Shown one piece after another: positions 1 through 64,000 of a stretch of 64,000 bases of DNA. The DNA is from Ruminiclostridium josui JCM 17888 (GTDB lineage: Bacteria > Bacillota > Clostridia > Acetivibrionales > DSM-1351), in contig NZ_JAGE01000001.1 in the NCBI RefSeq assembly GCF_000526495.1, positions 558,001 to 622,000 of the forward strand, given 5' to 3'. The position numbers were made by a program, and so were the translations under genes. The first letter of the stretch is position 1. Every line of letters starts with the position of its first letter. The notes beneath the pieces were generated by a model that worked only from the letters and a program-made list of their open reading frames with translations, had not been told where the DNA came from and ran no database searches.

Positions 1-142
1 CCACATCATAAATTTTTGAGCCTTTTGCACGGCTTATAAATAAAGGATTTGAGTCCACGGCACGAAATGCTCTTACGGGGCTGTTAACACCACCCGAAAT
101 CACTTTTTTTGCTCTTTTAAACAAATCTGAACTTGATTTCAT
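1..142 (-). CDS. hemL: Glutamate-1-semialdehyde 2,1-aminomutase, N-terminal part (cut by window edge)
   Basis: Only the first 47 or so codons are present; the rest lies before base 1. The translated start reads [11 protein letters not shown], then a [10 protein letters not shown] motif, then [15 protein letters not shown]. This is the typical N-terminus of HemL, the PLP enzyme that converts glutamate-1-semialdehyde to 5-aminolevulinate in the C5 pathway. The ATG (142-140) overlaps the TGA stop of hemB in an ATGA arrangement, so translation is probably coupled. It is the last visible gene of the hem operon. The partial length prevents checking the PLP lysine. Confidence 0.9.
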
Positions 143-1116
143 CCTATGTCCCCTTTCTTTATTGCTTGGGAAATTTCTCCGGCAAAGTAAGTTATAAGCA
201 TATCCGCACCGGCTCTGAAAATGCTGGCTGCACTTTCACACATTACACCGTATTCATCAATCAGTCCTTGAGCAGCAGCAGCCTTTATCATGGCATATTC
301 ACCGCTTACACTATAGGCTGCCAAAGGCAGCTGAGTTTTTTCCCTTACTTCCTTTATAACATCCAGGTAGGATAGCGCAGGTTTAACCATCAATATATCC
401 GCACCTTCCTCGACATCAAGAAGTGCTTCCTTTACAGCTTCACGTCTGTTATGATAATCCATCTGATAGCTTTTACGATCTCCAAATGCGGGTGCTGAGG
501 CTGCAGCCTCACGGAATGGTCCATAAAATGACGATGCATATTTTACGGCATATGACATAATAGGAATGTCTGTAAACCCGTTTTTGTCCAGAGTTGACCT
601 AAGAGCATATATCCTACCATCCATCATATCCGACGGAGCAATCATGTCCGCTCCTGCCATTACATGGGACAAAGCTATTTTTTCCAGATAGGGAAGGGTT
701 CTGTCATTATCAACCCTTTCTCCCTCCAAAATTCCGCAATGGCCGTGAGATGTGTATTCGCACATGCAAATATCTGTTATTACCTGCATCTGCGGATACC
801 TCTGTTTTATTTCACGTATTCCCTGCTGCAATACTCCGTTTTCATTGTATGCCTCAGAGCCTTTTTCATCCTTATGCTTAGGAAGTCCAAATAGCAATAC
901 GGATTTTACATCTGCTTTTAATGCAGCTTCAATTGCTTTCCCAACCATATCCGGACTAAAATGATACTGTCCGGGAAGGGAGCTGATTTCCTTTTTTATA
1001 TTTTTACCCTCTACTATAAAAAGAGGCCAAATAAGTGAATCCGTTGACAGTCTGGTTTCCCTGACTGCTTTTCGCAGCACTTCATTGGTTCTCAATCTTC
1101 TTGGTCTCTTAATCAT
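139..1116 (-). CDS. hemB: Delta-aminolevulinic acid dehydratase (porphobilinogen synthase)
   Basis: A 325-residue cytosolic enzyme that condenses two 5-aminolevulinates to porphobilinogen. Seen in the sequence: the metal-binding segment [14 protein letters not shown] with Cys117, Cys119 and Cys127 (zinc-type HemB), and the two Schiff-base lysines in SYAVKYASS (Lys192) and [10 protein letters not shown] (Lys245). Length is normal for the family. The start overlaps the end of the cobA-hemD gene by 8 bases and its stop overlaps hemL. With hemA, hemC and cobA-hemD it covers the route from glutamyl-tRNA to uroporphyrinogen III. Confidence 0.97.
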
Positions 1117-2623
1117 AAATATTGCCGCCTCCTATTTCTAATAGCTTATCTATCATGGAATCAATTGTTGACTTTTCAGCTACTACATATCTCAGGTTAT
1201 ACTTTTTAGCAGCTTCCGCTGTCTTGTTTCCAATGCAGACAGCCGTCAGACTTTCCAAAGGAATGTCTTTCATAGATGCTATAAATCCTTCAACTGTGGA
1301 TGCACTTGTAAAGGTTATGTACTTGAGTTCACCATGGACAATCGATTTTTTGACCTTATTACTGTTTTCATTTATATAATTCGTATTGTACAATGGAACT
1401 CTATCAAATTTAATATTATTACTTCTCAAAATGTTAACAATATCGTCACTTGCTATTGCAGCATCACAAATTAGAACCTTTTCATTTTCCCCAACACGCT
1501 CTGCAATTCCCAGTGCAAGATGCCTGCCATCAAAGATTTCAGGGGTGAAATCAGAAATCAGTCCCACTTCTTTTAAAGCTTTCGCTGTCTGACTTCCTAC
1601 CGTGCCGATTTTTGTATTTGCAAGAACTCTTGCATCTAATCCTTTGGAATTTAAGTAATCAAAAAATATCTGTATACCGTTTTTACTGGTAAGCAAAATC
1701 CAGCCATATTCCCTGATATTTTCACATGCATGGTAGAGCTTTTCATTTTGTGGTATAGGTACTACCTCTATACAGGGATACTCTACAGGCTCCGCACCCA
1801 GTTGGCGAAGCTTTTCTACAAGTGTGCCAGAAGATTCTTTGGGTCTTGTAACTAGTATTTTTGTACCGAAAAGAGGCTTTTTCATAAACCAACTGAACTT
1901 TTCAGATAGAGAACAGACCTTACCTACAGCAATAATGGCAGGAGATTTTATTTCCATCTCCAAAGCCTTTTGCTCCAGTGTACCCACTGTGGCTACCAGT
2001 TTTCTCTGGTTTGGCCTTGTTCCGTTCTCTACTATGGCAGCAGGCATGTCCTTTTCCATCCCCGCATTTATAAGCCCATTCATCAAATATGATAGTGAAG
2101 ATACTCCCATAAGAAAAACAATGGTTCCATTTAGTTCCTTTAACTCATGAAATGGGATTGAAAGCTGTCCTCCCTCTCTAGCATGTCCGGTAATAATATG
2201 CAGCGAAGAGCAAAAATCCCTGTGGGTAGCCGGTATTCCCCCGTAGCATAATGCTGCCACTGCCGAAGTTACTCCGGGAACGACCTCAAAGGGAATATTG
2301 TTTTCATACAGCAGCTCAAGTTCTTCTCCTCCCCTGCCAAATACGAAAGGATCTCCTCCTTTAAGCCTTATAACCTTCTTTCCTTCTAATGACTTTTCTA
2401 GGAGTATATGGTTAATTTCTTCCTGTTTAACAGGGTGGAATTTATTCTCTTTTCCCACATCTATCTTTTCTGCCGTAGTTGGAATCATTTTAATAATTTC
2501 TTGGGATACCAGTCTGTCATAAACTACCACATCAGCCTGTGAGAGCAGTTCTGCTCCCCTTATTGTAATAAGCCCCTTATCTCCCGGTCCCGCACCAACT
2601 AAGGCCACAAATCCATGCTCCAT
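1109..2623 (-). CDS. cobA-hemD: Fused uroporphyrinogen-III C-methyltransferase / uroporphyrinogen-III synthase
   Basis: A 504-residue two-domain protein. Residues 1 to about 240 are a SUMT methyltransferase (N-terminal VALVGAGPGDKGLIT, then VIRLKGGDPFVFGRGGEE, then VPGVTSAVAA), which makes precorrin-2 from uroporphyrinogen III with SAM. Residues about 250-500 are a HemD-type uroporphyrinogen-III synthase (ILVTRPKESS, then YGWILLTSKNGIQIFF, then ITFTSASTVEGF). The ATG is preceded by GGAGG seven bases upstream. The fusion is common in Clostridia and commits flux to siroheme or cobalamin. It sits between hemC (16-base gap) and hemB (8-base overlap). Both domains look intact. Confidence 0.96.
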   Translation of the reverse strand: MEHGFVALVGAGPGDKGLITIRGAELLSQADVVVYDRLVSQEIIKMIPTTAEKIDVGKENKFHPVKQEEINHILLEKSLEGKKVIRLKGGDPFVFGRGGEELELLYENNIPFEVVPGVTSAVAALCYGGIPATHRDFCSSLHIITGHAREGGQLSIPFHELKELNGTIVFLMGVSSLSYLMNGLINAGMEKDMPAAIVENGTRPNQRKLVATVGTLEQKALEMEIKSPAIIAVGKVCSLSEKFSWFMKKPLFGTKILVTRPKESSGTLVEKLRQLGAEPVEYPCIEVVPIPQNEKLYHACENIREYGWILLTSKNGIQIFFDYLNSKGLDARVLANTKIGTVGSQTAKALKEVGLISDFTPEIFDGRHLALGIAERVGENEKVLICDAAIASDDIVNILRSNNIKFDRVPLYNTNYINENSNKVKKSIVHGELKYITFTSASTVEGFIASMKDIPLESLTAVCIGNKTAEAAKKYNLRYVVAEKSTIDSMIDKLLEIGGGNIYD

Positions 2624-2639
2624 AACCTTTCCTCCATGC

Positions 2640-3527
2640 TTAAATACTCTTGCTGCTTTTCATCTTTTTTACCAGTTCATAGCCTAATTCCACAGGATTA
2701 TTTCTATTTCCCGAAACACATTCCTTTCGTAACTCTCCTGTGGTTTCATTGCAGTATAAGCCCTTTAGAATTATTTCACTTCCCTGAATGGTTGCATAAG
2801 CCGCTATTGGTGTGCTGCAGCCCCCATTCATTTCTCGTACGAAAGTTCTTTCTGCCAGTGAAATACAAAGGGATTCCTCACTATGAAACAGCTTTAGAAA
2901 ATCAAAGTTCTCTCCGACTCTGCCCTGTACCGCTATAATGCCCTGACTTGCCGCAGGAAGAATTTCATCAACTGAAAAATATCTGCCGATACGACTTTCA
3001 AGACCAAGCCTTTTAATTCCAGCAGCAGCAAGTACTATGGCCGAAAACTCACCGCTGTCAAGTTTTTTAAGTCGGGTTTGTACATTTCCCCGGATAGGAG
3101 CAGTCTTACAACCCGGAAATAATTCTTTCAGCTGGAGCTGTCTTCTCAGACTTGAACTTCCTATTGGTTCACCATTTTCACCATTTTGAGGCAAAATAAA
3201 GGCATCTCTAGGGTCTTCACGCTTTGACAGGGCTACAACAGGCAGCTCCGGATTTTCTTCCAAAGGCATATCCTTATAACTATGTACGGTTATATCCACC
3301 TCATTATTGTATAATGCATTATCCAGTTCCTTGACGAAAAGTCCCTTTCCTTCTATTTTGTCAAGAGTTTTGTCCAAAATCTTATCTCCTGTAGTTTTCA
3401 TTGTAATCAATTCCAGCTCTATGTCAGGGTCATATTTTCTGATTGCAGACATTACCAACTCTGATTGTATAATTGCAAGCTTGCTGTCCCTGCTGCCTAT
3501 TCTGATTTTTTTCATGTCAAATACCAT
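2640..3527 (-). CDS. hemC: Hydroxymethylbilane synthase (porphobilinogen deaminase)
   Basis: Polymerises four porphobilinogens to hydroxymethylbilane. Family motifs seen: KKIRIGSRDSKLAI at the N-terminus, TVHSYKDMP, SSSLRRQLQL, GNVQTRLKKL and the dipyrromethane-cofactor cysteine in MNGGCSTPIAAYA. The frame stays open back to a TTG at 3557 that overlaps the hemA stop. The ATG at 3527 has AGGA six bases upstream and gives a normal 295-residue protein, so I use it; the ATG at 3515 is a further option. It overlaps or abuts hemA and is 16 bases from cobA-hemD. Confidence 0.95.
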   Translation of the reverse strand: MVFDMKKIRIGSRDSKLAIIQSELVMSAIRKYDPDIELELITMKTTGDKILDKTLDKIEGKGLFVKELDNALYNNEVDITVHSYKDMPLEENPELPVVALSKREDPRDAFILPQNGENGEPIGSSSLRRQLQLKELFPGCKTAPIRGNVQTRLKKLDSGEFSAIVLAAAGIKRLGLESRIGRYFSVDEILPAASQGIIAVQGRVGENFDFLKLFHSEESLCISLAERTFVREMNGGCSTPIAAYATIQGSEIILKGLYCNETTGELRKECVSGNRNNPVELGYELVKKMKSSKSI

Positions 3528-3553
3528 AGCCTTTCCTTCAAATGATAAAATTC

Positions 3554-5053
3554 TCAATCTGTAGCCTGTCCAATTTTCCGAATCTGTTCAGCAACAGATT
3601 TTACAAGACTGTGATTATCTCCATTTTGGGAAACCAGCCCACCGACTATACCATCAAATTCGAATATTGCAGGAAAGTAAAAGCTACACTCTTCTCTGCA
3701 ATCCGCTATACTCATTTGTATGCCCTTTTCCTTGGCGTCCAGATATACCTTATGGTTTGTCTCTCTATCATTTGTAGCAGCAATCACCAGAAACATATTT
3801 TGAATATCCTGTGATTCATAATATCCTTCTCTGTAATTAATCAGCTTACAATTCAACATTTCTTGAAGCTCCGATGTAAGATGTGGAGCTACCAGATAAA
3901 TATCTGCCCCGAATCTCAGTAGTGTTTTTACTCTTCGGGTTGCAATCTCTCCGCCTCCCACAACGAGAACTTTTTTCCCTGATAAGTCAATAAACAAAGG
4001 AAATCTTCCATATAGAGTATCATTATGTAAATCGGGAATTTTTGTAAATGCTGCTTCTTCACGATAATCTTTCCATTTTTCAAACTGTAAAATAAAGTGA
4101 TTAATTATCTCTCTTATTTTACTTACTTCCTTTTGATTAAGTACTGAATAGTCAGTGTAGAACCTGTCCAAATTATATAATTCTACTCCCGTAAAATTTG
4201 AAATGCTCGACTCAATATCTCTGGGCAGTGCCAAATCAACAAATATCTCAGGCTTTCTTTCAAGTTTTTCAATCATATCATACGTTATAGTGAAGTGAGG
4301 ACTTGTAGTTGCACTTATAACCACATCTGAAAGAGGAAGAACCTCTTCTCTTTCGTCATAGGGAATTGTATTGCAGCCTACAGGAATAATTATTTCTCCA
4401 TGTTTATACTTTCTGAGTGTGATTGTTATTTCTGCTCCCAGTTCAATAAGTTTTTTGCAACACAGCCGTCCTATTTCGCCATTACCGATTACAAGAATTC
4501 TTTTATCAGTAAAACAATACTTTTTTGATAATTCCGTTATTGCTCTTTCTGCTGCCGAAGTAGGGACTGCCTTTACCTTAATTTCGGTTTTGGCTTTCTT
4601 GGCAGCTGTAATACACAGTCTAAACAGTGTCTCCAATGTTGAATCAATGGTTTTCTCCTCTCGGGAAATAGCAGCCGCATTTTTTACCTGTGTTATTATC
4701 TGATCCTCAAAAAGTACCATAGACTGAAGCCCGCAAGCTACTTCCATCAGATGGAATATTGCCTCTGAATCATGTCTTATACTAAATAAAGTCATTAAGG
4801 ATTTATGGTCTTCCTCACCTGACAACTGGCACAAAAGCAGGGCAGGATTCATATTTTCAATATTATCTCCCGAAATATAAAGTTCGGTTCTGTTGCAGGT
4901 ACACAGGAGTACAGCTCCTGAAACACCGTCAGCCGCTTTTATCCTTCTAAGTATTTCTCTGATTCTTGTGGATGTATAGCTGAATCTTTCCCTGATATCA
5001 ATGGCAGCTGATTTATAGTCTAAACTTGCTGATATAATACTCAAAATATACAT
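3554..5053 (-). CDS. hemA: Fused glutamyl-tRNA reductase / precorrin-2 dehydrogenase (HemA-SirC)
   Basis: A bifunctional protein. The N-terminal about 345 residues are glutamyl-tRNA reductase, with the catalytic-cysteine segment LLCTCNRTELYI, the NADPH-binding segment RILVIGNGEIGRLCCKKL and a dimerisation helix. The last about 150 residues are a siroheme-synthase-type NAD-dependent dehydrogenase (DLSGKKVLVVGGGEIATRR, then LVIAATNDRETN, then FYFPAIFEFDG). This links the first C5-pathway step with precorrin-2 oxidation; a HemA fusion of this kind is known from related clostridia. The frame is open to an ATG at 5101. I prefer the ATG at 5053 because MYILSIISASLDYKSA lines up with the family N-terminus, but its GGAG is only one base away, so the start is uncertain. 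Confidence 0.92.
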   Translation of the reverse strand: MYILSIISASLDYKSAAIDIRERFSYTSTRIREILRRIKAADGVSGAVLLCTCNRTELYISGDNIENMNPALLLCQLSGEEDHKSLMTLFSIRHDSEAIFHLMEVACGLQSMVLFEDQIITQVKNAAAISREEKTIDSTLETLFRLCITAAKKAKTEIKVKAVPTSAAERAITELSKKYCFTDKRILVIGNGEIGRLCCKKLIELGAEITITLRKYKHGEIIIPVGCNTIPYDEREEVLPLSDVVISATTSPHFTITYDMIEKLERKPEIFVDLALPRDIESSISNFTGVELYNLDRFYTDYSVLNQKEVSKIREIINHFILQFEKWKDYREEAAFTKIPDLHNDTLYGRFPLFIDLSGKKVLVVGGGEIATRRVKTLLRFGADIYLVAPHLTSELQEMLNCKLINYREGYYESQDIQNMFLVIAATNDRETNHKVYLDAKEKGIQMSIADCREECSFYFPAIFEFDGIVGGLVSQNGDNHSLVKSVAEQIRKIGQATD

Positions 5054-5143
5054 CTCCAATCTTTTTTTGATACTGCCGCTGTTATGCCGTCCCAGCTGCA
5101 TTTAGGAAACTACAAACTTTCCTTTTTAATCATATCAATATTC

Positions 5144-5172
5144 ATTATACCGCAGCCTACATCTACTGCCCA
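5144..5172 (-). promoter_or_regulatory. Candidate sigma-A promoter of the hem operon
   Basis: On the minus strand a TATAAT box (5149-5144) lies 17 bases after TGGGCA (5172-5167), a four-of-six match to the -35 consensus. Transcription would begin near 5137, just upstream of the hemA start region. It is assigned by pattern only. Confidence 0.45.
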
Positions 5173-5249
5173 TAAATTTACTGTAAACTGCTCATTACTT
5201 TTCAAGTTACATTATAATGAACCTTCAAAGTTAATAATAGTTGATAAAA

Positions 5250-5289
5250 AAATAAAACCTTCAAAGTTTTAGCAATAAAGGTTTTATTT
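5250..5289 (-). terminator. Stem-loop terminator at the end of the arabinoxylodextrin operon
   Basis: A perfect 12-bp inverted repeat (AAATAAAACCTT, 5250-5261; AAGGTTTTATTT, 5278-5289) with a 16-base loop. On the minus strand it is followed by a run of T, so it fits a weak, AU-rich intrinsic terminator. It lies 31 bases after the stop of the 5320-7200 esterase gene and before the hem promoter. The stem is nearly symmetric, but only the minus orientation stops a known operon. Confidence 0.6.
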
Positions 5290-5319
5290 ATAATTTCGAT
5301 ATATAACAGTCAATAAAGG

Positions 5320-7200
5320 CTATTCCGTTGTAAAAGGCGAAGCAGGTAACCCCTCACGGTTATAAAGGTTTGCATCTGTGGGATTATCGGCCCATGCATA
5401 CCTAACGTAAGCCGGGTGAGCTATCTTTTCACTCCAGACTGCCACATCATTTCCTATAAGTTCTGTATCAGCACGAACAAATATTCTATCTGGCCCTGAT
5501 ATAGCAAAAGCTCCCGGCCGTTCTCCACTGTTAACAATCAACCCACTTCCAGTATCAGTAAAGGATAATATTATTTTGTTGCCCTCTATTCTAAATGATT
5601 TATACATTGGTCCGTATGCAGTAATGGTTTTGTCTCCATATACGGTTTTCATGGCTGCAAGTGCCAAGCGAAACCCTACATCCTTTTTATTTGATGGATG
5701 AATATCATTCCATTCTCCAAGGTCAATTGTAACAATCATTCCTGTATTCGGTACGGAAAGTGTCTTTCGCTGGGCTTCCCTCAACTCTGCCCACTTGCTT
5801 TCCACAGGTATTTCTGAGGCCTCCATGAAATTCGGCAATTGAACATACAAAAACGGCAGATTTCCCATTCCCCATTTCTGTCTCCAGTCTGAAATCAATG
5901 CCTTTAGGAGATTTTCATACCCTACAGGATTCTTGGTATTAGCTTCCCCTTGATACCATATAAAGCCTTTTATCGCATAACTTGTAACAGGAGCAATCAT
6001 TCCGTTGTACAATCCTAAGGGACGCCACTGAACAAAGGCCGGCCCAGGCATAGGGCCGCTTTTTGCTCCAATCACATACTGCCATTCACCAGATAAATCA
6101 ATAATACTATCTCCAACTTCCAGTTGATAGGGCTTTCCTTTGTAAAATCCTCCTTTACCTGAGATATTTATTACTCTGAGCAGGATTGTATTTTTACCTT
6201 CCTTGAGTAAGCCCTCCTGAACACTATATTTTCTAGAGATATACTGATTTGGCGTTGTTCCTACCTCTACACCATTGATATAGGTAGTGTCTTCATCAAC
6301 AATGTTTCCTAGTACAAGTCTTGCAGGTAAACCTGCAAGCGTGTGGGGAATATGAATTTCCTTTCTGAACCAGACAACACCGTTAAAGTTGCCCAAGCCC
6401 TCGTCTTCCCAATAGGAAGGTATTTCTATATTTTGCCATATAGTAGTATCTTCTATTCCCTTATCGTTACGGTTTAATTCAGAGTACCATGCTTCAATGG
6501 AAGCCTGATCCTCTCTTAACACTTTATCCAGATAATCCCGATTGCTGAGTTGCTTAGCTGATTTATAATGTTCCGGAAACTCCTTTAATGCATTTTCACT
6601 TAACCATGCCTCTGCAGGTGAACCTCCCAAACTTGCATTAATCAAGCCTATAGGAATGTGATACTTTTCAAACAGCTTTAATGCAAAGAAATAACCCGCA
6701 GCAGTAAAGTTCAAAATGCTTTCAGGGTCGGCTGCTTCCCAATTCCCCACTTCCAAATCAGTTTGAGGTTTTTCGAAGTCATATTTCACAGGAACACAGA
6801 AATGCCGTATATAATCATTGCGGCAACTAGCGATTTCTTCAGGATATACATCCTTTAATGAATCCATTTTCAATTCCATATTTGATTGTCCGGAGCAAAG
6901 CCACACATCACCAATAAGGATATTTTTTACTGTTACCTTTTCAAGGGCTTCTGTCGCTTCAATATCCATGTCATAGGGTCCACCTGCTTCTGCGGATTCA
7001 AGTTTTACAAACCACTCTCCACTCTCATTGGCAGAAGTATGGTAGACTTTACCCATAAAGCTGACAGTAACACCTTCTCCCGGCAAAGCCCATCCCCATA
7101 CTTTTATGTTTGTGTTTCTTTGCAATACCATACCATCGCTGATAATCTTGGGCAATCTTATTTTAGAGCGAATATTATCCAATGTTATTCCCACTTTCAA
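5320..7200 (-). CDS. Cytosolic SGNH-type carbohydrate acetylesterase (sialate O-acetylesterase-like, CE20-like)
   Basis: 626 residues, no signal peptide. Residues about 95-230 and 400-540 form an SGNH esterase fold: the nucleophile is Ser106 in LCSGQSNMEL, oxyanion-type segments are seen at NASLGGSPAEAW and FIWYQGEANT, and a catalytic Asp-x-x-His sits in WNDIHPSNK. A beta-sandwich, like the jelly-roll of beta-galactosidases (VWFRKEIHIP, YINGVEVG), is inserted between about 250 and 390. Sialate O-acetylesterase homologues next to xylan genes are often acetyl-xylooligosaccharide esterases. As last gene of an importer-GH51-GH43-GH39 operon it most likely deacetylates imported oligosaccharides. 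The exact substrate is inference. Confidence 0.85.
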   Translation of the reverse strand: MKVGITLDNIRSKIRLPKIISDGMVLQRNTNIKVWGWALPGEGVTVSFMGKVYHTSANESGEWFVKLESAEAGGPYDMDIEATEALEKVTVKNILIGDVWLCSGQSNMELKMDSLKDVYPEEIASCRNDYIRHFCVPVKYDFEKPQTDLEVGNWEAADPESILNFTAAGYFFALKLFEKYHIPIGLINASLGGSPAEAWLSENALKEFPEHYKSAKQLSNRDYLDKVLREDQASIEAWYSELNRNDKGIEDTTIWQNIEIPSYWEDEGLGNFNGVVWFRKEIHIPHTLAGLPARLVLGNIVDEDTTYINGVEVGTTPNQYISRKYSVQEGLLKEGKNTILLRVINISGKGGFYKGKPYQLEVGDSIIDLSGEWQYVIGAKSGPMPGPAFVQWRPLGLYNGMIAPVTSYAIKGFIWYQGEANTKNPVGYENLLKALISDWRQKWGMGNLPFLYVQLPNFMEASEIPVESKWAELREAQRKTLSVPNTGMIVTIDLGEWNDIHPSNKKDVGFRLALAAMKTVYGDKTITAYGPMYKSFRIEGNKIILSFTDTGSGLIVNSGERPGAFAISGPDRIFVRADTELIGNDVAVWSEKIAHPAYVRYAWADNPTDANLYNREGLPASPFTTE

Positions 7201-7217
7201 TGCTGTATAAGTTACTT

Positions 7218-8021
7218 TTATTTATCATTTTCAGTAGCCCAAGCTAATCCTTTGTCTATGTACTCGTTCCAGAACTTCCAATCATGAACACCAACGTCTT
7301 CAACATAAGTATGTTCTACATTTTCTGAAACAAGGAATTCATGCAATTCCCTGTTTTCTTTTATAAGAAAATCTTCTGTTCCACAAGCCATGTATATCTT
7401 GGGTATATCTGCTTTTCTTTCCTTAAGACCACGGATTAGTGCTTCTGGGTCTTTGTCACTTCCTAAAAGCTTATCAAGCTCCCCAAACACTCTTCTATAA
7501 TAAGGATAGTCTGCAACAGGTCCTTTGAAATCAGGAGTAATCCCGGCAATCTGATTGGTAATAAGTGCAGACGACAGTGCAATTATTCTACCAAATCTTT
7601 CTGAATATTTTAAACCGTTTCTTATTGCACCGTAACCACCCATGGATAATCCTCCAATGAATGTATCCTCTCTTTTATCTGATAGTTGGAAAGTCTTCCG
7701 TGTATATTCAACCAACTCATTTCCAATTAGCTCCCCATAATATGCCCCAACATCTTCGTCATCTAAATAAAAGTGATTTTCACCGGATGGCATAAACACC
7801 GCAATATTGTATTTCAAAGACACTTCCTGTATTTTTGTGAATGTCAACCAATCCATATGATTACCTGAATAACCATGTAAAAGGTAAATGGATTTTAAAG
7901 GACCTTTTGGTCCTTCAGGTTCCTGACCCGGTATCTCATATTTATCATTTGGTATCAAAGCATTAAAACATACAGGTCTTTTCATTGTTTTAGCAAAAAA
8001 GTTTACTTGAAAAATCGCCAT
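7218..8021 (-). CDS. Cytosolic CE1/esterase-D-like carbohydrate esterase
   Basis: 267-residue alpha/beta hydrolase without signal peptide. The nucleophile elbow is GGLSMGGYGA (Ser126), the oxyanion strand is SIYLLHGYSGNHMDW, and the C-terminal catalytic His is in VGVHDWKFWNEY. It belongs to the tributyrin-esterase/feruloyl-esterase group related to CE1. It is 17 bases upstream of the SGNH esterase and 46 bases downstream of GH39, so the operon carries two unrelated cytosolic esterases. These would remove different acyl groups (acetyl and perhaps feruloyl) from imported arabinoxylodextrins. Acyl specificity cannot be read from the sequence. Confidence 0.87.
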   Translation of the reverse strand: MAIFQVNFFAKTMKRPVCFNALIPNDKYEIPGQEPEGPKGPLKSIYLLHGYSGNHMDWLTFTKIQEVSLKYNIAVFMPSGENHFYLDDEDVGAYYGELIGNELVEYTRKTFQLSDKREDTFIGGLSMGGYGAIRNGLKYSERFGRIIALSSALITNQIAGITPDFKGPVADYPYYRRVFGELDKLLGSDKDPEALIRGLKERKADIPKIYMACGTEDFLIKENRELHEFLVSENVEHTYVEDVGVHDWKFWNEYIDKGLAWATENDK

Positions 8022-8067
8022 AATAAATTCTCCTTTTCAAAAATTTACAATTATATACATAATTATT

Positions 8068-9573
8068 TTAATACCCCGGAATCATACTGTCATCAAGTTT
8101 ATAGTAAGTGTCTGTCTCATCTATTACAGGAATGATTTCAAAAAAAGATACTTCGTTTTTGCTTTGAGTAAACTCAAGAAGCAGCATATCCTCAGTACAG
8201 CTTACCCTATCCGATATTACCATAGGACGTGCTGCGTTTTTCAGTATTTCAACCTGCTTCTTAGTTGTAAATCTGGGGCGTCCCATTTGTATCCATGTTT
8301 TCCATGGGTTACCGTATTTTTCGTTTACAATAGTCCTATTAATAAAATATTCACCTTTTGGTAAATTCAACTCCATTGAAAAATCTTTATCAAAATGGTC
8401 ACCCTTCTCCATTACCGGATTCCATGCAGTTATTGTCACTGTACCGTCAGTTTTTCTTGTTACCAGCATATTTTCATCTCTGTACAATATGTCCTTTCCC
8501 ATTTGCTCAAAAAAGCTGAACATATGGAAAGTCGGCTTTGGAATATCGTTAAGTGCAATAAGACCAAACCCTCCGTGGAACTGAGCTCTGGGGACACCCG
8601 CCTCCTCAAATACATCGCTGAAAGTCCAGTATGAAAATGAATCTACAATATCTCCTGCCTCGCTTACAATCCTTGCCAAATACGCCGCATTAAGACATGT
8701 ATCATGAACAGGATTCAAAGGATTGTAGGAAGTATTGTATTCTGTTATATGGAATGGCAGATGTGGAAATGGTGAATTATCAATCATTTCCCTGACTGAC
8801 TTCAATTCTTGAAGCATTTCTTCAGGTTCCTTGAGATCCTGATAGCAAAGTTCATGTGTATAAACTTTCGGCATATGTGCTGAATATAAATGACGGGAAA
8901 CGAAGTCAACTGGAGCATTTTCCTTTTTACAAAACTCAAGAAAATCCTTAATCCAGTAATCAGCACCTCCGCATATAGCCGGGCCACCAACCTGTAAATC
9001 CTTATTAATTTCCTTAATTGCCATAGCCGATACTTTATAGAGTTTAAAGTATTCTTCCTCATCGGCATCCTTCCAGAATACCTTCAAATTTGGCTCGTTC
9101 CAGACTTCAAAAGGCCACTGCAGAACTTCTTCTATTCCATATCTGCTTATAAAGTGTTTTATTAACGCTTGGATTAAATCCTTCCATTTATCATAATCCT
9201 TGGGAGGTGTTACATTTCCTTTCCAATAAAACACTTTTTGATCTCCTGAAGCAAGCTGTGATGGCATAAATCCAAGCTCGACAAATGGTTTGAGACCCTT
9301 TTCAAGAAACGAATCAAATATCTTGTCTATATATGTAAAGTTATAGAAAGGTGTCATTTCTCCGTCTATTTCATATTCTGCATAAACGGCAGTGTCATCA
9401 TGAAATAAACCATGTCCTCTTATATATTTAAAATTTATTGCCTTTTGAACAAATTCAAGAGTATCCTGATATTCCTTCTGAAGAGCGATTCCCATACGTT
9501 CTGTGCCTACGCAGAAATTCCAGTTATCCCTGAAAGTTCCCGTTACTTTATCTGAGATCTTTATTTTGCTCAT
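8068..9573 (-). CDS. GH39 beta-xylosidase, cytosolic
   Basis: 501 residues, the usual length of bacterial GH39 xylosidases. The acid/base is Glu160 in [13 protein letters not shown] and the nucleophile Glu278 in [12 protein letters not shown]; these positions match the well-studied Thermoanaerobacterium enzyme almost exactly. A start motif [20 protein letters not shown] is also typical. There is no signal peptide. The enzyme would release xylose from the non-reducing end of debranched xylo-oligosaccharides after the GH51 and GH43 enzymes and esterases of this operon have acted. A strong RBS (AAAGGAGGA) precedes the ATG. A 131-base gap separates it from the upstream GH43 gene. Confidence 0.95.
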
Positions 9574-9704
9574 ATAATCCTCCTTTAAATTATGTACTAA
9601 AAACTAACGTGAGTACGAATACTTGCTCTCTTTCGTGAAAAAATTGCTCTTGTATTATTTTATTATAACATTCTATTATTTCAAAGCACTTTTATACAAT
9701 ACCT

Positions 9705-11207
9705 TTATAATAGTTGTTCATATATAAAATTTCTGAAATCAGCAAACCCACCTGCTGTTTTTAATGAATAACAGAATATACCTACTCTATAACCTATAAA
9801 AAGGTCTAGAGTATATGTCATATGCAAATCACTGCCAAATTTTACCCAGTTAATACCGTCCTGGGAATAATAAAATTCTGCAATATCCCTACTATTTTGA
9901 AAATCAAATTCAATTTTCAAAAATATGCTATTATCCATAAACGGTCTATATTCTTCCTCTTTCTGTCTCCCGTCACTGCCCTTTTTAGAAACAACAATCC
10001 TTTTGAGATTATTCTCGTCAACACTTATTCCTATAGCTCCATAATTGCCTTGTAACGCCATAAGACCAGCATAGTCTCCTGCTTTCATTCCTTCAGTTTT
10101 AAGCTCTACTGAAAATCCACATTTAGGGCCGCTTGTTCTTTGGGTTAAAGTGTTCCTTGCAGTTAAAAGATTCTTCGCCAAAGATTGAGTACGCAATCTT
10201 AAATAGCCCGGATTTTCTGTAAATGACCAACAATGCTCCTGGGGATTGTGATTCCATTCCCATCTCAAATCCAGCTTATTTTCCTTATGGTTAAAACTGT
10301 AACTGGTTATTAATGGTTTAGCAGCATACTCTTTTAAAGGAATCTCAAATTCTTCTGGCACCTTTCCACTAATCCCCAATTCAGGCCAACAATCCTTCCA
10401 TGAAACAGGTAGTAAATATGGAATTCTACCCACCGCTCCATGATCCTGAAACAAAATAGAATACCATTCCCCATCAGGTGTATCTATTAAAGCACCCTGA
10501 GCAATTCCCTGGTTCTGGTACCCCATATCATCATCAAGAAGTATTTTTCTCTCATACTCTCCCAGCAAATCCTTTGCTCTGTAGCACACAACACGTCTCC
10601 TACAATTACCGTCATTGGGCCACTCAATGAAAAGTAAATAATAATAACCGTAAATTTTATAGGCTCTGCAACCCTCACAACGAAGCATTATATTTTCAGA
10701 AGGAGTACTGAACAGGAGTTGATTGATTCCTCCTTCTTTTACTCCTGATAAATCATCTTTTAATTCGACTATTTTAATATCTCCGTTACCATATATTAAG
10801 TACGGCCTACCATCATCAAACAGAAAAGACATGTCATGGAAAACGTCATTAATGACATATCGCTCCCATCCGCTTTTTTCTATATTGTCCGTATAATAAA
10901 TATAGGTCTTTTGCATGTCATGGCACACAAAGCACGCATAGTATAAACCATTGTAAAATTTTAGACTAGTTGCCCATTGCCCCTTACCATATGCATTTTT
11001 TCCATTTTTCAGCTGATATATTTCATTATCTTCAATGGTATTAAAAACATAGGATACTAATTCCCAATGGTATAAATCCTTTGATTTTAATATAGGAGCT
11101 CCAGGCATTACAAACATGGTTGTAGACACCATATAAAAAGTATCATCTACACGTATAATATCCGGGTCGGGCATATCCGCCCATATAATAGGATTCTGAA
11201 TTTTCAT
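9705..11207 (-). CDS. GH43 glycosidase with C-terminal concanavalin-like domain, cytosolic
   Basis: 500 residues, no signal peptide. The five-bladed propeller spans about 1-300: base Asp14 in WADMPDPDIIRV, pKa-modulating Asp125 in FHDMSFLFDDG and acid Glu178 in RCEGCRAYK. Residues about 310-500 form the beta-xylosidase C-terminal lectin-like domain (WEWNHNPQEHCW, then GLMALQGNYGAIG). This architecture occurs in arabinofuranosidases and xylosidases, and the subfamily cannot be fixed by eye. Its place between GH51 and GH39 in the import operon points to arabinosyl or xylosyl removal from oligosaccharides in the cytosol. Confidence 0.92.
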   Translation of the reverse strand: MKIQNPIIWADMPDPDIIRVDDTFYMVSTTMFVMPGAPILKSKDLYHWELVSYVFNTIEDNEIYQLKNGKNAYGKGQWATSLKFYNGLYYACFVCHDMQKTYIYYTDNIEKSGWERYVINDVFHDMSFLFDDGRPYLIYGNGDIKIVELKDDLSGVKEGGINQLLFSTPSENIMLRCEGCRAYKIYGYYYLLFIEWPNDGNCRRRVVCYRAKDLLGEYERKILLDDDMGYQNQGIAQGALIDTPDGEWYSILFQDHGAVGRIPYLLPVSWKDCWPELGISGKVPEEFEIPLKEYAAKPLITSYSFNHKENKLDLRWEWNHNPQEHCWSFTENPGYLRLRTQSLAKNLLTARNTLTQRTSGPKCGFSVELKTEGMKAGDYAGLMALQGNYGAIGISVDENNLKRIVVSKKGSDGRQKEEEYRPFMDNSIFLKIEFDFQNSRDIAEFYYSQDGINWVKFGSDLHMTYTLDLFIGYRVGIFCYSLKTAGGFADFRNFIYEQLL

Positions 11208-11253
11208 GTTAAGCCCTCTTTTTTATTTATGTTTTGATTTGCGGATTAAGCTA

Positions 11254-11508
11254 TTACCATTTATTTCCTGAAGGGTGAGGGCAAATACGCAAAGCATTCA
11301 TAGCCCTTGCTTTTACAATACACCCACAAATCATGCAAGTGATTCCATCTGTTAAATGTTTGCATTTGTTACAGGCTTCCAATCTCTTTTCATATTGCTC
11401 TTTACTGGGCAACGGTACTCCTGATTGAATTACCCTATTTACTTCCATTTCAATATCATTATCAGTAATATGAATATTTCTATGACATTTAAAGCAATTG
11501 TCCTTCAC
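11254..11508 (-). CDS. Small eight-cysteine zinc-ribbon-like protein (DUF6171-like)
   Basis: 84 residues with cysteines at 5, 8, 46, 49, 58, 61, 63 and 76, arranged as CxxC, CxxC and CxxCxC. They look suited to hold one or two zinc ions. No enzyme motif, signal peptide or membrane segment is seen. It resembles the uncharacterised DUF6171 family of short Firmicutes proteins. It lies between GH51 and GH43 in the arabinoxylodextrin operon, 46 bases before the GH43 start, right after a stem-loop. The role is unknown; metal storage, a chaperone-like role or nucleic acid binding are all open. Confidence 0.75.
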   Translation of the reverse strand: MKDNCFKCHRNIHITDNDIEMEVNRVIQSGVPLPSKEQYEKRLEACNKCKHLTDGITCMICGCIVKARAMNALRICPHPSGNKW

Positions 11509-11529
11509 CGCTACCCTCCTTTAACCGCT

Positions 11530-11567
11530 AAATATCCCGGCATTAATTATATACTGCCGGGACATTT
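11530..11567 (-). other. Intergenic stem-loop between GH51 and the zinc-ribbon gene
   Basis: A 13-bp stem (11530-11542 with 11555-11567, one G-U wobble) with a GC core CCCGGCA/TGCCGGG and a 12-base loop. On the transcribed minus strand it is followed by only three T, so it is a poor terminator. It more likely attenuates read-through or protects the 3' end of the GH51 message. Confidence 0.7.
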
Positions 11568-11606
11568 TTAGTCTAATTAAATATTCCATTGTCGTTTGTA
11601 ATTAGC

Positions 11607-13085
11607 TTATACAATTTCTATCATTACAACTGCTTTTGAAGGTATTATACCTGATATATGGTTATTTTCAAGGCGTATACCTTCAAATTTCTTAATAGTT
11701 ACATTATTTGCTTCTTCAAATGTGTTTTTTGCATTCATAACATTGGAGGTAATTATTTCACCCTTAGTACCCTTTACGGTTATACCTCTAATATCAAGAT
11801 CTATCTCAGCATCATCTGACGGATTAAGGTTGCAAATGGTTACATGAATCTTGCCTTCTGAGTCTATAGAAGCAGAAGCGTTCAGCTGAGGTAGTTTTTC
11901 TCCATTAAAGGTATATTCAGGGCTTTCAAAATCAAGTGAAAGCGGTTCTGCATCCTGATGAACCTTGTACATGTCAAATACATGATAGGTAGGTGTCAGA
12001 AGCATCTTTTTACCCTCTGTTAAAATTACTGCCTGAAGGACATTTACCATTTGTGCTATGTTTGCCATCTGAACTCTGTCACAGTGATTATTGAAGATAT
12101 TCAGATGAATTCCGGCAACAAGGGCATCTCTCATTGTATTTTGCTGGTAAAGGAACCCTGGATTTGTTCCGGGTTCAACAGCAAACCATGTACCCCATTC
12201 ATCAACAATCAAGCCCACCTTTTTCTCAGGATCATACTTATCCATAATCTTTGAATGACGTACCACCAATTCTTCCGTAAACAAAGCATTCTGCATTACT
12301 GAAAACCAGTGATTTTCATCAAATTCAGTTGCTGACCCCTGTTCAGACCAATCCTTGGAGATTCTTGTATAATAGTGGATGCTTAAACCATCCATTTGCT
12401 TTCCTGCTTCTCTCATAAGTACCTCGGTCCAGTGATAGTCATCCACCGAAGCGCCGCCAGCTATTTTGTAAATAGTATTTTCACCAAAGTTTCTTACATA
12501 TGTTGCATATCTTTTATATTGGTCTGCGTAAAACTCTGCTGTCATGTTCCCGCCGCAGCCCCAGTTTTCATTGCCGACACCGAAATACTTAACTCTCCAT
12601 GGTTCATCTTTTCCGTTTGCCCTTCTTAAATCAGCCATGGGAGATTTTCCGTCAAAAGTCATATACTCAACCCACTGTTGCATTTCATGTACAGTACCGC
12701 TTCCAACATTACCACATATATACGGTTCTGCGCCAAGAATTTCGCAAAGTTCTAAAAATTCATGGGTTCCAAAATGGTTATTTTCTACAACACCGCCCCA
12801 ATGAGTGTTTACCATGCAAGGTCTGTTTTCTCTAGGTCCTATTCCGTCCATCCAGTGATATTCATCTGCAAAGCATCCTCCCGGCCATCTCAGAACAGGT
12901 ATCTTCAATTTCTTAAGTGCTTCCACAACATCTGTACGGAATCCGTTTATGTTTGGTATTTCAGAGTCCTCTCCAACCCACAGTCCCTCGTATATGCACC
13001 TTCCCAGATGCTCTGAAAAGTGCCCGTATATGTTTTTATTTATTTTGCCTTTCTTTATATCGGCATTTAATACCATTTTTATCAT
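11607..13085 (-). CDS. abfA: GH51 alpha-L-arabinofuranosidase, cytosolic
   Basis: Removes alpha-L-arabinofuranosyl groups from arabinoxylo- or arabino-oligosaccharides. Numbered from the upstream GTG at 13097, the acid/base is Glu177 in [13 protein letters not shown] and the nucleophile Glu300 in [27 protein letters not shown] is the substrate-lined GH51 segment. There is no signal peptide and the length is typical (about 492). I start at the ATG 13085, which has GGTGAG seven bases upstream; the GTG at 13097 has its Shine-Dalgarno only one base away. It follows the permease genes by 50 bases, coupling import to side-chain removal. Confidence 0.95.
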
Positions 13086-13135
13086 TAAATTACTCACCCT
13101 TCTTAAACAGAAATATTAATAAGTATATCAGTATA

Positions 13136-14020
13136 TTACCCTTTTACTCCACCCAATACTATTCCTTTTACAAAATATTTCTGAAGGAAAGGATATACCA
13201 AGACTATTGGTAATGTACCAAGAAAAATCTGAGATGCTCTTAATGTTCTATCTGAAATAGTTGCCAACTCGGAAATTTCCTGCCTTGAGAGCATACTATA
13301 TGACCTCTGCACAACAATAGTCTGAATATAGCTCTGAAGGGGGTAATTTTCTGCCTTATTCATAAGAATCATACCATCAAACCAGCTATTCCAGTGACCT
13401 ACCAATGAGAAAAGAGTTATTGTAGCCAATGCAGGAGTTGATACAGGTACTATTACTCTCCAAAGAGTAGTCCAGTGGCCTGCTCCGTCAATAAACGCTG
13501 CTTCATGCAATTCCTTTGGTATTTCCCTAAAGAAATTCAATAACAATATTACACTGAAAACAGGAACTGCTCCCGGAAGAACCAAAGCCCAAAGACTATC
13601 AAGTAATCCCATTTGCTTGATTACAATATACCAGGGAATCAATCCTCCGTTAAACAGCATTGTTATAAAAAATACCCATGCGTAAAATGTACGGAAACGA
13701 AAATCTTTCTTTTCCTTTGATAAAGGATAAGCACATAATATAGTAAGTACCAGGTTAATAAAACCACCCAGTGCAATTCTTTCAACTGAAATCAACATAG
13801 AATGCCAGAATGCAGCTCTTTTTGCAACATAAGTATATGAATTTAGTGTAAACTCAACAGGCCAGAATACAACCTTTCCGGCTGCAGCAGCCGAACTGGA
13901 GCTGAATGATACGGCTAATATATGAATTAGCGGTATAATACAGAGTAATGCCGCTAACACTAGAAAACAGTTATTTACTATTGTAAACACACTGACTTTC
14001 TTTAGTTTTCCACGTTTCAT
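13136..14020 (-). CDS. Sugar ABC transporter permease (LplC/MalG-type, CUT1)
   Basis: 294 residues with about six membrane segments. The conserved EAA loop is EAAFIDGAGHWTTLWRVIVP, which contacts the ATPase. The N-terminal helix is VFTIVNNCFLVLAALLCIIP. It pairs with the permease encoded 13 bases upstream. No ATP-binding protein is encoded in the operon, as is usual for CUT1 oligosaccharide importers that share one MsmK/UgpC-type ATPase from elsewhere. GH51 immediately downstream implies arabinoxylodextrins as cargo. Confidence 0.93.
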   Translation of the reverse strand: MKRGKLKKVSVFTIVNNCFLVLAALLCIIPLIHILAVSFSSSSAAAAGKVVFWPVEFTLNSYTYVAKRAAFWHSMLISVERIALGGFINLVLTILCAYPLSKEKKDFRFRTFYAWVFFITMLFNGGLIPWYIVIKQMGLLDSLWALVLPGAVPVFSVILLLNFFREIPKELHEAAFIDGAGHWTTLWRVIVPVSTPALATITLFSLVGHWNSWFDGMILMNKAENYPLQSYIQTIVVQRSYSMLSRQEISELATISDRTLRASQIFLGTLPIVLVYPFLQKYFVKGIVLGGVKG

Positions 14021-14033
14021 TTAATAACCCCCC

Positions 14034-14936
14034 TTAAAAAATTCTGTAATCTGCAAATTTATAGGCAAAGAAGTAAGATACTGAAATAAGTGTAAATGAG
14101 ACTACTGACTTAAACAGTCCTACAGCTGTAGCAACTCCGTATTGGGCTTCCAGCAAGCCTATTCTATAAACAAAGGTATCAATAATGTCTCCGCTTTCAT
14201 AAACAGGGGGACTATATAAATTAAAGATCTGGTCAAAGCCAGCATTTAAAACATTACCAAGACTTAATACCATCAGTAGAACAATAACCATCCTCATTCC
14301 AGGAAGAGTTATGTGTAGTGTTTGCTTCCATCTGTTGGCTCCATCCATATGAGCAGCTTCGTAAAGGCTTGGATCTATTCCGGTAATGGCTGCCAGATAG
14401 ATTATGGTACCATAACCAAATTCCTTCCATGTTTCCGTCAATACCATAGTGGTAGGAAACCATTTGTTGTCTCCAAGGAAAAATATAGGCTCAAAGCCAA
14501 GTGCATTTATCAAAGAATTTAAAATTCCGCCGGAGGGAGAAAGTATATCAATCAGTATGCCTCCAAGTACAACCCATGATAAAAAGTGAGGAAGATAGAT
14601 TAGTGTCTGAATACCTCTTTTTAAAGCACTGTTTGCTACTTCATTAATTAATATTGCAAATATTATTGGAACAATAAGTCCCAGTATAATCTTCGCCATT
14701 GCTATAGATATTGTATTCCACATTATATTATCGAAATTAGGCATATCTAAAACATATTTGAAGTTCTTTAAACCTACCCATTTCTGGTCACCAAATAGAC
14801 CCTTTGCTGGAATAAATTTTTGAAAAGCAATTACAATACCTGCCATAGGCAAATAACTGAATATCAGCAAAGTTATAAAGCCCGGAAGGATCATTAAGTG
14901 CAAGGGTAGTTGTTTTTTTATATTTAGATTTTTCAA
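14034..14936 (-). CDS. Sugar ABC transporter permease (LplB/MalF-type, CUT1)
   Basis: 300 residues, six predicted helices starting with LMILPGFITLLIFSYLPMAG. The EAA motif is YEAAHMDGANRWKQTLHITL. It is the first permease after the binding-protein gene and is separated from it by a 134-base gap holding a strong stem-loop, which probably keeps binding-protein mRNA in excess over permease mRNA. It forms the membrane channel with the LplC-type partner just downstream. Confidence 0.93.
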   Translation of the reverse strand: MKNLNIKKQLPLHLMILPGFITLLIFSYLPMAGIVIAFQKFIPAKGLFGDQKWVGLKNFKYVLDMPNFDNIMWNTISIAMAKIILGLIVPIIFAILINEVANSALKRGIQTLIYLPHFLSWVVLGGILIDILSPSGGILNSLINALGFEPIFFLGDNKWFPTTMVLTETWKEFGYGTIIYLAAITGIDPSLYEAAHMDGANRWKQTLHITLPGMRMVIVLLMVLSLGNVLNAGFDQIFNLYSPPVYESGDIIDTFVYRIGLLEAQYGVATAVGLFKSVVSFTLISVSYFFAYKFADYRIF

Positions 14937-15011
14937 GCTTATTCCTCCCCTTTTAAGGTGATAGATAACAATAAAATCGAACTCTCAGTTTAAATTTAGG
15001 CTCTAGAAACA

Positions 15012-15050
15012 AGAAGGAAAGGATATGAAACGGCTGTATCCTTCCCTTCT
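15012..15050 (-). other. Stem-loop between binding-protein and permease genes
   Basis: A 14-bp stem with one mismatch (AGAAGGAAAGGATA 15012-15025; TATCCTTCCCTTCT 15037-15050) and an 11-base loop. No U-run follows on the minus strand, so it is not a classical terminator. It sits 21 bases after the stop of the solute-binding protein gene. Such hairpins often stabilise the upstream binding-protein transcript. Confidence 0.75.
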
Positions 15051-15070
15051 AATGTTAACTAGTTGATTAA

Positions 15071-16783
15071 TTACTTGGATTTAACGGAATCATACCATTC
15101 GTTAACTTCCTTTGTCATATCAGCACCACCTAGTTTATTCCAATCGCTAACGAACTTATCAAAATCGCTGATAGGAGCAGCGCCCATTATAATCTTTATG
15201 AATACCTCTTTTTCCATCTTTTCAAGAGTAGTTTTCTTTTCAGCCATTGTTGTAGTTGGTGCTCCAACAAACTTTTCACTTAACAACTGTCCATTGTTCT
15301 TGTATTCAACCATATTACGGAATGCACCATTTTTACCGTAAATTCTTTCCCATCCCCATTGTGAAGTATCGCCTTTTTCATATGCTTCTATATTGCCTTG
15401 GATAATCTTAGGCTCATCTGACAATTTGCTGAAGTCATTGCTCTTTCTTGCTTCATCTATTGCCACGAATGCCTCAAGATTCTTGAATACAGGAGCAGGG
15501 CATACTGGTGAGAATTTCCAAACTCCTACACCACCGTTCTCAACAGGCATATAATACTTGTTGAAGTCTGCTGTTTTACCCCAGTTCTTCTCTACATGTT
15601 CATTGAACAGTTTTACAAGTGCTTCAGGATGTTCATAACCTTTTCTTACTGCAAATATTCTTGTCTGATTGAACTTTAAAGGTACCATAGCCTTTTTATC
15701 ATCATTTGAAACAATAGGATATGCTGTCCAATCTGCGTTATTATCATTGTTAAAATTGCTTATAAGAGGATACATTGGGTTCCACTGTGCACCATAGTCC
15801 ATACCTACTTTACCTGCTGCTATAGTCTCAGCAACCTTTGCTGTATCCTTAACACCAAATTCTTTGTCAATCTGGCCTTTTTTGTACATATCAGCCAATT
15901 TCTGAAGTGCTACCTTTGTTTCAGGTAATGTACTACCCCATGCTATTTTACCTGAACTATCCTCTACCCACATATTGGGATATGCATGATATCCTGCAAA
16001 GAAACCTTCTAATCCCATACATCCGTTGTATAAGTCCTTTGTGATTGGAAGTCCGATAGTATCGTTTTTTCCATTTCCATCAGGATCTTGATTTGTAAAG
16101 GCTTCTGATATTTTTAAAACATCATCCATGGTCTTAGGTGCCTGTAAATTCAATTTTTTAAGCCAGTCATTTCTAATCCACAGATAATGTGCAGCTTCAT
16201 TAGTTGAAACAGGTTCCGGAATAGCCATCATTTTACCGTCAAACATAACTGAATCGATATTACCGGTTCCTTCTTCTGTCATAATTTTCTTAAAATCCTC
16301 TGAAGCATAGTCGTTGTAGTATTTAGTCATATCCTCAATCATGTCAGAATCAACCAACTGTTTGAGCTGTGAAGGATTTACAAGAACTACATCAGGAAGT
16401 TCTCCTGATGCCAATGTTACATTGATTTTCTGTATGTATGCATCTGATTGTTCATTTCCTTTTACTGTCCAAGCATATTTTATATTTATACCTAATTCAT
16501 CTTTATATAATTTTGTCCAACGATTGTCTTCTAGAGTCTCTCCCGGTGTCTTTGGCAATATGTTTGCAGCAAGGTCATCATCTATTCCACGAACAAAAGA
16601 TATGTCAATCTCAGGACTATATTTTCCGAATGGATCCTTATTTGCTACTGAAGAATTAGTACTTTGAGATGATGCCGTACTATCGGATGTGTTACTTTCA
16701 CTACCACAAGCTGTAAGAATTGAAGCTGTTAAAGATAAAACCATTGCTAACGATACAGCTTTTTTTAAGTAATTGAATCTCAT
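15071..16783 (-). CDS. Oligosaccharide-binding lipoprotein of the ABC importer
   Basis: About 570 residues. The N-terminus MRFNYLKKAVSLAMVLSLTA leads into a lipobox LTAC, so the mature protein is a lipid-anchored extracellular binding protein. A Ser/Thr-rich linker (SNTSDSTASSQSTNSS) follows, then a family 1 solute-binding fold of LplA type (ELPDVVLVNPSQLKQL, VGMDYGAQWNPMYPL). The ATG at 16783 has AGGAGG six bases upstream; an ATG 36 bases earlier in frame has no RBS and would block the signal peptide. Downstream GH51/GH43/GH39 genes indicate arabinoxylo-oligosaccharide ligands. Confidence 0.93.
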   Translation of the reverse strand: MRFNYLKKAVSLAMVLSLTASILTACGSESNTSDSTASSQSTNSSVANKDPFGKYSPEIDISFVRGIDDDLAANILPKTPGETLEDNRWTKLYKDELGINIKYAWTVKGNEQSDAYIQKINVTLASGELPDVVLVNPSQLKQLVDSDMIEDMTKYYNDYASEDFKKIMTEEGTGNIDSVMFDGKMMAIPEPVSTNEAAHYLWIRNDWLKKLNLQAPKTMDDVLKISEAFTNQDPDGNGKNDTIGLPITKDLYNGCMGLEGFFAGYHAYPNMWVEDSSGKIAWGSTLPETKVALQKLADMYKKGQIDKEFGVKDTAKVAETIAAGKVGMDYGAQWNPMYPLISNFNNDNNADWTAYPIVSNDDKKAMVPLKFNQTRIFAVRKGYEHPEALVKLFNEHVEKNWGKTADFNKYYMPVENGGVGVWKFSPVCPAPVFKNLEAFVAIDEARKSNDFSKLSDEPKIIQGNIEAYEKGDTSQWGWERIYGKNGAFRNMVEYKNNGQLLSEKFVGAPTTTMAEKKTTLEKMEKEVFIKIIMGAAPISDFDKFVSDWNKLGGADMTKEVNEWYDSVKSK

Positions 16784-16823
16784 TTGGTTCCTCCTGTTAT
16801 CATTTATTTGAGGCCTCACCTAT

Positions 16824-16852
16824 ATTATAAAGTTTGCCTTTCTGGAAAACCA
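16824..16852 (-). promoter_or_regulatory. Candidate activator-dependent promoter of the importer operon
   Basis: Minus-strand TATAAT (16829-16824) is 17 bases downstream of a poor -35 element TGGTTT (16852-16847). The weak -35 and the phased repeats that end five bases upstream suggest activation by a bound regulator, most simply the AraC-type response regulator encoded just upstream. Confidence 0.5.
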
Positions 16853-16857
16853 TTCAC

Positions 16858-16897
16858 ATGTTTTTACTTTTGTTATCTTTTGTTTACTTGTTTTTAC
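16858..16897 (-). repeat. Four tandem 10-bp repeats upstream of the importer promoter
   Basis: On the minus strand four consecutive 10-mers read GTAAAAACAA, GTAAACAAAA, GATAACAAAA, GTAAAAACAT. The 10-bp period puts all copies on one face of the helix. The block starts five bases upstream of the proposed -35. It could be an array of half-sites for the neighbouring AraC-type regulator, or a phased A-tract bend, or both. Confidence 0.7.
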
Positions 16898-16941
16898 CAA
16901 AGTTAACCATTGAATGAATCCATTTTTTACTTTCTTATCAT

Positions 16942-18651
16942 CTATTTACCTGAGACAATCATATCGTGATATTCTTGGGGAGAACATGACATTAATTTTC
17001 TGAAAAACCTTGAAAAGGATGCCCCTGTTTCATAACCAACGGCCTTTGCTACTTCATTTATCTTTACCTTTTCTTTTTTCAGCAGCTCCTTTGCTCTCTC
17101 TATACGGGCATTGTCAATAAAATCAGAAAGATTCTGATTTGTAACCTGTTTATAAAGCCGTGACAAATATGATGGATTTAAGTAAACTTGTTCTGCCAGC
17201 CTAACTAAAGAAAGATCCTCACTTAAATGCTCATTTATAAAATTTTGAATAAAATCAACTGCATTGTCTGCCCTTTTCTTTTGCTCCTCAGTCTGAATCT
17301 GAAAAATTACATTAGATATATTTATCAGATATTGCACTGCATCTGACCATGTCTCATGTTTGTCAATCCTCATAAGGCTGTTAAGGCCTATATGAAAGGC
17401 CAGTTTTTCGGTTATATTCCACCGATTAATATACGAAAGAATACTTAGCGCTACCATGGAATATGCTTCAATGGCTAAGTTACTGTTTTTACTCTTAATT
17501 AATCGTAATGGGCTTAATAATTCATCTAAAACCTCAAAATATTTCTCTTTCTGACCTGACTCCAGATACTGCTGAATCAAATCCATATTTCTTCTTCTCA
17601 AAATAATTTCCAATGATTCATCTTTTGTATTCAGTTCAGGTACTTCTGTTTCAGAACCTGAAGTTAAAATATTATTATTTTTCATTTCATTATCAATCAA
17701 CAGCATTTCTATACCGGTGCCTATTCTATAATTCAGTAGTTGATTAAGGGAAAAGTACTTTTTGGATACATCCTCCCAACTACAGGGTTCTCTCCCAAGG
17801 GCAAAGCTGATTGATGCATTCATGGATTCTCTGCTGGCAGTCTGTATAACTTCAAGTGTGCCTTTTATATACGAAATGGTCTTTGTATAAAATGCCTCTT
17901 CTTCAGCTTTACTATAACCTGTAGTTACCAATTCATTTGGCTGTATAAAAAATATAAATCTATATCTGTCATCTAAAACACTTATGAATCTGATACTTGT
18001 ACTAAAATTTTGGGTAATTATTACTTTTATGGAATTTATATATTGTATTTTATCCCAATAAGATAAGTTGCTTGGAATATTATCAATGTGTCCCAACAGC
18101 AATATTACAGGATGGTCAGGGTGCATGGGGATAGATAGCTGTTCAAACTGGGACTTATTCATATCAAGTGAGGTTCCTTCATGCAGCATATGTATAAAAT
18201 AATCCTTCTGAAATAGGCCCAAAGCAAGTTCAATCTGCTCCTTGGCCTTATGAATTAAGTCTTCTGTTTTAACTTCTCTTTTAATTTCCTCTATAGCATT
18301 TTCAACAACGCTAATTACTTTGTCATTATCCTCTGTTTTCAGTATATAGCTTACACCCTGGTGCTGAATTGCTTTATATACATATTCAAATTCGTTATAC
18401 CCGGTAAGGAATATTACTTTACATTGAGGCCATCTTCTATATATGACTTCCAGTAACTGCAAGCCATCCATTTCCGGCATCCTGATATCTGTGAGAACAA
18501 TATCCATCCTTGTTCTGCTTAACCATTCAACAGCTTCTTCTCCTGAATATGCCCTGTATACATCCAGCTCAAGGTTCTTCATGCTTCTGAATATTTCATA
18601 TAACCCATTTACAATAATTTCCTCATCGTCTACAATTAATAGCCTATACAT
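16942..18651 (-). CDS. AraC-family response regulator (YesN-type)
   Basis: 569 residues. N-terminal receiver domain (MYRLLIVDDEEIIVNG; phospho-acceptor Asp55 in DIVLTDIRMPEMDG; YILKTEDND in place of the usual YLLKP loop), a long middle region of about 300 residues, and a C-terminal pair of AraC helix-turn-helices (LSLVRLAEQVYLNPSYLSRL and NEVAKAVGYETGASFSRFF). The start overlaps the kinase stop by 8 bases. It probably activates the adjacent importer operon in response to an external sugar sensed by the kinase. The target is inferred from position. Confidence 0.92.
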   Translation of the reverse strand: MYRLLIVDDEEIIVNGLYEIFRSMKNLELDVYRAYSGEEAVEWLSRTRMDIVLTDIRMPEMDGLQLLEVIYRRWPQCKVIFLTGYNEFEYVYKAIQHQGVSYILKTEDNDKVISVVENAIEEIKREVKTEDLIHKAKEQIELALGLFQKDYFIHMLHEGTSLDMNKSQFEQLSIPMHPDHPVILLLGHIDNIPSNLSYWDKIQYINSIKVIITQNFSTSIRFISVLDDRYRFIFFIQPNELVTTGYSKAEEEAFYTKTISYIKGTLEVIQTASRESMNASISFALGREPCSWEDVSKKYFSLNQLLNYRIGTGIEMLLIDNEMKNNNILTSGSETEVPELNTKDESLEIILRRRNMDLIQQYLESGQKEKYFEVLDELLSPLRLIKSKNSNLAIEAYSMVALSILSYINRWNITEKLAFHIGLNSLMRIDKHETWSDAVQYLINISNVIFQIQTEEQKKRADNAVDFIQNFINEHLSEDLSLVRLAEQVYLNPSYLSRLYKQVTNQNLSDFIDNARIERAKELLKKEKVKINEVAKAVGYETGASFSRFFRKLMSCSPQEYHDMIVSGK

Positions 18652-20380
18652 TTTTCCTCTCCTTCTGTAAAACTATTTTCAGTACTGCCTTCAGCCCTCC
18701 AATTACACTTCTTGAAATAATCAGACCACTCTCTTCACCAAAAACCAACCTTATTCGTCTGTGTATATTCAACGTTCCAGTTGTTTCAATCTCCTTCTCG
18801 TTGTCCTCCAATAAATCCTGTAACTTTTCAAGCTCGTTATCTGTTATATCACACCCGTTATCTTCAACAATAATTCTTAGCTCATTTTCATTTCCTTCAA
18901 AATTAACAAGCAATAATCCACCATTTTTTTTCTTTTCAAGACCGTGTTCAAATGCATTTTCAATTATAGGCTGTAGTATCAGTCTCGGCACTTTCAAATC
19001 CTTGTACATAGGGGGACATTCTCCAAAATGAATCTGAAGTCTTTTTGAAAATCGCATAAGCTGAATTTCCGTATACACCTTGGCATGATTGATTTCTTCT
19101 TCCAGTGGTATATTGTCCATGGAGTTTCTTGTGACAAAACGAAAATACTCTCCAAGGTGTTTTGTAAAGGGTACTAAATTCTCATCGCCTATTCTAGCCA
19201 TAGTATTAATCATGAAAAAACTGTTATAAAGAAAATGGGGATTAATCTGGGACTGCAAATGCTTCAATTCAGCTTTCTGCATTAGTATTTTCTGGTTGTA
19301 TACCTGGTCTATGAGCATATTAAGATTTTTAACCATGTCATTAAAACTTTTAAACAGATATCCGAACTCGTTATTGGAATCATGATTTATGGTGACCTTT
19401 AAATCGCCATTTTCCACTTTACGAAAAGCTTTTACCAGTTCATTCAATGGCTGATGCATAAATTTATAAGTGGATAAAGAGTATATAATAATTATTAATA
19501 TGGCCGCAATTGAAAATACCCATGCCCAGATTTTAAAATTCACTATGGGTTTTAGTATAAATTCCTGTGGAAAATACCTTAATAAAGTCATATTTAAGTA
19601 TGGAGAATTTGTATGAACTACATAGTACTTTTCATTCCCAATATTTGTGAGTATTGTTCCGTCTTTCTCTTGTTCATTCATGCTCAGTAAAATACTCTGA
19701 ATAAATTGCGAATTATCCTCTTTTGATTTGCTTGTAATAATATTTGTACGTGTTATCAGTATGGAACCGCTTCCCGTATAGGTATTGAATTGTGCAAGGG
19801 CATGTTTTAAAGCATCCTGATTTAACTCTATATCAATAGTAAATAAAGGCTTTGTTGAACCGCTGTATTTCTGAAAAGTACTTAGATATAGCTGACCGTT
19901 ATAATTAATGATTTGTGCTCCCTTTAATCCTGTTGGAACAAATATATCATTGTATTCATCTATATGAATATCATCTACTCCGTTATTTGAAGAAACTGTC
20001 TTATTAATTGGAAGAATATGTACTTTTACATCATTTACATATATACTGCTGTTTTTTATAGCAACAAGTCTTTGTTTTAATTGAAGTAAGGTTTGGGATA
20101 TTTCATATTCATTCATAATCTCCCATCTTATTGCAAGCTTATTTAGTTGTTCATCATTTAGACAATCATATTGGAGTATTTTAATTCTTTCTATTTCTTT
20201 TTCGAGACTTTCAAGATAGAATGATGCCTGAGCTATAGTTGATTTTGATATTTCGCTTTTTATGGTACGCAAACCGCTATTATATATATAAATTCCTAAA
20301 CCGTAAAGAGGAATTATTATTATTAGAAAGGTTATTACAAGGCGGCTGAAAATACTGTTTCTAATTTTTATCTTGACCAT
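18644..20380 (-). CDS. Membrane sensor histidine kinase (YesM-type)
   Basis: 578 residues. One membrane helix near residues 12-33, an extracytoplasmic sensing domain to about 290, a second helix (VFSIAAILIIIIYSLSTY), a HAMP linker, then a His_kinase domain with the phospho-acceptor in QSQINPHFLYNSFFMIN, the N-box in LQPIIENAFEHGLE and an ATPase domain (VEDNGCDITDNELE). The extracellular domain probably reads a sugar directly or through a binding protein. It forms an operon with the AraC-type regulator. The upstream GH9 gene is insulated by a strong terminator. Confidence 0.93.
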   Translation of the reverse strand: MVKIKIRNSIFSRLVITFLIIIIPLYGLGIYIYNSGLRTIKSEISKSTIAQASFYLESLEKEIERIKILQYDCLNDEQLNKLAIRWEIMNEYEISQTLLQLKQRLVAIKNSSIYVNDVKVHILPINKTVSSNNGVDDIHIDEYNDIFVPTGLKGAQIINYNGQLYLSTFQKYSGSTKPLFTIDIELNQDALKHALAQFNTYTGSGSILITRTNIITSKSKEDNSQFIQSILLSMNEQEKDGTILTNIGNEKYYVVHTNSPYLNMTLLRYFPQEFILKPIVNFKIWAWVFSIAAILIIIIYSLSTYKFMHQPLNELVKAFRKVENGDLKVTINHDSNNEFGYLFKSFNDMVKNLNMLIDQVYNQKILMQKAELKHLQSQINPHFLYNSFFMINTMARIGDENLVPFTKHLGEYFRFVTRNSMDNIPLEEEINHAKVYTEIQLMRFSKRLQIHFGECPPMYKDLKVPRLILQPIIENAFEHGLEKKKNGGLLLVNFEGNENELRIIVEDNGCDITDNELEKLQDLLEDNEKEIETTGTLNIHRRIRLVFGEESGLIISRSVIGGLKAVLKIVLQKERKNV

Positions 20381-20473
20381 TTTATTTTACTACCTCTCTA
20401 TTTCAGTATATAAAGTCAATTAAAATTCTTTATCGTTATAGTAACATATACCAAAAAAATATAACAAGCAAAA

Positions 20474-20512
20474 AAAGAACCGTACCCTTGCAATTATAAG
20501 GTACGGCTCTTT
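20474..20512 (-). terminator. Rho-independent terminator of the GH9 gene
   Basis: A 13-bp stem with one G-U wobble (20474-20486 with 20500-20512), a 13-base loop and an uninterrupted T-tract on the minus strand. It lies 19 bases beyond the GH9 stop. It is the clearest intrinsic terminator in the window. Confidence 0.92.
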
Positions 20513-20531
20513 AAAATTTTGTTAGTTGTTA

Positions 20532-22595
20532 TTATTTACCCAGCAAATAGAGTTTCAGGCTTGCAAAATCCAAAGCGTTTACAGCTCCGTCTTTATTCAT
20601 ATCAGCATTAGTTAATATGATTCCTCCTGCATTTCCGTCCAGGAGATATTTTTTTAACAATGCAAAGTCAATTGCATTTATTTCCTTATCATTATTCAAA
20701 TCTCCGTATAGGATTTCTTCTTCTCCTCCTGACGGTTCATTTCCGTAAACTTTAACTCCGTTTTTATATATTGCAATATTCTCTGTTTTTTTATATTTAT
20801 CTGTTAAGTCTGCTGTAGAAAGGTCATTTGATGAATCCCAAAGTTTACTTTCGTAATTGTAAATACAGAATTGCACATAGGTTCTTGCGTATAATGCATC
20901 CTTCGGGAAAGTTATTTCTACATAATAGATATTATTCTCTTTATCATATGGCTGAATTGAAGATATTTCTGCGCCAGCGGGAGAATAATATACTTTTGTA
21001 GTAAACTTAGCAGGATTTATTCCATCAGCAGCAAATTCTGATAAATCAACGAAGAACTTAACTGATAAGTCTTTCTCATATTGAGGAGGTGATGTTACTA
21101 TATTGTATAAATTAAGGTCAACAGTGACACCCTCATTATTTGATTTATAAAGCTGAGCTTCTGTATAGTATTGTGTAGGTTCACCTTCAATACCAGGAGT
21201 AGGTTCAGGCTGCTGGTCTTTACCGAAGTATTTTGACATACCTGCCATTGCACCAACGAAACCAGCATTGTAATCTAAGCCTGTTTCAGAATAAACATAT
21301 TCATTTACATTGTCATGATATTCATCCTGCATGTCTGCTCCCCCTACAAGAGCACCGTAAAGAATATGCCTTTGTGGCAATTCTTTCTTTTCATCGGCAG
21401 GAGGCCCTTCGAGAGCTCCGCTTGAGGCTCTGTGATGAGGTTGTTTAGGATAATTATCCCCAAAACCAACTACATAAGACATATTGTTAGGATTATCTCC
21501 TAAAATATAATCTATTTGATTCTTTGCAAATTCTAAGCACTTTTCATTACCGAAATATTTGTAATAAACAAGCTGAACCATACTCTCTGCAGCAGGATAT
21601 TTACAAACACCCCAACTATCTAGGTATTTTAAACCACCTGGAGTAGTCTGTAATCTGTTCTGCCAATAATCAATATGGTCATCAGCAATTGATTTGTATA
21701 AAGGATTAGTTGAAAGTGTTGCAAGCTTTGTAAATACTCCTGTCAAAACATAATCCCAACACTGTGTCCAATTGTCATTAAATGAATTACCATTAGCAAT
21801 TCCTTTTTCAGCCATTAACTTATCTACATCATCCATATACTTGCTATCATTTGTAGCTACATAAAGCCAAATTGCTCCCCACATAAGTTCATCAAGATAT
21901 GTTCTTGGCAAATAATAGCTTTGTCCTTTACTGTTTCCTCTGTATTTCATACCGAAGTCATAAAGGTCTTTTGCATAAGTTAAGCATTTTTGTGAATACT
22001 CAGGGTCCCTATCATTGTAATTCAAATACATAAGTGCTAATGCAGCTGCCGCGTCACCTGCTACATCCGAGCCAGGAGTTTCGGGTGTTGCAACATAATA
22101 TGCAGGTCTGTCATATGTCTGAAGCTCTGGTGGTCCCCAATATTGGTGATCCACATCTCCATCGCCTACCTGATAGTAAAAAGTAGTTTTGTTAGGGAAG
22201 CATTTTATAAAGTAATCGCAAAAATGCTTCAAAATATTAAGCATGTACTCATCCTGACCCTTTTCAATGAAAACATCTGAGAACTCATAATAAGCCCATC
22301 CAAGGGTGGAAGCAGAAGCACATTGCGGCAAACCAAACTTTACATGGTCTCCGCAGTCATGGAAGCCTCCAGTTAAGTCAAGTCCTACATCTTTTCCGTC
22401 TTCAATATGGCAAGGACCACGCCATTTTATTCTGTTGTTCCCTGCATCAGGTCCGCACCAATTTGCTTCGTAAAACAAAATTGATTTGGCAAATGCATCA
22501 ACATAGTTAAAGTTGTTTTCCTTAGCTGAAACTGCAGGTGGAACAATGCTTACCAGTAAAACAGCAAGCACAACCAGTACACTTACCTTTTTCAT
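20532..22595 (-). CDS. Cellulosomal GH9 cellulase, GH9-CBM3c-dockerin
   Basis: 687 residues. Signal peptide 1-24 (cut after AVSA). GH9 domain about 28-450 with the catalytic Asp pair in FHDCGDHVKFG (Asp80/Asp83) and the acid Glu in YSETGLDYNAGFVGA. A CBM3c-like module follows at about 470-610 (LYKSNNEGVTVDLNLYNI, FCIYNYESKLWDSSND), as in processive endoglucanases of the Cel9G type. The dockerin is at 628-687 (two repeats, [16 protein letters not shown] and VNALDFASLKLYLLGK). It is a single-gene unit with its own promoter and terminator and is the only plain cellulase in the window. Confidence 0.95.
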   Translation of the reverse strand: MKKVSVLVVLAVLLVSIVPPAVSAKENNFNYVDAFAKSILFYEANWCGPDAGNNRIKWRGPCHIEDGKDVGLDLTGGFHDCGDHVKFGLPQCASASTLGWAYYEFSDVFIEKGQDEYMLNILKHFCDYFIKCFPNKTTFYYQVGDGDVDHQYWGPPELQTYDRPAYYVATPETPGSDVAGDAAAALALMYLNYNDRDPEYSQKCLTYAKDLYDFGMKYRGNSKGQSYYLPRTYLDELMWGAIWLYVATNDSKYMDDVDKLMAEKGIANGNSFNDNWTQCWDYVLTGVFTKLATLSTNPLYKSIADDHIDYWQNRLQTTPGGLKYLDSWGVCKYPAAESMVQLVYYKYFGNEKCLEFAKNQIDYILGDNPNNMSYVVGFGDNYPKQPHHRASSGALEGPPADEKKELPQRHILYGALVGGADMQDEYHDNVNEYVYSETGLDYNAGFVGAMAGMSKYFGKDQQPEPTPGIEGEPTQYYTEAQLYKSNNEGVTVDLNLYNIVTSPPQYEKDLSVKFFVDLSEFAADGINPAKFTTKVYYSPAGAEISSIQPYDKENNIYYVEITFPKDALYARTYVQFCIYNYESKLWDSSNDLSTADLTDKYKKTENIAIYKNGVKVYGNEPSGGEEEILYGDLNNDKEINAIDFALLKKYLLDGNAGGIILTNADMNKDGAVNALDFASLKLYLLGK

Positions 22596-23071
22596 TTTTT
22601 GACCTCCTTAAAATTAATAAATTTCTCGAAATCACAAAGGTTTTCGAGGTAGTGTATGTTCGGAGCATAAGCTGTTTATCCCATGCTCTGAGCACCTTAT
22701 TTACTTTTCAATGTGATATAACAAATAGTATAAAAATTTAATACGTTGATTGAATTCGGAATAGGTAGCGAGAAATGTTAAATTGTTACAATTACTGTAT
22801 TCAAATGTCACTGTCATAATTATACATCTATTGCAATAATTATACAACTCACAAGTCAAAAGGCAGTATGTAAAAAATAAAACAGGTTTTTTAGTAAATT
22901 AGCTCAACCTAGTAAGTCGAAAATATTGCTTTTTTTTACATATTATGATAATATATACTAAAGTGAATTTCATTGCAATTATTTAATAACGTGTCAAATT
23001 AGCAATTTACTTATTGTATTTTATTCAAAGAAAAGGAAAATGTATAATGTGAAATTATACACGGTAATATT
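22596..23071. promoter_or_regulatory. Divergent intergenic region between GH9 and the plus-strand BtrH-like gene
   Basis: 476 bases, AT-rich, no gene apart from a short leader ORF at 23040. It must hold both promoters. On the GH9 side the leader contains an inverted repeat CTCGAAA/TTTCGAG (22625-22631 and 22642-22648) and a second short one near 22659-22686. On the other side GTATAAT/ATTATAC (23042-23048 and 23054-23060) flanks the start of the leader ORF. No known riboswitch pattern was recognised. Confidence 0.6.
22727..22754 (-). promoter_or_regulatory. Candidate promoter of the GH9 gene
   Basis: Minus-strand TATACT (22732-22727) is 16 bases after TTCAAT (22754-22749). It would give a leader of about 125 bases that includes the CTCGAAA/TTTCGAG hairpin. 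Assigned by pattern alone. Confidence 0.35.
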
Positions 23072-23075
23072 ATGA
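23040..23075 (+). CDS. Possible 11-codon leader ORF coupled to the BtrH-like gene
   Basis: ATG at 23040 preceded by AAGAAAAGGAAA, reading M-Y-N-V-K-L-Y-T-V-I-L and ending in TGA (23073-23075). Its stop overlaps the ATG (23072) of the next gene in an ATGA arrangement. The main gene has no good Shine-Dalgarno of its own, so a coupled leader is plausible. It could simply be a ribosome-loading device; a very short precursor peptide is a more speculative option. Evidence is only the reading frame and RBS. Confidence 0.4.
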   Translation: MYNVKLYTVIL

Positions 23076-24058
23076 AAAAGTTACTAGGTATTGTTCCTTT
23101 CAAAGAATTTTATATGAATTGCATATTAAATAATTATTTCGAAGTATTGACTTATTTACATCCTAGTTATAAAACAGCTGCATATTTAAATTCATATACC
23201 TATTATATTCGTGACTTCTATCAAGAACCCATTAGATATCCTAGAATACAATTTTCTTATCAAGAATTCTATTCAAAGAATATTATAAAACAAGAATTTT
23301 ATACTTTTAAGAATTATGACAATTTTATTGATGAAGTAAAAGAATTAATAATGTCTGAAAATCTGCTGGCTTTATTTGTAGATTTATTTAGTTGGATACC
23401 AAATTCATTACCCTGGCAAAAACATCATTGGAATCATTTTGCAATGATAGTTGGCTTCGATGATGATTCAAAGACTTTTTATACTATTGAGGATGATAAT
23501 AGCGGTCGGGATATAAGGGAAATACCTGAAAGCAGATTAATTGAAAGTTTCTTTGGTTCAGGTTATTTTGTTGATTATGGGGGCAACACAACTAGGCCAC
23601 AAATTAGTTCACCTTGCTTGGTATATCGTTTTGCAGAGAATATACAACCATACCAATTAAATATAGAAGTTGTAAAAAGAAATGCAAAAAATATAATTAA
23701 TGACGTTTCCAATATAAACAAGTGTAATGATTTTTGGAAGTACTCTCCTAGTGACCAAATAGAATTAATTGTTGATGGAGGAGTTGCTGATTTAAATATC
23801 AACTGCAACAGGCAAATTGCAAATTCGTTATTATTAAAGGAAATATATACTCAAAACTATATTAGTGAATCAAAATATAATGAGCTTTCAAGTATTGTTA
23901 ATGATATTATTCGTAACTGGGAAATAGCAAAAAATAAATTGATGAGATCAAGACGTACTGATGCTTTGTTTTCATTAGATACTATCCTTAGTTCTATTAC
24001 TAGAAAATGTTTAGAAAATGAATGTGAATTTTGGGAGAAACTCTCTCAAATACTATAA
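23072..24058 (+). CDS. BtrH-N-like papain-fold protein (natural-product-type acyltransferase/peptidase-like)
   Basis: 328 residues, no signal peptide. The first about 180 residues resemble the butirosin-BtrH N-terminal / C39-like fold: a possible catalytic Cys17 in EFYMNCILNNYF, a His cluster in KHHWNHFAMIVGFDDD (His118, 119, 122) and an acidic site IEDDNSG (141-145). The C-terminal half is helical and unassigned. Related proteins transfer acyl groups or act in peptide and thioamide natural-product pathways; the assignment here is by motif only. It is the only plus-strand gene of size in the window and is markedly AT-rich, which suggests transfer. It is convergent with two ABC exporters across an IS3 element. 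Confidence 0.6.
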   Translation: MKKLLGIVPFKEFYMNCILNNYFEVLTYLHPSYKTAAYLNSYTYYIRDFYQEPIRYPRIQFSYQEFYSKNIIKQEFYTFKNYDNFIDEVKELIMSENLLALFVDLFSWIPNSLPWQKHHWNHFAMIVGFDDDSKTFYTIEDDNSGRDIREIPESRLIESFFGSGYFVDYGGNTTRPQISSPCLVYRFAENIQPYQLNIEVVKRNAKNIINDVSNINKCNDFWKYSPSDQIELIVDGGVADLNINCNRQIANSLLLKEIYTQNYISESKYNELSSIVNDIIRNWEIAKNKLMRSRRTDALFSLDTILSSITRKCLENECEFWEKLSQIL

Positions 24059-24172
24059 TTCAAAATAGTCTGAAAAGGGGGTTGTCCCAAAAACGAATTT
24101 CTAGATACGTGACCTTGCCTCAATAAAATAGACAGCAAGAATCACTATTTATCTCATTAATTCTTACAATAT

Positions 24173-24973
24173 CTATGATATTTCCTTCAGCACGAATGGG
24201 GGAATATATCCATTTGCTGAATGAGTCCTTTTACGGTTATAAAACAGTTCTATGTATTCAAAAACAGCCTTTTTAGCCTCAGCTCTGGTCTCAAAATTAT
24301 AATCATTTAGCCATTCCATTTTAAGTTTGCCCCAAAAAGATTCCATAGGGGCATTATCATAACAATTGCCCTTTCTGCTCATACTGCATACAAATCCATA
24401 TCTTTTTAGCAGATTTTGATAGTCATTACTGGCGTATTGAATTCCCCGGTCAGAATGAATTATTAATCCTTCTTTAGCACCGGTTCTTCCAATTGCTTGA
24501 TTCAGAGCAGCAGATACCAACTCCGTTCTCATATGGTTCGCCATAGCCCATCCTACAAGCCTACGTCCATAGAGGTCCATTACACCAGCAAGATAAAGCC
24601 AACCTTCTTTTGTAGGAATATACGTAATATCTGATACCCACTTCTGGTTAGGTCTACTGGCAGTAAATTCTCTATTAAGAATGTTATCTGCCACAGGAAG
24701 ACTATGATTTGAGTACGTAGTCGCTTTATATTTCTTTGACACTTTGGAACGTATACCATTTGCCTTCATTAACCTTGCAACACGGCCTTTACTGGCTTTC
24801 TGATTTTCCGGAAGATTCTTTGTTATCTGAGGAGCACCATAAATTCCATGACTCTTTTTATGGATTTCTTTAATAGTTTCAAGGAGCTCTCTATTTGACT
24901 TGCTCCGATTACTTTCGCTACGTGAAAAATATGCATAATAACCGCTTCTTGATACTTGAAGGGCCTGACACAT
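24173..24973 (-). CDS. IS3-family transposase OrfB (DDE integrase core)
   Basis: 266 residues from the first ATG. HTH_21-type start (LQVSRSGYYAYFSR), then the catalytic triad: Asp in WVSDITYIPTKEGWLYLAG, Asp in LIIHSDRGIQYAS, and Glu in NAPMESFWGKLKMEWL. The C-terminus NRKRTHSANGYIPP is typical. Its frame is open upstream to the A7 slippery run in orfA, so the active product is probably an OrfAB fusion rather than this ATG-started form. It looks intact. Confidence 0.93.
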   Translation of the reverse strand: MCQALQVSRSGYYAYFSRSESNRSKSNRELLETIKEIHKKSHGIYGAPQITKNLPENQKASKGRVARLMKANGIRSKVSKKYKATTYSNHSLPVADNILNREFTASRPNQKWVSDITYIPTKEGWLYLAGVMDLYGRRLVGWAMANHMRTELVSAALNQAIGRTGAKEGLIIHSDRGIQYASNDYQNLLKRYGFVCSMSRKGNCYDNAPMESFWGKLKMEWLNDYNFETRAEAKKAVFEYIELFYNRKRTHSANGYIPPFVLKEIS

Positions 24974-25023
24974 CTTTGCAATCCGAAATATGAAGCGGTG
25001 TTTATAGATAAAATTAAACTTGT

Positions 25024-25317
25024 TTATTTCTGATTTTTCGCAAAATAGGCCGCGGCTTTTTTTAATATTTCATTTTCCTCTTTAAGGTTAGCTAATTCCC
25101 TGCGTAATTTTCTTATTTCATCATCGTCAGGCTTAAGGTTACCACTGCCTGGAAAGGCACTTGAACCATCCTTTTCATAAGCGATTAACCAGTCTCTTAC
25201 TGTTGAGTAGTGCACTCCAATTTCTTTTGCCATTAAGCTTGCTGTTGTTTCACCTGCCAATATTTTTTCAACGGTCTGTTCCTTGAATGCTTTATCAAAC
25301 TTTTTTCTCTCAGCCAT
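25024..25317 (-). CDS. IS3-family transposase OrfA (helix-turn-helix)
   Basis: 97 residues. A helix-turn-helix (SLMAKEIGVHYSTVRDWLIA) binds the terminal repeats, followed by a leucine-zipper-like coiled coil (IRKLRRELANLKEENEILKK). Its C-terminus overlaps the upstream extension of the orfB frame. Complete, without internal stops. Confidence 0.92.
   Translation of the reverse strand: MAERKKFDKAFKEQTVEKILAGETTASLMAKEIGVHYSTVRDWLIAYEKDGSSAFPGSGNLKPDDDEIRKLRRELANLKEENEILKKAAAYFAKNQK
25057..25063 (-). other. Programmed -1 frameshift site for OrfAB
   Basis: On the minus strand the orfA codons TTA AAA AAA are followed by G, giving an A7G slippery run. A -1 shift here enters the orfB frame, which I read open through to the orfB start without a stop. 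This is the classic IS3-family arrangement for making the OrfAB transposase. Confidence 0.75.
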
Positions 25318-25411
25318 TTGAATCCCTCCATGTTTTTATTATATAGGGATTCCTTGTGTCCATCAAACTGGATTAAGGTCAACGTTTTTGGGGACAGCCC
25401 CCTATGTGTAA

Positions 25412-27226
25412 CTATACCTGTATATATTGACCTGCCTGTACACGCCACATCTCAGCATACTTGCCGTTTAGCTGGAGCAGTTCATCGTGGCTTCCTTCTT
25501 CAATAATTCTCCCATTTTCAAGCATAAATATTTTGTCTGCCAGTCTTGTAGTAGAAAGTCTGTGAGAGATAAACACCACTGTTTTATTTGCAGCAGCCTC
25601 CAACATTGATTGGTTAAGCTGATATTCAGCAATAGGATCAAGTGCAGAAGATGGTTCATCCAGTATTATCAGACTGGAATCTTTGTAAAAAGCTCTGGAT
25701 ATTGCAATTTTTTGTGCTTCTCCACCGGACAGATTCACTCCATCTTCCTCAAATTCTGCCGTAAGGGGAGTATCAAGGCCCAGCTTAAATTTTTGAAGCC
25801 GCTGTGCAAATCCGCTTTGTTCCAGTGCTGTCATTACAGGGGTCTCCGGTATTCCATGCGCATTATCCATCAATACATTTTCCTTGACTGTAGCAGCATA
25901 AATCATATAGTCCTGAAAGACCGTTCCCACATAGTCGTGGTACCTAGTAACGTCATATTCTTTAATATTAATGCCGTCCAATGAAATTGTACCTTCCTGT
26001 ACGTCGTATAAACGCATAAGCAGCTTGATTAAAGTAGTTTTTCCTGCACCATTGTAGCCCACAAGTGCTATTTTTTCATAGGGTTTAATTGTCATATTTA
26101 TATTATTTATTATTCTTTTTTCTCCCTCTTTGTATGCAAATGATACATTATTAATATTAAATGTTTTTGGCGACTTAGGTACATCAAGCTTTTTATGACT
26201 TACAATTTTAGGCTCATAATCTAAGAAGTTTCTGATTTTATCAATGTATAGGCTTGTTTCACTGGCATAAGGATAAATTTCAGTTATAGTCCTTAAGCTT
26301 TGTTTCAGGTTGTTGAAGGAGTTAAATAAAATCACAACACTACTGTAAGAAATTGTATGTAAAACTGTAGCCTTATATACCAGATAAGTTATGTAAAGTA
26401 CATCGCTTATAAAATCATTGGATACATAGTCTCTAAAAAAACTTATAACAAATTTCTTTTTTGCATTTTTTTTGTCAATATTGTAGATAGTCTTATTTGC
26501 TTCTTTAAACTTATCAAGAAGTTTCCCTGACACATCCGGATTCAGCCTTAGTTCCTTAGCATAATCATTAAGGTAGAATACACGATTAACGTAAGCTCTT
26601 TTTCGTTCCTCAGGATTTTTTTGCAAACGTATTTTAAAATTTATTTTGTTGAAAATCTGCATAAGCATAAAGGACAAAATAAAGGAAGTCAGAACAAATA
26701 TTACGGAAAACCAGTCTTTTATAAGAAAATATGTTCCTACAGTAGCAAAAACAGTAAGACCTGTAAATATCTTGTTTAGAAATTCCATCAGTCTGTCTAC
26801 TTGATTATCTGCTTCAGAAACTGCCAAAACAAACTCATTATAGTACTCGGGATTATCGTAACATTCCAAATCAAGCTCCTGTGCCTTTTCATAAAGCATA
26901 AACTTGAATTTTTGCTTCATCTTTGGCAATGCCTTTTTTGATATAAGCTGATTTACAAAAGCACCATATACCATACCCAAAGCTATTAATATAAATAGTA
27001 TTGCTATAAATACAGCTACCTTATAAAAGGGCCGTCCAAATTCCACTGATTCAAGTACATAACCGATACCATAAGTATGCTCAAGGAAAATTAAAATCTG
27101 ATTTCTTAATATGTCCAATATAAATGCAAGAATATATAATGGTGAAGCTGAAAAACAGATCTTTAATATAAATAAATTATTATCCCATACCTGTTTAAAG
27201 GGCTGTTTCTTTTTTACATCACTCAT
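25412..27226 (-). CDS. ABC exporter half-transporter (membrane domain fused to ATPase), second of a pair
   Basis: 604 residues. Six membrane segments in about 25-310 (for example AVFIAILFILIALGMVYGAF), then an ABC domain with Walker A GYNGAGKTT, signature NLSGGEAQK, Walker B SLIILDEPSSALDP and switch His in VFISHRLSTTRL. It overlaps the upstream half-transporter (ATGA), so a heterodimer is likely. No C39 peptidase domain is present. This type exports peptides or lipids. The IS3 element sits 9 bases beyond its stop and may have displaced a terminator. Substrate unknown. Confidence 0.9.
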   Translation of the reverse strand: MSDVKKKQPFKQVWDNNLFILKICFSASPLYILAFILDILRNQILIFLEHTYGIGYVLESVEFGRPFYKVAVFIAILFILIALGMVYGAFVNQLISKKALPKMKQKFKFMLYEKAQELDLECYDNPEYYNEFVLAVSEADNQVDRLMEFLNKIFTGLTVFATVGTYFLIKDWFSVIFVLTSFILSFMLMQIFNKINFKIRLQKNPEERKRAYVNRVFYLNDYAKELRLNPDVSGKLLDKFKEANKTIYNIDKKNAKKKFVISFFRDYVSNDFISDVLYITYLVYKATVLHTISYSSVVILFNSFNNLKQSLRTITEIYPYASETSLYIDKIRNFLDYEPKIVSHKKLDVPKSPKTFNINNVSFAYKEGEKRIINNINMTIKPYEKIALVGYNGAGKTTLIKLLMRLYDVQEGTISLDGINIKEYDVTRYHDYVGTVFQDYMIYAATVKENVLMDNAHGIPETPVMTALEQSGFAQRLQKFKLGLDTPLTAEFEEDGVNLSGGEAQKIAISRAFYKDSSLIILDEPSSALDPIAEYQLNQSMLEAAANKTVVFISHRLSTTRLADKIFMLENGRIIEEGSHDELLQLNGKYAEMWRVQAGQYIQV

Positions 27227-29058
27227 AGTGCAACCCCTCCTTCTATTTTATCCACTGCCAGATAGTTCATAGCCTGTTTTGTATACATATCCGCATAGGA
27301 GCCGTTCAGTTTCATTAATTCTTCATGAGTACCTTGCTCAATAAGCTCTCCGTGTTCAAACATAAATACTCTGTCAGCATTTCGTACTGATGAAAGACGG
27401 TGGGAGATAAAAATCATGGTTTTGTCCTTACTCTCACGCATTATGCTTTTATATAAATCATATTCGGCAATTGGGTCAAGGGCTGATGAAGGTTCGTCAA
27501 AAACCTTAATTGGAGTATTTTGAACAAAGGCTCTTGCAACTACTATTTTCTGATACTGTCCACCTGAAAGCACCGCCCCGTCCTCGTCAAATTCTTTGGT
27601 TAAAATGGTATTTATTCCTTTTGGCAGAGTCTCAACCTTTTCATAGACACCGGCTTTCTTTAAAGCTTCTATAACGGCTTCTTCCTCATTTTCAACTTTA
27701 TACCCCATCAAAACATTATCTTTTACAGAGAGAGCAAACACCTTGTAGTCCTGAAAGGCGGCGGCAAACAATTGCCTGTAAGCCCTAAGATTATATTCTT
27801 TTATGTTTCTGCCGTTTACAAGAATTTCGCCGGAGGTAGGATCATATAGGCGGAACAATAGTTTGATGATAGTTGATTTCCCTGCTCCATTATGTCCTAC
27901 AACAGCTACGACACTATTTCCCGATATACAGAAGTTCAGATTTTTCAATGCATATTTACCTTTTTTGTAAGCAAAACTGACATTTCGGAATTCAATAGAT
28001 GAAATAACAGGCTCAGGTATATCTCCATCCCAGTCTTCGGGAATAACTTCTTTGTATTCAATAAAAGTACGAAGGTTATTGACAAACATTCCGTTCTTCA
28101 TAGCCTCCACTATATTATTAAATAACCCGATTAAGATCCATGTGGCTGCCACCATTGTACTTGAAAGCACAGCAAGTTCTGAAAGAGAAACACTCTTTTC
28201 AACAATTGCCCTGTAAGCACCATACAGAAGAACACCCTCAAAGATTATAGAAAAAGTAAATACAACTTTCAATACTTCCATTATTATTGATTTAGCCCCA
28301 TATTTCTCTGCTATACTGATAGTCTTTTTTATAGCTTCATTGTATTTTTCCTTTATCAGACTATAAACTTTAGATAGTCGCATTTCCTTGGCATATTCAG
28401 CAAGGTACATAACCCTGTTTACATACTGAAAAACTCTTTCACTGGGTATACCCTCCTCGTACCTTTTCATCTCCAGTTTGTTCAAAATACCGCCAAAAAT
28501 AAAATTACCTATTATTGGAAAAATTACAAATAACACAGCTAACTTGTCTATATCATACATAGAAATAAATACCACAATAGTTGCAATTGAGCCCGTTAGT
28601 ATTCCCCACACATTTTTTACAACCGTAGCTATTTTGTCACCTGCACTGTCAAGTGCCATAGTGTATTTGTTATAAAATTCTGCATCTTCAAAACAGTTAA
28701 GTTCAACATTTCTAGCTTTTTGATACAGTTTCAGATACAGTCCTTCGTACATTTTAGTACTGTTCAGGGGAAATGCAACGTTATTTACATAGCTCCTGTA
28801 TAGGCCAATTAATGCAAATGTAACCCCGCAAAATAGTATAAATACCAATATACTGTTAAAACCCATTTTCTTTTCAAATGCATTAATTATGTATCTCATA
28901 AAAATTGTACTGAAAAACACCCATTCAAAACATCCTAAAATATTCATCATCAATGCATGGATTACATAGCTTTTAGTAATAGTCCATGCAACTTTTAGCG
29001 CAAAGATGTTATTCTTTATTGAAGTTAAATTAGATACTTCTTTCGGTTTCTTTTCCAA
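27223..29058 (-). CDS. ABC exporter half-transporter, first of a pair
   Basis: 611 residues. Membrane domain about 20-325 (FNSILVFILFCGVTFALIGL), ATPase domain with Walker A GHNGAGKST, signature VLSGGQYQK, Walker B FDEPSSALDP (degenerate just before the Asp: IKVF) and ISHRLSSVRNAD. Similar in plan to its downstream partner, with which it shares a 4-base overlap, so the two arose by duplication and likely act as a heterodimer. Neighbouring genes give no clear cargo; the convergent BtrH-like gene hints at a small peptide or modified metabolite. Confidence 0.9.
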   Translation of the reverse strand: MEKKPKEVSNLTSIKNNIFALKVAWTITKSYVIHALMMNILGCFEWVFFSTIFMRYIINAFEKKMGFNSILVFILFCGVTFALIGLYRSYVNNVAFPLNSTKMYEGLYLKLYQKARNVELNCFEDAEFYNKYTMALDSAGDKIATVVKNVWGILTGSIATIVVFISMYDIDKLAVLFVIFPIIGNFIFGGILNKLEMKRYEEGIPSERVFQYVNRVMYLAEYAKEMRLSKVYSLIKEKYNEAIKKTISIAEKYGAKSIIMEVLKVVFTFSIIFEGVLLYGAYRAIVEKSVSLSELAVLSSTMVAATWILIGLFNNIVEAMKNGMFVNNLRTFIEYKEVIPEDWDGDIPEPVISSIEFRNVSFAYKKGKYALKNLNFCISGNSVVAVVGHNGAGKSTIIKLLFRLYDPTSGEILVNGRNIKEYNLRAYRQLFAAAFQDYKVFALSVKDNVLMGYKVENEEEAVIEALKKAGVYEKVETLPKGINTILTKEFDEDGAVLSGGQYQKIVVARAFVQNTPIKVFDEPSSALDPIAEYDLYKSIMRESKDKTMIFISHRLSSVRNADRVFMFEHGELIEQGTHEELMKLNGSYADMYTKQAMNYLAVDKIEGGVAL

Positions 29059-29236
29059 ATAAATCCCCCTAACAAAAATTAATAAATAACTATTATAAAA
29101 GTTTCATATTAAGTAATGGAATCAATAGATGAAAGCAATAAAAAGGATATAAAATATAATATAGCAAATATAAACTGTCATGTAAATATTTGAATATAAG
29201 AGTATTTAGTACCACTTAGAAATTGTTAATATATGA
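29059..29236. promoter_or_regulatory. Upstream region of the ABC exporter pair
   Basis: About 180 bases of AT-rich DNA between the exporter start and the foldback element. It must contain the exporter promoter, but no convincing -35/-10 pair stands out. No gene is seen. Confidence 0.4.
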
Positions 29237-29386
29237 AAATAGGAGCTATCGCAAAACAAAAATTCTAACTGTTTTAACACTGGTACTTCCGTATAAAATT
29301 ATATCAATGTTTGCTTCCAAGATATAATTTATACTCACGTACAAGGTAGACAAAGATAAGAAATAGTTTTGCAACAGCTCCTATTT
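29237..29386. mobile_element. 150-bp foldback element with 21-bp terminal inverted repeats (MITE-like)
   Basis: Ends AAATAGGAGCTATCGCAAAAC (29237-29257) and GTTTTGCAACAGCTCCTATTT (29366-29386) are inverted copies with two mismatches. A second inverted repeat lies inside (TATAAAATTATATC against GATATAATTTATA), and stretches between also pair, so the whole element can fold on itself. GGAGCT-TTGCAAAA type ends are seen on some clostridial insertion sequences. It has no ORF. It lies 10 bases beyond the PL11 stop and might also end that transcript. Confidence 0.7.
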
Positions 29387-29396
29387 GATTAGGTTA

Positions 29397-31883
29397 TTAA
29401 TTTATAGTAGTTATAGGTCCGCCTAACAGCGCTTTTCTGAACAAAGCCAAATCAATAGCATCTATTGTATTATCATAATTAAAATCTACAGTCTTCATGG
29501 CTTCCTGTGATAAGCTTATCTTTCCCAGCAGATATGACTTGAGGATAGCATAGTCAAGAGAATTTATCTCTCCGTCACCATTTGCATCACCTAAAAGAAA
29601 ATCGGCTGTCTGAGGCTTTACAATAACAACATAGTTAACTATACTTGCTGAGGCACCGTTTGTACCAAGGGTTACAAGAGAATTCTCTTTATAATCTTTT
29701 TTATAGATATTGTATGCAACAGAATTATTATCGCTTACTATGGTCTCCCCCGTTACAGTCCAACTGCTTAACCATGCTGGAATATTTGTAGCCCTTGTAT
29801 CCAATCCCACATAAACAGAAATATCGGATTTTGCTATAAAGGATGCTTCATCGGTGGCATATATTTTTGAATCACATGCCGTCCTTATCCATTCGGAACC
29901 TGTAAGTTCCTGTGGAACCTGTGTAAACTTATATGTTCTGTCACCATATACCAAGTCGCCCACCTGTAAATTTGATTGAATTGACCAGTCAACAGAATTT
30001 TCATTATCATTTACTGTTAAAGCCTTTATTAGTTTACCATCAATTGTAATAGGATTTCCTCCTGCCAGATATATAGAAGGCTTGGGAGGTGTTGCCATAC
30101 CGCTTCCCAGGAAGAAACTGGTGTGTGGGGGCTGGTTGTACGCTACATTCTGCCAGGCTACTCCCAGTCTGTATACAGGATCGTGCATTAAGGTATAAAT
30201 ACGTCTGCTTGTCAAATCTGTGGTAGTATAGATATTTAAATATTTGCTATCAGATGTTCTCCATATAGCTTCTTCCCGCCAATCGCCCAGAATATCCGCC
30301 TGTAGGCAGGGAGTAGATTTTGTGCCGTTATTGGACTCACAGCCTACTGCTGAAAGCAATGGTCCTCCACCATATTTAGTTATGCTTGTACCGTCTAAAA
30401 GCTCACGAAGTTCATCGCCGTCCCACCATATTGCAAAATTCGTCTGTCCAGGTGCAGAACCGATATTTTGTCCTGTACAGCTAAATAATGGTGAACCTGA
30501 TGCCCATACCTCCTCACCTGGATATTGTGCGGTCAAGTCTGCTGAACATGCTCTTCCTACATCTTTGGATGCCTGAAACTTAAAAATCACACTTCCTGTC
30601 TTAGCATCTCGAAAAGATGCACCAACCCCTCCATTTCCGGCAGAGTCCTCATGACAGGACCATACCTCAAGACCTGGCCTGTTTGGATTAAGGTCACCCA
30701 GATGCATTGAATCCCCATGCTTCAAATTTGTATTATAAAGTCCTTTTCCTGAATCATCAATGGTACATGAACCATAGACAATCTCGTCCTTTCCATCATC
30801 ATCCACATCTGCTACACTAAGGTTGTGGTTGCCTTGTCCGGCATAACCGGAATTGCCACTGCTATTACTGTCAAATGTCCAACGTTTGGTTAATTTTGTG
30901 CCATTCCAGTCGTAAGCAACTAACACTGTCCGTGTATAATATCCTCGGCACATAACAAGACTTGGGTGCACCCCATCCAAGTACGCAATACACGCCAGAA
31001 AACGGTCAACTCGATTACCATATGAATCTCCCCAACTGGAAACAGTACCTCTGGCTGGTTCATAGTTTTCTGTGTATAGAGCCTTACCAGTATTTCCATC
31101 AAATATGGTCAAGTACTCAGGACCTGTAAGTACGTACCCCGATGAATTACGATAGTCTGCACCGGCATTTCCGATTACATTCCCGACACCGTCTTTGGTA
31201 CCGTCTGATGTTTTACATGCCATTTCAGCTTTGCCGTCTCCATTGAGATCGTATACCATGAATTGTGTATAATGGGCACCTGCACGGATATTTTTTCCCA
31301 AATCAATTCTCCATAGACGTTTACCGTTCAGTTTATATGCATCAATGTATACATTTCCTGTATATCCACTTTGAGAGTTATCCTTTGCATTTGACGGATC
31401 CCATTTTAAAACAATTTCATATTGACCGTCGCCATCCAAATCCCCAACGCTGCAATCGTTTGCACTATATGTATAGGCCACTCCGTCAGGTGTAGTTCCT
31501 CCATTGGGAATCTGGAGAGGAATCTGCAGGTAGTTACGGCCCCATACACTTACTGATGGTGAAATTGCCTGTTCGTTGCCATTTATTACAGCACTTACAG
31601 AGTACTTAGAATTTGCAGTCCCTGACTTGTCAATATAGTTGCTTGCCCCTGATATGTTAGCCACCTTTACCGAATCTCTGTAAAGATTATAGGTTACATC
31701 AGATGATTCAGTTCCTAATATACGCCAACTTATAAAAACACCATCGTTAACTTTAACCGCGACCACACCTCTATCCAAATTTTCCATTTGGCGTGCTGTT
31801 GCAGCAGATACTGTTTGTTGAAAACTACAACAAGTTAGTAGCATTACACTAATTAAGAAGCCCAAAAACACCTTTCTTAACAC
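29397..31883 (-). CDS. Cellulosomal PL11 rhamnogalacturonan lyase, PL11-X-dockerin
   Basis: About 828 residues. Signal peptide (VFLGFLISVMLLTCCSF...VSA), then a PL11 propeller (about 30-615) with MENLDRGVVAVKVNDGVFI, repeated Ca-binding DxDGDG-like motifs (GDLDGDGQYEIVLKWD, YDLNGDGKAEMACKT) and ADILGDWREEAIWR near the end. A module of about 135 residues shared with the two upstream pectinases follows, then a dockerin (INSLDYAILKSYLLGK and IDAIDLALFRKALLGG). It cuts the rhamnogalacturonan I backbone by beta-elimination. I start at the GTG 31883, which has AAGGAGGGG six bases upstream. Last gene of the pectin cassette. Confidence 0.92.
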   Translation of the reverse strand: MLRKVFLGFLISVMLLTCCSFQQTVSAATARQMENLDRGVVAVKVNDGVFISWRILGTESSDVTYNLYRDSVKVANISGASNYIDKSGTANSKYSVSAVINGNEQAISPSVSVWGRNYLQIPLQIPNGGTTPDGVAYTYSANDCSVGDLDGDGQYEIVLKWDPSNAKDNSQSGYTGNVYIDAYKLNGKRLWRIDLGKNIRAGAHYTQFMVYDLNGDGKAEMACKTSDGTKDGVGNVIGNAGADYRNSSGYVLTGPEYLTIFDGNTGKALYTENYEPARGTVSSWGDSYGNRVDRFLACIAYLDGVHPSLVMCRGYYTRTVLVAYDWNGTKLTKRWTFDSNSSGNSGYAGQGNHNLSVADVDDDGKDEIVYGSCTIDDSGKGLYNTNLKHGDSMHLGDLNPNRPGLEVWSCHEDSAGNGGVGASFRDAKTGSVIFKFQASKDVGRACSADLTAQYPGEEVWASGSPLFSCTGQNIGSAPGQTNFAIWWDGDELRELLDGTSITKYGGGPLLSAVGCESNNGTKSTPCLQADILGDWREEAIWRTSDSKYLNIYTTTDLTSRRIYTLMHDPVYRLGVAWQNVAYNQPPHTSFFLGSGMATPPKPSIYLAGGNPITIDGKLIKALTVNDNENSVDWSIQSNLQVGDLVYGDRTYKFTQVPQELTGSEWIRTACDSKIYATDEASFIAKSDISVYVGLDTRATNIPAWLSSWTVTGETIVSDNNSVAYNIYKKDYKENSLVTLGTNGASASIVNYVVIVKPQTADFLLGDANGDGEINSLDYAILKSYLLGKISLSQEAMKTVDFNYDNTIDAIDLALFRKALLGGPITTIN

Positions 31884-31905
31884 ATTTAACCCCTCCTTAT
31901 TTATT

Positions 31906-33570
31906 TTAATTACCACTTAATAAATAGCTTTTTAGCAGCGCATAATCCAAAGCATTTACATTTCCGTCATTATTCATATCTGCTGCTGTTATATTTATAC
32001 CGTCAGATATCCCAGTCAATATGTACTTCCTCAGTAATGCAAAATCCAAGGCACTTACTGTTCCATCCTCATTTAAATCACCTGGAAGAACTTCAGCTGT
32101 CTTTGACTTTACAATAACAACATAGTTTACAGTACTTGAGGATGCTCCGTTAAATCCCAGTGTAACAAGGGAGTTTGCTGCAAAATCCTTTTTGTATAGA
32201 TTGTAAGCAACCCCATTATTATCGCTCACCAAGGTCTCCCCCGTTGGAGTCCAACTGTTTAGCCAATTAAGAGAACTTGTCACTCTGGTATCCAAGCCAA
32301 TATAAACCGTTATATCTGATTTTGCTATAAAGGAAGCTTCATCCGCCGAATATGTTTTGGAGTCACAGGCCGTCCTTATCCATTCGGAACCAGTAAGCTT
32401 CTGTGGAATTTGTGTAAATTTATATGCCCTGTCACCGTATATTATGTCTCCTACCTGCAAATTTGACTGTACAGACCAATCTGCAGCATTTATAACATCG
32501 TTTACAACCAGCGACTTTATGTATTGTCCATCGGGAATAGGTACAGGAATATTTTCGTTGACATTAGGATTCCAACCATCTGAGCCTGAAAGGAATTTCT
32601 CCACTGTATACTCCGCTGCCCTTGAGGAAGGTAGCTGCTTTCTGGATACATTTGCACCTGCACCTGTATTCTGATACTCCCACATTTCATAGTTTGCAGG
32701 ATTGTTTCCTGACATGACTGTCCATCCAGCATCAGCAATATGTGAGCCTAATTCGCATTCCCGGAATAATACCTTAGGGGTGGTCTGAACAGTGTCAGAA
32801 CTGGGAATCCAAGGTCTTCCCAGATAAAAAGATTTAGGACTTGAATTGCTTGTCAGCTTACACTTGTATATAAGATATCCCTTTTGATTTGCCTTGGTAC
32901 TAGGAGCCGTAATGCATCCTCCGCTTCTGCTGATTGAAAAAATTTCACAGCTGTCAAATACTGCATTTGCTGAGCCAAATATAAAATCTACATCTCCCTC
33001 AATATAACAATTGTAATAATACTGCCTGCGCGAATCTCCGTTTGCATACAAAGTGTCCTGATTACCTTTGAATGAACAGTTTTTGAATATCATCTTGTCT
33101 GCTTTAGCAAGGACAGCCACTGCCTGACTTCTGCCGTTAGCAACCTCATCATATGAATTTTCAAAAGTTATGTTCTCAGCCTGGAACCCGTCGCCTGCAA
33201 TGGTAACACTGGCACTTCCCGTGGTACCCAATGTTCCCCCTGATGAATTTGGGGTGCTTGCTGCATCATTGTAGGTTAGAATCGTGCCTGCTTTACTTTG
33301 TCCAATCAAAGAAATATTAATTTTAGATGAAGAAATATTTATTTTTTCTTTATATGTGCCGTTTTTAATGTATATGGTTGTTCTGGTTGCTTTATTAGAC
33401 GGTACACTGTTAATTGCTGCCTGTACGGTAGTATAATTACCGCTTCCATCCTTTGCTACAACAATATCATAGGACACCGCTTCTACTTTATACGTTAAAA
33501 GTGAGCCAACCATCGTTTGGAGCACAAAGATAAAAATTAAAGCTAACTTAGAAAACATTTTTCTTCCCAT
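31906..33570 (-). CDS. Cellulosomal CE8 pectin methylesterase, CE8-X-dockerin
   Basis: 554 residues. Signal peptide to about 32. The CE8 beta-helix at 33-335 has the acid/base Asp172 in GNQDTLYANG, nucleophile Asp195 in GDVDFIFGSA and the substrate Arg in YLGRPW. The shared X module is at about 347-485 and the dockerin at 490-554 (VSALDFALLRKYILTG, VNALDYALLKSYLLSG). It demethylates homogalacturonan so that the PL10 lyase encoded 21 bases upstream can cut it. The ATG has GGAGG seven bases upstream. Several cysteines (NCSFKGN, NCYIEG, SCEIF, GGCITA) make it more Cys-rich than the xylanases. Confidence 0.95.
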   Translation of the reverse strand: MGRKMFSKLALIFIFVLQTMVGSLLTYKVEAVSYDIVVAKDGSGNYTTVQAAINSVPSNKATRTTIYIKNGTYKEKINISSSKINISLIGQSKAGTILTYNDAASTPNSSGGTLGTTGSASVTIAGDGFQAENITFENSYDEVANGRSQAVAVLAKADKMIFKNCSFKGNQDTLYANGDSRRQYYYNCYIEGDVDFIFGSANAVFDSCEIFSISRSGGCITAPSTKANQKGYLIYKCKLTSNSSPKSFYLGRPWIPSSDTVQTTPKVLFRECELGSHIADAGWTVMSGNNPANYEMWEYQNTGAGANVSRKQLPSSRAAEYTVEKFLSGSDGWNPNVNENIPVPIPDGQYIKSLVVNDVINAADWSVQSNLQVGDIIYGDRAYKFTQIPQKLTGSEWIRTACDSKTYSADEASFIAKSDITVYIGLDTRVTSSLNWLNSWTPTGETLVSDNNGVAYNLYKKDFAANSLVTLGFNGASSSTVNYVVIVKSKTAEVLPGDLNEDGTVSALDFALLRKYILTGISDGINITAADMNNDGNVNALDYALLKSYLLSGN

Positions 33571-33591
33571 ATGACTTCCTCCAATCCCATA

Positions 33592-35259
33592 CTATTTACT
33601 AATTCCTAATATATAGCCTTTAATAAGTGCCAGATCAATTGCATTTATAGAATTATCATTATTCATATCTGCTGCCTGTAAATCCATTCCGTCAGTTACT
33701 CCATTAAGTAAGTATTTCTTTACAAGTGCAAAATCCAAAGCATCTACTGCTCCATCTCTGTTTACGTCCCCATTTATAATTGTGGATTTAGGTTTTACAA
33801 TCACTGTGTAATTAACTACACTGGAGGACGCCCCGTTAGTCCCAAGTATCACACTAGAGCCAGCAGTAAAATCCTTTTTGTAAATATTGTACGTCAGGGC
33901 ATTATCTGAGTTTAAGGATTCGCCGGTTTTAGTCCAGTTTCCAAGCCAAGCTGGTATGTTGGTAACCCTTGTATCCAAGGCTACATAAACTGTTATATCT
34001 GATTTAGCAGTAAAGGAGGCTTCATCTGAGGCATATAGTTTTGAATCACATGCTGTTCTTATCCACTCAGAACCTATAAGGCTTTGTGGAATTTGAACAA
34101 ATTTGAATGTTCTGTCTCCGTATATTGAATCTCCCACCTGTAAATTAGATTGAATAGACCAATCCACAGCATTATCCCCATCATTTACAACCAGAGTTTT
34201 GATATTTTGACCATCGGGAATAGGTGTTGGGATAACAACTTCTTTAACAAGGTTTTTGGGCCAATCGCCATACCAAGCATATCCGTATCTTCTTTCCTGA
34301 CTTATTTCTGACAATTTATAATGTAGGGAACCGTCACGATCAACAAATATTGCTCTATTAGTACCCATTTCATAAAAACGTGCCCATATAGGTGGTGCTT
34401 GAGGATCACTGACAACTATTTTGTCATCTCCCGTGTCAACTACCTTAATTCCCAGTATTTTAACTTGTGCAAACCAGTTAATTGCTGAATTAATTGCGTT
34501 TGTTATCTCTGAACTGGGGTTGCTAATTCCTTTTAAGTAATTCACTATACCTACACTCTCACTGGTGCAAATGGATGGCAATTCATAAGCTCTTCCACTG
34601 GCAGGCTTCAGAGTCACTTCGTCGTGCTGCTGGCACCATGCGGTTTTTACACCGTTTACTATTATTTGTGTATTTAAAATACATTGGATACCTTTTTGAA
34701 CAGCACTACTTGCTCTTGAGGCTCTGGTAGAATCTATAAAAGTATAATCCCCTGCCTTTTTTGATACATCGGTTAATAAATTCATAACATGAATCATAGC
34801 ATTATCATTATAGGTAATGTGTGCATGATAAGTTCCTGCATCGTTGAATACCTGAGGCCATCCACCGTTTGAATATTGTCCGTTCAATAAAAGGTCTATA
34901 CCCTTTTGGCAAGCAGTCAGATATTTTGTGTTTTTAGTCTGATTATAAGTTTTTGCTAAAACTTTTATCTGAGAAGTGGTTGTATCATTATCTATTGTAG
35001 ATTTGCCCCATGACCCGCTGGTACTTGTTGTCATATCCTTTCTCCAACCTCCATCTGGAAGCTGGTACTGAACTATACTGTCTGCCAGTGCAATTCCTTG
35101 GGAACTGCCAAACCATGAGTCTGAATTTTTAAATACGCTCTTCCAATCCGGGGTTGAAGCAAATGCGTGTTTGGGAAACAATAAAGCGAAAGAAAAAAGC
35201 GAAACCAGAATTGTTATGTACAATGCCTTTGGAATTTTGATTCTTATACTTTTTTGCAT
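33592..35259 (-). CDS. Cellulosomal PL10 pectate lyase, PL10-X-dockerin
   Basis: 555 residues. Signal peptide to about 34 (cut after HAFA). The PL10 alpha/alpha fold at about 36-335 shows YQLPDGGWRKDM, NGGWPQVFND, TAWCQQHDEVTLKPASGRAY and the active-site region PPIWARFYEMGTNRAIF with conserved arginines. X module about 350-485, dockerin 490-555 (VDALDFALVKKYLLNG, INAIDLALIKGYILG). It cleaves polygalacturonate by calcium-dependent beta-elimination. Its RBS AAGGAGG overlaps the stop of the small unknown gene upstream, which ties this cassette to the redox-protein genes. Confidence 0.95.
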   Translation of the reverse strand: MQKSIRIKIPKALYITILVSLFSFALLFPKHAFASTPDWKSVFKNSDSWFGSSQGIALADSIVQYQLPDGGWRKDMTTSTSGSWGKSTIDNDTTTSQIKVLAKTYNQTKNTKYLTACQKGIDLLLNGQYSNGGWPQVFNDAGTYHAHITYNDNAMIHVMNLLTDVSKKAGDYTFIDSTRASRASSAVQKGIQCILNTQIIVNGVKTAWCQQHDEVTLKPASGRAYELPSICTSESVGIVNYLKGISNPSSEITNAINSAINWFAQVKILGIKVVDTGDDKIVVSDPQAPPIWARFYEMGTNRAIFVDRDGSLHYKLSEISQERRYGYAWYGDWPKNLVKEVVIPTPIPDGQNIKTLVVNDGDNAVDWSIQSNLQVGDSIYGDRTFKFVQIPQSLIGSEWIRTACDSKLYASDEASFTAKSDITVYVALDTRVTNIPAWLGNWTKTGESLNSDNALTYNIYKKDFTAGSSVILGTNGASSSVVNYTVIVKPKSTIINGDVNRDGAVDALDFALVKKYLLNGVTDGMDLQAADMNNDNSINAIDLALIKGYILGISK

Positions 35260-35273
35260 TTTCTAATACCTCC

Positions 35274-35579
35274 TTAAGAATCCAGTTGAACTTTTACCAC
35301 ATCATTATTTATATTTAAAAGTGCTCTAATATTTTTGGGTATCTCCTCCAATTCAATTTGGCCCTTGCCGTCAGGAAGCACTTCGTTGAAATATTCGTTT
35401 ATCTCCAGCATGAGCTTTTTCATTACATATGTTCTGTGAATAATACATGGCTCACGGTCATTAAATAATTCGATACTCTTTTTAATGATTATTTCTTCTT
35501 TGAAAGGCAACGAATTCAATTTATATTCATTATTTGTACAGCCCTTTTTATCAATAAAAATTATTCTTTTTGGTTGCAT
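35274..35579 (-). CDS. Small protein of unknown function in the redox-pectinase operon
   Basis: 101 residues, cytosolic by appearance (no signal peptide or membrane helix). Begins MQPKRIIFIDKKGC and contains two cysteines (Cys14 and one in DREPCIIHRTYVMKKL), and ends in an acidic, hydrophobic tail. I do not recognise the family. It follows the DsbD-like gene by 21 bases and its TAA is part of the Shine-Dalgarno region of the PL10 gene, so it is almost certainly co-transcribed with both. A regulator or partner of the redox proteins is possible. Confidence 0.75.
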   Translation of the reverse strand: MQPKRIIFIDKKGCTNNEYKLNSLPFKEEIIIKKSIELFNDREPCIIHRTYVMKKLMLEINEYFNEVLPDGKGQIELEEIPKNIRALLNINNDVVKVQLDS

Positions 35580-35600
35580 GGTCCTACACCTCCAATTTAG

Positions 35601-36737
35601 CTAAAAAAGCAAAAGAATTATTATAACGAATAAAGCTAAAATTAGTGCATTTATTAACTTTATAATATGAAGCCGTTCCCTTATTGCCTCTGAAACCTCA
35701 AAAATTTCTTTTCCCTTGTATACCAGAAATAACAATATAATAAGCGGTAGAATGACCCCCGAATTATACAGAACAAGAGAAATCAATGCTTGAAGGCTTA
35801 ACTGGGAATTTGTCTGAAAAATTGTAATAATAGTAGCAAGATAGATTTGCCCTGTACACAGAAACTCCCCTAAAGATATAACTATTCCCATCAGGAAACC
35901 TAATAACAATATAATTTTCAGGTTTGCAAAGCCCGATACTTTTTTTATTACCCCATGGTTAAACCTTCTAAGTACTTCAGGCAGCTGCAGACGTATTTTG
36001 TCATATCTTTCGGCTTTGGCTGCAAAATAATCCTGTATACTCATAACAATCAAAATTAACAGCACAACTGTGAAAATTATCTTAAACACTGTATTAAACA
36101 AACTGAAATCAAAGATTGATAAAAACCGGAATAAAATGGTTCCCAGCAGCACATACGCAAGAAATTTACCTGAAATAAAAGATAATCCAATTTTAAGTAC
36201 TTTCTCTTTTTTCACAGTTAAAAGGGATAGAAAAAATAGCAGCATAGACAATGAACATGGATTTAAGCCATTAATAATACCTGCCAGTAATACGCTTGGA
36301 GTGGTAAAGCCTTTAAACCTCCTGATATCTTTTTCATGGGTTTCTTGCAAATCATTAATCTCAATTGTTTTGACTCCTGGAGTATTTAACACCTTTTCAA
36401 GATTAGTTTTAATAAGCTCTTCATCTGTATAATATTTGTCCCTGATAAATACAACGGGAACAATTCCCTCATCCTCTGGTAAAACATTATATGCTTCATC
36501 ATACTTGTCCAGCAGACTTTTGTATCTCAAATCAGATATATCATACTTTCTTAAGTCTATAGTATTATGCTTTTCACTAAAATTTTCAAGGAAGTCAGAC
36601 ATACTCCTGCAAGATGCACATGTAGGGCTATAAAAGTATACTAACTTGACTTTAGTTTCATCTTCTGCCCAAGAGCTGAAAACACTTCCATGTAACATCA
36701 ATAACAAAGCTATAAGGAAAATCGGAAACTTTTTCAT
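35601..36737 (-). CDS. Thioredoxin-like domain fused to DsbD/CcdA-type membrane protein
   Basis: 378 residues. Signal-like N-terminus (FLIALLLMLHGSVFSSWA), then an extracytoplasmic thioredoxin-like domain at about 25-125 with a CxxC in FYSPTCASCRSM. The rest has about six to seven membrane helices with paired cysteines in GLNPCSLSMLLFF and GEFLCTGQIYLA, the pattern of DsbD-beta/CcdA electron carriers. It probably moves reducing equivalents from the cytosol to thiols outside the membrane. It is 22 bases from the thioredoxin-like lipoprotein gene and upstream of the pectinases. Confidence 0.85.
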   Translation of the reverse strand: MKKFPIFLIALLLMLHGSVFSSWAEDETKVKLVYFYSPTCASCRSMSDFLENFSEKHNTIDLRKYDISDLRYKSLLDKYDEAYNVLPEDEGIVPVVFIRDKYYTDEELIKTNLEKVLNTPGVKTIEINDLQETHEKDIRRFKGFTTPSVLLAGIINGLNPCSLSMLLFFLSLLTVKKEKVLKIGLSFISGKFLAYVLLGTILFRFLSIFDFSLFNTVFKIIFTVVLLILIVMSIQDYFAAKAERYDKIRLQLPEVLRRFNHGVIKKVSGFANLKIILLLGFLMGIVISLGEFLCTGQIYLATIITIFQTNSQLSLQALISLVLYNSGVILPLIILLFLVYKGKEIFEVSEAIRERLHIIKLINALILALFVIIILLLF

Positions 36738-36759
36738 TGTATACTCCTCATTTGCGGAT

Positions 36760-37650
36760 TTATAACCCCAATATGTACTTAACTACCTCATTGGCATCTG
36801 TAAAAAACTTTTCAACAGAATATTCTTTGTTAATTATTAAAAACATTGGGTATTTTCGGTCTGAAGCCTGAATGTCCTGTTCCTGACAAAATATATTGAA
36901 ATATATCTGTTGAGGGTCAATCTCAAAATTCTTATCATAAGATTGTCTTGTATCAAAATCCGAACGTACAGTTATTAAATTTATTTTTTTACTCATGGAA
37001 TCCATATTTTTACTTATGATATCTTCACTGACTCTACATGATTTACATCCTGATGACATAAACATTAGAAGTGTCTTTTCGTTGCTGTTACCTGAAAAGT
37101 CTCCTGACTTGGATACATTATTTACAATCATTTTTCCTGCTTTTGCACTTAAATCTGTTTTTCCGTTTAAATTAATTATTTCATTTATTAAGGATATGTA
37201 GCTGTAGCCCGTTACCATTGCAATTTTGCTGTTTTCATCCACAAGAAAAGCATTCGGCTTTGATTCACTCAGTATGACCTTGCTTTTTAGGGAATAATTA
37301 TAGTCTTCATCAATTCCTGCTTTTTTTATCTCTTCTACAGGTATTTTGTCTTCCCAAACTATTAAATAACTAACATCTTTGCAACTGAGAAGATTAATTG
37401 TTTTTGAAATGCAGTCAAGCCTCTTCATACAATCTTCATTTGTACTGTCAAGGTAGAATATAACTTTATATTTGCTTTTTACATCGCTTATATTATGTGA
37501 TTCACCGGAAACACGGATTAGTTTTGCCTTTGAGGGAATTACATCCCCGGACAAAAGCTCTAAATTTTTACGGCGGTCCGAGCAGGAGGCTGTTAAAATT
37601 ACTATGAGAACAACTATAGCAAGCGCCGCAGGAATAACATATTTTTTCAC
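36760..37650 (-). CDS. Membrane-anchored tandem thioredoxin-like protein
   Basis: 296 residues. Hydrophobic N-terminus VIPAALAIVVLIVILTASC followed by SDRR, which could be a lipobox (Cys at about 23). Two thioredoxin-like halves are suggested: about 35-165 (no CxxC; DSTNEDCMKRLDC) and 185-296 with an active-site-type CxxC in MFMSSGCKSCRVSED. It would act outside the membrane as a thiol oxidoreductase partner of the DsbD-like protein. First gene of the string that runs into PL10, CE8 and PL11. A 118-base gap with a stem-loop separates it from GH30. Confidence 0.8.
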   Translation of the reverse strand: MKKYVIPAALAIVVLIVILTASCSDRRKNLELLSGDVIPSKAKLIRVSGESHNISDVKSKYKVIFYLDSTNEDCMKRLDCISKTINLLSCKDVSYLIVWEDKIPVEEIKKAGIDEDYNYSLKSKVILSESKPNAFLVDENSKIAMVTGYSYISLINEIINLNGKTDLSAKAGKMIVNNVSKSGDFSGNSNEKTLLMFMSSGCKSCRVSEDIISKNMDSMSKKINLITVRSDFDTRQSYDKNFEIDPQQIYFNIFCQEQDIQASDRKYPMFLIINKEYSVEKFFTDANEVVKYILGL

Positions 37651-37688
37651 ACTCTACCACCACCTGTTTAAATTTACTATATTAATGA

Positions 37689-37738
37689 ATTCCAGTCAGT
37701 CAATGCTCCTTTGTTAAGCTAATTTAACTGACTGGAAT
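37689..37738 (-). terminator. Stem-loop at the end of the xyl-doc cluster
   Basis: A perfect 12-bp inverted repeat (ATTCCAGTCAGT 37689-37700; ACTGACTGGAAT 37727-37738) with a 26-base loop, 31 bases after the GH30 stop. There is no U-tract on the minus strand, so it may trim or stabilise the 3' end rather than stop RNA polymerase, and read-through into the redox-pectinase genes is possible. Confidence 0.55.
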
Positions 37739-37768
37739 ATCACTATAACTATCCTGGCAAATGTACTA

Positions 37769-39667
37769 TTATGCTGCTCCCTGTGTAGGTAAAACAGTTA
37801 TTAATCCCAGTAAATATTGCTTGAGCAGTGAGAAATCAATAGCATTTATATCACCATTTGCGTCCAAATCAGCCAATTTAGTATTTTCTATTGTTTCTAA
37901 CCCTAAAATGTATTTTTTTAATAATAATAAATCTATTGCATCTATTTGACCGTCATTATTTATGTCACCCGTTTTTCCTGTTACAACAGGTGCATTAATG
38001 AATTTGAACCAGTTAATATTGAACAGATATCCGCTGTCTCCTGTAAAAGTAAGATATAAATCATGTTTACCACTTACTCCGCTGACATTGCAACTTACAT
38101 CTACCCAATTCTGCCAACCTCCTGTGCCTGGAACCGGACAGGTACCTACTAAAGTACCGGTAGGGCTGTCAAGTCTGATTTCTATGTTTCCTCCGTTGGT
38201 AGCACTTGATACTCTTGCTTTAAAGCTTTGGGCACCTTCTCCGAAATTAACATTCTTGTAAACTGCATAATCACCGTTTTCTATATATCCGAGACATTCG
38301 CCTCCTTCATTACAGCTTCCATTCTGGGTACCTGACTGGTCATCATAGCCTTCTCCTTCTATTTGTGAAAAAGCATCTTTTTCTACAGGAGTTATGGTTC
38401 CAAGATCTGCTACAAAGGTTATAACACTTTGAGCTGGAAGCTGAGCTGTAAAGGATGTCCCAGTGTATGAGGTTGACGCTGCAACATTTCTGCTGCCATC
38501 AGTTATCCATGAAGATATTTTAGATACTGATGTTGCACCCTGCAGATTAAACTTCTGACTTACTGCGGAAGTACCTTTGTTAATGGCAACAATTACAGCC
38601 TTGCCATCGCCTTTATATGCTGATATATATACATTTGTATTTGGATTCTTAGTTGCATCAACTCTTTTGTATCCTGGACGAACAAATTTGGAGTACTGAG
38701 CCATCATGGCACCACGTTTACTCATGGTTCCGTCTTCTTTCATAGGACCATATGACCTACGTATGTACCACCATACATATGCCTGAAAATTACCTTCAAC
38801 TATACCATTATGCATGTTATATGCAACCTCTAATGCTTCTGGGAAACGATCTGCTGAGTCAGCATTACTATTTGGAACATATACTTCTGTCATCCACAGC
38901 TCTTTTCCCGCTCCTTTCTGTTGAAAAAGAGGATAAGACATATTACTAACGCTGGTACCATAGAAATGGGCACCCAGAATATCCATATTTGCAAGTGCTG
39001 TTGGATCGTTCAATATAGGGTCTGACATATTCTTTAAGTATTGGAAAGATTCAGGAGCTATTACTTTTGCCTCGGTAATTGAGCCAGCGTAATTTTTCAT
39101 AAAGTTGAGCATTTCCTGTGGTGTCCACCATGTCCATGTCTCAGCATAATCAGGCTCATTTTGAACAGATATTGCGTAAAGTGGAGCTCCGTTATCCTTC
39201 ATGTATTTTGCATAATTGTTCAGATGCTGTGCATATGCACCATACTGGTCATATCTCAAACGAGTCTGATTAGCAACTCCATTACGTGTGAATTTTTCCT
39301 GCATAGATGCAGGAGGGTTCCAAGGAGAAGCAAAAACTATTCCACCATGTGCTATGGCACTTTTAGCAGTTGCTAATCCCTTGGACCAGTTACTGCTGTT
39401 TTCGTCAACGTGGAGCCTTAAAATAGTAAATCCAAGCTGTCCATTTCCGTTACCAAAGGCTGTTTCTCTTTGAGCTGCAGTTAAATCAGACTGCCAACCG
39501 GTGTGAACCATTCCGCCAAAACCGCGCATTTCCTGCCTCTCTGCTGACAGATTAACAGTTACATCACTTGCGGCTGAAACCTCTGTTACCGGTACTGTTA
39601 TTACCAGTGAAAAAACAATTAAACAAATCAAAAGTACACTTAGTATTTTTTTCATGTTTGTTACCAT
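37769..39667 (-). CDS. Cellulosomal GH30 (subfamily 8-like) xylanase, GH30-CBM6-dockerin
   Basis: 632 residues. Signal peptide to about 32. GH30 domain with acid/base Glu171 in ISVQNEPDY and nucleophile Glu261 in LWMTEVYVPN, plus the segment AYVWWYIRRSYGPM, which is close to bacterial glucuronoxylanases of GH30_8; side beta-domain to about 425. CBM6 about 435-560, dockerin 567-632 ([32 protein letters not shown]). It would cut glucuronoxylan or xylan. The M1 ATG has GGAGGAG six bases upstream. Last gene of the xyl-doc cluster. Confidence 0.93.
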   Translation of the reverse strand: MVTNMKKILSVLLICLIVFSLVITVPVTEVSAASDVTVNLSAERQEMRGFGGMVHTGWQSDLTAAQRETAFGNGNGQLGFTILRLHVDENSSNWSKGLATAKSAIAHGGIVFASPWNPPASMQEKFTRNGVANQTRLRYDQYGAYAQHLNNYAKYMKDNGAPLYAISVQNEPDYAETWTWWTPQEMLNFMKNYAGSITEAKVIAPESFQYLKNMSDPILNDPTALANMDILGAHFYGTSVSNMSYPLFQQKGAGKELWMTEVYVPNSNADSADRFPEALEVAYNMHNGIVEGNFQAYVWWYIRRSYGPMKEDGTMSKRGAMMAQYSKFVRPGYKRVDATKNPNTNVYISAYKGDGKAVIVAINKGTSAVSQKFNLQGATSVSKISSWITDGSRNVAASTSYTGTSFTAQLPAQSVITFVADLGTITPVEKDAFSQIEGEGYDDQSGTQNGSCNEGGECLGYIENGDYAVYKNVNFGEGAQSFKARVSSATNGGNIEIRLDSPTGTLVGTCPVPGTGGWQNWVDVSCNVSGVSGKHDLYLTFTGDSGYLFNINWFKFINAPVVTGKTGDINNDGQIDAIDLLLLKKYILGLETIENTKLADLDANGDINAIDFSLLKQYLLGLITVLPTQGAA

Positions 39668-39691
39668 ACTATTCTCCTCCTAAAAAATTTT

Positions 39692-41161
<1,470 letters not shown>

Positions 41162-41173
41162 TTAATTTTTTTG

Positions 41174-44100
41174 TTATTGTTCTAAGAGGTATTTCTTCAG
41201 CAGTGAATAATCAATTGCATTAACCTCTCCATTTCCATCCAAATCAGCCAATTCCATATTTTCTGTTGTATCTAATCCCAATAGATATTTTTTAAGTAAT
41301 AGTAAATCTATTGCATCTATTTGTCCGTCGTTATTTATGTCTCCGGGTTTCCCAGTTACAATAGGCGCATTGCTGAATTTGAACCAGTTAATGTTAAACA
41401 GATATCCGCTGCCCCCGATAAATTTCAGGTATAAATCATGTTTGCCACTTGCTCCGCTGACATTGCAAGTTACATCAGACCAGGTCTGCCAATCACCTGT
41501 TCCTTGAACGGGACAAGTTCCTACCAGGGGACCGTCAATACTGTCAAGTCTGATTTCAATATTTCCCCCGCTAGTAGCGCTTGCTACTCGTGCCTGAAAG
41601 CTTTGGGCACCTTCTCCGAAATCAATATTGCTATAAACAGTAAAGTCTTCATTTTCAATAAATCCAACATCCAGTCCACCTTCACTGCAAGTTTCAGTTT
41701 GTACTCCGTATTGGCCGCTGAACTCTTCTGCTTCTATTTGTGAAAATGCAGATTTAGGAATATCAATACTTGGCTTGCCCCAGAGTTCAAGTTCATAAAT
41801 TCTGGCACCGCCGGAGTTATCCTGAGTGGCTGTATTAATATATAGGCGGACATATCTTGTACTAAAAGTCGGAACATTTCTATCTGTTATATTTTCTTGA
41901 TTCCCATAAACAGCATCAACATCAGACCAAGTAAACCCGTCATCACTTTTCTGAAGAGTAAAATCCCTGGTATTATATCTAATTGCTTCAGCGACGCCGG
42001 CATGTTTCACAACCCAACGGCTGATGTCATACTTTGCGCCAAGATCAACTTGCAGCCATTCACCGCTCATACCCTTATCATGACACCATTTGGAAGTAGC
42101 TGAACCATCTACAGCTTTTCCGCCCTCTTCACTGGGATTTGCACCTGAAGCAGTGGTAGTCTTATTCAAAGCTACATTTGTCAGGACTGTATTGGGTTCT
42201 ACCAATTGTAATGATTCATTCAACTGATAAGAGTATCCTTTCTTGGTGGGGAAACTTATGGTTTTGTTACCGTAACGTACGTTACATACATTCCCTGAAT
42301 TTGATTTAATAGTAGCACTCTTTAAAACACCATTTTCCCAATTCATATTTGTAACAGTGAAATTTCCACGGGCACAAAGGCCATTGGCATGTCCCGTTGA
42401 CCACTGGCTTGGCAAAGCCGGCAAAAGTTGAATTTCATTATTATGACTTTGTAAAAGCATTTCTGCTATTCCTGAAGTAAATCCGAAGTTTCCGTCTATC
42501 TGGAAAGGAGGATGTGCATCCCACAAGTTATCATAGAGTCGCCCGTTTTTATTAACAGGTGAAATAAGCAGTTTAACAAGATTGTATGCATGGGCTCCGT
42601 CCTCCAGCCTTGCCCAGCAATTTAACTTCCACGCTTCAGACCAGCCTGTCCCTTCATCTCCACGAGCATTTAAGGATTTAATTACTGCATTGGCAATAGA
42701 AGGTGTTTTCCGTTTGCTTATTTCAAATCCCGGGAATAAGTCGTAGGCAAAGGAAATATGGCGGTTTTTTTCTGTCTGGCTATCCCAGTCATAAGCCCAT
42801 TCTTGCAATTGTCCCCAACTTCCAATCGTATTAGGTTTAATCTGTGAAAACTTTGATTGGAGGGTGGAACGAAATGTAGAATCGACATTAAGTATCTTCG
42901 ATGCCTGAATTACATCCTTGAAAAGTTCCCGGCTGATTCCATTGTCCATTGTTACTCCATAGCTGTTGTATGCACCTTGTCCTCCACTGTTTCCCGGGAG
43001 TGTAACTTCAGGTGAAGTACTCGGACAGATAACCTGATAATTTTGTCCGTTAATACTTTTGGACTGCATTAGTGTTTGCAAAAAATCTGCTGCACCCCTT
43101 ATTACTGGATATATTTCATTTAAATATTCAGTATCCTGATTAAAGTTGTATGCATCATACAGCATGTTAGAAATCCAACCAGCACCTGTTGGCCAGAACC
43201 CCCATTCACCATCAATAGGAGCTGTTCTGTTCCATAAATCGGTGTTGTGGTGTAATACCCATCCGTTTGATATGTTGTAATGAACACGGGCAGTTTCATT
43301 GCCGGGAGCCTGAAGTTCTTTAGCCTTTTCAACGAATGGCTCAAAACACTCCGCTAGATTTGTAGTAAAGGCAGGCCAGTAATTCATTTCATAGTTTATA
43401 TTAGTGGTCATCTTACATCCCCATGCAGGATTACGGAATTTATTCCATATTCCCTGAAGATTCATTGGCTGTGAATCCCGGGAGGCACATATCATTAAAT
43501 ATCTTCCATATTGGAAAAGTACCTTTACCAGTTTCGGGTCATTTGTGCTGCTAAATTCAGATATACGTTGTCCCATAGGTTTACTGTTTTCGCTGTCACT
43601 GCCGCCTAAATCAACGTCCACCCGTTTGAACAAGTTCTGATAGTCTGCAACATGACTGTTATATAAGGTATCATATGATTTTGCCGAAGCCTTTGTAATA
43701 TCCGTAGTGGCTTTTCCTTTCTCATCTCCGTTACAAGTTTTGTAATCAACAAAATTTGTACGGATAGAGGTAAGAATAACTACTGAATCTGCATTTGTAA
43801 CTGATATTTGGTTGTTATTAGCAGAGACTGAACCATTTGTATTAATAATTTTGGAACGTGTTGAAAACCAAACCGCATATGGAATACCATTGTCAGAATC
43901 CCCGTGCCCATTCATTACTAAGGTGTCATTACCTGAGGTAGAAACGGTATACTGGCCGGTAAGTGAAGATTCATATTCAGCAGTGAGAGATATTGAGCCC
44001 GGCGAACTACAAGATATTTTTGTTACCATTACCTGGTCAGGATAGCTTACAAATGACTCTCTGTGATAATTTTTCCCATTATATGTATAATCACTTGAAA

Positions 44101-44650
44101 CAACCCCTGTATTCATGTCTAGCTGTCTTGAGTAATTAGAAACAGAATTGTGTCCAAATGAAAGTTTTAAATTCCCGATTGATTGATACTTTGCTTCCCC
44201 GCCACCTATCATGCTATTAGCAATAGTGGTACTACCATTTTTATATTGGCCAGCAAACAATTGGTCCTGGGCAGTTTTTAATGAATTTGCTGCTCCGGCT
44301 CTATTATTGTTGCCAGGACCGCTGCTCCAAAAAGTAGCCTCGTTCAAATCAATTCGCTCATCAGGATAGTTCCCGTAAACCATTGCACCAATACGCCCGT
44401 TTCCAAGGGGTAATGCCTTGTAAAATGATTCATTATTATCGTACGGGTTGCCTGAAAAGTTACTTCCCGCCATGGTGTTGTAAAATAATTTTAAGTCGTT
44501 ATCCTGAAGAGAAGTCTCTTCTGTTTCAACGGTGTCTTGAGAAGCAGCCAGTGATTTATATCCACAAAACTGCAAATTTCCACTTGTAATTAACACCCCT
44601 GCCAAGATAGCAGCACCGAATCTCCTGATAATTTTCATATTAATCTTCAT
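41174..44650 (-). CDS. Cellulosomal GH95 alpha-L-fucosidase/galactosidase, GH95-CBM32-CBM6-dockerin
   Basis: 1158 residues, the largest protein here. Signal peptide to about 36. GH95 domain about 45-810: FYKALPLGNGRIGAMVYG, DLNEATFWSSGPG, TNINYEMNYWPA and the C-terminal PFQIDGNFGFTSGIAEMLLQ. An F5/8-type CBM32 lies at about 815-950 (VALNKTTTASG, VRLYINTATQD), CBM6 966-1090, dockerin 1099-1158. GH95 enzymes remove alpha-1,2-L-fucose or the related L-galactose; in a plant cell wall context the target would be xyloglucan side chains. M1 is preceded by GGAGG. A 212-base gap with a small hairpin lies upstream. Confidence 0.92.
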   Translation of the reverse strand: MKINMKIIRRFGAAILAGVLITSGNLQFCGYKSLAASQDTVETEETSLQDNDLKLFYNTMAGSNFSGNPYDNNESFYKALPLGNGRIGAMVYGNYPDERIDLNEATFWSSGPGNNNRAGAANSLKTAQDQLFAGQYKNGSTTIANSMIGGGEAKYQSIGNLKLSFGHNSVSNYSRQLDMNTGVVSSDYTYNGKNYHRESFVSYPDQVMVTKISCSSPGSISLTAEYESSLTGQYTVSTSGNDTLVMNGHGDSDNGIPYAVWFSTRSKIINTNGSVSANNNQISVTNADSVVILTSIRTNFVDYKTCNGDEKGKATTDITKASAKSYDTLYNSHVADYQNLFKRVDVDLGGSDSENSKPMGQRISEFSSTNDPKLVKVLFQYGRYLMICASRDSQPMNLQGIWNKFRNPAWGCKMTTNINYEMNYWPAFTTNLAECFEPFVEKAKELQAPGNETARVHYNISNGWVLHHNTDLWNRTAPIDGEWGFWPTGAGWISNMLYDAYNFNQDTEYLNEIYPVIRGAADFLQTLMQSKSINGQNYQVICPSTSPEVTLPGNSGGQGAYNSYGVTMDNGISRELFKDVIQASKILNVDSTFRSTLQSKFSQIKPNTIGSWGQLQEWAYDWDSQTEKNRHISFAYDLFPGFEISKRKTPSIANAVIKSLNARGDEGTGWSEAWKLNCWARLEDGAHAYNLVKLLISPVNKNGRLYDNLWDAHPPFQIDGNFGFTSGIAEMLLQSHNNEIQLLPALPSQWSTGHANGLCARGNFTVTNMNWENGVLKSATIKSNSGNVCNVRYGNKTISFPTKKGYSYQLNESLQLVEPNTVLTNVALNKTTTASGANPSEEGGKAVDGSATSKWCHDKGMSGEWLQVDLGAKYDISRWVVKHAGVAEAIRYNTRDFTLQKSDDGFTWSDVDAVYGNQENITDRNVPTFSTRYVRLYINTATQDNSGGARIYELELWGKPSIDIPKSAFSQIEAEEFSGQYGVQTETCSEGGLDVGFIENEDFTVYSNIDFGEGAQSFQARVASATSGGNIEIRLDSIDGPLVGTCPVQGTGDWQTWSDVTCNVSGASGKHDLYLKFIGGSGYLFNINWFKFSNAPIVTGKPGDINNDGQIDAIDLLLLKKYLLGLDTTENMELADLDGNGEVNAIDYSLLKKYLLEQ

Positions 44651-44742
44651 GAAGTCCCTCCTTTATAGCGATATGATTTTCATTTCCACAACACCTTATA
44701 GCCTTCTTTCTCCATATAAAATAACTCAGAATACAAAACACA

Positions 44743-44767
44743 GGCTGGTTATTAATGTATTCCAGCC
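44743..44767 (-). other. Small hairpin between GH62-CE6 and GH95 genes
   Basis: GGCTGG (44743-44748) pairs with CCAGCC (44762-44767) across a 13-base loop, within the largest gap inside the xyl-doc cluster. There is no T-tract. Short stem, so only modest support. Confidence 0.4.
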
Positions 44768-44862
44768 CATGCTTTATATTTTTAAGAATAAATTCAGGAG
44801 TTGTTATTAAATGTAATTTTCACTGTTTGAACTTGTCTCTATTAACAAAGGTTCCATGCTCT

Positions 44863-47193
44863 TTACCATTTCAGCGCCTGAATCATTTTTTCTGCATAGC
44901 GCTTACCCAAAGTAACTGTTGAATCATGTCCGAAGTGAAGACGATATTGTGTATCAGAAGGATCTACAACTAACCCGTCAGCTGAAACTACATAGCAATT
45001 TGAAATCAAGGAAGGAAGTTGATTTACCAGTGTATTGTGTCCTGCACATGGACCACTGTAAAGCAGTTCACCTGCAATGAATGGAACATTTCCTAGATTC
45101 AAATCTGTTCTTAGGTCATTAACCAGTGTTTTTACTTTTCCCGGCCAGCTGCTATCACCACTATTTGATTCACCTTGATGGAAAATAATTCCTTCAATTA
45201 CTCCACCTTTTTGCTGAGCAAGTTTTGCACGATTTATAATCCAATTATATTTTGTTCCTCCTGATTTCATAAAAGTCTCAATCTTTTCACCGCTTATAGC
45301 ACATGGTATAAGACCGATAGTATCACCGGAGGGAACCTTTTGTATCATTGTCTTTCCGAACCAGTCTCCAGGTCCAACGGCATCAAGCCATGATGCATGA
45401 AGAGGGGGACATGCCACATCCCATTGGTCTGTTACCCTGCCCAGTGCTGCGTTGTTATCATAACCAAGTACAAGTACTCTAGGATCTTCTACCTTATCAG
45501 AAGCCTGTGCTGCAGCATATCCAGCCATATTGGACTGTCCAAGCAATAAGAAACAATGGAATTTAGGAGTTGCAGGTTCAGTAGAATCATCTCCTGGGAA
45601 TTCAATTATAATACCCAGCAAATACTGCTTCATAAGTGCAAAATCAATTGCGTTAATTTCACCGTTAGCATCTAAATCCGCAAGCTTTGTATTTTCTATT
45701 GTTCCAGAGCCAAGAATATACTTTTTCAACTCAAGTAAGTCAATTGCATCTATTTGTCCGTCAGAATTTATATCTCCCAATTTGCCTGTACTAACAGGTG
45801 TATTATTAAATTTAAACCAATTGAGGTTGATTAAGTATCCGCTGCCTCCAACATATTTCAGGTATACGTCATGTTCCCCACTTACACCGCTAACAGTACA
45901 TTTTGCATCTTGGAAAACCTGCCATCCGCCTGTTCCGTTAACTTCACAAGTTCCAATCAAGGTTCCGTTTGCACTGTCAAGTCTTATTTCAATTTTACCT
46001 CCGCTAGTGGCACTTGATGCCCTTGCCTGGAATTCGGTGGCACCGCTTCCGAAATCTATGCTCTTGTATACACAATAATCTCCATTTTCGGTATAACCTA
46101 CAGCCTCGGTTCCTTCATCACATGTAACATTCTGGATTCCAGACTGAGTATTCCAGCTTTCTGCCTCTATTCTTTCAAAAGCTGATCTTGGAGTAACTGG
46201 GGTATCAGGTTTTCCATCGTAGTTTCTGATTAAACCAAGATCCCATATAATCTGCTGGTATTCACCTGACATATTAGTAGTTCCTTGAATAAGGAAATCA
46301 ACCTTGTTTATATCGTTTATTTCAAGCTTCTGATTATATCCTGCACGTATAAGTTCACCGTGTGATACGTTAGTTGTCCATTTATCAGCATTGTATTTTG
46401 TAAGATTGCTTCTTGTTGCCCATTTATTGTTGACAAGAGTCCATGGACCTCCTGCACTTGATGATGTAAACAACTCGTAACTTCTACCGTCTATCATGGC
46501 TTCAACAAGCAGATAGTATTGATTGTCGGCAAGACTTTTGTAAACTGCTGCTCCTTCAAAAACATTTGAACATGCAACAGTTGGTGTGCTCCAGCCCTTA
46601 TTTGGGAAATTTGCAAGAGTGGTTTTTCTCATGTACAGTTTGCCTGAACCGTCACTTGGTGTGTTGTACATATAAGCGTACTGATCATCGCATATTACAT
46701 AATAATCCCATCCCATGTTACCTGATATGCCAAAGGATTTTGGTCCGGACCATGAATTCGGGTCATCAGGTGTTGTTGTTGTTGCATATGCTGCTCCATA
46801 TGTACCATCCTGGTATACAAGGTACCACAATTTCTGAGGTTCAAAGTAGAACAATTCAGGAGCGCAGAAATAGCTTTCTCCTATTTTACTTAAATAAGTA
46901 CGTGGAGCTGTTTTTAGTCCTTCAATTGTGCTTGCAGATGTAAAACACATTTGCCAGCCACCGCTTTTATTTGCACCAGTGTAATAAACAAGGTATTTAC
47001 CGTTATAATAAACGATAGTAGGGTCTTTAGCCGCATAGTAATCATATGGGCTGCACTGGTTGTGGAAAATAACCCTTTCGTCCACACTCCATGATGGATT
47101 CGGGTTTGCTGCAGCGTTAACCACAGAAGCGCTTGCAAATATTAAAAACAAGCAAAAAATCATTGAAAAACCTTTTTTAAATAAATGTTTCAT
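44863..47193 (-). CDS. Bifunctional GH62 arabinofuranosidase / CE6 acetyl xylan esterase with internal CBM6 and dockerin
   Basis: 776 residues. Signal peptide to about 27. GH62 propeller 30-335 with base Asp57 in YAAKDPTIVYYNG and acid Glu in NVFEGAAVYK; GHs of this family remove arabinose from singly substituted xylose. CBM6 342-465, then the dockerin at about 470-535 (IDAIDLLELKKYILG, INAIDFALMKQYLLG), and, after it, a CE6-type SGNH esterase 544-776 with Ser554 in LLGQSNMAGY, FHQGESNSG and His753 in RLHFGHDS. The dockerin is therefore internal, so both catalytic domains hang from one scaffold contact. It combines de-arabinosylation and deacetylation of xylan. Confidence 0.94.
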   Translation of the reverse strand: MKHLFKKGFSMIFCLFLIFASASVVNAAANPNPSWSVDERVIFHNQCSPYDYYAAKDPTIVYYNGKYLVYYTGANKSGGWQMCFTSASTIEGLKTAPRTYLSKIGESYFCAPELFYFEPQKLWYLVYQDGTYGAAYATTTTPDDPNSWSGPKSFGISGNMGWDYYVICDDQYAYMYNTPSDGSGKLYMRKTTLANFPNKGWSTPTVACSNVFEGAAVYKSLADNQYYLLVEAMIDGRSYELFTSSSAGGPWTLVNNKWATRSNLTKYNADKWTTNVSHGELIRAGYNQKLEINDINKVDFLIQGTTNMSGEYQQIIWDLGLIRNYDGKPDTPVTPRSAFERIEAESWNTQSGIQNVTCDEGTEAVGYTENGDYCVYKSIDFGSGATEFQARASSATSGGKIEIRLDSANGTLIGTCEVNGTGGWQVFQDAKCTVSGVSGEHDVYLKYVGGSGYLINLNWFKFNNTPVSTGKLGDINSDGQIDAIDLLELKKYILGSGTIENTKLADLDANGEINAIDFALMKQYLLGIIIEFPGDDSTEPATPKFHCFLLLGQSNMAGYAAAQASDKVEDPRVLVLGYDNNAALGRVTDQWDVACPPLHASWLDAVGPGDWFGKTMIQKVPSGDTIGLIPCAISGEKIETFMKSGGTKYNWIINRAKLAQQKGGVIEGIIFHQGESNSGDSSWPGKVKTLVNDLRTDLNLGNVPFIAGELLYSGPCAGHNTLVNQLPSLISNCYVVSADGLVVDPSDTQYRLHFGHDSTVTLGKRYAEKMIQALKW

Positions 47194-47252
47194 CTTTCTT
47201 CCTCACTTTCGAATTATTTTTTAGTTAAATTTATTTCATGCCTTTAAGGCAA

Positions 47253-50200
47253 TTAAGAACCCTGCCCCGGAAAAGAATTTATTATACCTAGTAGATACTG
47301 TTTTAGAAGTATTAAATCTAAAACATCAATAGCACCACTTGCATCCAAATCGGCCAGCCTTGTATCTTCAATTTCGCCTAATCCCAGTAGATACTTTTTC
47401 ATCAACTGGAAATCCATTGCATCTATTTGGTCATCCATATTCAAATCACCCAATTTAGCTAAGCTCAGTGCAGTAAATGTAAACCAGTTAATATTAAATA
47501 AATACCCGCTATCCCCAGTGAACATTAAATACAAGTCGTGTTTTCCTTTTACTTCGCTGACAGCACATTTTACGTCGATATATGTCTGCCAATCCCCTGT
47601 TCCTTTAACCGGACAAGTTCCAATTAAAGTTCCGTTAGGACTGTCAAGCCTGATTTCAATATAACCTCCGTTGGTAGCACTAGCAACTCTTGCAGTAAAG
47701 CTTCCTGCACCGCTGGCAAAATCCACATTTTTATATACAGTGTAGTCCCCGCTTTCAATAAATCCTACATCCAGTCCGCCTTCCGAGCAGGCTTCTGTCT
47801 GAATTCCGGATTGGTTGCTGTAACCCTCTGCTTCAATCCTTGAATACGCAGATTGTTCATCAGGAACCACTGGAGCACCAGCAATGTTTGCAACAACTCC
47901 AACCGCATCTACAACCAGAGTACCACTTAGCACTTTCAAACTAACTGTGTGGTTACCGTAATCAAGGCCATGAATTGCAATTGTTTGGTAGAAATTTCCT
48001 GAAACCATGGTAGGCGCTGAAGAATTAACAACTCTCCCATCAACTGTCACCTCCAACTTTGCTGAACCATTGTTGGGCCCAAGAATGTCAATCCCGGTAC
48101 CAGTGAATGAGTACTGAATTGTAGCACCGGCTCCCTGGCTGGAGGAAAGAGACCTTTGGTAATTGTACATGGATTTGCCGTTTTCATGTGCCCAAGGTCC
48201 GCTGTAAACGAGCTTTGTAGCAGGAACAGAAGACAAATCGTACATTTCCAAATTGTCAAGGACTTCTGAGTAGTAAGGCGCATACCCGTCAATTGTTTCA
48301 ACCTTTAAATTGTCAAAACGTGTATTGTAATATCCGCTAGCCAAATCAATACGCCCTGACAATCTCGGGTTAGAATCTGTGTAGGTGCAAAGGATGGTAT
48401 TGTCCAGATAAGCAGTCACCTTGTTGTCTGCAACCATAATAGCAATGTTGTGCCATGCATTATAAGCTGTATTAAAACCGCTGATTTTCACTCCACCTGA
48501 GCCGCTTACAACATTACCATTTGCCACAGTACTTCCATTGACTAGTAGTGACCAACCGCCGTCAAACCAGAATTTTAGTACATAAGGAGTACCATTTAAG
48601 TAATGTGAATTTTCACCACCCTGTTGTCTTGCACCGATTGCAGCATAATTGTTTCCGCCCTCAGTACTGTTATGTTCAAATGAAACATCTACACTTGCCT
48701 TATAGTTCATCCATCGGTTATCTCCAATTCCAGTGATTGGATTACCATTATTCCATGTACCTCCAAGCTTCATAATGGATTGATCTACCTGTTGACGAAG
48801 GACGTAGTTGTTAGAGCCGTCAGGAAGATAAACTTCAAATGCACCGTTTCTGTCGCTGGTATAACGAGGGATAGCACCTTTTGAGCCTCCTCGGGAATCT
48901 ATATAGCTTTGGATTCCTGTGATTTCTCCCCCCTCAGCTATAATAGGGGCAGTTTTGTCGGAATAATCAAAGTTATCAGCATATAATATGTTATCACTGG
49001 TGTCCTGTATGGAACCGGTCTTGTCCGTATCCAGCACTGAGCGTTCTCCCTCCACTGGAAGAGGCTTATTGAACTCAGCTTTTCCACTATTGTTTAATGT
49101 TGTAACTGTAACAATTGAATAAGGTTTTACTTTTACTGTATAAACTCCGCTGTTATTTGCTATAACCGTTCCCAAGTACTTCATGTAATTATTATTAAAT
49201 GCTGTTCCCTTGTCGGCTGCGCGAGTTTCCCATACTTCTAGAGAAGGGCTTCCCGAATAGGCCATATTTATTGTCTTAAATGTGTAAGTTCTGGAGTATT
49301 CACTATCGTTAATAAAAACGGTTGAGAAATTCTTCTTGTCCGGTGAAGCTAGGGTCATATAACTAGGAGTGCCATTACGTCCGTTAATCGGATTAGTACC
49401 CGTGGCACCTGTAAAACTAGCCTGTGGTACAGCCCTCCAAATCCCTGCGGTATTACTCTCATTTTCCCAGCCAGCCTTTGAAAACCAACTGAAATGCCGT
49501 AATATGATAAGTCCAGCATCGTAATGAATCCACCCTGACCAGGGATCTCGTGCAGATATCAATTCTTTAAATGAGTACTGTCCCCCTTCATAGAAGGAGC
49601 CAATGGCAGGCTGATAGATAAAATGTGTTCTTCTGGAATTCACAAACCCCTTGATAACAGTGTTTCCCATTTCTAGCGGGCTGTTTATACCTCCTATGCC
49701 TGTTCCTGGTACTGATGGATCTTTCATATTGTTGTTTGGTCTAAAGGAAGAATTACTAAATGTGGCTTGTGCTTCACTATTCCACACCTCTTTATCATAG
49801 GCCTCAGCTAACTTCTTAAAACTCCCAAAACTGTCATCATCAGTATTATAGTGATATGCAGCAACTGATACGGCATCCCGAAGAGTGGCATCACTCATCA
49901 TATCATCTCCAAAAGAGCCAATGGAAACCTCGTCTGAAATCACTACCTTTATGCTATTGTATAGTGTCCTTTCTTCAGCATTGTTAAAGCCAGTACTATC
50001 TGTTTTTATGCGCTGGGCGTATTGTTTAGTCCATGCTAAGTCCGGTGTTTGTTCATTTACCCCCGGGTTTACGTAATCAACCATATAACCATATTGACGA
50101 TATGCAGCCAGTATAGTGTTCTTATACCATGTATAAATCTTATCATTGGTATTTGCCCAACCAGGGGCATTCCAGCGTAATATGCTGACTTTAAGATCAG

Positions 50201-50624
50201 GGTTCACCTTTTTGGCATCAGCTGCCAGTTGGAAACCAGGGTGCCTTTTGACATTTGCAGCTTCATTTTCCCAACGCATTGTGGCAGGGTCCGGTCCGGT
50301 GGAATTGTTACGGTCGTTACCCATCTCAATTTTGACATGTGTCATGATCGGATTTTTTCCACCGAACAAAATTTGTAGCAACTCAGCGTATTTCTCAGGT
50401 TGCTCTGCCTTGTAGTCCATCAACAGCGCACTTGTACTATTACCGCTAAGAACACCAAACCCTTTAAATGTAAGGCCATTGACATTACCAGTTTTGATAT
50501 TATTTCCGTCCAGCACGAAGTCCGTATCAGCGGCTAAAGCAACATGCATTGGTGAAGCCGTCAACATTGTGGTAGTAATAGTGATTAGCAAAAGAATAGA
50601 TAAAATCTTTCTTTTCATATTCAA
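47253..50624 (-). CDS. Cellulosomal GH59 galactanase/galactosidase, GH59-lectin-CBM6-dockerin
   Basis: 1123 residues. Signal peptide to about 31. GH59 catalytic domain with acid/base Glu191 in VNPGVNEQTPD and nucleophile Glu284 in EVWNSEAQATFS, as in galactocerebrosidase-like enzymes; bacterial members act on beta-galactan side chains. A galactocerebrosidase-type lectin domain (about 555-760), another beta-sandwich (775-900, ATIQYSFTGTGIDILG), CBM6 925-1045 and a dockerin 1055-1123 with unusual repeats IDAMDFQLMKKYLLG and IDVLDLILLKQYLLG follow. It sits between GH62-CE6 and GH27. Confidence 0.92.
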   Translation of the reverse strand: MNMKRKILSILLLITITTTMLTASPMHVALAADTDFVLDGNNIKTGNVNGLTFKGFGVLSGNSTSALLMDYKAEQPEKYAELLQILFGGKNPIMTHVKIEMGNDRNNSTGPDPATMRWENEAANVKRHPGFQLAADAKKVNPDLKVSILRWNAPGWANTNDKIYTWYKNTILAAYRQYGYMVDYVNPGVNEQTPDLAWTKQYAQRIKTDSTGFNNAEERTLYNSIKVVISDEVSIGSFGDDMMSDATLRDAVSVAAYHYNTDDDSFGSFKKLAEAYDKEVWNSEAQATFSNSSFRPNNNMKDPSVPGTGIGGINSPLEMGNTVIKGFVNSRRTHFIYQPAIGSFYEGGQYSFKELISARDPWSGWIHYDAGLIILRHFSWFSKAGWENESNTAGIWRAVPQASFTGATGTNPINGRNGTPSYMTLASPDKKNFSTVFINDSEYSRTYTFKTINMAYSGSPSLEVWETRAADKGTAFNNNYMKYLGTVIANNSGVYTVKVKPYSIVTVTTLNNSGKAEFNKPLPVEGERSVLDTDKTGSIQDTSDNILYADNFDYSDKTAPIIAEGGEITGIQSYIDSRGGSKGAIPRYTSDRNGAFEVYLPDGSNNYVLRQQVDQSIMKLGGTWNNGNPITGIGDNRWMNYKASVDVSFEHNSTEGGNNYAAIGARQQGGENSHYLNGTPYVLKFWFDGGWSLLVNGSTVANGNVVSGSGGVKISGFNTAYNAWHNIAIMVADNKVTAYLDNTILCTYTDSNPRLSGRIDLASGYYNTRFDNLKVETIDGYAPYYSEVLDNLEMYDLSSVPATKLVYSGPWAHENGKSMYNYQRSLSSSQGAGATIQYSFTGTGIDILGPNNGSAKLEVTVDGRVVNSSAPTMVSGNFYQTIAIHGLDYGNHTVSLKVLSGTLVVDAVGVVANIAGAPVVPDEQSAYSRIEAEGYSNQSGIQTEACSEGGLDVGFIESGDYTVYKNVDFASGAGSFTARVASATNGGYIEIRLDSPNGTLIGTCPVKGTGDWQTYIDVKCAVSEVKGKHDLYLMFTGDSGYLFNINWFTFTALSLAKLGDLNMDDQIDAMDFQLMKKYLLGLGEIEDTRLADLDASGAIDVLDLILLKQYLLGIINSFPGQGS

Positions 50625-50647
50625 TCTCCTAACTGGAAATCTCTTGA

Positions 50648-52462
50648 TTATGCTGCCCCCTGGCCCGGAAAGCTAGTACTTATTCCCAATAAAAATTGTT
50701 TCAAGAGCGAAAAATCTATTGCGTCGATATCTCCGTTGGCATCCAAATCGGCCAGCTTTGTATCTTCAATTTCTCCTAATCCCAGTAGATGCTTTTTCAA
50801 TAACTGTAAGTCTATCGCATCTATTTGGCCGTCATTATTTATATCACCCAATTTTCCGGTATTGACACTACCTGCTGTGAATGTGAACCAGTTAAGGTTG
50901 AACAGGTATCCACTTCCCCCTGTATAAACAAGATACAAGTCATGTTTTCCCGTTACACCGCTGACAACACATTTTGCATCAGTATAAGTCTGCCAATCTC
51001 CTGTTCCTTCAACTGGACAAGTTCCAATTAAAGTCCCGGTAGGACTATCAAGCCGTATTTCAATGTTGCCTCCGCTGGTTGCACTTGCTACTCTGGCCTG
51101 AAAACCTCCTACACCGTTACCAAAATCCACATTTTTGTAAACGGTATAGTCTCCGTTTTCAATGTACCCTACATCCTCTCCGCCTTCCGAACAGGTTTCT
51201 GTCTGAATTCCTGACTGATAGCTGAAATTTTCCGCTTCTATTTGCTTGGTTGCATCAATAGGAGCTGGCGGTTCAGTAGAAATCTTAAGCAATACTGTTC
51301 CATGTGAAGGAACTGATGCTGTATATGAACCCGTAAAACTACCTTTGTCTGCTTTAGCCCATAAATCTCTGACAGTTACACTTCCGGTTACACCTATGTC
51401 TGACCAATTAACAGTAATATTAGATGTTGATGAATTCCTGTTCAATAAAGCAACTGCCTTAGTTGTTCCATCGGTACCAAGTGGCTTTACCCAAATCTCC
51501 AGACCGTTTGCACTTTTAACTCTTTTTCCTTGAACTCCGGCAGGGTCCTGATCAATAGCTATTACTTCTCTATTTAATAGAATATCCTTTGTGGCTTGTG
51601 ACATGTTCCTTATATCATTTCCTGCAATAAGTGGAGCAGCCATCATACTCCACATGCTCATCTGGGTACGGTATTCCTCTGTTGTACATCCACCGTTTCC
51701 TATTTCAAGCATATCAGGGTCATTCCATGCCCCTGGAGCAGCTGAACTTGCGTATTGAGCATTACCATCAATTGCATTTATAATACCTTTGAACCAATCG
51801 TTTCCATTGTCCCATTTATCGGTAATATCCCCAGTAGTACGCCACAAATTACCTGTTGCAGGCATCCAGTTCTGATATCCCCATGCACATATGCTGAATA
51901 CAATTGGTCTTCCGCAATTTGCAAGAGCTGTCTGCATCTTCTGGTAATCGGTTTTCATGTCACTTCCGTTTGGCACATTGCAGTTATCATATTTAAGATA
52001 ATCAATACCCCAAGAAGCAAATGTCTTTGCGTCTCTATCTTCATAACCCTTGCTTCCGCTTTGAGGAATATTCATACAAGTCATAGTTCCACGGCATCCA
52101 TATATTCCCAGTTTAAGACCCTTTGCGTGTACATAGTCCGCTAAAGCCTTAATACCGTTTGGAAAACGTGTAGGATCAGCTCGCAGATTTCCGTTGGAAT
52201 CACGTGCTGGATTTGCCATCCAGTTATCATCCAGATTCAGATACACATAACCTGCATCCTTCATACCAGAGCTTACCATTGCGTCTGCAATTTGTTTGAT
52301 TTTAGTTTCATTGATATCTCCATGGAAAATATTCCAGCTGTTCCACCCCATTGGTGGTGTTTTTGCAAGACCGTTATCCCATGCTCCTGTATTCAAAGTC
52401 ATTACAATAGTAATCACAAGACCAAAAAGAAAAAGTGTACTGGCCGCACGGATTTTATTCAT
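50648..52462 (-). CDS. Cellulosomal GH27 alpha-galactosidase, GH27-CBM6-dockerin
   Basis: 604 residues. Signal peptide to about 27. GH27 domain about 30-395: AKTPPMGWNSWNIFHGD, nucleophile Asp159 in YLKYDNCNVPNG, acid/base Asp212 in RTTGDITDKW, and GAWNDPDMLEIGNGG. CBM6 405-525, dockerin 535-604 (IDAIDLQLLKKHLLGL, IDAIDFSLLKQFLLGI). It releases alpha-galactose from galactomannan or galactosyl decorations of xylan or xyloglucan. It is 23 bases upstream of GH59, so the two galactose-directed genes are paired. Confidence 0.94.
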   Translation of the reverse strand: MNKIRAASTLFLFGLVITIVMTLNTGAWDNGLAKTPPMGWNSWNIFHGDINETKIKQIADAMVSSGMKDAGYVYLNLDDNWMANPARDSNGNLRADPTRFPNGIKALADYVHAKGLKLGIYGCRGTMTCMNIPQSGSKGYEDRDAKTFASWGIDYLKYDNCNVPNGSDMKTDYQKMQTALANCGRPIVFSICAWGYQNWMPATGNLWRTTGDITDKWDNGNDWFKGIINAIDGNAQYASSAAPGAWNDPDMLEIGNGGCTTEEYRTQMSMWSMMAAPLIAGNDIRNMSQATKDILLNREVIAIDQDPAGVQGKRVKSANGLEIWVKPLGTDGTTKAVALLNRNSSTSNITVNWSDIGVTGSVTVRDLWAKADKGSFTGSYTASVPSHGTVLLKISTEPPAPIDATKQIEAENFSYQSGIQTETCSEGGEDVGYIENGDYTVYKNVDFGNGVGGFQARVASATSGGNIEIRLDSPTGTLIGTCPVEGTGDWQTYTDAKCVVSGVTGKHDLYLVYTGGSGYLFNLNWFTFTAGSVNTGKLGDINNDGQIDAIDLQLLKKHLLGLGEIEDTKLADLDANGDIDAIDFSLLKQFLLGISTSFPGQGAA

Positions 52463-52503
52463 AATATTATCTCCCCCTTCAATTATGTAGTTTGTATAAA
52501 TCT

Positions 52504-52545
52504 AATCTACTACCTAATAAGCTGCAGCAAATCAGGTAGTAGATT
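52504..52545 (-). other. Intergenic stem-loop between GH43 and GH27 genes
   Basis: A perfect 12-bp stem (AATCTACTACCT 52504-52515; AGGTAGTAGATT 52534-52545) with an 18-base loop in a 114-base gap, 31 bases after the GH43 stop. No U-tract follows, so mRNA processing or 3' protection is likelier than termination. Confidence 0.75.
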
Positions 52546-52576
52546 TGCCCTATCAACACATTCGCACCTTAAGTTT

Positions 52577-54106
52577 TTAATTAATACCCAACAGAATTTT
52601 TTTGAAAACGGCGCAATCCAGTGCATCAACAGCTCCGTCCTTATTTAAATCTCCTGCTTCAATGCCATTATCTACCGGGAATTCAGTAATTAATCCAAGT
52701 ATATATTTCTTTAGCAATGCATAATCTGTTGCATCTACACTGTCATCTCCATTTAAGTCCCCGACAATTGTAGTTGTTCCGCTTTTTTCAAATTTCCACC
52801 AATTGATATTAAACAGGTAACCGCTTCCGCCTGTGAATTTCAGATACAAGTCATGGACTCCCTCTGCACCGCTTACTGTACAGGACTTATCAACATAGGT
52901 CTGCCAATCCCCTGTTTCACTAACTGCACAAGTTCCCACAAGTGTACCTGTAGGGCTGTCTAGTCTTAGTTCTATATTACCGCCGCTTGTTGCTGAAGCA
53001 ACTCTAGCAACAAATGATGATGCTCCTGATTCAAAATCTACACCTTTAACCTTTATATAATCGCCGTTTTCGATAAACCCAACATTCAAACCGCCTTCAC
53101 TGCAAGCTTCTGTTTCTACTCCGGACTCCCAGCAAATTGTTTCAGCCTCATTCCTAACATATGGGTTCAGGTATTGAATTTTCGAAGGACCTGTTTTAGT
53201 AGCTGATATCTTTGGTATGGTACCGTCAGAGTTATAATTAAATTCTTCTACACACACTGAACGTTTGTAGCTTCCTCCTCCCGGTAAATCCCCTGTATGA
53301 TAGAAAAAGTATGATTTTCCCTTAAAGTCGGTTATTGCTGGATGAATTGTAAAGCTGTTCTTCGAAGGCATGATTTCACCTTTAGATGTCCATGGTCCGG
53401 TAGGACTGCTACTTGTAGCATACTGTATATTTTCACCATTTGAGCCCATACCTGCATATACCAGATAATATAAATTATTACGTTTATAAAGCCATGGACC
53501 CTCTATATAGCCTGACGGCTTTGGGTTTACTTGAGTTATGCTTCCTGAATAGGAAATCATATCCTGATTTAATTTCACATAGTATGCATTACCATTTCCC
53601 CAATACAAGTAGGCTTGTCCGTCATTGTCAATAAACACGGTAGGATCAATATCCTGTGCCCCGTTATTTGCAATTAAAGGCTTCCCAAGAGCATCTTTAA
53701 AAGGTCCTGTAGGGCTGTCTGACACTGCAACACCTACTGTTCTTGCGCCATATTGGTTTGTCAGTGTAACATACATGTAAAATTTTCCGTTTCTAGGTAT
53801 ACACTGTGCCGCCCATGCATCTCCTTTTGCCCAACTAAATGTTTTGTAAGACAGCGGAGAACCACAGTCTGTCCAATTTACCATATCAGTTGATGAATAG
53901 CATCTCCATTCGTTCATTGTATAAAAATCATTTACTGTGGTATCTTCATCATGTGTAACGTACAGATAACAAGTGTCGTTATAAATCATTGATGCGGGAT
54001 CCGCAGTATAATATGTCTGCACAATTGGGTTATCCGCATAACATACAAATGAAAAAAGCGTAGTAAAAATAATTAAAAGCCCTAAAACTTTGCATACTTT
54101 CTTCAC
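52577..54106 (-). CDS. Cellulosomal GH43 (subfamily 29-like) glycosidase, GH43-CBM6-dockerin
   Basis: 509 residues. Signal peptide 1-24. Propeller about 25-320 with base Asp36 in YYTADPASMIYND, pKa Asp154 in DIDPTVFIDNDG and acid Glu202 in YIEGPWLYKR. CBM6 325-445, dockerin 450-509 with repeats [15 protein letters not shown] and [16 protein letters not shown] close paralogue lies at 57981-59552 (same signal peptide, same catalytic motifs). Family members include arabinofuranosidases and exo-xylanases; which bonds each paralogue cuts cannot be read here. Confidence 0.92.
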   Translation of the reverse strand: MKKVCKVLGLLIIFTTLFSFVCYADNPIVQTYYTADPASMIYNDTCYLYVTHDEDTTVNDFYTMNEWRCYSSTDMVNWTDCGSPLSYKTFSWAKGDAWAAQCIPRNGKFYMYVTLTNQYGARTVGVAVSDSPTGPFKDALGKPLIANNGAQDIDPTVFIDNDGQAYLYWGNGNAYYVKLNQDMISYSGSITQVNPKPSGYIEGPWLYKRNNLYYLVYAGMGSNGENIQYATSSSPTGPWTSKGEIMPSKNSFTIHPAITDFKGKSYFFYHTGDLPGGGSYKRSVCVEEFNYNSDGTIPKISATKTGPSKIQYLNPYVRNEAETICWESGVETEACSEGGLNVGFIENGDYIKVKGVDFESGASSFVARVASATSGGNIELRLDSPTGTLVGTCAVSETGDWQTYVDKSCTVSGAEGVHDLYLKFTGGSGYLFNINWWKFEKSGTTTIVGDLNGDDSVDATDYALLKKYILGLITEFPVDNGIEAGDLNKDGAVDALDCAVFKKILLGIN

Positions 54107-54160
54107 AAAAACACCTCTTTTCTAATTTACTTCAATATATCTTCTATGTTTTTCCATTAA

Positions 54161-56407
54161 TCATGTGCCTTGTCCCGGAAAAACACTAATTATCCCCAGT
54201 AGGTATTGTTTCATTAGAGAAAAGTCAAGTGCATTAACATCACCGTTATTATCTAAATCAGCGGATTCTATGTTTTCAATTTCCCCTAAACCCAGAATAT
54301 GTTTTTTCATGAGCTGTAAGTCAATAGCATCTATTTGTCCGTCTGAATTAACATCTCCCAGAAGGACAGAACTATCGGCTTCGGTAAATTGAAACCAGTT
54401 AAGGTTAATCAGATATCCGCTTCCTCCCGTATATTTCAGATACAAGTCATGCTTTCCTTTAACAGGTTCTACATCACAAATAGAATCCGTAAATACTTGC
54501 CATCCTCCTGTTCCTGCAACTTTGCAAGAACCTATTAAAGTTCCAGTTGGACTGTCAAGCCTTATTTCAATGGTACCTCCGTTGGTTGCACTGGATGCTC
54601 TAGCCTTAAAGCTACTTGCTCCATTTCCAAAATCAACATTTTTATATACGGTGTAATCTCCGTTTTCTGTGTAGCCAACAGCCAGACCGCCTTCATCACA
54701 ATCCACATTCTGAATTCCATATTGTGAATTGAAGTTTTCTCCTTCTATTTTTTCAAAGGCTGATAACTGAACATCAGGTATAGGAGTATTTGGTCCTGCA
54801 GATGTATAATAACGGAACCAGTTAATATCGACATAACCTCCCGAGGAAGCAGTTGTATAATTGTATATACCAAACTTGTCACCTTGGAAAAACCCCAAGT
54901 CAAAAGGCATGTTTAATGTTCCCCCAAGTTGAGTAAAGTTTATATTGTCAGTACTATAGTAAAATGTAGCCTTATTACTGTTAAGATCTGCTTTAGCCCT
55001 TAAATAAACAATATTTCCCGTAAGTGTAGGACCATTTGTAATGGTTCCAGCCGTATCCTTGTTAGCGTTTATATTGGCCACTATTCTTTTTACTCCGCCT
55101 GATTTAGTTACCCCGATGGTTCCATATGGAATATTAAGGAGACATAGGCCTGCATTGTCACCGTCTAACATATTGGTAGTGTCAAGCTCTATAGTGCCTT
55201 GGCAATCAGGTCCCTCCACTCTTTGTGTAAGGGTATTGGTAGCCCTCCACAAATTATTTGCATTTTTTGCGTGAAGTCTCAGATAACCAGGTCTCTCGCT
55301 TAAAGACCACTTTGTATTATCCGGATAATGATTCCACTGCCACTGCAATCCCATTGTTGTTGAATTGAATTCATCAGAATTAGGAATTGTAAGAATCGGG
55401 TATGTTGCACCCACATCTGGCTTTTTATATGTAATAGGTACGGAACCCATTGGATAGCTTTTTCCTGCTATTGTTACATTTTTTACTGTGGCCGGGTCTC
55501 CAAGTATTGGCCAATCATTCTGCCACTGCATAGGTATCAAAATATCTCTTCGGCCCAGACCTTGACCATCCTGGAATACATAGAACCACCATTCACCAGT
55601 TACAGTATCTATAGGCCCTCCCTGATGTATTTGGCTTCCTCCCGGAATGCTCGGTCCATTCAGCAGTATCCTCATTTCATAAGGCCCATATATGTTTTTA
55701 GACCTTAGGCAGTAGGTATATGATTCTGGAGGTGTAGAGTTACGGAATATATAATAATATCCGTTCCTTTTCATAACATGAGTGCCTTCCACCAGATAAT
55801 TACCTGTTACACCTTCAATACGAGTAGTTACCTGGCTACTTACTACCGACTTATAGTCGGCACTTAGTTTAGTAACTCTAACGTCATTTGCTTCAGAAAT
55901 TATGTATCCTGTGCCGTCATCATCAATGAAAAGTCCAGGATCATGGAACCCCTGATTATAAACTGTTTTTGTATAAGGTCCTGCAGGATTTGTGGCAGTA
56001 CACATAATGAATTTCCCTTGTGCCTGATAGATACCCACATAATACGTCCCGTTACGGTAGGCAATGGTGGGCGCCCAACAGCCATGTCCGTAATCATTAA
56101 AAGTATTTGAAAGATTATAAGATTTTCCTGTACCATTAAGGTCTGAAGTGACATATCCTATAATTTCCCAGTTGATCAAATCCTTTGAATGTAGGATAGG
56201 TATTGATGGAAATGACACAAATGTGGAACTTACCATATAGTAGTCGCTTCCTACCCTGATAGCAGCAATATCAGGATAATCAGCATTTAAAATCGGATTT
56301 GTATATGTACCGTTATTATTATCTGACTGCCATGCTCCGACAAAAGTCGTCTGAGCAGCTATTAAACACACCAGTAAAATAATACTGAAGACCTTTTTAA
56401 AAAGCAT
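54161..56407 (-). CDS. Cellulosomal GH43 with xylosidase C-terminal domain, GH43-C2-CBM6-dockerin
   Basis: 748 residues. Signal peptide to about 25. Propeller 33-330 (NPILNADYPDIAAIRVGSDY with the probable base Asp46; FHDPGLFIDDDG; YLVEGTHVMKRNGYYY with the acid Glu), then the beta-xylosidase-type lectin domain 350-535 (WQWNHYPDNTKWSL, GLCLLNIPYGTIG), CBM6 555-675 and dockerin 683-748 (IDAIDLQLMKKHILGL, VNALDFSLMKQYLLGI). It has the same GH43-C2 plan as the cytosolic GH43 at 9705-11207 and could be its secreted counterpart on arabinoxylan. A 19-bp stem-loop lies just upstream. Confidence 0.92.
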   Translation of the reverse strand: MLFKKVFSIILLVCLIAAQTTFVGAWQSDNNNGTYTNPILNADYPDIAAIRVGSDYYMVSSTFVSFPSIPILHSKDLINWEIIGYVTSDLNGTGKSYNLSNTFNDYGHGCWAPTIAYRNGTYYVGIYQAQGKFIMCTATNPAGPYTKTVYNQGFHDPGLFIDDDGTGYIISEANDVRVTKLSADYKSVVSSQVTTRIEGVTGNYLVEGTHVMKRNGYYYIFRNSTPPESYTYCLRSKNIYGPYEMRILLNGPSIPGGSQIHQGGPIDTVTGEWWFYVFQDGQGLGRRDILIPMQWQNDWPILGDPATVKNVTIAGKSYPMGSVPITYKKPDVGATYPILTIPNSDEFNSTTMGLQWQWNHYPDNTKWSLSERPGYLRLHAKNANNLWRATNTLTQRVEGPDCQGTIELDTTNMLDGDNAGLCLLNIPYGTIGVTKSGGVKRIVANINANKDTAGTITNGPTLTGNIVYLRAKADLNSNKATFYYSTDNINFTQLGGTLNMPFDLGFFQGDKFGIYNYTTASSGGYVDINWFRYYTSAGPNTPIPDVQLSAFEKIEGENFNSQYGIQNVDCDEGGLAVGYTENGDYTVYKNVDFGNGASSFKARASSATNGGTIEIRLDSPTGTLIGSCKVAGTGGWQVFTDSICDVEPVKGKHDLYLKYTGGSGYLINLNWFQFTEADSSVLLGDVNSDGQIDAIDLQLMKKHILGLGEIENIESADLDNNGDVNALDFSLMKQYLLGIISVFPGQGT

Positions 56408-56432
56408 CTCATGTTTCCTCCTTTTTGTTGTT

Positions 56433-56473
56433 AAAAGTTAGCAGGTAAATTAAAAATTTACCTGCTAACTTTT
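56433..56473 (-). other. 19-bp perfect stem-loop between CE1 and GH43 genes
   Basis: Arms 56433-56451 and 56455-56473 pair over 19 bp without mismatch around a 3-base loop (core GTTAGCAGGTAAA), only 3 bases past the CE1 stop. After the 3' arm on the minus strand comes AACAAC, not a U-tract. This is the strongest hairpin inside the xyl-doc cluster. Confidence 0.85.
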
Positions 56474-56476
56474 AGA

Positions 56477-57946
<1,470 letters not shown>

Positions 57947-57980
57947 TTATTTAACTCCTTTCTTTTAACACGTAAAATCA

Positions 57981-59552
57981 TTATAAACTTGGAATTGTAC
58001 CAAGCAGATATTTTTTAAAAACTGCAAAATCAAGTGCATCAATAACACTGTCCTTATTTAAGTCTCCGGCTTCAATATCGTTTTCTGCCGGAAAATCTTC
58101 AATTAATCCAAGAAGGTATTTTTTCATCATGGCATAATCTGCCGCATCCACGCTGTTGTCTCCATTGAGGTCTCCAATAGCAGAGGTATTCTCCGCTTTG
58201 GTAAACTTCCACCAGTTTAAATTGAACAGATAACCACTTCCACCTGTAAATTTCAAGTACAAGTCATGTATCCCCTCAGCACCGCTTACCGTACAGGTCT
58301 TGTCCACCCATGTCTGCCATCCACCTGTTTCTGTAACCTCACAAGTTCCTACCAGTTTTCCTGTTGGACTATCAAGTCTCAGCTCTATATTTCCCCCACT
58401 GGTAGCCGAGGCAACTCTTGCAGCGAAGGATTCTGCACCTGTACCAAAATCAACCCCTTTTACCTTTATGTAATCTCCGTTTTCTATAAAGCCTACATTC
58501 ATTCCACCTTCACTGCAGGTTTCAGTTTCAACACCAGATTCCCAACAGATTGTTTCGGCTTCGGTTCTAACATATGGATTAAGGTTGCCGATTTGTGCCG
58601 GACCAGTTGTAGTCATATTTATTGTTGGGAAAGTACCGTCGGCATTATAGTTAAATTGCTCTACGCAAACCGAACGATGATACCCTCCTCCATTGGGCAA
58701 AGCTCCATTGTGATAGAAAAAATACGAATTGCCCTTATAATCAACTACCCCTGGATGATTGGTAAAGCTGCTGCCTTGGGTTGGCATGATTTTGCCCCTA
58801 TATGTCCAAGGTCCTGTAGGTCCTGTACTGGTAGAATAACCTATATGTTCAGATATGGGGCCAGCTGCAAATACCATGTAATATAAACTGTTGCGTTTGT
58901 AAAACCATGGTCCCTCTTCGTATGTAGTTGGCCTGTCATTTTTACTTCTGACTCCAAAGCTTGCAGTTGTCAACGGTACCTTTACAATACTCCCTGAGTA
59001 GGAGACCATATCCTGATTCAATTTTACATAGTAAAGGTTTGGATTACCCCAATACAGATAGGCCTGCCCGTCATCATCGATATACACTGTTGGGTCAATG
59101 TCACCACTGCCCGTACTAACCAGCGGTTTTCCAAGAGCATCTTTAAACGGTCCTATAGGGCTGTCCGATACTGCAACTCCAATTGCCGTACCACCATTTT
59201 TAGGTGTTAGTGGAACATAAAAATAAAACTTTCCGTTTCTTTCAATACATTGGCCTGCCCATGCATCTCCTTTTGCCCAACTGAATGAACTGTAAGACAG
59301 TGGTGAGCCATGATCCGTCCAGTTCACCATATCAGTTGAGGAGTAGCACCTCCAGTCATTCATAGTAAAGAAATTATTTACCAATGTATCCTCATCATGT
59401 GTAGTGTAAAGATAGCAAGTATCGTTATACACCATAGGGGCCGGATCAGCAGTATATATGGTCTGTACTATAGGGTTGTCAGCATAGCTTACTGTTGGAA
59501 TAAATAATGTAATTGCTGACAAGAGGGCTGCAATTTTACATACTTTTTTCAT
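57981..59552 (-). CDS. Cellulosomal GH43 (subfamily 29-like) glycosidase, second paralogue
   Basis: 523 residues. Signal peptide 1-24. Base Asp36 (IYTADPAPMVYND), pKa Asp153 (DIDPTVYIDDDG), acid Glu213 (YEEGPWFYKR). Compared with the paralogue at 52577 it has an insertion of about 12 residues just before the acid Glu (LTTASFGVRSKNDRP), which would shape the active-site cleft and could change substrate choice. CBM6 about 335-455, dockerin 460-523 (VDAADYAMMKKYLLGL, IDALDFAVFKKYLLGT). Second gene of the cluster after GH10. Confidence 0.92.
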   Translation of the reverse strand: MKKVCKIAALLSAITLFIPTVSYADNPIVQTIYTADPAPMVYNDTCYLYTTHDEDTLVNNFFTMNDWRCYSSTDMVNWTDHGSPLSYSSFSWAKGDAWAGQCIERNGKFYFYVPLTPKNGGTAIGVAVSDSPIGPFKDALGKPLVSTGSGDIDPTVYIDDDGQAYLYWGNPNLYYVKLNQDMVSYSGSIVKVPLTTASFGVRSKNDRPTTYEEGPWFYKRNSLYYMVFAAGPISEHIGYSTSTGPTGPWTYRGKIMPTQGSSFTNHPGVVDYKGNSYFFYHNGALPNGGGYHRSVCVEQFNYNADGTFPTINMTTTGPAQIGNLNPYVRTEAETICWESGVETETCSEGGMNVGFIENGDYIKVKGVDFGTGAESFAARVASATSGGNIELRLDSPTGKLVGTCEVTETGGWQTWVDKTCTVSGAEGIHDLYLKFTGGSGYLFNLNWWKFTKAENTSAIGDLNGDNSVDAADYAMMKKYLLGLIEDFPAENDIEAGDLNKDSVIDALDFAVFKKYLLGTIPSL

Positions 59553-59616
59553 TTAAATACCTCATTTTTAAATCACTTTTATGAAAGGTAGAATACTTTC
59601 CCTTCACAATTAATAA

Positions 59617-61242
59617 TTATTTGTCAGCCGGAAATTTTGTTATTTGTCCAAGCAGATACTGCTTCATAAGAACAAAGTCAAGTGCATCAATTGCACCGCT
59701 GCCATCTAAATCAGCAAGTTTTTCATTTTTAACTGTTTCTGTTCCTAAAATGCACTTTTTCAAAATTTGGAAATCCAAGGCATCTATTTCTCCATCTGAA
59801 TTTAAATCACCTATTTTGTCTGTAGAAACAGGAGTATTTCCAAATATGAACCAGTTGATATTAAATAGATAATCGCTTCCACCTGTGAATTTCAGGTATA
59901 AGTCATGCTTTCCGCTTACTCCGCTAACGCTACATGTAGCATCAACCCAAGTCTGCCAATCTCCGGTTGCTGCAACTGGACAAGTACCTATCAATGTTCC
60001 ATTAGCACTATCCAATCTGATTTCAATCTTTCCTCCGTTGGTAGCACTTGCTACTCTGGCTTTGAAGCTTGTAGCACCGTTTCCGAAATCTATGCTTTTA
60101 TAAACAATGTAATCGCCGTCTTCAATGTAACCTACATTCTCTCCGCCTTCACTACATGTCTCAGTTTGAATTCCGGATTGATCGTTATAACTCTCTGCTT
60201 CTATTTTTTCAAATGCGCTTCTGGGCTCTACAGGTATATCTTCACCAGGAACGTTTGCCAAATATTGCTTTAACCAAGTCAATGCTGGTCTTTCGGTTCC
60301 GTTACTGCGTATAAGGTGAGAGTTTTGAATCCATGTACGTCCTTGTATATATCCCCAGATAGTAATACCTTTTACTGCAGAATGTTCATACATTACAGGG
60401 AAAAGCTCCTGCATCTTACTTTTCTGTGCATTGTCATCTGCAATATCTAAATCTAATTCAGAAATATATATAGGTACACCTGTTGCAGCAAGCCTGTCCA
60501 ATCTTGACTTTAGATTAGCAGCACTTGTCTTTTCAAGACCATGTGATTGACAGCCAACACCATCAATGAGGTTTCTGGCTTTCAATATTTTTACAACAGG
60601 TATATATTGATCAAGACATGACCATTCATTCAAAACATTATAGTCATTAATCAACAGCTTTGCATTTGGGAAATACTTACGAGCCATTTCAAAAGACCAT
60701 ACTATCCAATCCCAGCCTGTACCATAGAGGCCATTGTCACCTCCGATATCATTTTTGAATGGAAATGGAGCATGTCCAGGCATAGCCTCGTTAACAACGT
60801 CTATGAATTCTGGATCCGGGAAATTCTGTGCAGCTGCTTTGTACCAGTTTTCAATGGCTGTTTTCCTTGCTGCTCCAGAAAGATTATTTAACCAGTTTGG
60901 ATACTGTGAACCCCATACAAGTGTATGGAACTTAAAAGGAATCTTATTTGTTTTACAGTAGTTGTACATTGCTTTAGCTTGGCTAAAATTATATACACCT
61001 TGCTGTGGCTCGCAGGAACCCCATTTAGTTGCATTTTCAGGTGTAAGCTGATTCCAGTAGTCTCCAAATTTACTAGGTACACTACCATCATACCATATAT
61101 TACCAACAAATTTTGGTTTTCCTGTAGCCATTGCAGCATCAGCTGTAAGCGGCAGACTGCTGTTGATAATACAAGCACACAAAAGAGCTGAAAGTAGAAT
61201 ACTAAAGATTCTTAACTTACAATTGTTGCTTTTTTTAATCAT
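59617..61242 (-). CDS. Cellulosomal GH10 endo-xylanase, GH10-CBM6-dockerin
   Basis: 541 residues. Signal peptide to about 37 (ADAA). GH10 barrel 40-335 with acid/base Glu152 in DVVNEAMPGH and nucleophile Glu262 in PIYISELDLDIAD, and substrate motifs KFHTLVWGSQYPNW and TIWGYIQGRTW. CBM6 345-470 and dockerin 480-541 (IDALDFQILKKCILG, IDALDFVLMKQYLLGQ). It makes the backbone cuts that feed the debranching enzymes encoded downstream. It is the first gene of the xyl-doc cluster, behind the 711-bp regulatory region. Confidence 0.96.
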   Translation of the reverse strand: MIKKSNNCKLRIFSILLSALLCACIINSSLPLTADAAMATGKPKFVGNIWYDGSVPSKFGDYWNQLTPENATKWGSCEPQQGVYNFSQAKAMYNYCKTNKIPFKFHTLVWGSQYPNWLNNLSGAARKTAIENWYKAAAQNFPDPEFIDVVNEAMPGHAPFPFKNDIGGDNGLYGTGWDWIVWSFEMARKYFPNAKLLINDYNVLNEWSCLDQYIPVVKILKARNLIDGVGCQSHGLEKTSAANLKSRLDRLAATGVPIYISELDLDIADDNAQKSKMQELFPVMYEHSAVKGITIWGYIQGRTWIQNSHLIRSNGTERPALTWLKQYLANVPGEDIPVEPRSAFEKIEAESYNDQSGIQTETCSEGGENVGYIEDGDYIVYKSIDFGNGATSFKARVASATNGGKIEIRLDSANGTLIGTCPVAATGDWQTWVDATCSVSGVSGKHDLYLKFTGGSDYLFNINWFIFGNTPVSTDKIGDLNSDGEIDALDFQILKKCILGTETVKNEKLADLDGSGAIDALDFVLMKQYLLGQITKFPADK

Positions 61243-61953
61243 TCTTATTAACCTCCGTTCTAAAATTTTGAAAATTACAGATATAGTTACCCCCGGTAAC
61301 TAGCAGCATAAAACACTGTTCAAATGAACAGCATAAGCCGCAACCATCCCATTATGTACGAATAATTTGGCAATGATCTCAACAAATAAATGCGTATATA
61401 GTGTTTTACTGAAGTATTAAATCTTCAAGATAAGCCAAGGTTACCATTTCCGGCAGAACAAGATAACCTCTTAAAATGCTTTTTGAAAAGTGTATACTAA
61501 TACAAATTATCGATGTATGCTCCTGCATACAAGTTTGGTCAGAATTAATTACTTTAAATTATTACGACTGGTAGGGAAATAGACAATTTTTTAGTGTTTT
61601 TCTGAGCCCCCCCTTCTTAATTGTTGTCTAATTGTTATCTTTCAGCACTTGGCCAAAAGATAAGCCAATACCAATAACAAATGATATTCTATTGTCTAAT
61701 TATATATAAGAGGTATTGACTTACTTTGGCTAATGTAAGAATAGGAGTAAAATGAAAAAGAACGTTTAGTACATATTAACTATGTTAATTAATTATAGAA
61801 TGTAAACAGTTTCCATCTCAATAAAAATCTTTTTGTTATTGGTATAAAATTTTGTAATTATTTTACCATATGATGAAAAAATAGTAAATTGGTTATTTTA
61901 CTCATTGCATTTGTATATTTTTTTTTAACTTTGTTATAATATATTTTTTCTTA
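61243..61953 (-). promoter_or_regulatory. 711-bp regulatory region upstream of the xyl-doc cluster
   Basis: No gene seen. Near the GH10 start there are three hairpins: 61284-61302 (8-bp stem, 3-base loop), 61316-61331 (CTGTTCA/TGAACAG) and 61514-61531 (7-bp stem TGTATGC/GCATACA). Upstream are repeated words: AAGATAAGCCAA at 61427-61438 and 61657-61668, a further AAGATAA at 61460-61466, and TTGTCTAATT at 61624-61633 and 61692-61701. These are candidates for binding by the AraC-type regulator encoded next door. The far end must hold the 3' end of the regulator mRNA, but no GC-rich terminator is seen. Confidence 0.65.
61698..61703 (-). promoter_or_regulatory. Candidate -10 box of the xyl-doc promoter
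   Basis: Minus-strand TATAAT within CTTATATATAATTAG. The -35 position (AAAGTA) is poor, as expected for an activator-dependent promoter. It would imply an mRNA leader of about 450 bases carrying the three hairpins. Not more than a pattern match. Confidence 0.3.
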
Positions 61954-63552
61954 CTACATTTCACTTCGATACTCCTTAGGAGTAACACCTGTAGCTTTCT
62001 TAAAAATATAGCAGAAATAATGAGGATCGTTATATCCAACATTATAAGCAATTTCAGATGATTTTAGAGAAGTAGTTTTCAAAAGCTCCATTGCCTTTTT
62101 TACTCGTACCTTTGTCAGGTATTCTATAAAATTTTCTCCTGCCTCTTGGCTAAATATAGTGCTAAAATGACTAGGACTTACATTGACATATGATGCAACT
62201 GAAATGAGAGAAATGCTAGAATTGGCAAAATTGTTATGTATATACTCCTTTGCTTTTTTTATAATACTGTCGTACTTTCTCTCTACTCTAGTATCCCTGA
62301 ATTCCAATACTATTTTTAAAGTACGCTCTGCTAATTCTCCGAACTTTTCTATAGAATCTATACCTGCAACGAAGTTCTCTAAATTTGATACCCAGGGTAT
62401 CAGAGTTTCAATTTCACCTCCAAGTTCGTCAATGAACCTTGACGCACTTATTACCACATCCATGAACAGATAATGTATATATATTGGTGACTTCATATCA
62501 ATCTCGTTGAGATTATCAATGAACTTACCTACAAAACATCCCACATCTGATTTCAGTCCGCATTTCAGAAATTCGTAGGTATCGTTCATATCAATCTTAA
62601 TAAAATCCTTTTTACTACCCATATCAGACTTTATATCGTTTATACCAAGAATCTTTCGTTTCCCATATACATAGCGATAGTTTTTTATTTCATCCGCTTC
62701 CTTATAGGATTGGGTAATCCCTTGTATTCTTTCTCTCGCACCACCAATGCTGATTCCAAGAATGCATGAAGTTTTCCTTTCCACCTCATATTTAAGAGAT
62801 TGAGCTAAACTGTAAGCTGCTTCTTCCATACTTTGGGGATTGTCCCCTTTTATTATTACTATAATTTCTCCAAGGGTCCTTCTAAATTTAATAATCTCAC
62901 TGTTTTTGCCAACTATGTTATCTATCAAAGCCTCTGCTTGCAGTACTTCTGTATACTCTCCTTCTGAAGGACTTTTTTTGGGCATTTCCAGTTCTATAAT
63001 CTCAACAATGTAAAACTTTGAAATTATACTTATATTTAATCTTTCGCAGTTATCAATAACTTCGGCCAGAGGAACCATCCCCAATAACAGCTCGCTTAAA
63101 AATTTATCCCTGAATAAAGGAGCATTTTCCGCAAGTTGTTTTTTTATTTTTTCCGCGTTTTCTCTTTCTTTTTTTTCGGTTATTATTACTTCTTTAACTT
63201 TTTCCAGTGATTCAAGGAGTTCGTGGGCAGTCACTGGCTTTAGCAAGTATTCGGTTACACCTATACGCATTGCCTCCCTTGCAAAACCAAATTCGTCGTG
63301 TCCGCTAAGAATAATAATTTTGACCCAAGGCATATTTTTCCTGACCACTTGGCTTAACTCCAATCCGTCCATAAACGGCATTTTTATATCAGTAATTAAT
63401 ATGTCCGGTTTTATTTCCATAATAAGCGGCAGTGCAAATTCACCGTCAGGTGCTTCACCTGAAAATACAAAATCCGTTTGCTCCCAATTAATACAATCCC
63501 TGATACCATGACGAACTATAACTTCATCATCCACAAGAAATATTTTATACAC
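61954..63552 (-). CDS. xydR: AraC-family response regulator, XydR-like
   Basis: About 532 residues. Receiver domain MYKIFLVDDEVIVRHG with phospho-acceptor Asp55 in DILITDIKMPFMDG and Lys in EYLLKPVTAHE, a middle region of about 300 residues, and two AraC helix-turn-helices at the C-terminus (ISLISVASYVNVSPSHFSTI; SSEIAYNVGYNDPHYFCYIF). I start at GTG 63552, which gives the usual N-terminus and has AGAGG at good spacing; a GTG nine bases upstream is possible. By position and type it corresponds to XydR, reported as activator of the CBM6-dockerin cluster of R. cellulolyticum on straw. The symbol is by analogy. Confidence 0.88.
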   Translation of the reverse strand: MYKIFLVDDEVIVRHGIRDCINWEQTDFVFSGEAPDGEFALPLIMEIKPDILITDIKMPFMDGLELSQVVRKNMPWVKIIILSGHDEFGFAREAMRIGVTEYLLKPVTAHELLESLEKVKEVIITEKKERENAEKIKKQLAENAPLFRDKFLSELLLGMVPLAEVIDNCERLNISIISKFYIVEIIELEMPKKSPSEGEYTEVLQAEALIDNIVGKNSEIIKFRRTLGEIIVIIKGDNPQSMEEAAYSLAQSLKYEVERKTSCILGISIGGARERIQGITQSYKEADEIKNYRYVYGKRKILGINDIKSDMGSKKDFIKIDMNDTYEFLKCGLKSDVGCFVGKFIDNLNEIDMKSPIYIHYLFMDVVISASRFIDELGGEIETLIPWVSNLENFVAGIDSIEKFGELAERTLKIVLEFRDTRVERKYDSIIKKAKEYIHNNFANSSISLISVASYVNVSPSHFSTIFSQEAGENFIEYLTKVRVKKAMELLKTTSLKSSEIAYNVGYNDPHYFCYIFKKATGVTPKEYRSEM

Positions 63553-63623
63553 CTGTATCACCTCTCTGACCGTACTAAGTACAATATTCCATCCTAAGAT
63601 TTACAATACCTTCTTTTTGAAAT

Positions 63624-64000
63624 TTAAATATTATAATGACGGTTTTGGGTGATTTTTGGGATACAAATAGTGAATTCACTTCCGACACCGTATTCACTTT
63701 TTACATCTAATCCGTACTCATCCCCAAAATTCAACTTAATTCTTTCATTTACATTAAATAAACCAAATCCTTTTTGCTCCGGAGCATTTTTATCCTTGGG
63801 CATGATTAAGAGTTTCTTAATTTTTTCAATTTGCTCCTGATTCATTCCAATTCCATTATCCTTTACTTTTAATAACACATTCTCTCCTTGACAATAGCCC
63901 TCTACAACTATTTTTCCCATTCCTCTTTTGTTTTTTATTCCATGATAAAGTGCGTTTTCGACTATAGGCTGAAGTGTAAGCTTTAGAATACTACAATTTT
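63624..64000 (-). CDS. xydS: Sensor histidine kinase, C-terminal end only, XydS-like
   Basis: The frame runs open to the window edge and gives the last about 125 residues of a YesM-type kinase: the N-box LQPIVENALYHGIKNKRG, the G1 box VKDNGIGMNQEQ, GFGLFNVNERIKLNFGDEYG and a final GSEFTICIPK. The sensor and membrane parts lie beyond base 64000. It is 71 bases upstream of the regulator gene and surely co-transcribed with it. Internal ATG codons in this stretch are not starts. Confidence 0.9.
   Translation of the reverse strand, partial: NCSILKLTLQPIVENALYHGIKNKRGMGKIVVEGYCQGENVLLKVKDNGIGMNQEQIEKIKKLLIMPKDKNAPEQKGFGLFNVNERIKLNFGDEYGLDVKSEYGVGSEFTICIPKITQNRHYNI

Follow-up and report, generated by a model that had tools for sequence, protein, structure and literature searches.

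The genome of Ruminiclostridium josui JCM 17888 contains three predicted thiol-redox genes lying among genes for cellulosomal enzymes, which raises the question of which proteins the redox genes serve. The first-pass annotation of this region proposed that they may maintain the cysteines of three pectinases, encoded immediately downstream, in the proper state while these enzymes are secreted. The window analysed here is the whole 64,000-nucleotide stretch of contig NZ_JAGE01000001.1 from position 558,001 to position 622,000, and all coordinates are those of the window.

Layout and transcription of the locus

25412..29058, minus strand: two ABC-exporter genes, downstream; the same neighbours are found in genomes G002, G005, G007 and G009
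29397..31883, minus strand: neighbouring PL11 rhamnogalacturonan lyase with dockerin (Pfam); GTG start at 31883
31906..33570, minus strand: neighbouring CE8 pectinesterase with dockerin (Pfam)
33592..35259, minus strand: neighbouring PL10 pectate lyase with dockerin (Pfam)
35274..35579, minus strand: small PCxIH protein, 101 aa, apparently of an undescribed family; by eye without a signal peptide
35601..36737, minus strand: thioredoxin-CcdA/DsbD fusion, 378 aa; Pfam DsbD_2 and Thioredoxin over cut-off
36760..37650, minus strand: tandem thioredoxin-like protein, 296 aa; membrane anchor at the N-terminus, second domain with CxxC
37689..37738, minus strand: 15-bp stem-loop in the interval separating the trio from the last hemicellulase gene
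37769..61242, minus strand: xyl-doc hemicellulase cluster; all 11 enzymes have CBM6 and a dockerin; GH30 last

Reading of the window sequence confirms the gene order and strand first described for the trio and the PL10, CE8 and PL11 genes, the intergenic gaps of 22, 21, 14, 21 and 22 bases, and the double use of TTAAGGAGG at the 3' end of the 101-aa gene as its stop and as the Shine-Dalgarno sequence of PL10. The PL10, CE8 and PL11 domains lie far above the Pfam cut-off, each accompanied by a dockerin, and PL11 likely begins at the GTG at 31883, where its orthologues begin with Met. Since the same order recurs in G005, G007 and G009, it is not a product of chance. Missing from the first description was the hemicellulase cluster that ends 118 bp upstream of the trio: CBM6-dockerin hemicellulase genes stand in a row downstream of the gene for an AraC-type response regulator, as is characteristic of xyl-doc. 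The regulator is situated about 24 kb from the trio, and its control of the cluster is putative, being judged from position. The parts read in G002, G005, G007 and G009 have a similar xyl-doc order, apart from one esterase gene that is absent or relocated.

In keeping with the co-transcription originally suggested, a simple scan of the minus strand found no terminator-like site at 35274-35259; because of this, and because the spacing of 13-14 bp between the small gene and PL10 is kept in four genomes, the reductase genes of the trio are probably transcribed with PL10. A promoter scan was uninformative (66 sites versus 69 in shuffled sequences), and the promoter-like site at 37703-37676 upstream of the trio is missing from aligned relatives. 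The stem-loop at 37689-37738 is present in all five genomes compared (the window, G002, G005, G007 and G009), with folding z of -3.6 to -5.0 and with 97.3% of aligned cells pairing; a single pair has changes on both sides, as is likewise seen in 109 of 500 shuffles. Termination at this site is less likely than RNA processing or stabilisation, since no T-run follows downstream. Five intergenic stem-loops have been reported for xyl-doc in the accessible part of one study (PMC4423207). The portions available of the work on strain H10 report weak read-through by RT-PCR, in straw-grown cells, from Ccel_1242 into the gene that follows after 118 bp (PMC3572039), describe PL10-CE8 (Ccel_1245-1246) as a small two-gene cluster, and place most cellulosomal genes, with the exception of xyl-doc, under catabolite repression (PMC3656788).

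The redox proteins and a proposed relay

The 378-aa protein matches DsbD_2 (PF13386) with 39.1 bits (cut-off 24.9), consistent with a DsbD-type membrane domain, and Pfam Thioredoxin with 24.9 bits (cut-off 23.5). Its cysteines C40, C43, C161 and C294 show no substitution in any of the 16 rows of the alignment, which leaves out the broken G002 copy. Two membrane segments each contain one cysteine, C161 (NPC) and C294 (FLCTGQ), as in CcdA and DsbD, and we take these to be the CcdA redox pair; the fused domain with the CxxC of C40 and C43 has the fold of an extracytoplasmic thioredoxin of the ResA/StoA/TlpA kind. The 296-aa protein is more divergent: its Pfam thioredoxin matches are all sub-threshold (E 0.0016-0.074) and its predicted structure is poor (mean pLDDT 51). 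The best Foldseek match of this model is the Pyrococcus furiosus protein disulfide oxidoreductase (E 3.6e-7, 256 columns), a tandem thioredoxin-fold protein, and further matches of the same model are thioredoxin-fold proteins. Of 13 aligned rows, 12 retain its CxxC (C202/C205) and the remaining one is a fragment from G001. A cysteine near the anchor is missing from some orthologues, and a lipid anchor is therefore less likely than a membrane helix.

The 101-aa protein belongs to a family that appears to be undescribed, as judged against Pfam, NCBIfam and PDB. Its 51 members have no credible match in Pfam or NCBIfam; a profile search of PDB sequences gave a best E of 1.1, with no credible relative; and comparison of its AF2 model (pLDDT 94.8) with PDB structures gave nothing convincing (best E 0.2). 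The alignment and the model place the single invariant cysteine, within PCxIH, where a helix begins. The motif is found in 51 of 51 aligned members, an invariance that is partly by construction because the search patterns contained part of it; among 13 members found by profile rather than by peptide pattern, it is present in 13. A peptide-pattern scan of genome contigs located the family among sequences recorded for Clostridia, Treponema and Mollicutes-like bacteria. The fusion and the small PCxIH protein form the core of the system, the fusion being encoded within 8 kb of the small gene in 64 of 69 loci. These 69 omit 13 repeats (L056, L058, L061-L066, L069, L070, L164, L166 and L170). At one locus (L082) the small gene runs in frame into a GH95 gene, which was set aside as local decay. 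A scan of 391 genomes of the class was limited to 12 scored candidates in each, and so the 17 genomes found to carry the small family are a lower bound (at least 17 of 391); context was read for the class-scan matches other than G080, G113 and the second copies in G093 and G249.

We propose, with the balance about even, that the trio is a thiol-reductant relay to the cell surface and forms part of the xyl-doc hemicellulase regulon. Electrons would flow outward: cytosolic thiols would reduce the CcdA membrane domain, which would reduce its own exported thioredoxin domain, which in turn would reduce the anchored tandem thioredoxin-like protein, and the latter would ensure that cysteines in the hemicellulose degraders that the cell secretes stay reduced or form the correct pairs. 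The probable role of the 101-aa protein is that of a cytosolic partner of CcdA, acting through its conserved cysteine at the helix start, and regulation shared with xyl-doc may be surmised from the gene context. In favour of the relay are the conservation of the CcdA cysteines and of both CxxC motifs, and the way in which the trio accompanies CBM6 and hemicellulase clusters across the genus and in other families.

Distribution and candidate clients

An intact, contiguous trio is present in 8 of 40 genomes searched. Hemicellulase or dockerin genes adjoin all eight, CBM6 genes lie within 8 kb of all eight, and PL10-CE8-PL11 adjoins four. Among the matches listed for the 11 genomes of the genus, seven have a clustered CBM6 block, five of them with an intact trio and two (G001 and G002) with its remains; the other four have no tandem thioredoxin gene, G008 and G010 possessing a distant pair alone and G003 and G004 nothing. 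Both G006 and a second family (G013, G027 and G036) again have the trio among hemicellulase and dockerin genes, and a third family (G035) has its split parts in such a setting, the surrounding glycosidase families being GH27, GH30, GH10, GH115, GH141 and GH95. The trio was also seen in the record of Ruminiclostridium papyrosolvens C7, a species for which electrotransformation has been described (strain DSM 2782, PMC5815224). In the H10-like genome G002, a deletion breaks the CcdA gene and the small gene. Against the relay, xyl-doc, GH146, PL10 and CE8 persist in this genome; a distant pair elsewhere in it could substitute for the broken relay.

The leading candidate for a client, put forward tentatively, is a cellulosomal GH146/GH127 beta-L-arabinofuranosidase. 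The nucleophile of these enzymes is a zinc-bound cysteine. All nine genomes with trio genes, and G002 as well, encode a GH127/146 protein about 850-980 aa long; dockerin-like ends were recognized by eye in 10 of 10, by a simple pattern in four of 10, and with Pfam in the one checked. All 10 dockerin-type proteins have Cys at the three positions of the predicted zinc site, and the zinc-site Glu was observed in two rows. The GH146 gene is directly upstream of the thioredoxin-CcdA fusion in G035, where the best PDB match of its product is a beta1,3-L-arabinofuranosidase (8k7y), and inside the xyl-doc cluster in G002 and G007; in the window's genome it is about 1.7 Mb from the trio. Assays in two papers on GH127/146-type enzymes, in their accessible portions, included 1-10 mM DTT. 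Across the 391 genomes of the class, GH127 occurs in 16 of 17 with the small family versus 150 of 374 without it, but GH95, for which we know of no cysteine chemistry, is equally enriched (15 of 17 versus 122 of 374); the co-occurrence of GH127 is therefore not specific, and we reject it as proof of a client. A GH127/146 gene is within 8 kb of the small gene in only 3 of 69 loci.

Glycan genes occur within 8 kb of the small gene in 49 of 69 loci and a NifS-like gene in 11. Nine Mollicutes, Acholeplasma, Izimaplasma and Bacilli loci have the order CcdA, small gene, NifS/IscS-like gene, with genes that overlap or are at most 20 bp apart, and in two Butyrivibrio loci the NifS/IscS-like gene is the divergent neighbour of the small gene. 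Glycan enzymes are thus not the client everywhere, because at the nine loci the pair is accompanied by a cysteine desulfurase, and no gene there is labelled as glycan-related. Assignment of the 11 genes to the desulfurase family is backed by Pfam for two and by NCBIfam for six, the NifS model being the best match though below its own cut-off. Such loci, together with the one invariant cysteine at the helix start, would suit sulfur trafficking, in which the small protein would take persulfide or sulfur from a NifS-type desulfurase while CcdA would move electrons or sulfur, for a purpose at glycan loci that is not yet apparent. We consider this unlikely: 58 of 69 loci are without a desulfurase gene within 8 kb (some contigs being short), the trio was not seen next to one, and the nine loci may represent one inherited event. 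Somewhat harder to credit is a broader scheme in which PCxIH proteins are a new kind of small carrier that conveys thiol or persulfide in the cytosol and feeds CcdA-type membrane reductases, in some bacteria from a NifS-type desulfurase encoded alongside, and cellulolytic clostridia recruited the relay so that a cellulosomal cysteine glycosidase stays active outside the cell.

Repair of mispaired disulfides in the CBM6 modules of the xyl-doc enzymes is a doubtful role for the trio. An odd number of cysteines, three, is conserved in 11 of 11 of these modules in the window's cluster, but the same three are found in genomes that lack the trio (one of one module in G003 and in G008, two modules in all) or have a broken one (three of four in G002, seven of eight in G001), whereas some genomes with trio genes lack one cysteine in part of their modules (two of three in G006, four of 11 in G035). 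With the trio-less genomes sharing these cysteines, on the evidence of those two modules, three-cysteine CBM6 modules are unsupported as clients.

The pectinases are improbable as the purpose of the trio. That the redox genes lie among genes for cellulosomal enzymes, as first noted, stands; a special tie to pectinases does not, since four of the eight intact contiguous trios are without them. Recurrence of the trio in most relatives without a pectinase, named at the outset as evidence against the link, is thus half borne out. No homologue of the catalytic domains of the window's PL10, CE8 or PL11, the three families searched for among pectinases, was found in stretches of up to 20 kb around the trios of G006, G013, G027 and G036 and the split parts in G035. 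Nor are PL10 and CE8 rich in cysteine, as had been claimed: they have 5 in 555 residues (0.90 per 100) and 7 in 554 (1.26 per 100), compared with a range of 0.36-2.36 per 100 for the 11 hemicellulases encoded upstream. The close spacing to PL10, its overlapping ribosome-binding site and the conservation of the pectinase cysteines among orthologues favour the link, but the PL10 and CE8 of G002 keep every cysteine of the window proteins despite the broken CcdA and small genes (PL11 is absent from that locus). We therefore reject the pectinases as dedicated clients in the main reading, on trio contexts, cysteine content and G002; that they are downstream passengers of the trio in one species group is, taken jointly with the relay and its place in the regulon, about an even proposition. 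Equally improbable is that the small protein and CcdA form a redox sensor for membrane AraC-type regulators and sugar importers instead of serving enzyme maturation: of the 69 loci, 19 have such a regulator and 25 a CUT1 permease within 8 kb, but both labels are missing over that distance from the eight contiguous trio loci, where G013 and G036 have AraC proteins of another kind, with AAA and TPR (by Pfam for the G013 copy), at about 4-6 kb from the small gene, and the xyl-doc response regulator of the window is distant.

Comparison with known systems

Among the matches listed in the literature search, in which subscription journals are thinly covered, no paper ties such redox genes to xyl-doc or to cellulosomal enzymes. 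To our knowledge there is no earlier case of a cell exporting reducing power for extracellular polysaccharide-degrading machinery; the relay, if true, would be the first, with a candidate client that has a catalytic cysteine. The small-protein family, with its strict motif and no relative found, offers an entry to unstudied thiol electron transfer.

Clostridial cellulosome operons have stem-loops associated with selective RNA processing and stabilisation, and the loop after the last hemicellulase gene in the window resembles these in position, has no feature that distinguishes it from them, and has processing as a candidate role. The xyl-doc cluster of Ruminiclostridium cellulolyticum (Ccel_1229-1242) is of the same kind and is followed by the same 118-bp gap; the following gene is mentioned, in the accessible parts of its description, only as a small hypothetical protein. 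Unlike the window, the H10-like G002 has two of the three redox genes broken, and if G002 is the model strain H10, this would explain why studies of xyl-doc missed the relay. Another cellulosome producer, Clostridium thermocellum, has a CcdA relative by description, Cthe_1948, which is thought to shuttle reducing equivalents across the membrane; unlike the trio, it is tied to oxidative stress in planktonic cells, and the available part of the paper names no adjoining glycan genes (PMC5327387).

The trio shares with CcdA/DsbD-type reductases the two-cysteine CcdA membrane domain, predicted outside thioredoxin-type domains with CxxC, and genes that stand together. In Bacillus, CcdA works with ResA and StoA. 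In streptococci it is reported with Etrx1/Etrx2 and MsrAB (PMC3914529, PMC7034828). In contrast to the CcdA/Etrx and CcdA/ResA systems, the trio has a thioredoxin fused to the N-terminus of CcdA, adds a tandem thioredoxin-like anchored partner and a small third protein, and sits in glycan-degradation clusters.

Gene order in the window and the upstream hemicellulase cluster

The window encodes, on the minus strand, a 296-aa tandem thioredoxin-like protein, a 378-aa Trx-CcdA fusion and a 101-aa protein with a PCxIH motif (the trio), followed by the pectinases PL10, CE8 and PL11 (29397-35259), in the order, strand and spacing described by the first-pass annotation; Pfam likewise bears out its identification of the fusion, with a DsbD-type membrane domain and a thioredoxin domain, and of the three pectinases, and places a dockerin in each of the latter. 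The tandem thioredoxin reading draws on Pfam matches below threshold, a CxxC kept in 12 of 13 aligned rows, and Foldseek matches obtained with a poor structure model. Two ABC-exporter genes (25412-29058) lie downstream, as they do in four relatives (G002, G005, G007 and G009), and are directly followed by an IS3-type transposase-like gene pair, recognized by eye (24173-25317).

Overlooked in the first-pass annotation, 11 enzymes bearing CBM6 and dockerin each are encoded upstream; together they make up the cluster described as xyl-doc in R. cellulolyticum. The esterase labels CE1 and CE6 come from PMC3572039.

Features upstream of the trio (the 11 enzymes on the minus strand)
37769-61242, enzymes 1 to 6: GH30, esterase, GH95, GH62 with a second esterase domain, GH59, GH27
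37769-61242, enzymes 7 to 11: GH43, GH43, esterase, GH43, GH10
61954-63561: AraC-type response regulator

A 118-bp gap separates this cluster from the trio. According to PMC3572039, Ccel_1242 and Ccel_1243 are also 118 bp apart; the paper reports weak read-through between them by RT-PCR and predicts a terminator there. Because gap size and gene order match, Ccel_1243 is probably the tandem thioredoxin gene. The gap contains a 15-bp stem-loop found in all five genomes compared, with covariation not above that of shuffled alignments (109 of 500 shuffles equal it).

Cysteines, on whose abundance in PL10 and CE8 the proposed redox link to the pectinases had drawn, number 5 in 555 residues (PL10), 7 in 554 (CE8) and 13 in 839 (PL11), and 0.36-2.36 per 100 residues in the 11 hemicellulases. 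Every cysteine of the window's PL10 and CE8 is kept in four orthologues, including those of the H10-like genome G002, and every cysteine of PL11 in three. The pectinases have in common a module between catalytic domain and dockerin that has no Pfam match and one conserved cysteine (in RTACDSK), and, unlike the hemicellulases, they carry no CBM6.

Conservation and neighbourhoods of the trio

The trio is a real, conserved module, comprising a probable CcdA relay and a third protein from an apparently undescribed family. The search covered 40 genomes, the window's own included: 17 have Trx-CcdA, 15 the small protein and 12 the tandem thioredoxin. Examination of 20 stretches of up to 20 kb located contiguous trios in eight genomes: the window, G005, G006, G007, G009, G013, G027 and G036. 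The supposed special association with pectinases is not supported: PL10-CE8-PL11 follows the trio in four of the eight (window, G005, G007, G009). In all eight, by contrast, the trio borders on hemicellulase or dockerin genes and has CBM6 genes within 8 kb. An additional esterase gene separates GH30 from the trio in G005 and G007.

Elsewhere the module is dispersed or degraded. In G035, Trx-CcdA and the small gene (the pair) lie ~26 kb from the tandem thioredoxin gene, with dockerin enzymes near both. G012 has stops within the tandem thioredoxin gene, and its CcdA is a short fragment with a stop; G001 has a mere fragment of the tandem thioredoxin gene at the corresponding place; and in G002 an internal deletion of ~0.9 kb removes the CcdA membrane domain and about two-thirds of the small gene, with tandem thioredoxin, PL10 and CE8 retained and PL11 absent. 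Clustered CBM6 genes occur, among the matches listed, in at least 7 of 11 genus genomes, and each of the seven has the trio or what is left of it; G003, G004, G008 and G010 have neither a tandem thioredoxin gene nor, among the matches listed, a CBM6 cluster, but G008 and G010 nevertheless have a distant pair.

The small PCxIH protein and its loci

All 51 aligned small proteins share the same lysine, aspartate, proline, cysteine, isoleucine and histidine residues, an invariance partly built into the scan, and PCxIH is also present in all 13 found by profile. The AF2 model (pLDDT 94.8, pTM 0.81) consists of two strands, two helices and more strands, with the cysteine starting the longer helix. 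Best matches were at E 0.2 against PDB folds and E 1.1 against PDB sequences; Pfam and NCBIfam yielded no credible match for the 51 members, single stray ones reaching E 0.006-0.007.

Small-protein matches occur in at least 17 of 391 class genomes and in 17 of 58 order genomes. A scan of genome contigs gave 53 loci, which with the window, L055, L057, L059, L060, L068 and 10 of 13 further loci fetched make 69, kin to each other and not independent, frequently on short contigs. In 64 of the 69, Trx-CcdA lies within 8 kb of the small gene, and in 63 the two are no more than 300 bp apart (same strand 55, convergent 8); among the five loci without it, L119 ends 2 bp past the small gene, and L085 and L109 have just 1-5 kb available on one side. 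The convergent arrangements (L086, L088, L090, L096, L097, L100, L107 and L108) are all in Lachnospiraceae-type records, where the small gene looks as if controlled independently of Trx-CcdA. A NifS/IscS-like cysteine desulfurase gene adjoins the small gene in 11 loci, nine with an apparent CcdA-small-NifS operon (L111, L117, L118, L120, L121 and L123-L126) and two, from Butyrivibrio, with divergent orientation (L109 and L116).

Labelled glycan genes are within 8 kb in 49 of the 69 loci: CUT1 permease in 25, GH95 in 22, AraC membrane regulator in 19, CBM6 and GH29 in 9 each, and FucU in 4. Labels were transferred by phmmer from representatives, the majority of them Pfam-checked; the label of a second CUT1 permease was assigned by eye, and for the CUT1 binding protein the one match is a weak one to DUF3502. 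The GH95 frequency compares with ~0.5-2% by chance, a rough yardstick built on 1-4 GH95 matches per positive genome. The module's link is with loci for hemicellulose and other glycans, not with pectinases. At L071, L075, L160, L163 and L168, the redox genes are adjoined by subsets of a recurring cassette (FGGY kinase, zinc alcohol dehydrogenase, GatZ/KbaZ-like aldolase, aldo/keto reductase and FucU) that could break down L-galactose or L-fucose via a sugar alcohol. At L082 (1662-4292), the small gene has lost its end and continues in frame as a GH95 gene.

A candidate client and comparison with known relays

The nucleophile of GH146/GH127 enzymes is a zinc-bound cysteine; assays described in PMC10728902 and PMC10850190 contain 1-10 mM DTT. 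A GH127/146 copy of ~850-980 aa is present in the nine genomes with trio genes and in G002; all 10 copies have the three zinc-type cysteine positions and, by eye, a dockerin-like end (one Pfam-confirmed), and in G035 the gene directly precedes Trx-CcdA. Against a client role, the window genome's copy lies away from the trio, and GH127/146 is within 8 kb of the small gene in just 3 of 69 loci. Co-occurrence of GH127 (16 of 17 small-family genomes versus 150 of 374 others, phylogeny ignored) was rejected as proof, because the GH95 control is equally enriched (15 of 17 versus 122 of 374 across the same 391 genomes, phylogeny again ignored). GH146 as client of the putative relay is a reasonable first guess and no more.

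As far as our searches go, the module is apparently unstudied. It would be a variant of the CcdA-type relay, with a small third protein of an apparently undescribed family.
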